A DNA stretch of 46,572 nucleotides, from positions 1 through 46,572 of the forward strand of contig JAJXZF010000037.1 of assembly GCA_021780225.1 (NCBI GenBank), in the 5' to 3' direction. The notes beneath the pieces were generated by a model that ran no database searches, was not told the origin of the DNA, and saw nothing but the letters and a program-made list of their open reading frames with translations. The DNA comes from Deltaproteobacteria bacterium (lineage in GTDB: Bacteria; Desulfobacterota; Binatia; Binatales; Binataceae). This document shows positions 1-46,572 of this stretch, piece by piece. Numbering within the stretch: the first letter of the stretch is position 1; each line of letters starts with the position of its first letter. The position numbers were made by a program, and so were the translations under genes.

Positions 1-395
1 CAGCGATCGGTCGGTATCCACGCCGAGATGTCCCAACCGCCGCCGCCGAGGTCGGATACGAAAATCCGCCGCCCAGCCATCCGCGAGGCGATCGCCGCGA
101 CGCTCGCCGCCACCAGATAACGCTGATGGCAGTGGACGACGTCCGCGCCGCGCAGCGCGGCAAGCATCCCGAGCGCGATCGGATTCGAGCGCTGGCCGCG
201 CACATGCCAGGGTTGGCCAATCACGCGGATTTCGAGATTGCCGATCCGTTCGCGGCGGTCGCGCGCGCCGAAGGCGATCAGGACGGTCTCGGTTTCGTCG
301 GCCATGTGACGCGCGAGTTCGAGGGCGTAGCGTTCGCCGCCGCCCCATACGCCGTCTTCGCCGAACGTTGCCGGCGTTATATGCGCCACCCGCAT
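1..395 (-). CDS. Glycosyltransferase family 4, N-terminal part (runs off window)
   Basis: The gene starts at ATG 395-393 and stays open to the window edge, giving 131 residues. The N-terminus begins MRVAHITPATFGE and then has a GGGERYALELARHM stretch, the usual first Rossmann strand and glycine-rich acceptor-side loop of GT4 (GT-B fold) sugar transferases. A second segment, DVVHCHQRYL, matches the 'H-x-H' strand that follows in this family. The nucleotide-sugar-binding C-terminal half is outside the window, so donor and linkage cannot be guessed. It is the last visible gene of the polysaccharide operon, 22 bases after the broken methyltransferase. Expected role: adding a sugar to the exported glycan at the cytoplasmic face. 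Confidence 0.8.
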   Translation of the reverse strand, partial: MRVAHITPATFGEDGVWGGGERYALELARHMADETETVLIAFGARDRRERIGNLEIRVIGQPWHVRGQRSNPIALGMLAALRGADVVHCHQRYLVAASVAAIASRMAGRRIFVSDLGGGGWDISAWIPTDR

Positions 396-417
396 CAGAA
401 CCGCTTTGCCGCGCGAA

Positions 418-939
418 CTACTTTACAACTTCGAGATCCACGCTCAGAAACCATGCGGGAAAGAGCCACGCCCATCGTTGCTCGTATGCGCGCGGATATC
501 GATTGGCCAAACGCCACAATAACTTGTTCGCCAACGTGGGATAAAAAACGATTTGCGCGCGCCGTTTTCGGAAACGCCGGTTGGTATAAAAGCCGAATTC
601 GTCGTCGCCGGTGAAATAGTCAAAACTGAAATAACTCAAATGATGCTTGTGAGTTGGATCGATGAACGAATTCGCGGAGGAAAAATGCGGTGTCGTGATA
701 TGCAGAACAGCGCCGTTGGCCGCAATCCGATGAATTTCGTTCATCGTCGCGACCAGATCGGCGCAATGCTCGATCACGTCGTACGCATGGACCTCCGAGA
801 ATTGATTCTCCGCAAACGGCTACGGCAGCGTGTCGAGATCGTGAACCACGTCGGGGTTCACGTCCGACACGCGATCCAAATTGACAGCCCCGTCCAATCG
901 TTTGCGCCCACACCCGAGGTTCAGGATTTTTGAAGTCAA
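418..939 (-). pseudogene. Class I SAM-dependent methyltransferase, interrupted by an in-frame TAG
   Basis: Translating 939 to 418 in one frame gives SAM-methyltransferase motif I (KILNLGCGRKRLDG), an acidic strand (VNLDRVSDVNPDVVHDLDTLP), and then a TAG stop at 822-820. The frame continues directly with PFAENQFSEVHAYDVIEHC and a C-terminal part to the TAG at 420-418. The motif around the stop (LP-stop-PFAENQF) normally carries Tyr or Trp, so one base change explains it. The probable start is a TTG at 939-937 that overlaps the stop of the upstream glycosyltransferase, matching the coupled style of this operon. Homologues of about this length (173 codons) methylate sugars or lipids in O-antigen clusters. 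Either a real nonsense mutation or a base-call error; the protein as written is not functional. Confidence 0.75.
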
Positions 940-1847
940 GACGCCGATTTTATTATTGCGGAAAGCCGTTTCAGATTGTGGGTGTCGAATAGCCTGGAAA
1001 AGAAGTACGGCCTCAGCAGAAACTGAGGATGATAGGCTATCAACCGGCCGAACGTGCGAAACGAATTCTGATATTCGCCATGGTCGATTTCGCGCAGGGC
1101 TTTGATGAGCAATCCATGAGCGATATAAGTTCGCGTCGATCTGATTAATCGTTTTGCTCTGCGGCCGTACCGTTTTCTGACCAGCCTCTCGAAAATCGCC
1201 GCGTTTGGCCCATATTTATCCGCGAAATCGGCGATATCGGGATCATGATATGTAACGAGCGCTTCGGCTACATACTCGAAGGGACCGTGCTCGCGCGCGA
1301 GCAACCATAAGTACGGATCTTCTCCGCCGCAGCGCGGGAACTCTTCGCAGAATCCGCCGCAGGAATTAAAAACTGACCTCCTCATAATGACCATGGTCGG
1401 AACGATCTTCCATCCTGGGTCGAAAAGCTCGTCAAACTCAGGACCTCGTCTGGCGGGCGAAGCGGACATTCGTACAGGTTCGCCGCTCTCGGTCGTGAGA
1501 TAATCAGAGAAGACGAGAACAGCCTGCCGATTTCTTTCCAATACCGGAACGACTCTAGAAAGTTTTTCGGTTAGCCAGGCATCGTCGGCGTCTAGAAAAG
1601 CCAGATATTCGCCATGAGACACAGCGGCGCCCGCGTTTCTCGCCGAAGCGGCGCCGCCGTTTGGTTTATTGATAACGCGTACTCTATCCGCGTATTTGGC
1701 CAGCACTTCGGCGGTGCTGTCGGTCGAGCCGTCGTTGACGACGATGATCTCCTGACCCTCGAAATCCTGCGCCAGCGCGCTGTCGACCGCTCGTCGAATG
1801 GTCGTCTCCCCGTTAAAGACTGGAATGATCGTGGATACTAATGGCAT
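936..1847 (-). CDS. Glycosyltransferase family 2
   Basis: A GT-A fold inverting glycosyltransferase of 303 residues. The start chosen is ATG 1847, 4 bases after the upstream stop, because MPLVSTIIPVFNGE is the standard GT2 N-terminus; an earlier start would overlap the previous gene. Motifs seen are VVNDGSTDST at about residues 37-45 and the metal and nucleotide-sugar-binding DADD at 86-89, then an ED in GGEDPYLW where the family has its acceptor-side catalytic acid. No membrane segment is visible, so it is probably a peripheral cytoplasmic enzyme. It is a close paralogue of the next gene upstream: both share [17 protein letters not shown]. The DNA is less GC-rich than the core of the operon. 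Sugar specificity is unknown. Confidence 0.87.
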   Translation of the reverse strand: MPLVSTIIPVFNGETTIRRAVDSALAQDFEGQEIIVVNDGSTDSTAEVLAKYADRVRVINKPNGGAASARNAGAAVSHGEYLAFLDADDAWLTEKLSRVVPVLERNRQAVLVFSDYLTTESGEPVRMSASPARRGPEFDELFDPGWKIVPTMVIMRRSVFNSCGGFCEEFPRCGGEDPYLWLLAREHGPFEYVAEALVTYHDPDIADFADKYGPNAAIFERLVRKRYGRRAKRLIRSTRTYIAHGLLIKALREIDHGEYQNSFRTFGRLIAYHPQFLLRPYFFSRLFDTHNLKRLSAIIKSAS

Positions 1848-1851
1848 TGCA

Positions 1852-2853
1852 TTATTCGGATTTTCTGCCGGTCGGCACGTTTGCAAGGCGGCTCTTGGCC
1901 ACCGTTTGCGTACGCGCACTTCGGGTTTCCAGGGCCCCTGACAACAGCCGTTTCAATCTCGCAAGGTTGTGCCTGGAAAACAGCCGCCGTGGACTAACGC
2001 ATCTATAGAGAAAAGTTGGGTCGCATAGGTTCAGCCGCCAGAAAGCCTTTAAGGCGGGTCCGAACTCCCCGCCATCCGCGAATCTTAACGCGCGCGTTAA
2101 AAGTGAAACGCAAATGTCCTTGCGATTCAGCTCGATAAGCGGCTCGACCATGGCGCCGAACTCCAACGGCGCGATGCGGGCAAACTGTCTGAATCCACGG
2201 GCATATTTGAATCCGATCCAATCAAATCCCGGACATCTGTAACGTACCGTAGTCTTGCCGCTCCAACGTAGCGGATTAATTCTTGCCATTTGAAGAAAAA
2301 GCAATATGTCTTCATAAGAACCGCCGTTAAGCTCGAGGCGAAAACCGCCTGTCGCTTTCAATTGCGCGGCTCGCATTACGGTGGCGCTTGGAAGTACATA
2401 ATGCATCCCACTGAGAAGGTCCTGAAGAGTTATCAAATCCGGCGGATGGGTCAAACTCTCGGTCGCGTCGGCGCCAATCTCAATGATGGCCGAAAAGCAA
2501 AGTACCGCTTCCGGGATCGAATCGAGCACCTTTGCGCAGCACTCAAGATGACCCGCAAGCCATTCGTCGTCGTCGTCCAAGAGAGCTATGTACTTGCCGC
2601 GCGCGATCGCGATCCCGGCGTTGCGAGCGGCCGATATGCCTCGATTCGGCTGATGGATAACGCGAATTTTGCCATCGTACCGCGCCAAAACTTCGGTGGT
2701 CGTGTCGATTGAGCCGTCGTTGACGACGATGATTTCCTGACCCGCGAAATCCTGCGCCAAGGCGCTGTCGATCGCGCGCGCGACCGTCGCCGCCCCGTTG
2801 TATACCGGGATTATGGTCGAAACCCGGATTTCAGCTTCAGGCCGTTCGCTCAT
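1852..2853 (-). CDS. Glycosyltransferase family 2
   Basis: 333 residues from ATG 2853, which overlaps the stop of wzt as ATGA; this and the [10 protein letters not shown] start of the fold at residues 11-20 decide the start over an ATG six codons earlier. [11 protein letters not shown] lies at about 43-53 and a DDDD metal-binding motif at 93-96. The C-terminal third is basic and ends [21 protein letters not shown] without a membrane helix. It is paralogous to the following gene (936-1847), probably by tandem duplication followed by divergence, so the two may add different sugars of the same repeat. Inferred site: inner face of the cytoplasmic membrane, on a lipid-linked glycan. Confidence 0.87.
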
Positions 2854-4115
2854 CGGTCGTCGATGCTCCAACTGGCTTCACAGAAAACTGCTCCAAGGTT
2901 TGGCGGCGGCAAGCGACCGGTGCCCGTCAAGTCGGATGGCAGCACTTCAAAGCCGATAGCGTCGAAAATCACGTCGAAGTCGCCGGTCGCGTCGCCCAGC
3001 CACAAGTCGATCGAATAGGTTCCGGGAATCAGCATCAGCCGCTCGATCCGGCAAATGATCGTTGCCTCCGCCAGCGGCGCGCATTCGGCAAGCTGCGAGC
3101 AGAAGCGATCGCTGACGCAAAAGACCGGCGCGCCGTAGCTGGTCTTGATTACCGAACCGAGCACCGGGCGCAGCGGGCGCGTTGCGCGATACGAGACGCG
3201 AATCTCCATCGGATCGCCCAGCCGTATGGCGCCGCTGGGTTTCTCGTCGCCGCTCCGCAACTCAACCCGCGTCATCGTCGGCGTATCGCCCGGACGGCGT
3301 CCCGGATGCGCGGCGAGGTCGGCGGCGCCGGTGTCCGGCGCCGCGCCTTCGGCCACGTAACGCGCCATCACCGTCATCGGATCGCCGCTCGCCGCGAGCG
3401 CGCCGCCGCTCAGCATCACGCATCGCGTGCAGAGCGCCTCGATCGCGGCCATGTTATGGCTTACGAACAGAACGGTTCTGCCGCCGCGCGCCACCTCGCC
3501 CATCTTGCCGAGGCATTTTTTCTGAAACGCGATGTCGCCGACCGCCAGCACTTCGTCCACCAAAAGGATTTCCGGGTCGAGATGGGCCGCGACGGCGAAG
3601 CCGAGCCGCACGTACATCCCGCTCGAATACCGCTTCACCGGAGTGTCGATGAAATCGTCGATTTCGGCAAAGGCGACGATCTCGTCAAATTTGCGGATGA
3701 TTTCCGCGCGGCGCATCCCCATGATGGCGCCGCTCAGGAAGATGTTTTCGCGTCCGGTCAGCTCCTGATGGAAGCCGGTGCCGACTTCGAGCAGGCTGCC
3801 GACGCGCCCGTGCAGCTCGATGCGGCCGGCGGTCGGCTCGGTGATGCGCGAGAGAATTTTCAGCAGGGTCGATTTGCCCGCGCCATTGCGGCCAATCACG
3901 CCGAGCACCTCGCCCGGCGCGACCTCAAAACTTACGTTCTTGAGCGCCCAGAAATTTTCGGTTCCACGGTCCTCCGAGCGATTGCCCAGGCGCCGCAGCG
4001 CGCGAATTGGCGCCAGCGCCGCGCTGGCGACCATGTCGCGAATCGTCACGAAATTCTCGCGACGGCCGATCGCGTAGCGCTTGCCCAGTTTTTCGACGCG
4101 GATTATCGGCTGCAT
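2850..4115 (-). CDS. wzt: ABC transporter ATP-binding protein for polysaccharide export (Wzt type, with C-terminal glycan-binding domain)
   Basis: 421 residues from the ATG at 4115 ([14 protein letters not shown]), preferred over an ATG at 4175 that would overlap the methyltransferase. Walker [10 protein letters not shown] lies at 75-83, the ABC signature [10 protein letters not shown] at about 163-172, Walker B ILLVDE at 183-188, and the H-loop FVSHN just after. The segment [22 protein letters not shown] is diagnostic of the Wzt/TagH/RfbE branch. About 150 further residues form a beta-rich C-terminal domain like the Wzt-C domain, which in known O-antigen systems recognises the modified non-reducing end of the glycan. 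It should pair with the permease at 5010-5951 and drive transfer of the lipid-linked glycan across the inner membrane. Methyltransferases beside it could supply the terminal modification. Confidence 0.93.
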
Positions 4116-4140
4116 CGGCTTGCTTGGCGCGGGCGGCGCG

Positions 4141-5004
4141 TCACCGATCCTCGGTCGGTCGTTGCAATATCGCAAACATCGCGAAGCAAAATTTTTCCTT
4201 CAGCGCCGCGGGCAGCCGCTGGCTGAGCTTTTCGACGCCGTAGCAGATAGCGACTGGAGCCGTTCCCCGCAACCGCGAGAACCCGCAATGTCCGGTGATG
4301 AACGGGGTGGCGAACAATTCGAGACGCTCAACCTCGAGGCCGACCCGTGCAACAAGTGCGGCGAGTTCGCCGGGCGTTATCAGGAACAGATGGCCGTCCG
4401 CGTCGGGGCGGAATTGCCGCGCTTCCAAATCGGACTCGTTTTTTATTTGCGAGTAGGTAGGCAAGAAATTGCGAAAGTACGCGCCGTTCGGCGTGGTCAG
4501 AAGAATCCGCCCGCCCGGTTCGAGAAAACGCTTGAGATGACGCAAGAGTTCAACCGGATGCGCAACGTGTTCGATCACCTCGCAGGCCGCCACCAGATCG
4601 AACAGGCCGGTTCGCGCGGGATCAAGATCGAGGACGTTGCCGGGCAACGCCTTAATCAACGGACCGTTTTCAAAGTGCGCCAGAGCTTCGCGCAACTCCT
4701 CGGCGCGCAGATCGTTCGCGCATGCGGACGCGCCGGCGCCAATGATCGATGCGCTCAACGCCGCGTCGCCTGCCGCTACTTCAAGCAGACGCCGCGGTTT
4801 AAGCGAGGCCGCCAGATTCAGCGTCGTGAGCGCTCGCATGCGCCCATAAGCCTCGTAAGACGGCGGCCATCCGCGGCCGAAATTCCATCCGCCGGCGTCG
4901 CGCTCTCTCGCCGCCTCCGCAAGCGGTCGCACGACCGAGAGGCCGCGCCGGCACGCGTCGCGAAATAGATGTGCTGTCGGAAGACTGGCCGTGGAATAAC
5001 GCAT
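4141..5004 (-). CDS. Class I SAM-dependent methyltransferase
   Basis: 287 residues from ATG 5004, 5 bases after the permease stop; the open frame extends much further upstream but only as an antisense-type shadow of the permease. Motif I is [12 protein letters not shown] at about 73-84, the second-strand acid is ANDLRAEE near 97-104, the post-I motif is [11 protein letters not shown] at 140-150, and [14 protein letters not shown] follows at 161-174. This is the Methyltransf_11/23 type common in polysaccharide clusters. The C-terminal region (FATPFITGH, then a [14 protein letters not shown] stretch) is moderately hydrophobic, as in membrane-associated sugar methyltransferases. Its position between wzm and wzt suggests it modifies the glycan just before export. 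Acceptor unknown. Confidence 0.85.
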
Positions 5005-5009
5005 AGGCG

Positions 5010-5951
5010 CTATACTATATCGGCGAATTGGCGTTCCATCCGGCGGAACGACCAGCCGGCGGCGATCAGAAAAACCGCGGTCATTGCGCACGCCAATCCA
5101 AGGCCGCTCCAATCGATGGCGCGGCCGAAGACCGCGGCGCGGAACGCCTGAATCATTCCGCTCAGCGGATTCAGCGCCAGCAGCCAGCGCCAGCGTTCCG
5201 GAATGAACTTGAGCGGATAGATGATCGGCGTCAGGTACATCCAGATTTGCAGCAGGAACGGCAGTGCGTAGCGCACGTCGCGGTACTTGACGTTCAACGC
5301 CGACATCCACATGCCCACGCACAGCGCGAACAGGGCGGTCAGCGCCATCAGCGGCGGTATCAGCAGCAGGCTCGCGCCGAACGGCATGCCGTAATGAAAC
5401 GCCATCAGGAACATGATCGACGCCGAGATAGCGAAATCGACGAGGCCGGCGCACACCGCCGCGGCCGGAATCACCAGCCGCGGAAAATAGACCTTCGTGA
5501 TCAATGCGGCGTTGCCGACCAAGCTGTTGCTCGCGGTGGTTACGGCTTGATTGAAATAGGTCCACGGCAGCAGCCCGGCGAAAACGAAAATTGGATACGG
5601 CTCGCCGTCGGACGGCACTTTGGCGAGCCGCCCGAAGAGCACGGTAAAGATCGCCATCGTCAGCAGCGGCTGCAGAATCACCCACGCGACGCCCATCGCG
5701 GTTTGCTTGTAGCGGACTTTCACGTCGCGCCAGGCGAGGAAATAGAGCAGGTCGCGATGCGCCCAGAGGTCGCGGAAATCAAAACCGCGAAGAGCTTTGC
5801 CACCTTCTATGACCAGCGTAGGAACGCGCGGCGCGCCGATAGCGCTGCCGGCGGCTGAAGCCGCCGCGCCGCATGGCGGCGTCTCGGCGTTCGGCGGAGC
5901 TTCCTCCGTTGTCATCGGGCTTTCCATAATTTCGTGGCGCAGCGCCTTCAT
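5010..5951 (-). CDS. wzm: ABC-2 type permease for polysaccharide export (Wzm type)
   Basis: 313 residues; the start is ATG 5951, forming an ATGA overlap with the upstream glycosyltransferase stop. After a cytoplasmic N-terminus of about 75 residues come LLYFLAWRDVKVRYKQTAMG and WVILQPLLTMAIFTVLFGRL, the signature entry of O-antigen/teichoic-acid ABC-2 permeases. About six hydrophobic segments follow, including YPIFVFAGLLPWTYFNQAV, LVDFAISASIMFLMAFHYG, ALTALFALCVGMWMSALNVKYRD and ALPFLLQIWMYLTPIIYPL. The NPLSGMIQAFRAA motif near the C-terminus is also typical. It forms the membrane channel of the exporter with the ATPase two genes downstream. Confidence 0.93.
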   Translation of the reverse strand: MKALRHEIMESPMTTEEAPPNAETPPCGAAASAAGSAIGAPRVPTLVIEGGKALRGFDFRDLWAHRDLLYFLAWRDVKVRYKQTAMGVAWVILQPLLTMAIFTVLFGRLAKVPSDGEPYPIFVFAGLLPWTYFNQAVTTASNSLVGNAALITKVYFPRLVIPAAAVCAGLVDFAISASIMFLMAFHYGMPFGASLLLIPPLMALTALFALCVGMWMSALNVKYRDVRYALPFLLQIWMYLTPIIYPLKFIPERWRWLLALNPLSGMIQAFRAAVFGRAIDWSGLGLACAMTAVFLIAAGWSFRRMERQFADIV

Positions 5952-7180
5952 CGGGTTGAAGCTTTATCAAAGCTGATCGCCGAGTCCGATCCAATCGCAT
6001 CGGCGGGCGCTGTTGAGACGGCGGCGACAAATGCGGCGGCCATGTCGCGCCAGGTGTATGCGCGCAGTCGCGCGCCGAGCGCCGCGACCTGCCGAGCCAC
6101 GGCGTCCTGCCGCGAACGCCACCGCAGCAGGCGCGCCGCGAGGTCCCTAGAATCGTTCGGGTCGGGCAACAGCAGGTCTTCGAGCTCAGCCGGATAGCGC
6201 TCGGCGACTCCGGCCGCGCGGCTGACGATCGCCGGCACGCCCGAGCATAGCGCTTCATGAACGTTCAGGCCGTACGATTCGTAACGCACCGGACTTACCA
6301 AAAGGTCGGCGGCGGCGATCACTTCCGGGACCTGGCGCGTGAAGCCCAGAAAGCGCACGCGGCTTGCAAGCCCGGCCTGCGCGATAATGGCGCGCCAGCG
6401 TTCGAGGTCGCGTCCGCCGCCCGCCGCGATCAGCGTCGCATCCCATGACGAATCCCGCGCGAGATCGCGCCATGCGGTCCAGAGCGTATCGAAACCTTTG
6501 CGCTGGTCGTGGCCGAATGCGCCGACGAACGCGACCAAGTCGCCGTCGATCGGCGCGCCCAACGCCGCTCGTGCGGCGGCGCGCCGTTCGGCGGTGACGG
6601 CGCGCCATTCAGGCTCGCAGCCGAGATAGACGGTGCGAACGCGCTCGGGTGCGACGCCGCACAATTTGATCAAATCGCGGCGTGTGCGCTCCGAATTCGC
6701 GATCAAAAAGCGCGATTGCGGCAGCAGTCGCCGCTCAAGCGAGACGTCGCGGGCGTGGCCGATACGGTTTTTGATGCGGAACCATCGCGGCCCCGAGGCC
6801 GCGCCGCCGCGCCACGCTCTGTGCACATAATGAATCCAGTTGATGTCTTGCCAATCGCAATTCGTGCCGTTGACGACAACGCGGGCGCCGGGAGAATCCG
6901 CGAGGACGCGCGCCGCCACTGAACGGCCCAGCCGTGCGAGTCCGCGACGCGCCAGAAAAAACGAACCCGCCGGGCGCTCAGCGAGATAAACGCGGACATT
7001 CGGCAACGCCGCGAATTCCTCATCGACGCGATACGCGACCAGATGCACCGGCGCGCCGGACTCGGCCAAATAGCGCGCGAGTTCGCCGTTGGCCCGATCC
7101 ATCCCGCCGTCGCGATGGAATCCGCCGCAGACGATCGTCCACGGCGCCGCGAATGGATTTGCCGGCGCTGCGGCGCTCAT
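5948..7180 (-). CDS. Glycosyltransferase family 4
   Basis: 410 residues from ATG 7180, which overlaps the stop of the upstream membrane protein (ATGA); an ATG 28 codons earlier lies inside that gene. N-terminal TIVCGGFHRDGGMDRANGEL is a GT-B acceptor-domain start. The donor domain begins near VAFVGAFGHDQRKGFDTL, and the E-x7-E region is visible as RYESYGLNVHEALCSGVPAI at about 298-317, where the glutamates contact the nucleotide sugar. VYLGCEPEW precedes the donor domain, as usual. It is expected to be a retaining transferase acting on the lipid-linked glycan in the cytoplasm. Sugar specificity cannot be read from the sequence. Confidence 0.88.
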   Translation of the reverse strand: MSAAAPANPFAAPWTIVCGGFHRDGGMDRANGELARYLAESGAPVHLVAYRVDEEFAALPNVRVYLAERPAGSFFLARRGLARLGRSVAARVLADSPGARVVVNGTNCDWQDINWIHYVHRAWRGGAASGPRWFRIKNRIGHARDVSLERRLLPQSRFLIANSERTRRDLIKLCGVAPERVRTVYLGCEPEWRAVTAERRAAARAALGAPIDGDLVAFVGAFGHDQRKGFDTLWTAWRDLARDSSWDATLIAAGGGRDLERWRAIIAQAGLASRVRFLGFTRQVPEVIAAADLLVSPVRYESYGLNVHEALCSGVPAIVSRAAGVAERYPAELEDLLLPDPNDSRDLAARLLRWRSRQDAVARQVAALGARLRAYTWRDMAAAFVAAVSTAPADAIGSDSAISFDKASTR

Positions 7181-8517
7181 GCGGTATGGCCGAGCGGTGC
7201 GGCTGCGGATGCGGATCGGCGCCGCACCGGTGACGCGGCGCGGACGTGCGGCGCCGAAATCCATCCCGCATAAAAGAGCAGAAGGGCGGTGCCCGGAATC
7301 GCGGTCAGCAGGCCCAGCCCGGTCTGCGCGATCACGAACATAAAACCCAGTTCAATCCGGGCGAGCCATTTGCCCAGTTGCCACGGATCGCGCTCGCTCG
7401 CAAGCGCGCGCGTGAGCGTCCACACGATGAATGCGATCCAGAGCGCCAGTCCGGGCAACCCCTGCTCGAGCATTATCCTGCCGTATTCGTTTTCGATCTC
7501 GACCGGATTTTTCAGCAGCGGCTGAAGAAAATACGGAATGCTGGTGCCGCCGCCGCCCAGCCCATTGCCCATCGGATACTCGAACGCCAGCTTGAAAATG
7601 CTGTCGTTGATGCTGCCGTGAATTCGCGTTTTGACGTACTGCGTATTTTCCAGCGTGACGAAGCGGCGCATCCGCGGCGAGATCGTAATCAATACGCTGA
7701 CCACCGCGATCAGCGCCACCCATCCGGCCCATGGGAAATTGCGCACCCGTCCGGAGAAAGTCGCCGCCGCTCCGAGCACGAACAACAGGACCGCGTCGGT
7801 GCGCGACGCGGAAAGGAACACGCATACGGCCGAGGCGCCGAGCGCGGCGAGCAACAGCGTCCGCGCGCGGGAGCCGCGCCGCTCCTGCAACATCGCGCCG
7901 AGCAGCAGTGGAATCACGAAAGCCGATTGGCCTCCGAGCGCGGCGGCCTGCACGAAAGTGCCGGGCAAACGGTAGGCCAATTTCGAACCGACGGAGACGT
8001 CCATGCTCTTGTAGATGAGCTCGGTCACCGCGTTGCGCGGATAAAATCGCGGCACTCCCCAATGGATTTCCGCAAGCGCGAAACCGAGTTCGACGAACGA
8101 CAGCCATCCGAGGCCGATCGCGAACCGCCGCACCGTCCGGCCGTCGGCCATGGCGCCGATCGCGAGGTACGGGAGAAAGAAGATCTGGCCGCGCCAGCCG
8201 ACCAACTCGATCAAGATATTCTGGAGCGGCAGCAGCAGCATAATCGTCGGCCACGCGAAAAGCGCGATTATCCACGGCATCACGGGCCGCAATTTCATCC
8301 GCTCTGCGGGCGAAAGCACGCGGGTGAAGAGGGAAAGGACGAAGCCGATCGAGGCGGCGTCGAAGATGAAGTGCGAGGCGGCTTCGGGCAGATTGGCGCG
8401 CACGATGCCATAGAAATAGCCGACGATCGACGTGGCGATCAGGCCGGCGGCGAGCGAGCGCCGCCCCGCAAGGAAGCCGGCGATCAGCGCAACCGCACAA
8501 AGAATCGCCGAGATCAC
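7177..8517 (-). CDS. Wzy/WaaL-like O-antigen polymerase or ligase family membrane protein
   Basis: 446 residues starting at GTG 8517. About ten to twelve hydrophobic segments are visible, the first at residues 1-20 (MISAILCAVALIAGFLAG). A long extracytoplasmic loop after the NTQYVKTRIHGSIND region carries the GNGLGGGGTSIPYF stretch, and a late ENEYGRIMLEQGLPGL segment matches the conserved ligase/polymerase signature (N/D-x-x-x-x-x-x-E-x-G-x-x-G) of the O-antigen ligase family. Role: polymerising repeats or joining the glycan to its acceptor on the periplasmic face. It sits among cytoplasmic glycosyltransferases and is a second such protein besides 11870-14794. Whether it is polymerase or ligase cannot be settled from sequence. 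Confidence 0.8.
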   Translation of the reverse strand: MISAILCAVALIAGFLAGRRSLAAGLIATSIVGYFYGIVRANLPEAASHFIFDAASIGFVLSLFTRVLSPAERMKLRPVMPWIIALFAWPTIMLLLPLQNILIELVGWRGQIFFLPYLAIGAMADGRTVRRFAIGLGWLSFVELGFALAEIHWGVPRFYPRNAVTELIYKSMDVSVGSKLAYRLPGTFVQAAALGGQSAFVIPLLLGAMLQERRGSRARTLLLAALGASAVCVFLSASRTDAVLLFVLGAAATFSGRVRNFPWAGWVALIAVVSVLITISPRMRRFVTLENTQYVKTRIHGSINDSIFKLAFEYPMGNGLGGGGTSIPYFLQPLLKNPVEIENEYGRIMLEQGLPGLALWIAFIVWTLTRALASERDPWQLGKWLARIELGFMFVIAQTGLGLLTAIPGTALLLFYAGWISAPHVRAASPVRRRSASAAAPLGHTA

Positions 8518-8681
8518 GCGATTTGATCTCGCAGAAATTCGCGCCAGTTAGATGGCGGATTTTTTAGACGAATTGACAATCTATTCTCTGGAACTTTGAT
8601 GATCTCGAAATGGAATTCTCTGAGCGCTGGTTCTCGATCGACGTAATTGGCGCGCCGCAAATCTTGGGAAAGCTCCCGCAA
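8514..8681 (-). CDS. Possible small coding remnant ending in a GTGA overlap
   Basis: Between the methyltransferase stop (8733) and the Wzy-like start (8517) one frame reads like protein: it passes NYVDREPALREFHFEII and RLSIRLKNPPSNWREFLRDQ and stops at TGA 8516-8514, sharing GTGA with the next start as other gene pairs here do. The only in-frame start after the last stop is TTG at 8681, giving 55 residues, with no good ribosome-binding site. The frame is the same as that of the methyltransferase upstream, separated from it by stops at 8733-8735 and just above 8681. It may be the C-terminal relic of a lost gene or a very short gene. No family recognised. Confidence 0.3.
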   Translation of the reverse strand: MRELSQDLRRANYVDREPALREFHFEIIKVPENRLSIRLKNPPSNWREFLRDQIA

Positions 8682-8732
8682 GCCTGTTGGTCATTCTGAA
8701 CAGCGCGTGGCGGAGCGAAAGCCCGCCTTGCG

Positions 8733-9452
8733 TTACTGCCGCGCGGCATCGGTTCGCCATTCGGAAAGAATACAGAGGGAATCTCCGGGCAGATCGTTTT
8801 TGAGAAACAATGCGGTTAGAGCGGTCGCGATATTCCGCGTCAGTCTTGTGCCGTTTCCGCTTTTTGCCGGAAAAGTCCATCGGGAACGAATTGTAAGGCC
8901 GTAACGAGACAGCATCCGCTCGAAGCACGTCACGAAAACCGGGGAAACGTGCGTCGGCTCGGCGGACACGTTGGTAGGATCGAATCCGGCCAATTTACCC
9001 GAAAGCGCGAACCTCAGACGCGCCCGAAGCGAGTGGACATTCGGCGTCGTCATCAAAAAAAGACCACCCGGCTCCAAATGTTTGGCCACGTTTTCAAGCA
9101 GCAATCCAGGATTCAGGAGGTGTTCGATCACTTCGATCGCCGTTATCAATCCGAATCGTTTTGAGCCCATCCCGATGTCGCGGTCGAGGCTCGCATGATG
9201 GAAGGCGATTGGGATCTTCGCGTGCGGTTGAAACCGAACGAAAGATTCGTTGTCAATTCCCGTTAAATTATTGAATCCCCTGTCCGCCAATCGAGCCAGC
9301 CACGCTCCGGACCCGCACCCAAGGTCAAGGATTTGCGTGTCGAAGCGAATCGACGGAAGTCCGACAATTCGCTCGATAAGATCCTCATGCAATCCGGGCA
9401 GGGTCAACTCTTCGCGAATAATCTCGGTCTTTTCAGATTCAGGCGATTGCAA
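8733..9452 (-). CDS. Class I SAM-dependent methyltransferase
   Basis: 239 residues from TTG 9452, two bases after the upstream glycosyltransferase stop. Motif I is ILDLGCGSGAW at residues 41-51, GIDNES is the acidic strand 2 end near 69-74, AIEVIEHLLNPG is post-I near 105-116, and LEPGGLFLMTTPNVHS follows near 127-142. TTPNVHSLRARLRF is typical of the Methyltransf_23 group found in lipopolysaccharide clusters. Acceptor unknown; probably a sugar hydroxyl or a lipid-linked intermediate. The base composition is lower in GC than its right-hand neighbours, similar to the 418-2850 genes, which suggests this part of the operon was acquired separately. Confidence 0.83.
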   Translation of the reverse strand: MQSPESEKTEIIREELTLPGLHEDLIERIVGLPSIRFDTQILDLGCGSGAWLARLADRGFNNLTGIDNESFVRFQPHAKIPIAFHHASLDRDIGMGSKRFGLITAIEVIEHLLNPGLLLENVAKHLEPGGLFLMTTPNVHSLRARLRFALSGKLAGFDPTNVSAEPTHVSPVFVTCFERMLSRYGLTIRSRWTFPAKSGNGTRLTRNIATALTALFLKNDLPGDSLCILSEWRTDAARQ

Positions 9453-9454
9453 AA

Positions 9455-10627
9455 TTAGTTTCCGATTGACGTTCGTCGGTCATTAGTTAACGGGATTGGC
9501 GCCGGGGAAAGCACACTCGCTGACAAGCCGAGCAGAATTTCTTGGAACTGGGCCATCCGTGCGGCAGGATCGCAGAGCGTCGCCGCCCGCGCCGGTCCCG
9601 CGCTTCCGAGATGAACCCGTTCCGGCGGATTTTCGATCAGCCCGAGCAGCGCTTGCGCCAGCGCTTGAACGTCGCCGGGCGGCGTCAGGATTCCGCAGCG
9701 CTCATCGATTATTTCGCACGCGCCGCCCATCGCCGTCGCAACCACCGGCAGTCCCGCGCCGAGCGCTTCCACGAAAACCAATCCGAATGCGTCGGGCGCG
9801 GCGTTCGGATGGCAAAAGATATCAGCCGCGCCCATCAATTGGCGCACGTCGCCGCGATGGCCGAGGAACCTGACGCGGTCATCGACTCCGAGTTCGCGCG
9901 CAAGAGTCTTAAGACGCTCAACGTATGAGCGTTCGGGCGGCCGCTCGGCGCCGCCCGCCATCCAGCAGACCCAATCCCGCCGGTCGCGCAACATTCCCAA
10001 GGCGCGCAAATGCAATTCGTGGCCCTTTAGAGGCTCCATTCGGCTTGCCTGCAAAATCGCGACGCTATCCGGCGGCGCGCTCAATTCCTCGCGCACGAAG
10101 GCGCGCTCGGGCGGCGACAGGCGCGGTCCGCCTGTTTCAAGAGGAAAGCATAGAATTTCGATTCGCGCAGGGGTGAAGAGTTTCACTAACGTCGATGCGC
10201 TGAAGCGGCTGTTGCAGATGGCGAGGTCGGGCGTCGTGCGCGCGGCCCAGCGCTCGACCCAATGACGGCCGTTGGCCGCGCTGTGCAACCAGAAGATCAG
10301 CGGACGCCCGGCGCCGCGCACGGCGGGAGCGAAGATGGCGTGCGCCCACGCCATATGGCAGATCACGGCGTCGATTCGTTCGGTGGCGATAACCTCGGCC
10401 AGCCGCCGCCGCGCGCGCATCACGCTGAGCGGATTGCGCGCCCGGACCGAAGCAAGCATCCTGACCGCCGCGCCAAGCGCGCGCAGGTCGCGGGCGAAAC
10501 GGCCCTCGAAGCAAAGCGCGAACACTGATTCGATTCGCGGCGCGCGGTCTTTTTCCCGCGCCAGCGACAAAAGCGCCGTTTCCACGCCGCCAAACAGGTT
10601 CCCGCTATGAACGTGCAAAATCCGCAA
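9455..10627 (-). CDS. Glycosyltransferase family 4
   Basis: 390 residues from a TTG start at 10627; the start is supported by the conserved N-terminus RILHVHSGNLFGGVET, which leaves no room for a later one. The donor domain opens with AILQASRMEPLKGHELHLRAL, and the E-x7-E region is PDAFGLVFVEALGAGLPVVA at about 280-299 with a preceding CHPNAAP. ICNSRFSAS lies in the linker, as in typical GT4 enzymes. It is probably a retaining hexosyl or mannosyl transferase of the exopolysaccharide. The next gene upstream, also GT4, ends 20 bases away. Exact sugar unknown. Confidence 0.88.
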   Translation of the reverse strand: MRILHVHSGNLFGGVETALLSLAREKDRAPRIESVFALCFEGRFARDLRALGAAVRMLASVRARNPLSVMRARRRLAEVIATERIDAVICHMAWAHAIFAPAVRGAGRPLIFWLHSAANGRHWVERWAARTTPDLAICNSRFSASTLVKLFTPARIEILCFPLETGGPRLSPPERAFVREELSAPPDSVAILQASRMEPLKGHELHLRALGMLRDRRDWVCWMAGGAERPPERSYVERLKTLARELGVDDRVRFLGHRGDVRQLMGAADIFCHPNAAPDAFGLVFVEALGAGLPVVATAMGGACEIIDERCGILTPPGDVQALAQALLGLIENPPERVHLGSAGPARAATLCDPAARMAQFQEILLGLSASVLSPAPIPLTNDRRTSIGN

Positions 10628-10647
10628 TGGTTGTGAAAGCGTGGCGT

Positions 10648-11889
10648 TCAGATCGCCGGCCGCGCGCGGGTTTCTCCCGCGGCGCCTTCATAAATCGGAA
10701 TCAATTCGTTCGCGAGGCGTTCGCGCGTGAAGCGGCGGCGGGCGGCGATTGCGGCCGCTGCGCCCAGGCGCGCGCGCAAATCGCGATCGGCGGCGAGCCG
10801 CGCGATCGTGCGGGCCAGCTCGGCCGCGTCGCCCGGCGGATGGCCAAGGGCTTCCACGCCATCGGCGAAGAGTTCCACGGCCCCTCCCGCGGCGCTGGCG
10901 ATGACGGCCTTTCCGCACGCCATCGCTTCGGCGATCGCCAGGCCGAATGGCTCCGGCGCCGTGCTCGCGTGCACCACGACGTCGAGCGCGCGGATCGCCG
11001 CGGGCGCGTCGGCGACGAAGCCGGTGAATCCGATCCGATTATTCAGTCCGAGCGCGCCGGCGTAGCCGCGCAAATCGGAAAGCGCATGCTGGCTGCCAGC
11101 GGTTTCGTAAAGCGCGCCGCCGATCACGTAACCGCGCACGGGCGAATCCGCCGGGAGCGCGGCGAGCGCGCGCAGAAACGTGCGATGGCCTTTCCAGCGC
11201 GCGAGCGTGGCGATCAGGCCGACGCGCACTCCGCCCTCGCCGAGCGGCGGCACACCCGCAAGGCGATCGAGGTCGAGCGCAGGTCCGGCCGGCGAAAATC
11301 GTTCGAGATCGATCGCGTTGTGGACGGCGAAGACGGTCGCGCGGCCGCCGAAAAGGCGGCGCGCGTCGCCGGCGACGCTGTGCGAATTGGCGACGATCGC
11401 GGCGGTGCGCCGGGCGTGCGCTTTCAACAAGCGCGACATCATCGGGCGCGCCCGCACGTAGTCATGCAGATGCCAAACCAGCGGCGTCGTCCGCGGTGCC
11501 GCCCATGCGCCCAGGACATGCATTTTGAAACCATTGGTATGGATGACGTCGGGAGCGCAATCGACGATCGCACGCCTGAGCGCGCGCGCGTAGCCGACGA
11601 TCGCGGGAGCCGCCGCGGCGACTCGGCCGGCGACCGCGAGCGGATTGCTGTGATCGCCCGCGGGTCCGCCGGCCGCGGCGTCGCCCAACTGGGAGACCGC
11701 GCGCGGAAATTTGATCACCGCGGCGCCGACGCCCATCGCGCGCGCTTCTTCGACCAACGCGCCATCGGCCGCGGCAATCAGCTTCAGGCGCCATCCGGGC
11801 CGCGCTTCGGCAAGGCTGGCCATCACGTCGAGCAGGGCGCGTTCGGCGCCGCCGGAACTGCCGGCGGGGTTAAGGAACAGCAGATTCAT
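10648..11889 (-). CDS. Glycosyltransferase family 4
   Basis: 413 residues from ATG 11889, overlapping the end of the ligase/TPR gene by 20 bases. The N-terminus NLLFLNPAGSSGGAERALLDVM shows the glycine-rich GGAE loop of the acceptor domain, and WHLHDYVRARP gives the H-x-H strand. The donor domain starts at GLIATLARWKGH and the E-x7-E region is PEPFGLAIAEAMACGKAVIA at around 310-330. DGVEALGHPPGDAAEL at the end is the usual sugar-nucleotide pocket. It resembles the family members that begin exopolysaccharide repeat assembly after the first lipid-linked sugar, but that order is inferred only from operon position. Confidence 0.89.
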   Translation of the reverse strand: MNLLFLNPAGSSGGAERALLDVMASLAEARPGWRLKLIAAADGALVEEARAMGVGAAVIKFPRAVSQLGDAAAGGPAGDHSNPLAVAGRVAAAAPAIVGYARALRRAIVDCAPDVIHTNGFKMHVLGAWAAPRTTPLVWHLHDYVRARPMMSRLLKAHARRTAAIVANSHSVAGDARRLFGGRATVFAVHNAIDLERFSPAGPALDLDRLAGVPPLGEGGVRVGLIATLARWKGHRTFLRALAALPADSPVRGYVIGGALYETAGSQHALSDLRGYAGALGLNNRIGFTGFVADAPAAIRALDVVVHASTAPEPFGLAIAEAMACGKAVIASAAGGAVELFADGVEALGHPPGDAAELARTIARLAADRDLRARLGAAAAIAARRRFTRERLANELIPIYEGAAGETRARPAI

Positions 11890-14794
11890 CGGCCGAACCG
11901 TCGGATGCGGCGGCGGCTGGCGGGGTGCTCATGGCGGCCGGCGTTGGACGGGCGGCTTCGGCGGTATGGTTTTGAAAATCGCGATAAGCCGCGCGATAGC
12001 CGGCGTTGGACGGGGCAAGCTTGATCGCGTGTGCGAAGTCGCGGCTGGCTGAAGCGTAATCGAAGTCGCTTTGCTCGGCCTGCGCGAGCATGAAATACGC
12101 TTCGGCGGAATCGGGATTGATGCCGGCGGCGCGCTGATAGGCGAGCGTCGCCTGATCGAATTTGCGCGCGGCCATATAAAAACCCCCGAGCCGCATCGTT
12201 GGGTCGAAACTTGGGTCAGCTTTCACCGCCGCGGCCAGCGCCTGTTCGGCCGCGCCGTCATCCTTCGCCTGCTCCGCCGCGTCGGCGAGAGCGTAATCGA
12301 GCGTGATCGGATCGGCTCCAGCGTTTTCGCCCGTGTTCACAAGCTCACGCGCCGCTTTGATATCGCCCTGAGGACCCATCACGGCTTCGATCATCGCGCG
12401 ATAAGGATCGGTCTGCGCGGGATCGATCGCGATCGCGGCGCGAAGGTCATTTGCGGCTCTGCGATAGTCGAGCGCGTGCGCGTAGTCCCGGCCGGCTTCG
12501 ATCAAATCGTTCTGGCGCTCGGTATCGTCGGACGCGGCCCGCGCCGCCTGTTCGGCAAGTTGGCCGGCTTCGGGGTAGCGCCCAAGCGCTCCATAAAAGG
12601 TCGCGAGCGCGGGCACGGCGCTGGGGTAGCCCGAGGCGATCGCCCGGCGATAACCGGAGGAGATGGCCTTTTGTTCATCGGGAAGAAGCCACGGGATCAT
12701 GCGCGACGCCAGATAGAAATGGGTGTCGGTGCTGGGCGAATCGGCGACCGAGAGCGTTATCTCATGCAGCGCCCGCGGCTTGTCGCCGCTCAGGAAAAGG
12801 CTGCGGGCATACAAGTCGCGCGCGAGCGGATCGTTGGGGTCGAGCCAGACCGCCGCGCGCAGTTGCGATTGGCGCTGCGCGAGCGGCGCGCCTTCCGGCA
12901 TCAGCGCGGCAAGCGCAAGATGAGCGCTGGCGACGGCGGGATGCGCCGCGACGGTTCGTTCGGCGGCGGCGAAGGTGCGCGCGCGGCCGATATCGTAGGG
13001 AAAATTGGCGGGCGCCTGAATTATCGCGGCCGCGATCATCGCCGCCGCGAACACGGCGAGTGCGCCCGAGCCAATCCAGGTCATCGCGCTTGGTTCGGCG
13101 ACGATCCGCGGCTTGCGCGCGGAGTCCTCGCGATGGGTCAGCACGAGGCGCGCGAGCGTCGCGAGAATCACCGACATGAGCACGGCGTTGGCGGTGGTAT
13201 GCAGGCTGAAATCGAATATTTCGTGAAACAGCACGGCCGCGACGCCGCCGATGAGTCCGGCCGCCATCGGCCAATGACGTTCGCTCAGCCCGCGCGCCGC
13301 CGACCGGATTCGTATCGCGACGATCGCGGCGAATGACAGAGCGAGCGCGGCGCCTGCCAGGCCGGTTTCGGCGAGCATCTGAATATAGTCGTTTTCGGGT
13401 TGACGATAGAAAAATTCCAGCCACGGAGGTTCGTGGAAGTGGGGGAACAACTCCGGCCAACATCCCAACCCGACGCCGAACAGCGGAAAGTCGAAGATCA
13501 TCGGAAGCGTGTCGCGCCACGCGATTTCTTTGTACGCGAATTGGCCGGAAATTCCGGCGACCGTGTCCAGCCGCTGGGACGCGGCGTTGCGCGCGGCGGG
13601 ACCGATCGCGAACAGCAGCAGCGCGATTCCCGCGCCCATCGCTCCGACGACGATCGGCGCCGCGCGCCGGCGGTTGAGCCGCAGGATTCGCGGCGCGCGA
13701 TCGGGCGCGCGCCCGAAGCTTATTGCGAGAGCGATCGCGATTCCGATTATTCCGGCGACCCATCCGGCGCGCGAAAGGCTCAGTACCAGCGCCGCGCCGA
13801 TCACGAAAGCGGCGATCGCGCATTCCATTCTGCGATCCCGCCGGCCGCGGCGTGAATAAAGCGGGAAAACGGCGCCGACAACGGCAAGCGGCAGCGCCAT
13901 CGCCAGGAAGTCCGCGAAATGATCCGGGTTTACGAAGGAGCCGCTGGCGCGCACATTTTCCAATTCCGGAACGCCCCAGTCGTGCGGGATGAACATCCAG
14001 AGGATTTTGCCGTTCCACGATGCGCGCTCGGCGATCGCGAGCAGGGCCATCGCCGCCGCAATCGCGATCACGCCGGTGACGATCAAGTTGATGAAGCGCG
14101 CGTTGGCCTCGCGTTCGCTGCCTGGAAATCCGGCCGGAAAGCCGAGGACGAGAAAAAAGATCGCGCCGCAGGCGAGGAGTTCGATCAAGCTGGCGAAGGT
14201 CACGGCGGGCGCGATCGAAAGCGGCTTCCAGCGCCAGGCCCCGAGGCCGCCGAGCGGCATGACGCCGAGCTTGTCGATGGGGACGGGGCGGGCGGCGGTG
14301 GCGTTTTCCGGCGCGGCGGCCTCGGCGCGCGTCCGCGGAGAACTTCCAACCGGCGGCAGCACCACGCGAATTACCGGAGCATGGGGATTCGGCGTGACAT
14401 TCCAGGCTGGACGCAAAGCCTGGAACGGCGATTGCGCCGGCCATCCCGGGAAACTGATCGTGTAGAACTTCCAGGTCGCGGGCGAAATGGCCTTCAGGAA
14501 CGAAGGCGGAATCGGCGCGGTTTGAACGGCTATCAATCCGGCGAAGGCGAGGGCGGGGATGGCGATTGCCCGGAGGTCGCGACGGGCGACGCTAACCCGC
14601 GCCGGCGCCGCGCCTTCCATCCAGATCTGAACCATCCAGAAAATGAACAGCGCAAAGGCCCAGATTTCGACCGTCGTGTAGGCCCATTTGTGGACGGCGC
14701 CGAGCGCGAACGCGGCGAATGCGGCGAGGGCCAGGACTCCCGCCGCCACGAGCGCATCGCACCAGCGCAAGTTGGCCGCATCGCCTGAAATCAT
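11870..14794 (-). CDS. O-antigen ligase-like membrane protein with C-terminal TPR repeats
   Basis: 974 residues from ATG 14794; a TTG at 14848, 5 bases after wzc, would add 18 residues and cannot be excluded. Roughly the first 640 residues contain a dozen hydrophobic segments, with the O-antigen ligase core visible at ASGSFVNPDHFADFLAMALP and the later QPENDYIQMLAETGLAGAAL motif in the large periplasmic-loop region. The remaining residues are helical TPR-like repeats (for example DPLARDLYARSLFLSGDKPRA and DPTMRLGGFYMAARKFDQA). Ligase-plus-TPR proteins are known next to exopolysaccharide genes, where they act as polymerases or attach glycan to lipid or protein. Here it directly follows wza-wzc, so a polymerase role in the Wza/Wzc pathway is the simplest reading. 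It could instead be a protein O-glycan ligase. Confidence 0.85.
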   Translation of the reverse strand: MISGDAANLRWCDALVAAGVLALAAFAAFALGAVHKWAYTTVEIWAFALFIFWMVQIWMEGAAPARVSVARRDLRAIAIPALAFAGLIAVQTAPIPPSFLKAISPATWKFYTISFPGWPAQSPFQALRPAWNVTPNPHAPVIRVVLPPVGSSPRTRAEAAAPENATAARPVPIDKLGVMPLGGLGAWRWKPLSIAPAVTFASLIELLACGAIFFLVLGFPAGFPGSEREANARFINLIVTGVIAIAAAMALLAIAERASWNGKILWMFIPHDWGVPELENVRASGSFVNPDHFADFLAMALPLAVVGAVFPLYSRRGRRDRRMECAIAAFVIGAALVLSLSRAGWVAGIIGIAIALAISFGRAPDRAPRILRLNRRRAAPIVVGAMGAGIALLLFAIGPAARNAASQRLDTVAGISGQFAYKEIAWRDTLPMIFDFPLFGVGLGCWPELFPHFHEPPWLEFFYRQPENDYIQMLAETGLAGAALALSFAAIVAIRIRSAARGLSERHWPMAAGLIGGVAAVLFHEIFDFSLHTTANAVLMSVILATLARLVLTHREDSARKPRIVAEPSAMTWIGSGALAVFAAAMIAAAIIQAPANFPYDIGRARTFAAAERTVAAHPAVASAHLALAALMPEGAPLAQRQSQLRAAVWLDPNDPLARDLYARSLFLSGDKPRALHEITLSVADSPSTDTHFYLASRMIPWLLPDEQKAISSGYRRAIASGYPSAVPALATFYGALGRYPEAGQLAEQAARAASDDTERQNDLIEAGRDYAHALDYRRAANDLRAAIAIDPAQTDPYRAMIEAVMGPQGDIKAARELVNTGENAGADPITLDYALADAAEQAKDDGAAEQALAAAVKADPSFDPTMRLGGFYMAARKFDQATLAYQRAAGINPDSAEAYFMLAQAEQSDFDYASASRDFAHAIKLAPSNAGYRAAYRDFQNHTAEAARPTPAAMSTPPAAAASDGSADESAVP

Positions 14795-14853
14795 GGCGTT
14801 GCGGCCAACTTGCGAAGCGGAGCCGGAGCGGCCGGCGAATTGATCCAATCTAC

Positions 14854-17220
14854 TCAGGCGTATTCGTCTTCGTCTGCGCGTTGGTCGGCGCCGTAAGCGT
14901 AGTAATCCTGATGGTAATAGTAGTGGTAGTCGTGGCTGTGCAATTTAATCTTATTGAGCACGACGCCCAGAATTTTCGCTCGCGCGTATTCGAGCCGCGC
15001 GCAGGCGGTTCGAACCTGCTGGCGCGGCGTCGCCGAACCGTTCGCCACGACCACGACGCCGTCGGTCAGTTTTGCGAGCACCATCGCGTCGCTCACCGGC
15101 AGCACCGGAGCGCAATCGATGACGATATATTCGTAATTCCCGCGCAACTGGCCGACGAGCTCGATCATCCGTTTCGAGTTGAGCAATTCGGTCGGATTGG
15201 GCGGGACCGATCCGGAGCCGAGGAAGTAGAGATTTTCGATTTCCGTCGCGCGAATCATCTCCTGCGGCTCCCGCGCGCCGGTTAACACTTCGGTCAGACC
15301 GAGATGATTGTCGACCGCGAGCACGCGATGGCACCGGGCGCGCCGCAAATCGGCGTCAACCAGCAGCACCGGGCCTCCGAGTTGCGCGAGCATCACGGCC
15401 ATATTCACCGACGTGACGGTTTTGCCCTCGCGGCTGGTGGCGCTGGTGAACAGCGTGACCTTGGGCGGGCCGCCCGCGCGCGACATCAGAAGCGCCGTGC
15501 GCAGATTGCGGTAGGCTTCGCCCACGCGCGAATAAGTGCCGTGCGTGGTGACCAGTTCGCGGCCGGGCGGCAGCACGGCCGCGGCGCCGCCCGCGCCGAA
15601 GCCTTGCGGCAGATCGCGCGGAGCGTAGGCGCTCTTCCCATTGATACTCGAGAATTCGGGCACTACGCCAAGGTTGGGAAGGTGCAGATATTGTTCCGCT
15701 TCCTCCGGATTTTTAAGCGTATTGTCAAGCATTTCGAGCAAAAAGGCCGCGCCGAGACCGAGTCCGAGTCCGCCAAAGATGGAAACCGCGAAATTCCGCG
15801 ATTTGTCGGGACTGGTGGGCGCGCCCGGCGCTTCGGCCGAATTGATCACCGAAACGTCGTTGTTGCGCGTGTCGCCGGAGACCTCGACGTCTTTGACCCG
15901 TTTGAGAATCGCGTTGTAAAGCTCGCGGTTGGTGTCGACGTCGCGCTGCAGGATCGCATATTGCGCGGCGGAGTCGTTGAGCTTTAAAGTCTCCTGCCGC
16001 TGCAAGTCCATCTCGGCCTGCAGGTCTTTTTCCTTTTCGACCGCTTCATCGTACTGGGATTGAATCGCGGCGACCTTTTTTTGCACGGTGAGCGCGACGC
16101 GCGCCTGCATCTCGCGAATTTGCGCGTCGAGTTTGGCCAGCGGCGGATAGTTGTCCTTGAACTGGTTCGCCAGCGCCGCGCGCTGCGTGTACAGTCCGTC
16201 GAGCTCCTTGTCGGCGGCTTGAATTTCCGGGTCATCGAGCACCGCGGCCAGCGAGTTGTAGTCGCGCCTGCGGATTAATGCGATTTGCGCTTCAAGACTG
16301 ATCCGCGCGACTTGCGCTCTGGTCAAATCGCCGCTCAAAGCCGTCAGCCGGTCGAGGACCACGGCGTCTTTGCCATCGAGCGAAATCAATCCGGGAATGA
16401 TGCCTTTTTCGCGGCGGTAGTCGTTGAGCGCCGCCTCTGACTTTTCGAGATGGTCCTTGACCTCCAGCAACTTGTCCTGCAGGTAGCGCTGGGCTTCTTC
16501 GTTGGCTTGGCCGTGCATCTCGGCGTCCTGTCTTTCATATGCAAGGACGTGGGCGTTGGCGATATGCGCGGCGAGTACGGGATCGGACCAGCTGAAAGAG
16601 ATCTTGATGAGATCCGTGTCCGGCAGCGGCTTGACCGACATCGATCCCTGGTAGGCGTGCACAAGGCCGGCCGGCACGCCGAGATCGTTGTCGAATTCCC
16701 CGCCGATGCGGACGTTTTTATGGCGATGGGAAGCGGCGTCGGAGCCGCCGGCGATACGCGAAATGACCCGGTCGAAAATGCCGGGTTTGGCGGGAGCGCC
16801 GACGAACGCCGGGTTTTGCTGCAAGCCGAGCGATTTGATCACCGAGGCCGCCAGCGCGCGGCTTTGCAAAATTGCGCACTGGGTTTTGTAGTAAAGATCG
16901 GTATCGTTCGCCGCCGCCTCGATCTGGACGAGGTCCTCCAGCGTGTTGGAACTGTTACCCACGCCGGCGGGCTGAATCATGATCGTGGTTTCGGCGGTGT
17001 AGATCGGCGTTTCAGTCATCGTCTTGATCATCACGAGCATCACGACGCCGACCAGGATCGCGATGATCAGGCGATGACGTTTGACCACGATTCGCCAGTA
17101 TTGACTGATATCGATCAGGGGCTGCCCTTGATCGACGAATACCGGCGAAGCCTCGGTTTCGATCGGCGGTTCGGCCGGCAGATCGCCGGAGCGCCGGATG
17201 TAATAGCGCGAAGGTTCCAT
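14854..17220 (-). CDS. wzc: Polysaccharide co-polymerase with BY-type tyrosine autokinase domain (Wzc type)
   Basis: 788 residues from ATG 17220, sharing one base with the wza stop (TGATG). A Wzz domain starts at about residue 37 (PLIDISQYWRIVVKRHRLII with a first membrane helix), followed by a long periplasmic coiled-coil part, then a second helix near 475-495 (FAVSIFGGLGLGLGAAFLLE). The C-terminal kinase has Walker A SATSREGKT near 592-600, Walker A' PVLLVDADLRR near 620, Walker B YIVIDCAPVLPVSDA near 700, and a tyrosine-rich tail (seven Tyr in the last 30 residues, HDYHYYYHQDYYAYG) that is the expected autophosphorylation cluster. It controls chain length and couples synthesis to export through Wza. 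Fused single-chain architecture is typical of Gram-negatives. Confidence 0.95.
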   Translation of the reverse strand: MEPSRYYIRRSGDLPAEPPIETEASPVFVDQGQPLIDISQYWRIVVKRHRLIIAILVGVVMLVMIKTMTETPIYTAETTIMIQPAGVGNSSNTLEDLVQIEAAANDTDLYYKTQCAILQSRALAASVIKSLGLQQNPAFVGAPAKPGIFDRVISRIAGGSDAASHRHKNVRIGGEFDNDLGVPAGLVHAYQGSMSVKPLPDTDLIKISFSWSDPVLAAHIANAHVLAYERQDAEMHGQANEEAQRYLQDKLLEVKDHLEKSEAALNDYRREKGIIPGLISLDGKDAVVLDRLTALSGDLTRAQVARISLEAQIALIRRRDYNSLAAVLDDPEIQAADKELDGLYTQRAALANQFKDNYPPLAKLDAQIREMQARVALTVQKKVAAIQSQYDEAVEKEKDLQAEMDLQRQETLKLNDSAAQYAILQRDVDTNRELYNAILKRVKDVEVSGDTRNNDVSVINSAEAPGAPTSPDKSRNFAVSIFGGLGLGLGAAFLLEMLDNTLKNPEEAEQYLHLPNLGVVPEFSSINGKSAYAPRDLPQGFGAGGAAAVLPPGRELVTTHGTYSRVGEAYRNLRTALLMSRAGGPPKVTLFTSATSREGKTVTSVNMAVMLAQLGGPVLLVDADLRRARCHRVLAVDNHLGLTEVLTGAREPQEMIRATEIENLYFLGSGSVPPNPTELLNSKRMIELVGQLRGNYEYIVIDCAPVLPVSDAMVLAKLTDGVVVVANGSATPRQQVRTACARLEYARAKILGVVLNKIKLHSHDYHYYYHQDYYAYGADQRADEDEYA

Positions 17221-18563
17221 CAGAATGGCACCGCAGGTCCCATGACGCCCATCCGCGACAGGATTTGGTAGAAAATGTAGGGACCGATCCTGACGTTGGA
17301 GTAGGGCACGTCGATTACGTCATTCGCTTTGACAGGAATGTCGGGTTCTTTACCGTTGGTGATCTTGGCCAGATTGATGGCGACAGTTTTCTTGGCGCCG
17401 TCCTTGTCTGTCCGAATCAGCGTGATGTCGGCCGTATCCGCGGCGTACATCGGGCCTCCGGCCGCGCCAATCGCGCCCATCACCGTCAGGCCGGAGCCGA
17501 CCGAAAAATAACCCGGCGTCTGCACCCAGCCGACGACCATCACGTTGCCGCCCCCCGGCACCACGATCACATCTCCGGGCCTGAGCGGCATGTTGATATA
17601 TTTCCCCGCGCCCGAGAGCGAGGTGCTGTGGATTTTGATGGTTAGCGGATGCGCGTTCGGGGGCAACAGCCGGAGCGCATTAGCGGCGATATCCGGCTCC
17701 AGCGACGCATGCTGCTCGGCGTTAATCCGCTGGGCGTGGGCGTTGAGCGCGGCGTTGCCGCCGGGAATTTCACGGCCCGCGTGATGCGGCGCGATTTGTC
17801 CGGCCGGCGGCGGAGCGCCGTTGCTGGTTCCTTCGCCGGACGCTGACGGCAGCGGTTCTCCGGCGCCGGGCGCCGAATTGTACGCAACCATCGAGACCTG
17901 TTTGGCCATGTTCAGCCCGGTTCCGGCTTGCGCGGGAATCAGGATCAATTCGTCCGCGGCCGACGAAACCAGGCCGCCAGCCTGAGTGAGCGCGTCAAGA
18001 ATCGTTTCGTCCGGACTTTCCAGCGTCACCAGACCGGGACGGTTGACCGCGCCAATCACCGCGACTTCGCGGTTGTGATATTCGTTGACGAACACCGAAG
18101 CCTGCGGGCTGTACATGTACGCGCTGAGTTTCTGATCGAGCGCCGCTTCGAGTTGTTCCTCCGAAAGCCCTCCCGCTTGCACCGCGCCGATCAGTGGCAA
18201 TTCGAAAGTTCCAGCCGTGGTCACGCGAACTTTCAAATCCTGGATTTCGGGAACTTGCGGAACAGTGATCGTTAAAACGTCGCCGGGGCCGATCGGATAA
18301 TCGTCGTTCGAGGAAATTTGCGCGGTGCGCGCGGCCCAGAGCTTGTCCAGATCGGGATCGTCCGGTTGCGGCGCATCCTGACTCGCGGCGGCGGCGCTCG
18401 CGGTCACGTCCGCCTTCTCCACGTGCATCGGATCGCTGCTGCCGCATCCCGTAAGGAGCGATCCCGCCGCGATCAGCAGGCCCATGAAGAGCCTCAAACC
18501 CAACGCGGCCGCGGATGAGGAAGCGGCGCGCGTGCGGAAGTTTTCTGTAATGGTTTCTGTCAA
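17220..18563 (-). CDS. wza: Outer-membrane polysaccharide export lipoprotein (Wza type, SLBB domains)
   Basis: 447 residues. A lipoprotein signal ends in lipobox LLTG-C with Cys at residue 40. The poly_export domain begins at DDYPIGPGDVLTITVPQVPEI and continues to about 165 (FVNEYHNREVAVIGAVNRPG starts the first SLBB). A proline/alanine-rich insert of roughly 80 residues (SAPGAGEPLPSASGEG onward) separates it from a second SLBB region (MPLRPGDVIVVPGGGNVMVVG and following), longer than in Escherichia coli Wza. It should form the outer-membrane channel through which the glycan leaves, contacting Wzc on the periplasmic side. It is translated with wzc by stop-start coupling. The start at 18563 gives a basic n-region only at residues 10-12; a start nearer the signal is possible. 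Confidence 0.93.
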   Translation of the reverse strand: MTETITENFRTRAASSSAAALGLRLFMGLLIAAGSLLTGCGSSDPMHVEKADVTASAAAASQDAPQPDDPDLDKLWAARTAQISSNDDYPIGPGDVLTITVPQVPEIQDLKVRVTTAGTFELPLIGAVQAGGLSEEQLEAALDQKLSAYMYSPQASVFVNEYHNREVAVIGAVNRPGLVTLESPDETILDALTQAGGLVSSAADELILIPAQAGTGLNMAKQVSMVAYNSAPGAGEPLPSASGEGTSNGAPPPAGQIAPHHAGREIPGGNAALNAHAQRINAEQHASLEPDIAANALRLLPPNAHPLTIKIHSTSLSGAGKYINMPLRPGDVIVVPGGGNVMVVGWVQTPGYFSVGSGLTVMGAIGAAGGPMYAADTADITLIRTDKDGAKKTVAINLAKITNGKEPDIPVKANDVIDVPYSNVRIGPYIFYQILSRMGVMGPAVPF

Positions 18564-18629
18564 GGTCGGCAGCGCCGAAAAATTCCAGATAGCGGCGCCT
18601 AAAGCGTTTTCGCGTCAGCCGCAAGTGAC

Positions 18630-18659
18630 GCGCGAAGCGGACTTGCGCCCGCTTCGCGC
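18630..18659 (-). other. Hairpin between the secreted-protein gene and wza
   Basis: An 11-base perfect inverted repeat (GCGCGAAGCGG at 18630-18640, its complement at 18649-18659, 8-base loop) lies in the 119-base gap. No run of U follows on the transcribed strand, so it is not a standard terminator. It could lower read-through or protect the mRNA end, making the first gene more strongly expressed than wza. Confidence 0.4.
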
Positions 18660-18682
18660 TCGCTTAAGCCGGCAAACCGAGA

Positions 18683-19210
18683 CTATTCGGCCGGCGAGAT
18701 AACAGGAGGCGGAACGAACGGCGGATGCTGGTGATCGCTGCGATTCCCGCTTTCGGCCCATCCGATTGCCGCACCGCCGGCGGCCACGCCCAGTCCGAGA
18801 ACGCCGATCGACGCCCATTCAGCGGGAGTCAGCGGACCCGGAGGATCGACGCAGTTCCCGCCCTGTGACGCGATCGCGTTGGCGTTGCTCGAAACTTCCC
18901 AGTTGACGGCTTGAGTCGCGCCCGAAAGATTCAATACGCCGGAGCCGTCCTTGAGCGTGGCGCTGCCGGTATCCAGGAAAAGATCGAGCGTGCCGTTCGA
19001 TACATTGTCGATGGCGTAGTTGCCTTTGGTATCGGTCACACCGGAGCCGAGAACCTTGCCCGATGCATCCTTGATCGTGACGGTCGCACCGGAGAGCGGC
19101 GTTCCTTGCGGGCTTTGCGCAACACCGCAGACCGTGGCGGCCATCGCTTGCGACGAAATCAATCCAGCCGAAACGACAATTGTCAGGATCCTCGAAACCG
19201 CGCGTTTCAT
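18683..19210 (-). CDS. Secreted protein with a carboxypeptidase-regulatory-like beta-sandwich domain
   Basis: 175 residues from ATG 19210. It has a signal peptide (MKRAVSRILTIVVSAGLISSQAMA, cut after AMA), then an Ig-like CarboxypepD_reg-type repeat at about 25-90 (VCGVAQSPQGTPLSGATVTI, DTKGNYAIDNV). A glycine/alanine-rich hydrophobic stretch near 133-152 (SIGVLGLGVAAGGAAIGWA) could be a membrane helix, and the tail is proline-rich (PPFVPPPVISPAE). Two cysteines remain in the mature part. It is the first gene of the polysaccharide operon, so it may help anchor or organise the export complex; that is inference from position only. The family is common but functionally loose. Confidence 0.75.
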   Translation of the reverse strand: MKRAVSRILTIVVSAGLISSQAMAATVCGVAQSPQGTPLSGATVTIKDASGKVLGSGVTDTKGNYAIDNVSNGTLDLFLDTGSATLKDGSGVLNLSGATQAVNWEVSSNANAIASQGGNCVDPPGPLTPAEWASIGVLGLGVAAGGAAIGWAESGNRSDHQHPPFVPPPVISPAE

Positions 19211-19705
19211 CAGTTTTGATACCTCGCTACTTTTGCGCCGGTCTTCTACAGCCGGGAATGCGTCCGCTGACCCGTTTCGGCGGGAACCGTGTACGAGCTT
19301 GGATCCGCGTCATACCGCAGGTTCTCCTGCAACCGCAACGGAGAACGGAGTTTTCCTTTTCGATCCGTCGCATCGACACGCGCCGCCTAACGGAATGTTA
19401 TTCGTTCACAGCGTGAAGTGTCGAGCTTGGTCAGGAATTATCACTAGCGTTGATAAGCAGTCAAGCGCTAACCCTTCGCGCCTTATTTTATTCATCCTTT
19501 GTTAGCAGGAATTTGCTGCGGCGATTTTACGGAAAAGATATCGATTCTAGCCATAACGAGGCGTTATTAGCGGCAAATCGCTTTTAATAAATGTTGCCCT
19601 TCCAGAAAAACTTTAACCAGCGATATTAGGATATTTCATTCATGATCGGAATTTCAGCAGCCCTGCCGGATAGACGGAAATTGACGTTTCAATCCACCTG
19701 AAAAT
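19211..19705. other. AT-richer intergenic region upstream of the polysaccharide operon
   Basis: This 495-base stretch has no gene I can support. It is clearly richer in A/T than the flanking genes, especially 19440-19660. It must carry the promoter(s) of the operon reading leftward from 19210. I see no convincing sigma-70 or sigma-54 promoter pair. Two inverted repeats are present: the perfect one listed separately at 19553-19567 and an imperfect one around 19445-19470 (TAGCGTTGA paired with TCAAGCGCTA, one-base bulge). These could be regulator sites for polysaccharide expression. Confidence 0.5.
19553..19567. promoter_or_regulatory. Perfect palindrome, possible operator
   Basis: ATAACG-AGG-CGTTAT is a perfect 6-base inverted repeat with a 3-base spacer, about 345 bases upstream of the first polysaccharide-operon gene. 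A regulator site is possible, but short palindromes also occur by chance. Confidence 0.3.
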
Positions 19706-19736
19706 GCGGCGAGGGGCCAATTTGACCCCTCGCCGC
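19706..19736 (-). terminator. Rho-independent terminator of the Cys-rich secreted protein gene
   Basis: An 11-base perfect GC-rich stem (19706-19716 with 19726-19736) and 9-base loop. On the minus strand it is followed by AUUUU. It lies 55 bases past the stop of the 19791-20408 gene. Confidence 0.75.
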
Positions 19737-19790
19737 TGTCAAACAATCTTTTTTGGCCGCTCGTTTCCGAGCCTCGCGAATCACTCGAAA

Positions 19791-20408
19791 TTAATGGCTG
19801 ATCCACCCTGATAGATGAATGAGGACCGCCTGCGTGCTGGCTTTTGCCGAACCTGTCCACGTGCCCCAGCCGGATTCCGGGGGATTGGGCGCCGGATCGG
19901 CCGAAATTCCCCATCCGCCGCTAATCAGGTCCTGATCATGCTTTCCCGTAGGGTTCTTCGCCGAGATGCCGATAACGTGTTTGCAACTCGTTCCGATAAT
20001 GTTGATTGTGAACGAACCGCCTTGGTTATCGGCAAGATCGACCACGCCGGTCATAAAATTACATCGCGGATCTGGGCCGCCGTTGACGGCGGGTTCGGTG
20101 GCCGGATTCACTCCTTTGTCGGTCGTAACGAAGAAATTCGAGGCAGTCAGCTTGCCTTTGCCGCTGGCTCCTATCGTCGGCGATTGAATTTCGAGGCAGG
20201 AACAACTGCCGCTGGGGCATACATCGACCCAAGCCGAGACGTTGCAGGCGCCGGTAACAACGTCAATGTCATTGCTTGGCGCCGGAGCCGCGGTTCCTTT
20301 GATTATCGCGGTCGCGGGCTTGGTTGCCGGGCCACTGCCCGCGCGGGCCGCTCCCACGGCCGCGAACGCGATCACGCCGGCGACCAGCATCCCCACACAC
20401 TTCTTCAT
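19791..20408 (-). CDS. Secreted cysteine-rich protein of unknown function
   Basis: 205 residues from ATG 20408, preceded by a clear ribosome-binding site (AAGGAG, about 8 bases away). A signal peptide MKKCVGMLVAGVIAFAAVGAARA (cut after ARA) is followed by a low-complexity Ala/Pro/Lys linker. The mature part has six cysteines at about 55, 64, 69, 71, 116 and 142, including CPSGSCSC, suggesting disulfides or, less likely, metal binding. The C-terminus is rich in Gly/Trp (GGWGISADPAPNPPESGWG). I recognise no family. It is a single-gene unit: its own leader upstream and hairpin terminators on both sides. Probably a periplasmic or extracellular structural protein. Confidence 0.7.
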   Translation of the reverse strand: MKKCVGMLVAGVIAFAAVGAARAGSGPATKPATAIIKGTAAPAPSNDIDVVTGACNVSAWVDVCPSGSCSCLEIQSPTIGASGKGKLTASNFFVTTDKGVNPATEPAVNGGPDPRCNFMTGVVDLADNQGGSFTINIIGTSCKHVIGISAKNPTGKHDQDLISGGWGISADPAPNPPESGWGTWTGSAKASTQAVLIHLSGWISH

Positions 20409-20624
20409 GCGAACTTCTCCTTTTCAATGTCTCTTTTGAGACTTTTTGAATAATAACTGAAAGGAATAGTAGAGCAATATTTCTTAATATCTTTTTTGCG
20501 TTTTTGGAGTCGTCAAATATCTATTATAAAAGCCAGATATGTGTCAATTGATTTTCAATTCGCTGAATGTATCGCACAGGAAGATGGAGGGCGATCGACT
20601 TTGGGCTATTTTTAGACGCAAATA
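20409..20624 (-). promoter_or_regulatory. AT-rich leader/promoter region of the Cys-rich secreted protein
   Basis: The 216 bases before the start codon are strikingly AT-rich compared with the rest of the window. On the minus strand a small hairpin (GTCTC-AAAA-GAGAC, 20429-20442) sits just before the ribosome-binding site. TATTAT-like boxes are present, but I cannot choose a promoter with confidence. Confidence 0.4.
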
Positions 20625-20659
20625 GCGAGAGGCGGGGGCATTTAGCCTCCGCCTCTCGC
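20625..20659 (-). terminator. Hairpin terminator after the malyl-CoA lyase-like gene
   Basis: A 15-base stem with one mismatch (20625-20639 with 20645-20659) and 5-base loop, 58 bases past the stop of the 20717-21754 gene. On the minus strand the stem is followed by UAUUU, a weak U-tract. Confidence 0.55.
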
Positions 20660-20716
20660 CTCGAATTCAAAGCGTTCGCGATCGCGACGCGGCCGGACGC
20701 CGCGCTGGCCGGATAA

Positions 20717-21754
20717 TCACGCCGTGCGGCGCATCAGTTCCAGAATGTCATAGCCCGTGATGGCTTTGCTCTTTTGCGACCATTCGCTTAATTCTTCGCC
20801 GCTCACCATTCCGGCTTGCGCGCCCTTGGCGAGGTCCATCAGGCCGATCTTGATCGTGGCTTCGTCGATCATCTCGCCGGTCTTCGGATCGGCCATCGAG
20901 CCGCCGCCCTTCTCGTGGTAGAGCTTGATGACGCGGCGCGCTTCGCCGACCTGATCCTGGCTGGGCGTGAAGCAGGCGTTGCAAATCGGCGCCTGCTGCG
21001 GATGGATCACCCACGTGCCGTCCATCCCGAGATTAGCCGCGCCCTCGTTCTTTTCGCGCAGGCCCCGCTGTAGTTCCGCGACCCGTTCGGGCGAATCCTC
21101 TTTGCGCCACAGCCGCAGATAGACATTGTCGACGGCGTGCAGGCCCGCGGCCTTGGCGGCGACCACCACGGCTTGCTTGGAGTAATGAAAATTCTGGTTC
21201 TGGTTCTCGACGATCTCGCGGATGCCGAGATTGGCGGCGTAGTCCGCGATGCCGAAAATCAGGCCGGCCATCCGATCCGACGCGGTCGCGATCGCGTAGG
21301 CGTTGATCAGCGCGTGCGGCGTTTCGATCAGCGATTCGATCTGAATCTTGTATTTCCATCCGGCGCGCTTTTCGAGATCGTCGAGCAGCTTCGCCACGGT
21401 TTTGATTTCTTCGGGTCCGCGCGTTTTGGGCAGGATGATGCCGTGAAAGCGATTTGGCGCGCCCAGCACGATCGCTTCCATGTCGCCCTTGAAAAACGGC
21501 GAATGGATATTGTTCGGCCGGATCGTGACGACCTTTTTGCCGAAGTCGAGCGTGTTGAGCGCCTCGACCATCACCTTGCGGCTCTTTTCCCCTTTGAACT
21601 CATAAGGGCAGGCGTCTTCGAAATCCGCCATCACATGATCGACCGGCGACTTTACGGGATCCGCGGCGTTCTGATGCAGCTTCAGGCTGTGGCCCGGATA
21701 GGTCATCTCGGTGCGCGGGATGACGATGCGATTGCCGTTTTCCAACACGAACAT
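20717..21754 (-). CDS. HpcH/CitE-family CoA-ester lyase, malyl-CoA / beta-methylmalyl-CoA lyase-like
   Basis: 345 residues from ATG 21754 with GGAG upstream. The CitE-like TIM-barrel fold is shown by RTEMTYPGHSLKLHQNAA near the N-terminus, VMADFEDACP at 41-50, the metal-binding glutamate in KIQIESLIETPHALINAY, and the metal-binding aspartate in GLIFGIADYAANLGI. The late GTWVIHPQQAPICNACF segment matches malyl-CoA lyases more than citrate lyase beta chains. Members cleave or form (S)-malyl-CoA, beta-methylmalyl-CoA or related esters to glyoxylate and an acyl-CoA. It is divergent from a crotonyl-CoA-reductase-like gene; both enzyme types belong to the ethylmalonyl-CoA pathway, which supports a role in acetyl- or propionyl-CoA assimilation. 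Exact substrate uncertain. Confidence 0.85.
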   Translation of the reverse strand: MFVLENGNRIVIPRTEMTYPGHSLKLHQNAADPVKSPVDHVMADFEDACPYEFKGEKSRKVMVEALNTLDFGKKVVTIRPNNIHSPFFKGDMEAIVLGAPNRFHGIILPKTRGPEEIKTVAKLLDDLEKRAGWKYKIQIESLIETPHALINAYAIATASDRMAGLIFGIADYAANLGIREIVENQNQNFHYSKQAVVVAAKAAGLHAVDNVYLRLWRKEDSPERVAELQRGLREKNEGAANLGMDGTWVIHPQQAPICNACFTPSQDQVGEARRVIKLYHEKGGGSMADPKTGEMIDEATIKIGLMDLAKGAQAGMVSGEELSEWSQKSKAITGYDILELMRRTA

Positions 21755-22079
21755 GGGTTTGAACTTTCTCCGTTTTCAAAACTTGCGAAACGCGGCCCAT
21801 GGCAGGCGCGCCGGGCGAGCTTCCGCCACGCGCGATTCTAACCGGCCTTGGCGGCGCTCGGCCAGCGCCGCGGGCGGAATCGTCAAGGACCGGCCGGCGC
21901 GACCCGATCGCGCGGCTTTTCCTAGCCTGACCGCGATGGTTGCGTCAAGCAACCAAAGCAAGCGTCTGTTTGTGATTCTGGTTAATTAGTTGTCATGGCT
22001 CCCGGCAACCTATAACCTCTTCGCACTCCTGCGCGTCTCCGCCGAACCGGTGGAGCGCGGCACATCAAAAGGGTTCCAG
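21755..22079. other. Divergent intergenic region between lyase and dehydrogenase
   Basis: 325 bases between two divergent starts, so it should hold both promoters. The only standout element is the palindrome at 21937-21955, listed separately. No other gene or RNA is supported. An open frame extends the dehydrogenase upstream to 21990, but its translation is not conserved-looking. Confidence 0.45.
21937..21955. promoter_or_regulatory. Palindromic operator candidate
   Basis: TGGTTGC and GCAACCA are perfect 7-base inverted arms around a 5-base centre (GTCAA), midway between the divergent lyase and dehydrogenase genes. The size and position fit a GntR- or TetR-type dimer site controlling both genes. 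No regulator gene is adjacent, so the binding protein is unknown. Confidence 0.45.
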
Positions 22080-23126
22080 ATGAAAGCGATAGTATTCGAG
22101 GGGCATGGCGGCCGCGAAGTTCTACAATATCGCGATACTCCGCAGCCCAAGGCGGGTCCCAACGACGTGGTGATCAAGGTCAAGGCGTCGGCCTGCAATT
22201 TCAACGATATCTGGGCGCGCCGCGGACTGCCGGGGATGAAAATCATCCTGCCGCACATATCGGGGTCCGATGTCGCCGGCGTGGTGGTCGAAGCCGGCAG
22301 CGAAGTGCGCAACGTCAAGGTCGGCGACGAAGTCGTCGTGCACTGCGGCATTTCGTGCCGCCAGTGCTACTACTGCACGCGCGGCGAAGAATACTTCTGC
22401 ACCGATTTCAGAATCTGGGGCTTTCAGACCGGGCCGCTCGACGGCGGCCACGGCGAATACTGCAAAGTGCCGGCGGTGAACGCTTTGCCGAAGCCGTCCA
22501 ATCTGACCTTTCCGGAAGCCGCGACAATTCCGCTCGTGCTGGTCACTGTATGGCGGATGCTGGTGACGCGCGCGCGCGTCCAGGCCGGCGATTTCGTGCT
22601 CGTATGGGGCGCCGCGGGCGGGTTGGGCGTGATGGCGATTCAGGTCGCGAAGCTGTTCAACGCGCGCGCGATCGCGGTCGCGTCGTCGGACGACAAGCTC
22701 GAATTGTGCAAGCAACTGGGCGCGGAATTCGTGCTCAACCGCAAGAAGCACGACATTTTTCAGGAAGTGCGGCGCATCACCGACGGCCGGCGCGCCGATA
22801 TCGTCTTCGAACATACCGGCGCCGACACGTGGCCGGTTTCGATGCAGTGCCTGAAGTGGGGCGGCACGATCGTGACCTGCGGCGCCACCTCGGGCTTCGA
22901 CGCGCACATGGATATCCGCCTGCTCTGGAACAAGCAGCAGAACTATCTCGGTTCGCATCTCGGCAACAAAGGCGAATTGATCGACGCGATGCGGTTCGTC
23001 GAGTCGGGCCAGATCAAGCCGGTGGTCGGCAAAATCATGGACCTGAAGGATCTCGGCGAAGCGCAGGATCTGATGGAAACGAACGCGGTCGGCGGCAAGA
23101 TCGCGATCGTGCCGCCCGCCGCGTAA
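22080..23126 (+). CDS. Zinc-binding medium-chain dehydrogenase/reductase, crotonyl-CoA-reductase-like
   Basis: 348 residues from ATG 22080 (MKAIVFEGHGG), with AAAGG about 8 bases upstream; the open frame continues to 21990 but without conserved sequence. The GroES-like domain has structural-zinc cysteines at 93, 96, 99 and 107 (CRQCYYC, then FC). The catalytic-zinc cysteine of alcohol dehydrogenases is replaced by ACNFNDIWARRG, the pattern of quinone oxidoreductase and crotonyl-CoA carboxylase/reductase. The Rossmann loop is WGAAGGLGVMAIQVAK. FEHTGADTWPVSM and TSGFDAHMDIRLLWNKQQ resemble crotonyl-CoA reductases, although it lacks their longer N-terminus. Likely an NADPH-dependent enoyl-thioester reductase; a general MDR oxidoreductase is the fallback. 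A strong terminator follows. Confidence 0.8.
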   Translation: MKAIVFEGHGGREVLQYRDTPQPKAGPNDVVIKVKASACNFNDIWARRGLPGMKIILPHISGSDVAGVVVEAGSEVRNVKVGDEVVVHCGISCRQCYYCTRGEEYFCTDFRIWGFQTGPLDGGHGEYCKVPAVNALPKPSNLTFPEAATIPLVLVTVWRMLVTRARVQAGDFVLVWGAAGGLGVMAIQVAKLFNARAIAVASSDDKLELCKQLGAEFVLNRKKHDIFQEVRRITDGRRADIVFEHTGADTWPVSMQCLKWGGTIVTCGATSGFDAHMDIRLLWNKQQNYLGSHLGNKGELIDAMRFVESGQIKPVVGKIMDLKDLGEAQDLMETNAVGGKIAIVPPAA

Positions 23127-23157
23127 ACCTCTAGGTTACTTCCACGGACGCAAATGA

Positions 23158-23192
23158 AACGGCCGGAGCGCTGGCTCCGGCCGTTGTTTTTT
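23158..23192 (+). terminator. Rho-independent terminator between convergent genes
   Basis: A 12-base perfect stem (23158-23169 with 23174-23185), GCTG tetraloop and GTTTTTT run. It serves the dehydrogenase on the plus strand and, with a weaker UUUCAUUU tract, probably pntB on the minus strand. Confidence 0.88.
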
Positions 23193-23237
23193 CGCGGATA
23201 TTTTTCGCCGCGCGCGGGCGCGGAGCGCGCCGGCGCT

Positions 23238-24623
23238 TCAGTGGCCGCCGCCGGTCAGTTCGCGCACGATATTGCCGACGAAACCTTTGGCGTCGCCGAA
23301 CAGCATCAAAGTCTTGTCCAGATAATAGAGCTGGTTGTCGATTCCGGCGAAGCCCGGACTCATGCCGCGCTTGATCACCATCACGGTGCGGGCCTTTTCG
23401 ACCTCAAGGATCGGCATTCCGTAGATCGGGCTGCCCTTGTCGGTGCGGGCCGCCGGATTGGTGACGTCGTTGGCGCCGATCACGAGCGCCACGTCCACCT
23501 GCGGGAATTCGGTGTTGGCGTCCTCCATCTCGATCAGCTTGTCGTAAGGCACGTCGGCCTCGGCCAGCAGGACGTTCATATGGCCGGGCATCCGGCCGGC
23601 GACCGGATGGATGGCGAATTTCACGTCGATGCCGCGTTTGGTGAGCGCGTCGTAAAATTCGCGCACCTTGTGTTGCGCCTGCGCGACCGCCATTCCATAG
23701 CCGGGCACGACCATCACGTAATTCGCCGCTTCGAGAATCGCCGCCGCGTCCTCGGGCGTCGCGGTGCGCACGCTGCGTTCTTCGGCTTGAGCGGCGGCCG
23801 ACGTCTGGAGCTGGCCGAACGCTCCGAACATCACGTTGGTGAACGAGCGGTTCATCGCGCGGCACATGATTACCGACAGGATGAAGCCGGAGGCGCCGTC
23901 GAGCGCGCCCGCCACCACCAGCACCTTGGTGTTGAGCACGAAGCCGAGCAGCGCCGCGGTGAAGCCGACGTAGGAATTGAGCAGCGAGATGACGGTCGGC
24001 ATGTCAGCGCCGCCGATCGGCATGACCAGCAGGAAGCCGAAAAACAGCGAAATGACCACCATCAGCAGGAAAACCGCGGTATGGACCGGGTTCAAGATGA
24101 GCATGAGCGCGAGGATGATCGCCGCGCCCAGCACCGACAGGCTGACGTAGTTCTGGCCTTTGTAAACGATCGGCCGCTGCGGCAGGATTTCCTGCAGTTT
24201 GCCGGCCGCGATCAGGCTGCCGGTGAAGCTGAGCGAGCCGATAATCACCTCGAGCGCGATTTCCGTCATCTCGAACTTGTTGATGTTCGGCAGCCGCATG
24301 TAGTACTCGGAAATTCCGATCAGCGCCGCCGCCAGCGCGCCGAAGGCGTGGCTCATCGCGGTCCGTTGCGGCACCGCCGTCATCGGCACCATTCCGAGCG
24401 GAATTCCGATCGCGGCGCCGCCGGCCAGCGCGATGATAATCCACTTGTACTGCACCAGCTCGGGATTGAAGAGCGTCGTGACCACGGCGAGGGCCGCGCC
24501 GATTTCCCCGGCCAGCACGCCGCGCCGCGCGGTCGCGGGCGAACTCAGCCAGCGGAGCGACAGAACGAACAGCGCAATCGCCGCGATATAGACGAAGTCC
24601 GGCAGATATTGCGCTGTGCTCAC
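23238..24623 (-). CDS. pntB: Proton-translocating NAD(P) transhydrogenase, beta subunit
   Basis: 461 residues from GTG 24623, which overlaps the pntAb stop (GTGA). The first 270 residues hold about nine membrane helices (domain II). The C-terminal domain III binds NADP(H): VMVVPGYGMAVAQAQHKV, FAIHPVAGRMPGHMNVLLAEA, VIGANDVTNPAA and KRGMSPGFAGIDN are the canonical loops. With the alpha subunits it couples hydride transfer from NADH to NADP+ to inward proton movement, supplying NADPH for biosynthesis. Length and motifs are normal. Operon order is pntAa-pntAb-pntB. Confidence 0.96.
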   Translation of the reverse strand: MSTAQYLPDFVYIAAIALFVLSLRWLSSPATARRGVLAGEIGAALAVVTTLFNPELVQYKWIIIALAGGAAIGIPLGMVPMTAVPQRTAMSHAFGALAAALIGISEYYMRLPNINKFEMTEIALEVIIGSLSFTGSLIAAGKLQEILPQRPIVYKGQNYVSLSVLGAAIILALMLILNPVHTAVFLLMVVISLFFGFLLVMPIGGADMPTVISLLNSYVGFTAALLGFVLNTKVLVVAGALDGASGFILSVIMCRAMNRSFTNVMFGAFGQLQTSAAAQAEERSVRTATPEDAAAILEAANYVMVVPGYGMAVAQAQHKVREFYDALTKRGIDVKFAIHPVAGRMPGHMNVLLAEADVPYDKLIEMEDANTEFPQVDVALVIGANDVTNPAARTDKGSPIYGMPILEVEKARTVMVIKRGMSPGFAGIDNQLYYLDKTLMLFGDAKGFVGNIVRELTGGGH

Positions 24624-24922
24624 GACTGCTTCCTTTCCCGTCCGCTCAGTTTGAACATCCGCACCATCCGGTCGGTGATCAGGAAGCCGCCGACCATGTT
24701 GCTGAAGGCCGCCGCCACGGCGATTGCGCCAAGCGTGGCGGAGAGCGCGGTGCCCTGGCGGCCGGCGATGATGATCGCGGCGACCACGACGATCGCGTCG
24801 AGCGCGTTGGTCAGCGCCATCAAGGGCGTATGCAGCAGCGGCGACACCCGGCGAATCACTTCGAAGCCGACGAAACCGGCCAGTACGAAAACGTAGAGGT
24901 TGGTTATAAATCCGGTAGGCAC
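24620..24922 (-). CDS. pntAb: NAD(P) transhydrogenase, alpha-2 (membrane) subunit
   Basis: 100 residues from GTG 24922 with AAGGAG about 7 bases upstream. It contains three to four hydrophobic segments (NLYVFVLAGFVGFEVIRRVSP, HTPLMALTNALDAIVVVAAII and a C-terminal helix before FLITDRMVRMFK). SPLLHTPLMALTNALDAI is the signature of the membrane part of PntA when it is encoded separately. It completes the proton channel together with PntB. The split alpha subunit is the arrangement of many proteobacteria (as in Rhodospirillum rubrum), unlike Escherichia coli where PntA is one chain. Confidence 0.96.
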   Translation of the reverse strand: MPTGFITNLYVFVLAGFVGFEVIRRVSPLLHTPLMALTNALDAIVVVAAIIIAGRQGTALSATLGAIAVAAAFSNMVGGFLITDRMVRMFKLSGRERKQS

Positions 24923-25000
24923 GGATTGCTCCTTGGAATGACTAGGTTTGCGCGGTTTGAGAATACGCGCCGGGCGCGGGACCGCAGGCCCGGCGGCGCT

Positions 25001-26182
25001 TCACGGATTGGCGCTCCGCGCCGGCTCGGCCGCCGGGGCCATCGCGGCGAGCACCAGCTTGTGGACGATTTGGCCATCGCGCGTGACCAGGGTATCTCCG
25101 GCGATCTGATCCTCGGGATCGATATGCAGCGCGCCGTCCTTCAGCAGATGCGGCACATAGGCGGCAAGATTGCGCGCGTACATCTGGCTGGCGTGATAGG
25201 GCACCGTGCTGGCGAGGTTGAACGCGCCCACGATCGTCACGCCGTGCTCGATCACGGTTTGGCTCGGATGCGACAGTTCGCAGTTGCCGCCGCGCTCGGC
25301 CGCCAGATCGACAATCACCGATCCCGGCGCCATCGTCTTGACCATCTCGGCGGTGATCAGCACCGGCGCGCGTTTTCCGGGCACGACGGCGGTGGAAATC
25401 ACCACGTCGCTTTCGCTGACGACGCGGCCCAGCACTTCGCGCTGGCGGCGGTAGAAGGATTCGTCTTGAGCCTGCGCGTAGCCGCGCGCGTCTTCGGCGT
25501 TCGAGACTTCCAGCGGCAGCTCGACGACGCGGCCGCCGACGCTCTGGATCTGCTCCTTGGCGGCCGGCCGCACGTCGTAGCCGGAAACCACGGCGCCGAG
25601 CCGCCGCGAAGTCGCGATCGCCTGCAGGCCGGCCACGCCTGCGCCCAGCACCAGCACGCGCGCTGGCGTGATCGTGCCCGCCGCGGTCGTCAGCATCGGG
25701 AAGAACCGCGGCAGCAGGTCGGAGGCGATAATCACGGCCTTGTAGCCGCATACGGTCGCCATCGCCGAAAGCGCGTCCATGCTTTGGCTGCGCGTGATGC
25801 GCGGCATCATCTCGACGGAGAACGAGATCGCGCCGGTGGCGGCGACTTGCTTGAGCGTCTCGGCCGAGCCGAGCGGCCGCATGAAACCAATCAGGATTTG
25901 GCCGGGACGGAGCAGGGCAAGGTCGGCGGCTCCATTCATGTCATTGGCGCCGTGGCAGAGCACCTGGACGATCATGCCGGCCGAGCGGAACAATTCGGCG
26001 CGATCGGCGATGATCCTGGCTCCTTTTTCGACATAGGCGGCGTCGAGGAACCCGGCCGCCACGCCCGCGCCCGCTTCGACCAGCACTTCGCATCCCGCCT
26101 TGGTGAAGGTCGGGATTACGGCCGGCACGAGCGCCACGCGCCGTTCGCCTGGATAGAGCTCTTTCGGGACCCCAACAATCAT
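25001..26182 (-). CDS. pntAa: NAD(P) transhydrogenase, alpha-1 (soluble NAD(H)-binding) subunit
   Basis: 393 residues from ATG 26182. N-terminal IVGVPKELYPGERRVALVP is the family start. The catalytic 'RQD loop' is seen in RITRSQSMDALSAMA near 130-145, and the NAD-binding Rossmann strand is VLVLGAGVAGLQAIATSRRLGA near 165-186. SDVVISTAVVPGKRAP and GSVIVDLAAERGGNCE are also canonical. A strong AAGGAGG lies 13 bases upstream of ATG, a little far. First gene of the operon; a repeat-containing leader (26183-26544) lies ahead of it. Alternative family, alanine dehydrogenase, is ruled out by the adjacent membrane subunits. Confidence 0.96.
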   Translation of the reverse strand: MIVGVPKELYPGERRVALVPAVIPTFTKAGCEVLVEAGAGVAAGFLDAAYVEKGARIIADRAELFRSAGMIVQVLCHGANDMNGAADLALLRPGQILIGFMRPLGSAETLKQVAATGAISFSVEMMPRITRSQSMDALSAMATVCGYKAVIIASDLLPRFFPMLTTAAGTITPARVLVLGAGVAGLQAIATSRRLGAVVSGYDVRPAAKEQIQSVGGRVVELPLEVSNAEDARGYAQAQDESFYRRQREVLGRVVSESDVVISTAVVPGKRAPVLITAEMVKTMAPGSVIVDLAAERGGNCELSHPSQTVIEHGVTIVGAFNLASTVPYHASQMYARNLAAYVPHLLKDGALHIDPEDQIAGDTLVTRDGQIVHKLVLAAMAPAAEPARSANP

Positions 26183-26544
26183 GGCCTCACGACGTCCTCC
26201 TTGAAATGACGCTGGCGCAGGGGGCCGATCATACGCGCCGATTCGCCTTCGGATCGGGCCGTAATGATCGAACGTGAAGTCCGTGGATTAGGTGACTGCC
26301 CGCCGCGCAACCTACGGAAACCTGGTAAACGCCCCATCTGGCGCGGCGATGTTACAAAAGGGGCGCGGCGATTGTCCAACGCCCCAACGAGCGCTCGCTT
26401 TATGGGATGCGACAGGCAGCGCTGGGCGCATATAGACGGATCAAGCCGCTCCGGGAAAGCCAGACCACTCGCCGGGAGCGATCGCGCGTCCGTACCGACA
26501 ACGCCGCCGCCGGCCGCCTCGGGGGCGATCCGCCGCGGATGTGC
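26183..26544 (-). other. Repeat-containing leader region of the pnt operon
   Basis: 362 bases with no supported gene. AACGCCCC occurs at 26328-26335 and 26378-26385, with complementary GGGGCG at 26360-26365 between them. That middle arm could pair with either flank, giving two mutually exclusive hairpins. GGCGCGGCGAT is repeated at 26340-26350 and 26362-26372, a 22-base period. This could be a tandem operator for a regulator or an attenuator of pntAa. No U-tract or leader peptide is seen, so an operator is the better guess. Confidence 0.4.
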
Positions 26545-27096
26545 TCAATAGACTCGGGCGACGCGCCAGTCGCCCTCTTCAGTGATGCCGCCGCCTTCGT
26601 AACAGATATAGCGGCCGACTATCCGCCGCTCGCCGGCGTCGCCATAAAACATGCAGCTTGAAACGTCGGCTGGAATCATCACGCGCATCGTCAGCCGCCG
26701 CCCGCTCACCAGGCCGGACGCGACGTAGCCGGCGCTGTCCATGCCGTCATGACGGCAAAGGTAATTTCCGTAGGCGCAGGCGTAGCGGCCGCTGAGCTGA
26801 GAACCCGACTGAATCAGAGTGAAGGTGATCAAGTTCATCGCGTTGCAGACGCTCTCGGAATGCGCCGCCCATCCGCAGGGCGTCAGCAGGGATTCGCCGC
26901 GCCATACGCCCGACACGTCGATGGCGGCTTTCGACGGCGGCGCTTTGAACGCGGCGCATCCGCACAGGCCCATCGCGGCGAATTCCATCAGGAACAGCAG
27001 GAGCGCGAGCTGTGGGCGTGGTTGCGACCGCCGCAAATCAGCCGCCGAGGCCGACGGGACTTTCAACGACATTCGGTTGTGGCCGAGCAATTGCAT
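26545..27096 (-). CDS. Putative lipoprotein of unknown function
   Basis: Up to 183 residues from ATG 27096; ATG 27072 is an alternative start. A positively charged segment (DLRRSQPRPQ) precedes a hydrophobic stretch ALLLFLMEFAAMGLCGC that ends in a lipobox-like LCG-C at residue 47, so export and lipidation are likely. The mature part begins with KAAIDVSGVWRGE, then a TPCGWAAHSESVCNAMNLITFTLIQ stretch and QLSGRYACAYG. 'SGVWRG' followed by 'F-LIQSG--LSGRY' is the pattern of small secreted beta-barrel or calycin-like domains. Six or seven cysteines are spread through it. It is followed by the pnt operon leader and is probably a separate unit. Confidence 0.65.
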   Translation of the reverse strand: MQLLGHNRMSLKVPSASAADLRRSQPRPQLALLLFLMEFAAMGLCGCAAFKAPPSKAAIDVSGVWRGESLLTPCGWAAHSESVCNAMNLITFTLIQSGSQLSGRYACAYGNYLCRHDGMDSAGYVASGLVSGRRLTMRVMIPADVSSCMFYGDAGERRIVGRYICYEGGGITEEGDWRVARVY

Positions 27097-27311
27097 CGGC
27101 GGCGCGACCTGCGCTGGCGCAATTCCGAGACTGCGCCGCGATTGCGGGTCGCGTCAACGCACGAATTATCGCGAATCAGCGTTAATCGGCGCGATGACGG
27201 GCGCACCCCGATACGCTTTTGCCGCGACCGTGGTATTGAGCGGTTGCGGCGGCGCCCGTTCCGGCGCTTGGGGAACGCCTTTCGGCCGCAAGGAGAAAGA
27301 AAAACCGCTCG

Positions 27312-28902
27312 ATGGCGGCATCAACTATCACCGCGACGCTTCCGTACGCCGAATCCCAGCGCACGCACAAGTGGCGATCGCGGCGGCGGTGATGCTCGGC
27401 GCGTTTCTTCAAGTTCTCGATACCTCGATCGTCAATGTCGCGCTGCCCTACATGCAGGGCAGCTTTGCTGCGAGCGTCGATGAAGTGACGTGGGTGGTGA
27501 CCAGCTTTCTGGTCTCGAACGGCGTGATGATTCCGATGACGGGATGGATCGCGGCGCGGATGGGCGCAAGCGCTATTTCATCGTGTCCGTGATGCTTTTC
27601 ATGGTTTCGTCCGCGTTGTGCGGCGTGGCGCGGACGATCGATCAGATGGTCGTGTTCCGGCTGCTGCAGGGCGCGGCGATGATGCCGCTGGCGCAGGCGA
27701 TTCTTTTTGAAACCTTCCCGCCGGCCGAGCATACGCTGGCGATGGCCGTGTTCGGGCTGGGGCTGATGGTCGGCCCGATCGCGGGACCGACGCTCGGCGG
27801 CTGGATCACGATGAACTGGAACTGGCGCTGGACGTTTTATATCAACGTGCCGGCCGGCGCGGTCGCGGCGATGATGGTTTACGCGTTCGTCCACGCTCCG
27901 CCCTACCTGCACAAGCAGCGTGGCAGCGGGCGCGTCGATTATCTCGGTATCATCTATCTCGCGCTTGGCTTGGGACTGCTGCAAATCGTGCTCGATCGGG
28001 GCCAGCGGGCGGATTGGTTCGCGGCTGCCTGGGTGCGGATTTTCAGCGGCGCCTCGGCGTTGGCGCTGATCGCGCTGGTATTTCATGAGCTGCGCTTTCC
28101 CGATCCGATTCTCGATTTGCGGATGGTGAAGATCTTCGGCTTCACGCTCGCGATCGTTTTGATTTCGCTGCAATCGCTGGTGCTGTTCAGCATCAACCTG
28201 CTGAACCCGCTGTTCACGCAGGAACTTTTGGGCTACGACGCTTGGCAGGCCGGACTGGTAGTGGCGCCGCGCGGTTTGGGCGTGGTGGTGGCGCTGGTCA
28301 CGGTCGGGCAATTATCGCGGCGCGGTTACGATATGCGTCCGCTGATTGGCGCGGGATTTCTGCTGGCGGCGTCGCAAATCTGGATCATGTCGCACTGGAA
28401 CCTGCAGGTCAGCGAGCGCGCCGTGCTCTGGCCGATACTGTTATTCGGCTTGGGACTCGGCGTCGTCTTTCCGACCGTCACCGCCGCCGGATTGAGCCAA
28501 ATTCAGCCCGAACGGATGGGTTTCGCGTCGAGCCTGTTCAACATGATGGTCAATACCGGCGCCGCGATCGGCATCTCGAGCGTCAGCAATATGCTGACCG
28601 GGCGCGAACAGGTGAATCAGGCCTATCTGGTGCAGCATTTTTCGGTTTTCGACGCCTGGCGGGTGAGCGGCGGCGCGCCGTTGATGCCGGGCAGTCCGAG
28701 TTTTTCGTTCCTGCATCAGATAGTAACCGGCCAGAAGCGGGGGCTTGGGATGGTTTACAACATGATTCAGGCGCAAGCGTGGCTGCTGGCGTACAACGAC
28801 GTCTATCGAATGCTCGCGATTATCGCTTTGTTTTGCGCGCCTTGGTGTTTTCTGTTGAAGCGGGTCGGCGGCGGGACCAAGACCGACGCGGTGATGCATT
28901 AG
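27312..28902 (+). pseudogene. DHA2-family (EmrB/QacA type) drug efflux transporter with two frameshifts
   Basis: The MFS protein is spread over three frames. From ATG 27312 one frame encodes a DHA2-like N-terminus ending HKW (codon 21); a missing base near 27374 is needed to enter AIAAAVMLGAFLQVLDTSIV (helix 1). A second missing base near 27564 is needed to join TGWIAARMG to RKRYFIVSVML, exactly within MFS motif A. With both restored the product has about 530 residues and roughly 14 helices, normal for the family; GWITMNWNWRWTFYINVP (motif C region) is intact. Both lesions fall in GGC/GGGC runs, so long-read base-call errors are as likely as real decay. Expected substrate: hydrophobic toxins or metabolites, exported with proton uptake. 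Confidence 0.82.
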
Positions 28903-29012
28903 AAATTGATTGAACGATCGATGGCGGCATCTAATTACACGTCCGAAGTGCTATAGAGAAACGGGGCGGACGGCCGCATCGAAATACCTGGCCGTGGTCA
29001 AGGGGAGACCGC

Positions 29013-30239
29013 ATGAGCGCAGCGAATCCGATTCACGTTCTGGAAGGGTACAAAGTCCTCGATTTCACCCAATTCGTCGCTGGACCGACGGTGACCCTGA
29101 TGATGGCGGAGATGGGCGCCGAAGTGATCAAGATCGAGGTCGCGCCGGCCGGCGATCCGAGCCGCGTCTGGCCGGTCCAGAAAGACGGCCGCAGCGGCTA
29201 CTTCGTGCAGCATAATCGCGGCAAGCAGAGCCTCTGTCTCGACGCGAAAAGTCCCGAAGGACTGGCGATTCTGAAAGAGCTGGCGGCGAAAGTGGACGTG
29301 ATCGTCGAGAATTTCGCGCCCGGCGTGATCGCGCGGCTCGGCTTTGGTTATGACGTCGTCAGCAAGCTCAATCCGCGGGTCGTGATGTGCTCGGTGTCGG
29401 CGTTCGGCCAGAGCGGGCCGCTGGCGCACGAGCCGGGTTTCGATTGGAGCGGCGCCGCGTATGCTGGCACGCTGCACATGATCGGCCTGCCCGACGGCCA
29501 GCCGATCGTGCCGACGATCGCGATCGGCGACGTTTCGACCGGCGTGCACGCGCTCGGCGCGGTCGCCTGCGCGCTGCTCTATCGCGAGCGCACCGGCAAG
29601 GGCCAGCATATCGATTGCGCGCTGCTCGACAGCTATTTCCACTATCACGAAGCGCCGGTGCAGCTTCAGAGCCTGAGCGCCGGCGCGATCCGGCCGAAAC
29701 GGATGGGCAGCCATGCGACCTACACGGCGCCGGCCGGCATCTTCAAAGGCCGCGAGCGTTATTTCGTCATCTTCGCGCAAATCGATCATCTGTGGGCGAA
29801 ACTGTGCGCCGCGATGGGCCGTCCGGAGCTCACCAACGATCCGCGCTTCGCCGACAATTCCGGCCGCGTCGCGCATCTGGACGAACTGGTCGCGCTGATC
29901 GAGGAATGGATCGCATCGTTGCCGGGCGACGACGCCGTGATGGCCGCGTTGCGCGAGCATCGCGTGCCCTTCGCTCCCGTGCTGACGCTCGAAGAGGCGA
30001 TGAACCATCCGCATCTGCGCCAGCGCGGCACCGTGCGGCGGGTGCGCGACCGGATGCTCGGCGAATTCGACGTGCCGGGCTTTCCGCTGCGCTTTTCGGA
30101 ATTTCCGCGGACCCTCGAACTGCAGGCGCCGACGCTCGGCGAGCACAACGAGCCGGTGCTCGCGCGCCATCTCGGCTACGCGCCCGAGCAGGTCCGGGCG
30201 CTCGAAGCGAAAGGCGTGCTGCATCGCGGCGAGCGCTGA
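29013..30239 (+). CDS. CaiB/BaiF (family III) CoA-transferase
   Basis: 408 residues from ATG 29013 with AAGGGGAG upstream. The family III fold is shown by LEGYKVLDFTQFVAGPTVT, EMGAEVIKIEVAPAGDPSR and YFVQHNRGKQSLCLD. The catalytic aspartate is Asp173 in IAIGDVSTG, and GPLAHEPGFDW plus ERTGKGQHIDCALLD complete the usual signature. These enzymes move CoA between carboxylates (for example formyl-, succinyl- or carnitinyl-CoA) and activate acids before beta-oxidation. The very similar next gene implies duplication and either a hetero-oligomer or two substrates. The specific acids cannot be inferred. Confidence 0.9.
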   Translation: MSAANPIHVLEGYKVLDFTQFVAGPTVTLMMAEMGAEVIKIEVAPAGDPSRVWPVQKDGRSGYFVQHNRGKQSLCLDAKSPEGLAILKELAAKVDVIVENFAPGVIARLGFGYDVVSKLNPRVVMCSVSAFGQSGPLAHEPGFDWSGAAYAGTLHMIGLPDGQPIVPTIAIGDVSTGVHALGAVACALLYRERTGKGQHIDCALLDSYFHYHEAPVQLQSLSAGAIRPKRMGSHATYTAPAGIFKGRERYFVIFAQIDHLWAKLCAAMGRPELTNDPRFADNSGRVAHLDELVALIEEWIASLPGDDAVMAALREHRVPFAPVLTLEEAMNHPHLRQRGTVRRVRDRMLGEFDVPGFPLRFSEFPRTLELQAPTLGEHNEPVLARHLGYAPEQVRALEAKGVLHRGER

Positions 30240-30278
30240 CCGTAAATTTTGACTTCACGACATATTGGGGAGGCGACG

Positions 30279-31505
30279 ATGAATCCGGGAATTGGCCGGC
30301 ACGTACTCGAAGGTTATCGCATACTCGATTTTACACAGGTGGTGGCGGGACCAACCACGACGCTGATGCTCGCCGAAATGGGGGCGGAGGTGATCAAGGT
30401 CGAACTCGCGCCGGCCGGCGATCCGGGGCGTCTCGGCCCCGTGCGAATCGGCGAGCGCAGCGGCTATTTTGTGCAGCATAACCGGGGCAAAAAGGGCATT
30501 TGCATCGATCCCAAAAATCCGGAAGCGCGCGCGATCCTGCGCGAGCTTGTTACGCGCGTCGATGTGCTGGTGCAAAATTTTGCGCCGGGCGTGATCGACA
30601 GGCTCGGCCTCGGCTACGAGGCCGTGCGCGCGATCAATCCGAAAATCGTGATGTGCTCGATTTCCGCCTTCGGCCGGACCGGGCCGCTCGCGATGGAACC
30701 CGGCTTCGATTATCTCGGCGCGGCGTACGCCGGGATCGCTTCGATGGGCGGCGAGCGGGATGGCGCGCCATATATTCCGATGATCGCGATCGGCGACGTT
30801 TCAACCGGCGTGCACGCGATGGGCGCGATCTGCGCCGCGCTGCTCTACCGCGAACGCACGGGGCGCGGCCAGCATCTCGACATCTCCCTGCTCGATACTT
30901 ATTTCCACTACCACGAGGCGGGTGTCGAAACGCATGCGCTGAGCCGCGGCGAAATCCGGCCGACCCGTTCCGGATTGCACTCGTGGTACGCCGTGCCTTC
31001 CGGCGTTTTTCGCGGCCGCGAGCGCTACATCATCATTATCGCGCCGCTCCAGCACCATTGGCGGAAATTGTGCGTGGCGATGGGGCGGCCGGAATTGGCC
31101 GACGACCCGCGCTTCGCCACCAACGAGGATCGGCTCCGCAATCTCGATTCCCTGATCGAGACGATCGAAGGCTGGATTCGCTCGATGCCGAGCGACGACG
31201 ACGCGATCGCGGCGATGCGCGAACAGCGTGTGCCGATGGCGCCGGTGCTGTCGGTGGAGGAAGCCGTGCGCCATCCGCATCTGCGCGAGCGCGGCACGGT
31301 CAGAACGATTCGCGATCGCATCCTCGGCGAGTTCGACGTTCCCGGATTCGCGCTGCGTTTCTCCGATTTCCCCGAGCCGCTCGCGCTCGACGCGCCGCTG
31401 ATGGGCGAGCATAACCGCGAAGTGCTGACCGGACTGCTCGGCTATACGGACGAACGCGTGCGCGATCTCGAAGCGCGCGGCGTGCTCCGCCGCGGCGAGA
31501 CCTGA
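30279..31505 (+). CDS. CaiB/BaiF (family III) CoA-transferase, tandem paralogue
   Basis: 408 residues, the same length as its neighbour, from ATG 30279 chosen over an upstream ATG at 30249 because a strong GGGGAGG sits just before it and MNPGIGRHVLEGYRILDFTQ aligns with the paralogue. The catalytic aspartate is again residue 173 (AIGDVSTGVHAMG). YFVQHNRGKKGICID, ERTGRGQHLDISLLD and the C-terminal VLTGLLGYTDERVRDLEARG parallel the first copy throughout. Only 39 bases separate the genes, so one transcript is likely. Differences cluster in the middle (SYFHYHEAPVQLQ versus TYFHYHEAGVETH), where acyl-group selectivity is expected. Confidence 0.9.
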   Translation: MNPGIGRHVLEGYRILDFTQVVAGPTTTLMLAEMGAEVIKVELAPAGDPGRLGPVRIGERSGYFVQHNRGKKGICIDPKNPEARAILRELVTRVDVLVQNFAPGVIDRLGLGYEAVRAINPKIVMCSISAFGRTGPLAMEPGFDYLGAAYAGIASMGGERDGAPYIPMIAIGDVSTGVHAMGAICAALLYRERTGRGQHLDISLLDTYFHYHEAGVETHALSRGEIRPTRSGLHSWYAVPSGVFRGRERYIIIIAPLQHHWRKLCVAMGRPELADDPRFATNEDRLRNLDSLIETIEGWIRSMPSDDDAIAAMREQRVPMAPVLSVEEAVRHPHLRERGTVRTIRDRILGEFDVPGFALRFSDFPEPLALDAPLMGEHNREVLTGLLGYTDERVRDLEARGVLRRGET

Positions 31506-31526
31506 TCGAATCCGGCTCCGTGCGGT

Positions 31527-32441
31527 CTAAATACCGCTTTCGGCGAGAAACGGTTCGAGCGCGTCGAGCAGAGCGCGGGGATTGTCGCCCTGGATCGTAT
31601 GACCGGCGTTCGCGATTCGCATCCATCGGCCGCGCGGCACTGATTTCGCAAATTTCTCCGCGCTTTCGTCGGTCAGCACGTCGCTGCGCTCGCCGCGCAT
31701 CACCAACACCGGACAGACGATGTTCGCCGCGTTGTCGTTGATGCGGGTGACGCGGTCGTGGCGCTCCTGCTCGAAATTCGGCGAGATGCGCTTGGGATCG
31801 TGCTTCCAGGTCCATCTGCCGTTCGGCAACTGCCTGAGATTGTGCAGCAGGCTGCGGCGCAGCAGCTCCCGGTTGCGCATCGGATTGAATTTCAGGGCGC
31901 GCTCGACGAACGCTTCCACCGAGTCCAGCTCGCGGTCCTGGTTGATGAAGTTGCGAATCCGCAGAGAGCCTTGGGTCGCGATTTCGGGCGCGATATCGAC
32001 CAGCACCAGCCCCGCCATCTTGTCCGCATGGCGAATCGAGTAGCCCATCGCCGCGAATCCGCCCATCGAATGGCCGACGATCAGCGGACGCACGAGTTTG
32101 AGCTTTTCGATAAAGCCTTCGAGGTCGGCGACCTGGCTTTCGAAGCTGTATTCGGCGGCCGGCTCCCATTCGCTGTCGCCGTGGCCGCGTTGGTCGAGCG
32201 CGATACAGTGATAGCGCTCGCGCAGCATCAGGCAAACGAGATCCCACGTATGCGCGTTCAGCCCGCCGCCGTGCAAAAAGAGTATGGGATGGCGCTCTTT
32301 GGAGACCCAATCGAGATAATGCAGCCGCATCCGCCCGACAACCACATGATGCGATTCGGGCAACGCGACTTGCGCCAGGTTCAAACCGGCGTGCTGGGCG
32401 GACAATTTGAGATGATCGATCTGTTCGGCGGCGCTTAACAC
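31527..32441 (-). CDS. Alpha/beta hydrolase
   Basis: 304 residues from GTG 32441; an AGGAG eight bases before this GTG makes it better than the longer open frame reaching 32627. The oxyanion loop is LFLHGGGLNAHTWD near 55-68, the nucleophile elbow GHSMGG has Ser125, the acid is likely the Asp in MRGERSDVLTDE, and the histidine is in NAGHTIQGDNP. The fold resembles epoxide hydrolases, haloperoxidases and acyl-thioesterase-like lipases; without a cap-domain signature I cannot choose. It converges with the CoA-transferases, whose stop is 21 bases away. No signal peptide, so cytoplasmic. Confidence 0.85.
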   Translation of the reverse strand: MLSAAEQIDHLKLSAQHAGLNLAQVALPESHHVVVGRMRLHYLDWVSKERHPILFLHGGGLNAHTWDLVCLMLRERYHCIALDQRGHGDSEWEPAAEYSFESQVADLEGFIEKLKLVRPLIVGHSMGGFAAMGYSIRHADKMAGLVLVDIAPEIATQGSLRIRNFINQDRELDSVEAFVERALKFNPMRNRELLRRSLLHNLRQLPNGRWTWKHDPKRISPNFEQERHDRVTRINDNAANIVCPVLVMRGERSDVLTDESAEKFAKSVPRGRWMRIANAGHTIQGDNPRALLDALEPFLAESGI

Positions 32442-32648
32442 TTGAAATGCTCCTGGTCTGTTTCGTTTGGCGGATAACAGCCCGACAACCTTACGACCTA
32501 TAGCAAAGTGGGGAAAAGCGCGGCAAATCGCGCGATGCTGGTCGCCGGGCGCGGCTTGGCCGCCAGCGCGAACCAGGCAGGGCGCCTGATTCAGGCCGCA
32601 GTCAACCGCGCGAGCCGCGGCCCGCATATCTGAGCGAGTGGAAAATAA

Positions 32649-32684
32649 AGAACCCGGAGCGTCAACTGGCGCGCTCCGGGTTCT
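32649..32684 (-). terminator. Rho-independent terminator of the RRM gene
   Basis: A 13-base perfect stem (32649-32661 with 32672-32684) and 10-base loop, 14 bases beyond the RRM stop. The minus-strand transcript continues UUAUUUUCC, a good U-rich tail. Confidence 0.85.
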
Positions 32685-32698
32685 GTTTCGGTCAGGAA

Positions 32699-33088
32699 CT
32701 ACCAGCGACGATCGCGTCCGCCGCCGCCGCCACCGCCGAAACCGCCGCCGCCGCGCGGACCGCCGCCGCCACCGCCACCGCGACGGTCACGTCCGCCACC
32801 GCCGCCGCCGAAACCACCCCCACGCGGACCGGAACCGGCCTCGCGCGGACGCGCTTCGTTGACGCGGATATTGCGGCCCTTGAGTTCGGCGTCGTTGAAC
32901 TCTTCGATCGCCTTGGCGGCTTCGTTGGAGTCCGCCATTTCGACGAAGCCGAAACCGCGGGACTGGCCGGAGAATTTGTCCACCACCACCGTGGCGCTGT
33001 CGACCTTTCCTGCCTGCGAAAACAACGCTTCCAGGTCGTCATTGGTAACCGAGTAGGCGAGGTTGCCTACATACAATTTCGTGGGCAT
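32699..33088 (-). CDS. RRM-type glycine-rich RNA-binding protein
   Basis: 129 residues from ATG 33088, preceded by AAGGAGG. One RNA-recognition motif fills residues 3-81: RNP2 KLYVGNL at 4-10 and RNP1 RGFGFVEM at 44-51, both with their aromatic residues intact. The tail from about 87 is Gly/Arg-rich (RDRRGGGGGGG, repeated), an RGG-like region that can bind RNA or drive condensation. Bacterial RRM proteins of this form are often cold-induced RNA chaperones. It is a single transcription unit with its own terminator; the 155-base upstream gap should hold the promoter. Confidence 0.93.
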   Translation of the reverse strand: MPTKLYVGNLAYSVTNDDLEALFSQAGKVDSATVVVDKFSGQSRGFGFVEMADSNEAAKAIEEFNDAELKGRNIRVNEARPREAGSGPRGGGFGGGGGGRDRRGGGGGGGPRGGGGFGGGGGGGRDRRW

Positions 33089-33243
33089 CTATTGCCCCTC
33101 CTTCGATCAAAGCCGGGAAGCGCGCGAGACAGAAAAACCCAAGGCGGGTTTAAATGAAAAGTGCGTCCGGACAATTACCCCGACTAATGTATGCCGCGCG
33201 CAAGGGATTGTCCACAGCGAGACAGCGCCGCCATCACCATTGA

Positions 33244-34470
33244 TTATTCGTTGACGATTGTTGGAAAATGCACGCGAAAGATCGTGCCGGCGCGCTTTTC
33301 GCTCACCACCTCGACGCGAGCGCCGTTCAACTCGACGTAGCGCTTCACCAACGCAAGGCCCAGCCCGGCTCCTTCGAATCGCCGCGTCGTGCCTGCGGCC
33401 TCCTGTGAAAACGGCTCGAACAGATTCGGCAAATAGAGCGGATCGATGCCGACGCCGGTATCCGCGACCTCAAGGCAGACCGCGTTGCCGGTTTCGCTGA
33501 AAATTCGCAGTGCGACATAGCCCGAATCGGTGAACTTGATCGCGTTCTGCAGCAGGTTGGTGATGGTGTTCGACAGGCATTGCTCGTCGAACATCACGGT
33601 GGCGTCGGGCGATTCGACGTGCAGTTCCAGTTCGAGCCCTTTTTTGCGGGCCAGCACGCCGAGGTCGCGCACGTGACGTTCGACCACGGCCGCCAGCCTG
33701 ATCGGAGCGGGCCGGACTTCGTAGGCGCCCGACTCGATTCGCGACAGATCGAGGATCGCGCCGATCGTCGCCAGCAGGCGGTTGCCCGCGCGATGGATCG
33801 AGTCGGCGTACTGGGCGCCGCTTTCGTCGCGCAAGTCCGCCAGCCGTTCGGCCATCAGATCCGCATAGCCGAGAATCACATTGAGAGGCGTGCGAATTTC
33901 GTGCGTGACGTTGGCGACGAACGCGGACTTCAACCGCGACGCTTCCAGCGCGGCGTCGCGCGCCGCGATCAAAGTTCGCTCCGACTCCGCAACCTGTTCG
34001 CGGTACAGCCGCGCATAGATCATCGTCAGCGTTTCCGCGGTTTCGTTCCAGATCCTTGCATAAGCGAGCCGCGCCTTGAGCACGGCTTCAGGCGGACCGC
34101 TCAGGACCTGGAGCAGGGCTTCGCGCACTTCGTCGCGCAAGCTCTTCGAGAAATCATACAGATCTTCGATTTTGGCGCGTCCCGCGGGCGCGGGACGCAT
34201 CCGATCGCGCATCTGCCGCTCCAGAATCCGGCCGTACTGCGCGATCGCTCCCTCAGGGTCGCTGTTCGCGAGCCGCTCGAACAGCGAGCGCAGAAATTCA
34301 AATCCCATCGCCGCGACCGTGGCGCGAATCGCCTCGCGTTTTTCCTTCGGCGCATCGATCGGCAATCGTTGCGCCCAGCGTTCGGCGAGGGATTCAAGGT
34401 TTGGCTGGAGCCGCCGTGCGGTGTCGGCGACCAGCTTGAGTTCTTCGGCGCTGAAATCCGAATTCTTCAC
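33244..34470 (-). CDS. Soluble sensor histidine kinase
   Basis: 408 residues from GTG 34470. No membrane helix is visible, so the sensor is cytoplasmic. Residues 1-150 are helical (LQPNLESLAERWAQRLP onward) and resemble the RsbRD N-terminal domain used by stressosome-type sensors. The dimerisation/phosphoacceptor helix is FVANVTHEIRTPLN with His190. The ATPase domain has N-box NLLQNAIKFT, G1 DTGVGIDPLYLPNLFEPFSQ and G2 GAGLGLALVKRYVEL. No receiver domain or response-regulator gene is adjacent, so its partner is elsewhere. It is divergent from the electron-transfer module, with which it shares the upstream region; a regulatory link is possible but unproven. Confidence 0.9.
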   Translation of the reverse strand: MKNSDFSAEELKLVADTARRLQPNLESLAERWAQRLPIDAPKEKREAIRATVAAMGFEFLRSLFERLANSDPEGAIAQYGRILERQMRDRMRPAPAGRAKIEDLYDFSKSLRDEVREALLQVLSGPPEAVLKARLAYARIWNETAETLTMIYARLYREQVAESERTLIAARDAALEASRLKSAFVANVTHEIRTPLNVILGYADLMAERLADLRDESGAQYADSIHRAGNRLLATIGAILDLSRIESGAYEVRPAPIRLAAVVERHVRDLGVLARKKGLELELHVESPDATVMFDEQCLSNTITNLLQNAIKFTDSGYVALRIFSETGNAVCLEVADTGVGIDPLYLPNLFEPFSQEAAGTTRRFEGAGLGLALVKRYVELNGARVEVVSEKRAGTIFRVHFPTIVNE

Positions 34471-34819
34471 ATTTCGCAGGCTGCGCGGGCGGGCGGAAAC
34501 CGTCCTAAAACTTTACGGGTCGAATCTGAGCACGAGATATTAAGCGTAGGTATGAATTGTGTCAAAGCTAATTTTGCGGCCATTGTCGTCAGTTGGTTTT
34601 TATCGCCGAAATAAGTGCGAATTTTGAACCATAGTCAGCTTTATTCATTCCGATTATGAAATATATTGGATTATCTATTTTTGACCGCCAAATATCCATC
34701 ATGGGCGACGGGTCGTGTTCTGTGGTCCGTTGAGGTCATTTTCGAAATGAACCGGCGGCAGCGGCGCGAATTGAAAGCGACGGCCGCTCGATCGGCGGCA
34801 GTTATGCGCGCTCGCGCGA
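34471..34819. other. AT-rich divergent promoter region
   Basis: 349 bases between the histidine kinase and the electron-transfer module. The centre (34520-34710) is much richer in A/T than neighbours and contains several TTTG/CAAA and ATATT motifs, including TTTG-ACCGC-CAAA near 34678-34690, a short palindrome. It probably carries both divergent promoters. I could not identify a certain -35/-10 pair or a full CRP/FNR consensus site. Confidence 0.4.
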
Positions 34820-34878
34820 TTGACATCCAAAAAGCGCCAAGGCTTACTCGGTTTGGTGGCGAACGATCCTGCGAATGA
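34747..34878 (+). CDS. Possible 43-residue basic protein
   Basis: ATG 34747 opens MNRRQRRELKATAARSAAV, a start typical of small basic conserved proteins, and the frame stops at 34878, overlapping the next gene by 59 bases in another frame. GAGG lies 12 bases upstream, too far to be convincing. It may be a leader peptide or noise; no family is recognised. Confidence 0.22.
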   Translation: MNRRQRRELKATAARSAAVMRARAIDIQKAPRLTRFGGERSCE

Positions 34879-36430
34879 GCGCGTTCCGCCGTGGCTGCTG
34901 TGGCGGCGGCTTACGGCGCTCGACATTTTCAGCCGCTTCAGCGACGAACAACGCGACACGTTCCTGAAGGCGTACGAACAGGATTCCGCGATGCGGACGC
35001 GGGAGTTCAAAGCCGGCGAGATAATCTGCCGCAAGGGCGAATACGAACTCGACCTGTGCTGCATTTTGACCGGCGGCGTCGATTTGCGCGACGACAGCGG
35101 TCCCGAGGAGGCGCATTTCGTCGCGACGCTTAAAGCCGGCAATCTGTTCGGCGAACTCGGCGCGATCGGCGGCCTGCCGCGCACGGTTGACGTCGTCGCG
35201 CGCGAGGAAACCGAGATTTTCTACATTCCGCGCCACGCCCTGAAGCACGTCGAGATCAATCAATACGCGCGCGAGGCGCTGGCGCGGCGCTATCGCGATC
35301 GCGCCGTGCGCATCGCGGCGATCGAAAATGAGCTGTTCCGCGGCGTGCCGCTCGAACGCATCGATGAACTTGCGGAAAAATGCGAAATTCTGCGCTACGA
35401 TCTGCGCGGCATCCCGATCGTCACGCAGGGCGAACCGGGCGACGCCCTCTATATCGTGCGCGACGGCTTCGTGCAGGTGGCGCGCCGGCGCGAGGACGGA
35501 AGCCATCGCGTGCTCGCCTATCTGCGCGCGGGCGAATATTTCGGCGAGATGGCGTTGTTCGAAACGGGCGTGCGCTGGGCCAGCGTGCTCACCGCCGGCA
35601 AATGCGAGCTGATCAAAATCCATCGCGATGAATTCCTCGATCTGTGCCGGCGCTTTCCGCAGGTCGAAGAGAGCGCGCGCAAGGCGATCGAGCGCCGCCG
35701 CGAGCAGGAACGCAACGTGACCGCGGAGCTTTCGGATTTGCTCGAACGCAGCGGCCAGCTCGGAGTGATTCAGGCCGACGCGCTGCTGGTGATGGACCTC
35801 GACCTGTGCATCAACTGCGACAATTGCGTCAAAGCCTGCGAAGCGTTACACGGCCGCAGCCGCCTGATCCGCAACGGCATCAAGCTGGGCCACTATTTGG
35901 TGCCGAGCGCCTGCCGCCACTGCGACGATCCGAAATGCATGAACAGTTGTCCGACCGGCGCGATCAAGCGGCGGCCCGAAGGCGAAATCTATTTCCAATA
36001 CGAGATGTGCATCGGATGCGGCAATTGCGCGATCGCATGTCCTTACGACAATATCGCGATGATCGACGCGCCGACGTTCGATCGGGCGCAGGCGCGCAAG
36101 TCGCGAACGATGAATGACGCCAATTTCTACCGTCCGTTTCCCGCCGCGGCGCACGATATCGGCGAGCCGGGACTCTGGTCGCGGCTGTTCGGCGCGCCGC
36201 GCGGCGGCGGCTCCAAACGCAAACCGGCGCGGGCCGCGGGCGTGCGGGAACATACGCCGCCGGCGTTTCCGATCAAATGCGATCTCTGCGACGGCCTGCC
36301 CTTCATGGGCTGCGTGCATAATTGTCCGACCGGCGCCGCGATCAGGATCGATCCGGCGAAACTCTTCGAAGAGACCGGCGCCATCAGCGAAGGGTCGCGC
36401 GTGCGCAAAGCGCGCGGCGGCAGCGATTAA
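34820..36430 (+). CDS. Dual cyclic-nucleotide-binding domain fused to a four-cluster [4Fe-4S] ferredoxin
   Basis: 536 residues from TTG 34820 (GTG 34856 is an alternative). Two CRP-type cNMP-binding domains are visible: residues 35-140 with phosphate-binding cassette FGELGAIGGLPRTVDV and 170-275 with FGEMALFETGVRWASV; the first has the expected Arg at 121, the second Arg at 252. A linker helix then leads to ferredoxin cysteines at 330/333/336/340, 365/368/373/377, 397/400/403/407 and 487/490/498/502, the pattern of HybA/DmsB/NrfC-type electron-transfer subunits carrying four [4Fe-4S] clusters. No DNA-binding helix-turn-helix and no signal peptide, so a cytoplasmic, ligand-regulated electron carrier is likely. 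Coupled with the two next genes. Confidence 0.9.
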   Translation: MTSKKRQGLLGLVANDPANERVPPWLLWRRLTALDIFSRFSDEQRDTFLKAYEQDSAMRTREFKAGEIICRKGEYELDLCCILTGGVDLRDDSGPEEAHFVATLKAGNLFGELGAIGGLPRTVDVVAREETEIFYIPRHALKHVEINQYAREALARRYRDRAVRIAAIENELFRGVPLERIDELAEKCEILRYDLRGIPIVTQGEPGDALYIVRDGFVQVARRREDGSHRVLAYLRAGEYFGEMALFETGVRWASVLTAGKCELIKIHRDEFLDLCRRFPQVEESARKAIERRREQERNVTAELSDLLERSGQLGVIQADALLVMDLDLCINCDNCVKACEALHGRSRLIRNGIKLGHYLVPSACRHCDDPKCMNSCPTGAIKRRPEGEIYFQYEMCIGCGNCAIACPYDNIAMIDAPTFDRAQARKSRTMNDANFYRPFPAAAHDIGEPGLWSRLFGAPRGGGSKRKPARAAGVREHTPPAFPIKCDLCDGLPFMGCVHNCPTGAAIRIDPAKLFEETGAISEGSRVRKARGGSD

Positions 36431-36451
36431 GCCGCGGGCTGAGCGAGCAGG

Positions 36452-37354
36452 GTGGGCGAGCGAATAGGCGAGGCCGCTGATCGGCGTCATACCGCTCCGG
36501 TGGCGTCGGTGACCTTGTGGGCCGCGATTTGCGCCGCGGCGGTCGCGGCAGTTCACGCGCTGACCTCCGGCGTCGGGCCGCGGCTTGGATCCTACCGCAC
36601 CGGTCTGATCACGCTGGGCGTATTCCTGCTCGCGGCGCTTTACAGCGCGCGCAAACGATCGCTCTGGTTCTCCGTGCGATGGCTGCGCGCCGCGGCGCAT
36701 CTGCCGCGTTCGATCGCGCGGCGGATGGTCACGATCGATCGGCTTGAAACCTGGCGAACGATCCACATCGCGCTCGGAATTTTCGCGCTGCTGCCGTTTT
36801 GGTGGCATGCCGACGCCGGTCCCGCGACGCCGCTCGAACGGCTGATTCTCGTGCTGGTCTTTCTGATCGTGGCGAGCGGTCTGGGCGGCTTGTTGATCCA
36901 CGACCTGTTGCCGCTGGCGATGCGCAAGCGGCCGGATTATGAGGTGCGCCTGGAGGACGTCGAGACCGCGTACCGTCAGATTTATATCGAGGCCGAAGAG
37001 ACGATCCTCGGCCATTCGGAAGAGCTGGTGCGGATTTATCTGGCGGAAGTGCGTCCGCTGCTGACCGGTTCGCAGCCGCCGGCGCGCTTGTTTCTTGCGA
37101 TGCTCACGGGCCGCGATCCCGCCGCCGCCGCATGCGGCCGCGCCCGCCGTGCGGCGGCCGCTTTGCCCCTCGATCGGGAGTTGTTCGAGCGGCTGATCGA
37201 CCTGGCCGCGACCAAAATCCGGCTGGAGATGAATCGGTTCAACTTGCTCATGAGCGCGGCCTGGCTGGTTTTTCATATCGTGCTGGCCGCCACTTTGAGC
37301 GTCACCGTCGTCTTTCATATCGCCGGCGCGCTTTATTACGTGGGTCTGCGATGA
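36452..37354 (+). CDS. Membrane protein, putative two-haem b-type cytochrome (ferric-reductase-like)
   Basis: 300 residues from GTG 36452. Five hydrophobic segments at about 18-38, 48-66, 102-120, 128-150 and 265-298. Helix 3 has His105 and His119 and the last helix has His275 and His289; each pair is 14 residues apart. Four histidines in two helices with this spacing is the haem-ligand pattern of ferric reductases and NADPH oxidases, where they bind two stacked b haems spanning the membrane. Between helices 4 and 5 lies a 115-residue charged cytoplasmic or periplasmic loop, which is unusual. I know no named family that matches. Its stop overlaps the next start as ATGA, so it is made with the cytochrome-flavoprotein. 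Confidence 0.72.
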   Translation: MGERIGEAADRRHTAPVASVTLWAAICAAAVAAVHALTSGVGPRLGSYRTGLITLGVFLLAALYSARKRSLWFSVRWLRAAAHLPRSIARRMVTIDRLETWRTIHIALGIFALLPFWWHADAGPATPLERLILVLVFLIVASGLGGLLIHDLLPLAMRKRPDYEVRLEDVETAYRQIYIEAEETILGHSEELVRIYLAEVRPLLTGSQPPARLFLAMLTGRDPAAAACGRARRAAAALPLDRELFERLIDLAATKIRLEMNRFNLLMSAAWLVFHIVLAATLSVTVVFHIAGALYYVGLR

Positions 37355-39633
37355 GGCTGGCGGCTTTTATCGCCGGCGCGATCGTGATCGCATTCGTCGG
37401 CGCGATGCTTGCGACGCATCGCAGCTACGAACCCGGGCCGTTGCTCGCCGCGCATCAGACGATCTCCGGCGGCTGCGCCTCCTGCCACGCGCCCTGGCGC
37501 GGCGTCCAAAACGAGCGATGTATCGCCTGCCACGGATCGATCGAGGACATGAATCCGCACGGCGGGCTCGACGTGTCCGCGAGCGTCGACGGCCTGGTTG
37601 CGGGGCGGAAATTGTTCGTTACGCCCGACAACGAATTGACCTGCCGCAGCTGCCATAGCGAGCATCAGGGCGCGCATGTCGAGCTCGAAGCGACGGCCAC
37701 TTTCGCCTGCCAATGGTGCCACAAGCATCCGTCGATCGAGAGCGTGCAGGAGCATATGGCGGCGTTCATGCAGCGGCATGAGGCGGCCAGCTATACGTTT
37801 CGCAAGCTTTTCAACCATCACGAGCACAAGCTGCTGATAGATTCGCACGCTCCGGCGATCCCCGGCGGCTTTCGTTGCGAATCGTGCCATTCGATCGAAC
37901 CGGTCAAACCGCCCGGAGCGGAAAAGATGAGTCTCAAGTGGAGCGGATGCGCCGGCGTCGGCTGCCATATCGCGCCACAGGATTCATTTATCGAAATGCC
38001 CGCCGCGGCCGGAACGTCGCCGAAGACGCTCGCGTACACGTCGCGGGTGCTGCATATCAATGCGGTCTTTACGCATTCCCCCGGCCATCTGCGCACGTCA
38101 TGCGCCGAGTGCCATTCCGCGATGGCGTCGAGCGTCGCGCCGGACGACGATCCATCGCTGCGGATCGAACAATGCTTCAAATGCCATGCGCATCAAGCCG
38201 CGGCCGCAAAAATCGCCAGCAGCCGGCATGGTGGACTCACCGCGACAGCATTCGCGGCTGAAAACGGCGCGGCGGGCGGCTCGTCCGAGAAGCGTGTGAC
38301 AGCTTGTTCCGCCTGCCATATTTTCCACACGCACGGTCCCGTACCGTCGCACGATTTCACCAAACCCGCGCTCACGCGGTTGCCGGGAGCCGAAAAGCGA
38401 ATCGTCTGGACGTTTCGACTGCCGGCTTTAAGCGCGCATCGCTATGCTCGGTCGCCGTCGGCCGCTCGGACCATAACAGTCCGTCCGTGGCCGATCGGTC
38501 TCGCGGGCCTCGCGGTCGCCGCGCTATGCGTCTTCGGCTTGGTCATGATTCTGCCGAAGGCGCCGGTCGAGCCGGAGGCGATTGCGGGCGTCGCGCCGCA
38601 GCGCACGCGCGAAGTGCCGGCGCTCGACGATACTTTTCAGACCAGCGTGCGGCGCCTTTACGTCGTCGGGGAGGCGGCGGGCACCGCTTCGATCAATCTC
38701 GCGATGCGGTCGGGCCGGCAGGTGATTGAAGCGATCGCGGCGGAATTGCGCCGGCCGCCGCGATCGACCGATCCCAATCTGTACGATGTCTTGATTGTCG
38801 GTTGTGGTCCCGCCGGCCTTGGCGCGACCGCAACGGCGGCAAGCATGGGGTTGAATTACGTCAATCTCGAACGAATGACGCCGGCGAGCACTTTGCGTGC
38901 GTATCCGCGCGCCAAATTCGTGCAGGCGACGCCGATCGATATCGCCGAGTACGGTTCGTTTTTTCTCGAGGGCGACAATTCACGCGAACGTCTGATCGAG
39001 GAGTGGGAACGAATCATCGCGGATTTGAAACTGCGGATAAAGGATCGCGAAGAGGTTGTCGATATCGCGGCCGACGGCGAGCGCTTTTTTGTGCGCACGG
39101 AACGCGGCAACGTTTACCACGCCCGCGCTGTTGTCCTCGCGATCGGCGTGCGCGGCAATCCGCGCCATCTTGGGATGGCGGGCGAAGAGCCGGGACGGGT
39201 CTTTTACAATCTTATCGACGCCGGCGAATTCCATCAGCAGCAAATTCTGGTGGTGGGCGGCGGGAATTCCGGATCCGAAGTGGTTCAGGCGCTGGCCCGT
39301 CCGGAATTGGGCAATCATGTGGTGTATTCGTATCGCTCGCCGGTGCTGACCAACATTTCGCGCGAAAACGCCGAAAAGGTCAGTGATTTGCAACGCGCCG
39401 GCTTCGTCACCATCTTGCCGGCGACCGCGCTCAAGCGAATTTTGCCCGGCAAGGTGGTCCTCGAACGAGTCAAACGCGCGGCCGCGGCTGATTCGTCAGA
39501 AGTTGAAACGGCGGGTCCAATCGAGATCGCAAACGACGTCATCTTCGCGATGATCGGAGCCGAGCTGCCCACGGGATTTCTGCGCAAGATCGGCGTTCGA
39601 CTGATCCGCAAAGGCGGCATCGGCATAATCTAA
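37351..39633 (+). CDS. Nine-haem c-type cytochrome fused through a membrane helix to a FAD/NAD(P) oxidoreductase domain
   Basis: 760 residues from ATG 37351 (ATGA overlap). An N-terminal signal anchor (5-22) is followed by haem motifs at Cys42, 57, 98, 120, 176, 251, 275 and 319 (eight CXXCH) plus one CX4CH at 200-206. A second helix at about 380-400 returns the chain to the cytoplasm. The rest is a TrxB-like two-Rossmann flavoprotein: FAD loop VGCGPAG at 483-489 and NAD(P) loop VVGGGNSG near 634-641. It lacks the redox-active CXXC of thioredoxin reductase. A segment at about 433-462 (LYVVGEAAGTASINLAMRSG) looks like the normal C-terminal FAD-binding end of such proteins, here placed first. 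Probably links NAD(P)H oxidation to periplasmic haems. Confidence 0.9.
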   Translation: MRLAAFIAGAIVIAFVGAMLATHRSYEPGPLLAAHQTISGGCASCHAPWRGVQNERCIACHGSIEDMNPHGGLDVSASVDGLVAGRKLFVTPDNELTCRSCHSEHQGAHVELEATATFACQWCHKHPSIESVQEHMAAFMQRHEAASYTFRKLFNHHEHKLLIDSHAPAIPGGFRCESCHSIEPVKPPGAEKMSLKWSGCAGVGCHIAPQDSFIEMPAAAGTSPKTLAYTSRVLHINAVFTHSPGHLRTSCAECHSAMASSVAPDDDPSLRIEQCFKCHAHQAAAAKIASSRHGGLTATAFAAENGAAGGSSEKRVTACSACHIFHTHGPVPSHDFTKPALTRLPGAEKRIVWTFRLPALSAHRYARSPSAARTITVRPWPIGLAGLAVAALCVFGLVMILPKAPVEPEAIAGVAPQRTREVPALDDTFQTSVRRLYVVGEAAGTASINLAMRSGRQVIEAIAAELRRPPRSTDPNLYDVLIVGCGPAGLGATATAASMGLNYVNLERMTPASTLRAYPRAKFVQATPIDIAEYGSFFLEGDNSRERLIEEWERIIADLKLRIKDREEVVDIAADGERFFVRTERGNVYHARAVVLAIGVRGNPRHLGMAGEEPGRVFYNLIDAGEFHQQQILVVGGGNSGSEVVQALARPELGNHVVYSYRSPVLTNISRENAEKVSDLQRAGFVTILPATALKRILPGKVVLERVKRAAAADSSEVETAGPIEIANDVIFAMIGAELPTGFLRKIGVRLIRKGGIGII

Positions 39634-39811
39634 ACGGACGCGCGCCGGATGAGGCGGTTTATCGAGACTGGCCGAATTTTGCCGCCGCCATCGCGATGTA
39701 TGGCATGCGCTGGTCTTTGATTAATTAAGGGTATTAAACTACAGATTAGGAGGAAGCTCCTCAGGAACGCGGATTGCTTCCTGTTCTGGTCGGAAAGGAG
39801 CCGGTGAAGTC

Positions 39812-40240
39812 ATGCGACCCGCTACAATCTTTCTTGCTTATGCCGTCTTTTTTTCTTTCGCTCTGGTGCTTGCGTCTGAAGCGCGCACCGACGCCAACGT
39901 GCCCGCGGCGCAGGTCAACGTAGTCAGCGGGACGGTTTCGGATCCGCTTGGGCAGCCGGTGCCGGGAATCAAGATTTCGCTCACCGATTGGTTCGGCCAG
40001 ACTTGGGGGAGCGCCGTGACCGATCTTCACGGTCATTACGAAATTAGCGGAGTCCAGCCCGGAAAATATTTTGTCCGCGTCCTCGCCCTGAGAGACTCCG
40101 GGCGAGGCGTGTACTATCGCGTCCGAGTGAAGGGCAATTCGCCGCGGATGGATATCCGGCTGAATTCCAACGTCTCCGCAATTGCGCTGGCGCCGATTCC
40201 GCGGGCGTCGGGCCATCTCGCTTCGATGCCGCGCGCCTGA
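39812..40240 (+). CDS. Small secreted protein with a carboxypeptidase-regulatory-like domain
   Basis: 142 residues from ATG 39812, with AAAGGAG upstream. A signal peptide (PATIFLAYAVFFSFALVLASEA, cut near SEA) precedes one Ig-like CarboxypepD_reg fold: VVSGTVSDPLGQPVPGIKISL, then DLHGHYEISGVQPGKYFVRV. The end (NSNVSAIALAPIPRASG) is unstructured. Similar single-domain proteins are often periplasmic and of unknown function. It lies 178 bases after the cytochrome-flavoprotein, so it may be a separate unit; the gap holds AT-rich sequence near 39718-39745 that could be its promoter. The same fold occurs in the protein at 18683-19210. Confidence 0.8.
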   Translation: MRPATIFLAYAVFFSFALVLASEARTDANVPAAQVNVVSGTVSDPLGQPVPGIKISLTDWFGQTWGSAVTDLHGHYEISGVQPGKYFVRVLALRDSGRGVYYRVRVKGNSPRMDIRLNSNVSAIALAPIPRASGHLASMPRA

Positions 40241-40329
40241 TCCGGGGCGGGCGCGGGGTCGCCAGCATCGCGGCATTGCGCTAGTTTTTCAAAATCCTTG
40301 GTGGTTTCGGCCACAGCGAGGTCGCCGCG

Positions 40330-41202
40330 ATGCCGCACATTTCCGCGCCCGACGGCGTGAAGCTTTATTACGAAGAGAACGGCGCGGGACACCCGATCGT
40401 CTTTGTTCATGAATTTGCGGGCGATTGCCGAAGCTACGAAGCCCAGATGCGGTTTTTTGGGCGGCGCTACCGCTGCGTCGCCTATAATGCCCGCGGTTAT
40501 CCGCCCTCGGACGTTCCCACCGATCCGGCCAAATATTCGCAGCAGCGGGCGCGCGACGACATCCTTGCCATCCTCGATGGACTCGGTCTCAAGCGCGCAC
40601 ATATCGTGGGCGTTTCGATGGGCGCGTTCGCCACGCTTCATTTCGGTCTGGCCTATCCGGACCGCGCGAGCGCGCTCGTCATCGTGGGCTGCGGTTATGG
40701 AGCGGCGCCCGAATATCGCGAACAATTCGCACGCGAATCGGAAGCCGCCGCGCAACGATTCGAAACCACGCCGATGGATGAAGCGGCGCGCGCCTACGCG
40801 CTCGGTCCGTCGCGCGTGCAATTGCTCAACAAGGATTCGCGCGGATGGGAAGAATTCTTGACTCATCTGGCGGAGCATTCGCCGCTTGGCGCGGCCCTTA
40901 CCTTGCGCGGAGTGCAGATGCGGCGGCCGTCTCTGTTCGACTTGACTGGCGCGATGCGCCGTATCGAGACGCCGACCTTGATCGTGTCCGGCGACGAGGA
41001 CGACCAATGTCTGGAGCCGGCGCTGATGATGAAGCGCACGATCGCCGCCGCTGGACTCGTCGTGATGCCGCGGACAGGTCACGCGGTGAACCTTGAGGAG
41101 CCGGCGCGCTTCAACGAAACGCTCGCTGATTTTTTTCATCAGGTTGAAGCGGGCCGCTGGACGCCTCGCGATCCGCGATCGATAACCGGAAAAATCATGT
41201 AG
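40330..41202 (+). CDS. Alpha/beta hydrolase
   Basis: 290 residues from ATG 40330. N-terminal PHISAPDGVKLYYEENGAGHPIVFVHEFAGD gives the strand-turn-strand start; the nucleophile elbow is GVSMGA with Ser96, the acid is probably an Asp in VSGDEDDQ, and the histidine is in RTGHAVNLEEP. The pattern AYNARGYPPSDVP is typical of soluble hydrolases such as 3-oxoadipate enol-lactonase and esterases. It has no signal peptide. It is followed by a structured spacer and the antiporter, probably in the same direction and transcript. Substrate unknown. It is not closely similar to the hydrolase at 31527-32441. Confidence 0.85.
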   Translation: MPHISAPDGVKLYYEENGAGHPIVFVHEFAGDCRSYEAQMRFFGRRYRCVAYNARGYPPSDVPTDPAKYSQQRARDDILAILDGLGLKRAHIVGVSMGAFATLHFGLAYPDRASALVIVGCGYGAAPEYREQFARESEAAAQRFETTPMDEAARAYALGPSRVQLLNKDSRGWEEFLTHLAEHSPLGAALTLRGVQMRRPSLFDLTGAMRRIETPTLIVSGDEDDQCLEPALMMKRTIAAAGLVVMPRTGHAVNLEEPARFNETLADFFHQVEAGRWTPRDPRSITGKIM

Positions 41203-41206
41203 GAAA

Positions 41207-41259
41207 GGCGCCAACCGCCGCATCCGGATACGGCTTTATCCGGATTGGCCCAAGGCGCC
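41207..41259 (+). other. Nested hairpin between hydrolase and antiporter
   Basis: ATCCGGATA (41222-41230) pairs perfectly with TATCCGGAT (41237-41245), and outer GGCGCC copies at 41207-41212 and 41254-41259 can also pair. No U-tract follows. It may be a weak terminator, an mRNA-processing site or a 5' structural element of the antiporter message. Confidence 0.45.
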
Positions 41260-41299
41260 GCCGTCACGATCCAATCCGGCGCCATCAGGAGGAAGCTGT

Positions 41300-43363
41300 T
41301 TGCCCGGACTGATCGCACATAATTTTCTGGGAGATTTGGCGATCGTGCTATGCGTCGGCGCGGTGGTTTCGATCGTTTTCCAAAAGCTGCGGCAGCCGCT
41401 CGTGGTGGGCTATCTGGTGGCGGGCCTGATGGTTGGGCCATACGTGCCGTTTCCGCTGGTGGCGGGACTCGATCGTATTCACAAACTTTCGGAGTTGGGC
41501 GTCATCCTTCTGATGTTCGCGCTTGGTCTCGAGTTTCGTGTGCGCAAGCTGGTGCGGCTCGCGCCGACGGCGGGCTTTATCACCGTGGTGCAGGTCGGAC
41601 TGTTGATCTGGCTCGGTTATGTCGTCGGTCTTGAATTCGGCTGGACGACGCTGGAGAGCGTTTTTGCGGGCGCGATTCTGTCGATTTCAAGCACGACGAT
41701 CATCGCCAAGGCTTTCGCCGAGCAAAAAGTCGGGCAGGAGCTCTCCGAACTGGTGTTCGGCATCGCGCTTTTCGAGGATCTGGCCGCCGTAATCATCCTG
41801 ACGGTGCTCACCGCGGTCGCCACCGGCGATGGATTGACGGCGCGAATGCTGGTCGAGACGGTGGGCCGGCTCGTTCTGTTTCTGGCGGCGCTGGTCGGCG
41901 CCGGAATGCTGCTGGCGCCGCGCGCGATTCGCCTGGCCGCCCGCCTCGATCATGACGAGCCCCTGATCGTCGCCGCCGTAGGCATCTGCTTCGCATTCGC
42001 GATGGCGGCGGAGATGGCGGGCTACTCGGTCGCGCTCGGCGCGTTTTTGGCGGGCGTGATGGTTGCGGAATCGGGGGAGGGGGAACGCGTCGAACCTCTG
42101 GTCGCGCCGCTGCGCGACATCTTCGGCGCGGTTTTTTTCGTTTCGGTCGGAATGATGCTGAATCCCGCCGATCTGGCGCGATATTGGCCGGCGCTGGCGG
42201 CGCTCGTGGCGGTGGTCATTATCGGGAAATTGGCCGGCGTTGGGATCGCCTCCTTGCTGTGCGGGAATTCGACGCGCAATTCGGTTGAAGCCGGGATGGC
42301 GATGGCGCAGATCGGCGAATTTTCGTTCATCATCGCCGGTGCGGGAGTGCAGCATGCCGCGACCCGCGAATTTCTTTATTCTCTGGCGATAGCGGTTTCG
42401 GCGATCACGACCTTCACCACTCCGTTCATGATCCGCGCGGCTGGCCGCACCGGAAAATATATCGACGCGCGCATGCCGGCGCCGCTCGGCGCGCTGCAGG
42501 CGATCTACGATGCGTGGATGGAGCGCTTGCGGCGTCATTCGCCGCCGGCCACGGCGCGTCGGTTCGAGATTTTTATTGTAGCTGCGATGGCCGCGTTCAT
42601 GGCGATCGTGATCGGTTACGAATTTCTCGGTGAAAGCGGCGCCGCAATGATTGCGAGCGCCGCCGGATTCACGCCGCACTCCGCCGATCTTGCCGTAAAG
42701 GCCGCAACGCTCGGACTCGCGGCGGCAATCTTTGGATTGATCTTGCGCGGTACGAAAGGATTGGCGCGATCGCTGGCCGGCGGGATGGCGCGCGCGGCCG
42801 AGACCGGCGCGGTTGAGCAACCGACGATCGCGGACCTCGGGCGGATGCTCCAAATCGCGATACTTTTCGCCGTAATCGCCGTCATGCTGGCGCTGACCGC
42901 GCCCTTTCTTCGCCCGATCGACGGCGTGGTCGCGCTGATCGCGGCAGCGGGCGCGCTCGGAACGCTGATCTGGCGCAGCGCGCGGGAATTGCGCGAACAG
43001 TTGCCGGCCGCCGCGGAATTGTTCTTGCGCCGGTTCGCTCCTTCCGAAGCGGTCGCGCCGCGGGCGCTTCCGCCGGCCGGCGAGCGAACGTCGGAGGCCG
43101 GTCCGTTGGTTCCGTTTCAAATTCCGGCGGAGAGCCGGGCGATCGGCCGCACGCTCGGTGAGTTGGACTTGCGCGCGCTGACGGGCGCGATGGTCGTGGC
43201 GATATCCCGCGACGGCGGCAAAGTGATTATTCCGGAAGCGGCGGAAGTTCTGCGCGAGGGCGATACGCTGGCGCTTGCCGGAGCGGCGGCGTCGATCGAG
43301 TCCGCTCGCGAGATGCTTTCGGCGCGCGCGCAAGCGCCGCGGCAGGCGGCGCCTCAAACCTAG
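41300..43363 (+). CDS. CPA2-family cation/proton antiporter with C-terminal RCK_C-type domain
   Basis: 687 residues from TTG 41300, selected because AGGAGG lies seven bases upstream. The CPA2 core of about 12 helices runs to residue 385; LISSTT-like motif ISSTTIIAKAFAEQ, the ion-site FEDLAAVIIL, and GAFLAGVMVAESGEGE are typical of Kef/YbaL-type K+ or Na+/H+ antiporters. A further hydrophobic region (AAMAAFMAIVIGYEF to AIFGLIL) and a soluble C-terminal RCK_C/TrkA_C-like domain at about 608-680 (IPAESRAIGRTLGELDLRAL, EVLREGDTLALAG) follow; there is no KTN NAD-binding domain. Likely regulates cytoplasmic K+ or pH. Its stop overlaps the stop of the convergent CoA-transferase. Confidence 0.9.
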   Translation: MPGLIAHNFLGDLAIVLCVGAVVSIVFQKLRQPLVVGYLVAGLMVGPYVPFPLVAGLDRIHKLSELGVILLMFALGLEFRVRKLVRLAPTAGFITVVQVGLLIWLGYVVGLEFGWTTLESVFAGAILSISSTTIIAKAFAEQKVGQELSELVFGIALFEDLAAVIILTVLTAVATGDGLTARMLVETVGRLVLFLAALVGAGMLLAPRAIRLAARLDHDEPLIVAAVGICFAFAMAAEMAGYSVALGAFLAGVMVAESGEGERVEPLVAPLRDIFGAVFFVSVGMMLNPADLARYWPALAALVAVVIIGKLAGVGIASLLCGNSTRNSVEAGMAMAQIGEFSFIIAGAGVQHAATREFLYSLAIAVSAITTFTTPFMIRAAGRTGKYIDARMPAPLGALQAIYDAWMERLRRHSPPATARRFEIFIVAAMAAFMAIVIGYEFLGESGAAMIASAAGFTPHSADLAVKAATLGLAAAIFGLILRGTKGLARSLAGGMARAAETGAVEQPTIADLGRMLQIAILFAVIAVMLALTAPFLRPIDGVVALIAAAGALGTLIWRSARELREQLPAAAELFLRRFAPSEAVAPRALPPAGERTSEAGPLVPFQIPAESRAIGRTLGELDLRALTGAMVVAISRDGGKVIIPEAAEVLREGDTLALAGAAASIESAREMLSARAQAPRQAAPQT

Positions 43364-44670
43364 AAATATCCCAACTCGCGCGCGGCGGCCGTCAGGTCGC
43401 CGCGAAAATCCGGATGCGCGATTGCGATCAACGCCTCGGCTCGCTCGCCCACGGATTTCCCAAACAGATCGGCGACGCCATATTCGGTCACGACGTATTG
43501 CACGTCCGCGCGCGGATCGGTCACCGGACCGCCGAGGCGCGGCGCGATTCGCGATATTTTGCCGCCGCTCGCGGTCGAGTACGCGGCCAGAATCGATTTT
43601 CCCTCGCGCGAACATTGGGCGCCGCGAACGAAATCGAGCTGCCCGCCCGGCGCGCTGTACTGCCGGCCCGCGATCGCCTCGGAGTTCACGGCCCCATCGA
43701 GGGCGACTTCAAGAAAAGCGCTGATCGAAATCACCCGGTCGTTGCGGCCGATTACGGCCGGATCGTTCACGTAATCGACCGGGTAAGCCTCCATGCTCGA
43801 GTTGTCATTCAGAAATTCATAGAAAGCGTCGTCGCCGGCGGCCAGTGTATATACGTTTTTGCCGCGATTGATATTTTTGCATCGATTGGTGATTGCGCCC
43901 GCGCGAATCAACTCGACCACCGGCGGCATCATCAGCTCCGTATGGACGCCGAGGTCTTTGTGATCTTTGAGTTGCAGGCAGACCGCGTTCGGCACGGCGC
44001 CGATTCCGATTTGCAGAGTGGCGCGGTCGGGCGCCATCGCGGCGATAAGTCCGCCGATTTTGCGATCCATCTCGTTCGGCGCGCGCATCGGCACGCTGAA
44101 CAGCGTGCTCTCGTTCTCGACAATCGCGTCAACCTGCGAAATATGCACGGCGGAGTCCCCGAATACGCGCGGCATTCGCGGATTGACTTCGACCAGCAGC
44201 CGTTTGGCCGCGCGGGCGGCGGGAATCGTGTAGTCAGCGTTGACGCCGCAACTGAAAAATCCGCCTTTGTCCATCGGCGCGACCATCAGGACGAACGCGT
44301 CGATTCCGATGGCTGCGAGCGTGCGCGGCATCGCGCTGAAATTCCCCGGCATGTAATCGATCACGCGGCGGCCTTCCTGTTCGCCGCGGCGCGCGAGCGT
44401 TCGTTCGATAATTGTCGGAAAAAATGGATGAGGCCGGATCGCGTCGAGATATTCGTATTTGAGTATCGTTGTCGCGGCCGCCGCGACCGAATGCGAATAG
44501 TACAGATTGAGGCGTTCGATCTCGCCGCGCTTGACGCGCTCTTCGAGAGCGGCGAGCAAGGCCGGCGGTTCGCTGATCGCCATGCCCATCGAGAGATTGC
44601 CGCGAGCAGGAATCAGTTTGACGGCCTCGGCCGCCGTCGTCAGCTTGGACCGATATTCGCTTTCAAACAT
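43360..44670 (-). CDS. Acetyl-CoA hydrolase / 4-hydroxybutyrate CoA-transferase family protein
   Basis: 436 residues from ATG 44670, with GGAAAG upstream. The Cat1/AbfT-type family I CoA-transferase fold is shown by NLSMGMAISEPPALL, then GIGAVPNAVCLQL (the glycine-rich CoA/oxyanion loop) and DLGVHTELMMPP, whose glutamate is at the position of the catalytic Glu that forms the thioester intermediate. VQYVVTEYGVADLFGKSVGERA and AHPDFRGDL close the typical C-terminus. It transfers CoA between acetate and 4-hydroxybutyrate, butyrate or succinate, or hydrolyses acetyl-CoA; which one cannot be read. A 56-residue gene lies 66 bases upstream on the same strand. Confidence 0.9.
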   Translation of the reverse strand: MFESEYRSKLTTAAEAVKLIPARGNLSMGMAISEPPALLAALEERVKRGEIERLNLYYSHSVAAAATTILKYEYLDAIRPHPFFPTIIERTLARRGEQEGRRVIDYMPGNFSAMPRTLAAIGIDAFVLMVAPMDKGGFFSCGVNADYTIPAARAAKRLLVEVNPRMPRVFGDSAVHISQVDAIVENESTLFSVPMRAPNEMDRKIGGLIAAMAPDRATLQIGIGAVPNAVCLQLKDHKDLGVHTELMMPPVVELIRAGAITNRCKNINRGKNVYTLAAGDDAFYEFLNDNSSMEAYPVDYVNDPAVIGRNDRVISISAFLEVALDGAVNSEAIAGRQYSAPGGQLDFVRGAQCSREGKSILAAYSTASGGKISRIAPRLGGPVTDPRADVQYVVTEYGVADLFGKSVGERAEALIAIAHPDFRGDLTAAARELGYF

Positions 44671-44736
44671 TCAACTTTCCGGAATTGCGGGAAGGATTTG
44701 GATAGGATGCGCCGGCGGAATGAGATCGTTCGCGCA

Positions 44737-44907
44737 TCAGCGTGCGCCGCGGCGGCGTTCGTCGTAATGGACCATTTTCTTGTAAATCGCCATGACGATG
44801 CGGTAGAAGCGCTCGCCCGTGGCGTCGGGATATTCTTCGCGGGCGCGCGCTTTGGCCCGTTCCCATGCGATCTCGTCTTCGTAGGATTTTACGACATTTA
44901 CCGGCAT
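44737..44907 (-). CDS. Conserved-looking 56-residue protein
   Basis: ATG 44907 to TGA 44739-44737, 56 residues, with AGGAAG ten bases upstream. It begins MPVNVVKSYEDEIAWERAKA and ends YKKMVHYDERRRGAR. The protein is charged and helical, rich in Glu/Arg/Lys/Tyr, with no signal or membrane segment. Codon use and composition look like a real gene rather than antisense noise. It lies directly upstream of the acetyl-CoA hydrolase family gene, and they may be cotranscribed, which hints at a small partner or unrelated cargo. No family recognised. Confidence 0.6.
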   Translation of the reverse strand: MPVNVVKSYEDEIAWERAKARAREEYPDATGERFYRIVMAIYKKMVHYDERRRGAR

Positions 44908-45159
44908 CGCGCTTTAGATCTTCCTGAACGGCGAAGAATCCCTTTGGATCGATTCTGCATCTTCTTCCTTCGGCTTGCCAGAAAGATCTTCGTCCTGCGG
45001 AATCGTTCACGAATGGGAACCTCAGCGCGCTTGAAGCGTCCGATTTCGAGGAATCAAAGAATTGGTCTTTCCTTATCTGGCGAAAATGAATGGAATGAGG
45101 GTACAAATCGCGCTGGCTGCGGCCATCCCGAAGAATCTTTGAAACTGGGGCGATCCGAG

Positions 45160-46450
45160 ATGGACTTGCTGACTAATTTGATTCCCCTGCTCTGGGCAAA
45201 TGATTGGTCGTATCTATTTGACGCCGTGGCGCTCGTCGCGATCGTAGTTTTGCCTTCGCTGCGCCGGATCGGCCCGTCGGAAATTGGCCTTCTGATAAAA
45301 CGCGCATCCTTCGCTCAATTGACGGACGACAGTCCCGTGGCCTTTAATGGCGAAGCCGGGTATCAGGCGTCGCTGTTGATGCCGGGTCTGCGCTTTGCCT
45401 TGTGGCTGCTGTACAGGGTCGAAAAACATCCGTGGGTGCAGATTCCAGCAGGCGAAATCGGCGTCGTCGTGGCGCAAATTGGCGCGTCGCTTGCGACCAG
45501 CGCAAAATCCGCGATTTACAAATCTGAATTCGGAAATTTCACCGATCTGAGCGCGTTCGTGCGCGGCGGAGGGCAGAAGGGGGTGCAACGCCCGGTCCTG
45601 CCGCCGGGATCGCTTCTGCCGATTCATCCGGTGGCGTTTTTGGTAGTCACGCAGGACAGGTGCTATGGAGTGCCGCTTTCGCGCGATATTCTCGGCGAGG
45701 ATGGCAGATTTGGACTCGAACCCGAACAGTTCAATGTGCTTCGGATCGCGCCCCGGCGGGGTCCGGACAATGAAGCGGTTGTCGACACGGTCGGCATCGT
45801 CACCGTATTTGAAGGCGACCCTTTGCCCTCCAGTCAAATCGCATCGCGCCTGGGCGAATTCAAGGACGTTGAGCAGCTTGAACGTTCGAACGCGTCCGAT
45901 TCGGAAGTGATCGAAACGATATTCGGCAGCAAAAATCTTCTGCACAACAATTACCAGGATTTCCAGGCGTTTCTCGATCACGGCGGGCGCATTGGATTGC
46001 AGCACGATCCTCTGCTGTACGGCGCTTACAATCTCAACCCGTTCCTGATTCGCGTTGAAATCGCGCCGATGCTCGTCGTTCGGCAGGGAGAGGTCGCCGT
46101 AATCAAAGCGTACGTCGGGATGGCGACGCAGGACATGTCCGGCGTGGATTTCAAGTTCGGGTCGTTAGTGAGGCCGGGGCATCGCGGAATCTGGCAGGAG
46201 CCGCTTCGCACCGGCAAGTATCCGATCAATCCGCGCTGCTATCAGGCCGAAGTCGTTCCAACCGCCATCCTGACGCTCAATTGGGCCGACGCCACGTCCC
46301 AAGCGCACAATCTCGATAAACAACTAAAACAGATCGACGCGAAAAGTCGGGAAGGTTTCGTCTTTGCCATTGATTTGCAGGTCCAAATTCACGTCGCCGA
46401 CACGAAAGCGCCGCGGGTTATCTCGATGGTCGGCACTATGTACAACCTAG
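45160..46450 (+). pseudogene. SPFH/band-7 (flotillin-like) protein, interrupted by an insertion sequence
   Basis: From ATG 45160 the frame encodes an N-terminal membrane segment (SYLFDAVALVAIVVLPSL, about 17-34) and then a band-7-like domain: PSEIGLLIKRASF, IPAGEIGVVVAQIGASL, PPGSLLPIHPVAFLVV, and the beta-rich DLQVQIHVADTKAPRVISMVG that normally leads into the rest of the SPFH domain and a coiled coil. The protein stops abruptly after GTMYNL because the IS begins at about 46451; the last residues before the TGA at 46461 are IS-encoded. About 430 codons remain. SPFH proteins organise membrane microdomains and proteases. The remaining part of the gene should lie beyond the IS, outside the window. 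Confidence 0.78.
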
Positions 46451-46572
46451 CAGGCTGTTGATAAACGCCTGAATTTCGTTTCGGTATAGTTCGTCGAAAT
46501 GAGTAATCCAGTCGGCGGAGGAACGGGCGCATGCGCGGCGAGGAGCGGCGGCAGCGGGCGATGCTGATGATT
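46451..46572 (+). mobile_element. Insertion sequence, left end (IS1182/IS5-like)
   Basis: From about 46451 the sequence leaves the SPFH reading frame and starts with CAGGCTGTTGATAAACGCC, an end-like motif common to this IS type, followed by a transposase start at 46531. CTAG at 46447-46450 just before it may be the target site. Only the left end is inside the window, so size, inverted repeats and target duplication cannot be checked. Confidence 0.72.
46531..46572 (+). CDS. IS1182/IS5-family transposase, N-terminus (runs off window)
   Basis: ATG 46531 is preceded by GGAGG (46517-46521) and encodes MRGEERRQRAMLMI to the window edge. This start matches the N-terminus (MRGxDxxQxAMLxx) of IS1182-like transposases with an InsH-type N-terminal domain. 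Only 14 residues are visible. Confidence 0.68.
   Translation, partial: MRGEERRQRAMLMI

Follow-up and report, generated by a model that had tools for sequence, protein, structure and literature searches.

In NADPH oxidase and ferric reductase flavocytochromes, electrons pass from NAD(P)H through a flavin and two b haems across the membrane, and in DsrMKJ(OP) a cytoplasmic iron-sulfur protein is combined with a membrane diheme cytochrome b and a periplasmic multihaem cytochrome c, together with an HdrD-like DsrK and an NrfD-like DsrP. Ferredoxin/flavodoxin NADP+ reductases of the thioredoxin reductase (TrxR) type are not known to carry CXXC. CbcL of Geobacter sulfurreducens combines a diheme membrane b domain with nine bis-His c haems and has been described as a quinone oxidoreductase (PMC9129911). 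Here we analyzed a 46,572-nucleotide stretch of DNA from a Binataceae-type genome, referred to as the window, in which ORF analysis gave a tight three-gene operon at 34856-39633. The text searches made found no published description of this gene set, and the three-gene system appears to be previously undescribed. Its features are as follows.

34856-36430, + strand: gene 1, a DmsB/HycB-like four-[4Fe-4S] ferredoxin domain preceded by two cNMP-binding (CNB) domains (Pfam, alignment)
35000-35245, + strand: CNB domain 1, pocket motif FGELGA...PR (PF00027 match, pocket residues)
35408-35653, + strand: CNB domain 2, pocket motif FGEMAL...RWASV (PF00027 match, pocket residues)
35807-36340 (approximate bounds), + strand: four-[4Fe-4S] domain with 16 conserved cysteines
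36452-37354, + strand: gene 2, membrane cytochrome b with two predicted bis-His haems (conserved His)
37351-39633, + strand: gene 3, N-terminal TM anchor, nine-haem cytochrome c, second TM helix and permuted TrxR/YpdA-like FAD/NAD(P) domain
37474-38319, + strand: nine haem c sites, eight CXXCH and one CX4CH
38494-38550, + strand: second TM helix of gene 3, residues 382-400
38584-38775, + strand: displaced FAD-binding segment, ahead of the first Rossmann motif
38776-39630, + strand: flavoprotein core with GCGPAG (FAD Rossmann), GGGNSGSE (second nucleotide-binding motif) and no CXXC

The tight coupling of the three ORFs, reported in a first-pass annotation of this DNA, was verified at both junctions: genes 1 and 2 are separated by 21 nt (36431-36451), and genes 2 and 3 share an ATGA (37351-37354), with a 4- or 1-nt overlap of these two genes in all 15 measurable relatives (start codons chosen by script). 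The start of gene 1 given there, TTG 34820, was replaced by GTG 34856, which corresponds to a Val codon common to the relatives, because in five of six inspected relatives the reading frame is interrupted by a stop between the equivalent of 34820 and this codon. Chance or mis-called ORFs were ruled out by conservation across genera and by the invariant cofactor motifs. No Rfam or tRNA features were found in the window, and a scan of 34400-39900 gave 4 promoter-like matches versus 1.5 expected, none of them upstream of gene 1 on the + strand. The neighboring genes scanned encode a CoA-transferase pair, an RRM protein, a kinase, hydrolases, and an antiporter, and included neither a dehydrogenase partner nor a molybdoenzyme. 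A histidine kinase gene lies upstream of the operon on the opposite strand, as one does in 6 of 17 Binataceae neighborhoods, some of which are too short to show one.

The reading of gene 1 as a dual-cNMP-domain/four-[4Fe-4S] protein held up. PF00027 matched in two stretches (130.3 bits versus a cut-off of 27.5), 4Fe-4S Pfam families matched above cut-off, and no TM segment was found by hydropathy. The NCBIfam DsrO model gave 59.1 bits, far below its cut-off of 200. In an alignment of 57 proteins, which included that of the window and those of both tandem genes at locus L041, the 16 cluster cysteines occurred in order; 13 of the columns were Cys in 57/57 proteins, and the remaining three were Cys in 54/57, 56/56, and 55/57. 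For the CNB domains, we examined the Glu and Arg that we take to be the phosphate-binding pocket residues. Both were invariant in CNB1 of all 17 Binataceae; in the wider set, the CNB1 Glu was kept in 41/55 (replaced in 14) and the Arg in 49/55. The CNB2 Glu and Arg were kept in 37/54 and 43/56 of the wider set, and within the Binataceae the CNB2 Arg was kept in 13/17 and was Ala in the other 4/17. This variation speaks for the CNB domains being degenerate structural modules that bind nothing, a view compatible with every other reading below and one to which we give somewhat less than even weight; the invariant CNB1 pair in the Binataceae argues against it, as do four Guanylate_cyc matches over cut-off in the same genome. 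Judged from the pocket sequences, gating of the gene 1 product by cAMP or another cNMP is plausible.

Gene 2 had been called a putative two-haem cytochrome b, and conservation of the candidate ligands supported this. H105/H119 and H275/H289 form two H-x13-H pairs that were kept in 52/52 and 50/50 ungapped cytochrome b sequences, window included, so that gene 2 fits the four-His di-haem cytochrome b pattern, in which each of two helices carries a pair of His spaced 14 residues apart. Both the diheme-b and the four-cluster predictions are thus strengthened by ligand conservation. Five TM helices were read, four by hydropathy plus helix 100-122, the carrier of H105 and H119, which hydropathy alone missed; a soluble-looking loop occupies about residues 160-260. 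No Pfam family matched gene 2 above cut-off (best DUF4079, E 0.015), and cytochrome b561 (PF01292) did not match it at E 0.1. Among the cytochromes b of seven relatives, the best PF01292 score was 25.0 bits versus a cut-off of 30.1; that of L184 matched b561 weakly (E 1.8e-5, below cut-off), and that of L108 matched Ferric_reduct weakly (E 0.0025). The AlphaFold model of the cytochrome b was weak (pLDDT 69.6); no PDB structure matched it at E 0.001 or better, and the best 50 of its 155 matches included no cytochrome b. A sequence search with the cytochrome b profile likewise found none, and a plasmid search with gene 2 gave no match.

The claim that gene 3 fuses a nine-haem cytochrome c to a flavoprotein was likewise confirmed. 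Nine haem c sites were present in 15/15 relatives, with the CX4CH being CXXCH in 4 of these 15. A further 11 invariant His are available as distal ligands, and a catalytic multihaem reductase such as NrfA was rejected since these would be enough for nine bis-His haems. The AlphaFold2 model of gene 3 was weak (pLDDT 47.1), which is expected because the fold depends on nine haems. PF14522 has one other small haem-protein match in the same genome.

The flavin domain matched Pyr_redox_3 and Pyr_redox_2 above cut-off, and TrxR, YpdA, FNR, or AhpF types accounted for all of the best 50 of 1828 PDB matches to the gene 3 model. This fold also includes thiol and peroxide enzymes. CXXC was absent from the C-terminal 360 residues of gene 3 in all 14 sequences, and each of them carries GCGPAG or GCGPSG, with Ala or Ser at the place that we take to be that of the YpdA active-site Cys. 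Thioredoxin reductase and bacillithiol reductase were ruled out by the absence of the thiol-reductase cysteines, and the YpdA/Bdr curated model gave 103.8 bits versus a cut-off of 339.9. The domain has the TrxR fold, FAD and NAD(P) motifs, and lack of CXXC of TrxR-type FNRs but not their standard segment order, as the second FAD segment precedes the core. For the predicted circular permutation, the main evidence comes from the relatives: in those that could be read, the flavoprotein is permuted if fused behind cytochrome c and unpermuted if fused before the CNB iron-sulfur (CNB-FeS) protein. Rotating the domain lengthened the YpdA match from profile positions 1-263 to 1-312 of 316 and the Pyr_redox_2 match from 1-257 to 1-289 of 291, with score gains of only 0.8 and 1.5 bits, respectively, and the AhpF match fell by 2.1 bits. 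PDB matches to the displaced segment were each insignificant (best E 0.05); 24 of 29 were pyridine-nucleotide reductases, 2 were L-aspartate oxidases, and 3 were unrelated. We make no claim on the permutation state of L043, L182, L183, L185, L186, and L188, for which the displaced segment was not found or was insignificant.

A search of 57 genomes with gene 2 alone gave 16 genomes with a strong match, and genes 1 and 3 lay beside gene 2, in order, in all 16 fetched loci, four of them cut by contig ends. The 13 close named loci, largely on the same contigs, all matched the three genes. When profiles of genes 2 and 3 were run over 148 genomes of the class, full-strength copies were found only in those 16, and no other genome of the 148 had a full-length gene 3 or a strong gene 2; the 16 necessarily match profiles built from them, and what this search adds is that no further genomes turned up. 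The operon was present in all seven genomes of the genus and in 16/35 of the family, a distribution behind which gene loss or lateral transfer may lie. When 395 genomes of the phylum were searched with the CNB-FeS profile, 14 from outside the class gave a match, and these were not counted as carrying the system because only the CNB part was matched (profile positions up to 305 of 526). In another CNB-FeS search, G024, one of the 16, whose gene is split between contigs, scored below three genomes of other families.

The wider family was sampled in two groups, Binatia and Myxococcota, the latter labeled after L062 (Myxococcales bacterium), whose genome centered that search. The Myxococcota sample comprised 20 of 37 places fetched plus L062, itself among the 37, with 16 left out; the cytochrome b profile took in nine other-Binatia sequences and no Myxococcota ones. 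In this set, a cytochrome b was beside or fused to CNB-FeS in 53/57, a multihaem c ORF (at least 4 sites) was downstream in 47/57, and a flavoprotein was within 8 kb in 35/57. L109 and L119 had no adjacent cytochrome b, although room exists, and L062 and L115 end at a contig edge; no downstream same-strand multihaem ORF was found at L110, L180, and L185, again although room exists. L041 has two tandem CNB-FeS genes with one common cytochrome b, from which the second gene is 1.9 kb away. No flavoprotein was found near the CNB-FeS gene for 13/18 other-Binatia and 8/21 Myxococcota, some of these loci being truncated at contig ends. Conversely, G378 and G383 were matched by the flavin part of the profile for gene 3 and had no CNB-FeS match; the flavoprotein may therefore be an optional entry point. 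Pairwise fusions occurred in three combinations, CNB-FeS with cytochrome b (L175, L176, L177, L183, L186, L188), flavoprotein with CNB-FeS (L119, L180, L182, L184, L185, L187), and cytochrome c with flavoprotein (the window, Binataceae, L043, L171, L175-L177, L183, L186, L188), which argues for one complex. FHA domains were found in some relatives, at L043 and L045 by Pfam and at L113 and L117 by eye. In agreement with the first-pass annotation, the parts belong together, and homologues were not scattered.

We consider it probable, from the predicted cofactor sites, conserved synteny, alternative fusions, and permuted flavoprotein, that the operon encodes one inner-membrane redox complex running from NAD(P)H through FAD, FeS clusters, and haem b to periplasmic c haems. 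Its topology, electron order, and use of NAD(P)H as donor or acceptor are read from this anatomy. A flavin site on the cytoplasmic side, belonging to a type known for hydride exchange with NAD(P)H, would hand single electrons to the four [4Fe-4S] clusters; from there they would cross the membrane through two stacked b haems and reach nine periplasmic low-spin c haems, with the CNB domains serving as regulatory input. Outward flow is presumed as the default, and a ligand of the CNB domains and a periplasmic partner are likewise presumed. The transmembrane electron-transfer module originally proposed is supported, but that proposal had missed the permuted flavoprotein, the alternative fusions, the FHA-bearing relatives, and the start codon. 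More tentatively, and short of an even chance, the complex may be a signal-gated wire of a new kind, shared by the two groups: its electron carrier would contain ligand-sensing CNB domains, joined in some lineages by phosphopeptide-sensing FHA domains, a second messenger would gate flow from NAD(P)H to the periplasm, and the flavoprotein would have been permuted to switch fusion partner.

An identical anatomy would serve the reverse use, in which periplasmic electrons enter the nine c haems and are driven inward by the membrane potential to form NAD(P)H or reduced ferredoxin, with the CNB domains switching the flow. Binatota are described as aerobic methylotrophs whose methanol and methylamine dehydrogenases feed the chain from the periplasm (PMC8262859), and relatives of the CbcL/MtrH/MtoC type are described as probably bidirectional (PMC6295460). 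We nevertheless regard inward flow as unlikely, since the neighboring genes scanned held no dehydrogenase partner and uphill flow requires coupling absent from the visible anatomy. Still more doubtful is a quinone-linked conduit, in which the diheme b exchanges with quinol and feeds the c haems while CNB-FeS and flavin modulate it or form a side entry; the likeness to CbcL, the relatives without any nearby flavoprotein, and the weak b561 match of the L184 cytochrome b are in its favor, but CNB-FeS is tightly tied, even fused, to cytochrome b, which suggests that CNB-FeS is the main cytoplasmic electron partner, and no quinone site was noted in a general, non-systematic inspection. A redox sensor, in which the state of the membrane or periplasm is read out by the clusters or haems and a CNB/FHA output recruits or alters a regulator, is improbable: the relatives found are defined by CNB domains, some of them also have FHA domains, both kinds of domain are typical of signaling, and a histidine kinase lies upstream, but nine to ten haems and four clusters are more than a sensor needs, and the kinase is found in just the six neighborhoods mentioned above.

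Control of respiratory electron carriers is usually exerted on their expression. If the preferred reading of an NAD(P)H-to-periplasm complex with regulatory CNB domains is true, ligand-sensing domains built into an iron-sulfur carrier would make electron flow switchable within seconds, and Binatia and Myxococcota would gain a link through which the cytoplasmic NAD(P)H pool could exchange electrons with redox partners in the periplasm or outside the cell, one overlooked by annotation from part names. The permuted flavoprotein would exemplify domain reordering in keeping with a switch of fusion partner, and the module is compact and conserved enough for expression tests.

Gene 1 shares its four-cluster cysteine layout with DmsB/HycB/FdhB-type ferredoxins, but its ferredoxin is fused behind two CNB domains and has no molybdoenzyme among the scanned neighbors. 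The flavin domain has its fold and both nucleotide-binding motifs in common with TrxR-type FNRs and YpdA/Bdr (PDB 7a76, 7apr, 3ab1, 6gar); its circular permutation and its fusion to a membrane cytochrome c set it apart from both, and it also lacks the active-site Cys of YpdA. As in DsrMKJ(OP), a cytoplasmic FeS protein, a membrane diheme b, and a periplasmic multihaem c are combined, but Pfam matches of the three proteins included no HdrD-like or NrfD-like domain, and a flavoprotein and CNB domains are present instead. As in CbcL, a predicted diheme membrane cytochrome b goes together with a nine-haem, bis-His cytochrome c in the periplasm. However, b and c are on one polypeptide in CbcL/MtrH/MtoC and are encoded separately in the window and in the Binataceae loci fetched, the b part of CbcL has six TM helices versus the five read in gene 2, and CbcL is quinone linked; the operon also adds the four-cluster FeS protein, the CNB domains, and the flavoprotein. 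The operon would work like flavocytochromes of the NADPH oxidase and ferric reductase type, from NAD(P)H through a flavin to two b haems, but with a different flavin fold and with an FeS relay and nine c haems added.

The three genes lie on the forward strand of a 3.8-Mb genome whose contig C114 is, in its entirety, the window. The first-pass annotation had placed them at 34820-39633; the coupling that it described, a 21-nt gap between genes 1 and 2 and an ATGA overlap between genes 2 and 3, was read again in the sequence, but the start of gene 1 should be moved from 34820 to the GTG at 34856, because in five of six inspected relatives an in-frame stop lies between the codon equivalent to 34820 and the Val codon that they share. 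The three-gene observation is real. A gene 2 query matched 20 of the 57 genomes searched, its own among them, and full-strength gene 2 was found in 16 of the family's 35 genomes, including all seven of its own genus. The proposed search for the same neighbourhood in other genomes gave a clear result, with genes 1 and 3 adjoining gene 2 in conserved order in all 16 fetched loci (four of which end at contig edges), and genes 2 and 3 overlapped by 4 or 1 nt in each of the 15 loci where this was measurable. When 148 genomes of the class were searched with profiles derived from these 16 genomes, so that their own matches arise by construction, matches covering most of the gene 3 profile were confined to the 16, gene 2 matched the 16 and, weakly, G046, and the profile of gene 1, which encodes a protein with cyclic nucleotide-binding (CNB) and FeS domains, matched the 16 and divergent forms in 18 more. 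The flavin part only of the gene 3 profile was matched in five other genomes (G353, G038, G372, G378, and G383). Two of these, G378 and G383, had no CNB-FeS profile match, so a related flavoprotein can exist without the CNB-FeS protein; G378:C219:1505-2485 and G383:C53:17343-18299 are possible free-standing kin of the gene 3 flavoprotein. Flanking genes were common to fewer of the 17 Binataceae neighbourhoods, some of them short, with a maximum of 9 for an RRM gene, indicating that the trio is the unit. The grouping of the three genes is well supported. One genome, G008, carries two diverged copies of the full operon (L037 and L042).

Domain matches in gene 1 comprise two CNB domains followed by a four-cluster ferredoxin domain, whose 16 cluster cysteines are all or nearly all kept in an alignment of 57 proteins that includes the window's own. 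A hydropathy scan of gene 1 detected no membrane segment. At L041 7801-11217 (reverse strand), the CNB-FeS gene is tandemly duplicated before a single cytochrome b/cytochrome c-flavoprotein pair.

Gene 2 encodes a membrane protein that matches no Pfam family above cut-off. Its histidines H105 and H119 are kept in 52 of 52 sequences covering that pair, and H275 and H289 in 50 of 50. Two helices that each carry a histidine pair with 14-residue spacing are typical of proteins that stack two b haems across the membrane. Hydropathy flagged four segments and missed the helix at residues 100-122, which bears one of the pairs and is present in the AlphaFold model. The stretch at residues 66-101 is Arg-rich, with nine Lys/Arg versus two Asp/Glu, which suggests that its side faces the cytoplasm; on this charge distribution, H105 and H275 would lie on the cytoplasmic side and H119 and H289 on the periplasmic side. 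The 13 kb retrieved around a diverged cytochrome b relative at L044 6594-7430 (reverse strand; G010:C1) contain matches to neither gene 1 nor gene 3.

The gene 3 product is arranged as follows.

Gene 3, in order: signal-anchor helix, nine haem c sites, second membrane helix (residues 382-400), flavoprotein domain
Window 37948-37968 (gene 3 residues 200-206): CX4CH haem site, a motif-length variant

The odd CX4CH motif is credible as a genuine haem site, since 4 of 15 relatives have CXXCH at the aligned place (the other 11 have CX4CH) and all 15 have nine sites. This alternation is a natural change in haem-motif length. Beyond the nine motif histidines, 14 sequences share 11 others without exception, a number that would suffice to make all nine haems bis-His, and this count fits a cytochrome that would serve electron transfer rather than catalysis.

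The flavin domain has the fold of the TrxR/YpdA/TrxR-type FNR proteins. No CXXC occurs in it in any of 14 sequences, and the YpdA cysteine is absent from what we take to be its place. The flavoprotein is circularly permuted: the segment DDTFQTSVRRLYVVGEAAG...GRQ, whose usual position in this fold is behind the NAD(P) domain, precedes the first Rossmann motif. Three lines of evidence support this. The segment profile matches directly behind the core in unpermuted L119 (core 26-288, segment 293-334) and likewise in L180, L184, and L187, and directly ahead of it in L171, L175, L176, and L177. Searched against the PDB, the segment gave pyridine-nucleotide reductases as 24 of the 29 matches listed, and the three printed alignments place it at the second FAD-binding segment, although the best E-value was only 0.05. 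Finally, re-ordering the domain in silico extended the family match to near the profile end, for a gain of only 0.8-1.5 bits.

The wider family was surveyed by reading the neighbourhoods in all 18 divergent Binatia genomes and at 21 of 37 Myxococcota places, the 37 coming from 34 of 329 genomes. Of the 57 CNB-FeS proteins counted, 53 have a cytochrome b adjoining or fused to them, 47 are followed by a multihaem c ORF, and 35 have a flavoprotein nearby. Three fusion types occur: CNB-FeS is joined either to cytochrome b or to a flavoprotein, and a flavoprotein is also joined to cytochrome c. Such swapping of fusion partners is, by established practice, strong evidence for physical association of the modules. 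FHA domains are added in some relatives (L043 and L045), and additional multihaem cytochromes of c554, c7, or c3 type adjoin several. In L113 and L117, where the FHA and 2Fe-2S assignments were made by eye, the flavoprotein-FHA protein is separate, beside a CNB-FeS/cytochrome b/decahaem operon.

L113 2952-5408, reverse strand: unpermuted-looking TrxR-like flavoprotein with FHA-like repeats and plant-type 2Fe-2S-like C-terminus
L117 11213-13648, forward strand: protein of the same description
L109 1-3159, reverse strand: large multihaem protein with c554-type domains and LVIVD repeat, near CNB-FeS gene
L045 8890-10728, forward strand: large multihaem protein with c554-type domains, near CNB-FeS gene

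Taken together, these modules likely form a transmembrane electron wire. The flavin domain lacks thiol chemistry and recurs alongside FeS proteins, and in its simplest role it would interconvert NAD(P)H hydride and single electrons; the FeS clusters would hand electrons to the b haems for passage across the membrane, and in the periplasm the nine c haems would take them onward. The outward direction would be downhill for NAD(P)H, and the inward one would have to be driven by membrane potential. The CNB domains are part of the carrier that would link the flavin to the membrane, a natural location for a gate. Gating by a cyclic nucleotide is proposed here as a hypothesis: all 17 Binataceae keep the phosphate-binding Glu and Arg of CNB1, and four matches to Guanylate_cyc (class III cyclase) occur in the window's own genome, but the CNB pockets vary outside Binataceae in the 57-protein alignment, and FHA or degenerate domains are alternatives to such gating.

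Elsewhere in this genome, a membrane channel-like protein, MscS-like by eye, carries a C-terminal cNMP-binding domain (L023 193-1920; G000:C17, about 90604), and a Guanylate_cyc match lies approximately 2 kb away (L120; G000:C17 92892-93410); the two are possibly a cyclic-nucleotide-gated channel and a cyclase. Other features of the window are as follows.

Window 29013-31505: tandem pair of CoA-transferase family III genes; best NCBIfam matches are formyl-CoA transferase models, below cut-off
Window 5951-18563, reverse strand: glycosyltransferase, Wzz/GNVR with AAA domain, and polysaccharide-export/SLBB genes, probably an exopolysaccharide cluster

A full-text literature search, with most subscription journals and all preprints outside its scope, gave, among the papers listed, none that evidently describes the trio, and the term "cyclic nucleotide-binding domain" was absent from the 20 papers listed of 68 matched in one such search. 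According to the Binatota genome paper, the aerobic chain of these bacteria comprises complexes I, II, ACIII, and IV, and "multiheme" and "cyclic nucleotide" are absent from its main text (PMC8262859); PMC11334425 concerns FMN-bind proteins. In Geobacter, CbcL likewise joins a diheme b part to nine c haems with bis-His ligation (PMC9129911), and its family may work in both directions (PMC6295460). CbcL is one polypeptide, and the available portions of these two papers mention neither an FeS nor a CNB nor a flavin part. We rate the operon as belonging with the transmembrane multihaem conduits, among which its built-in sensing domains and permuted flavoprotein are unusual.
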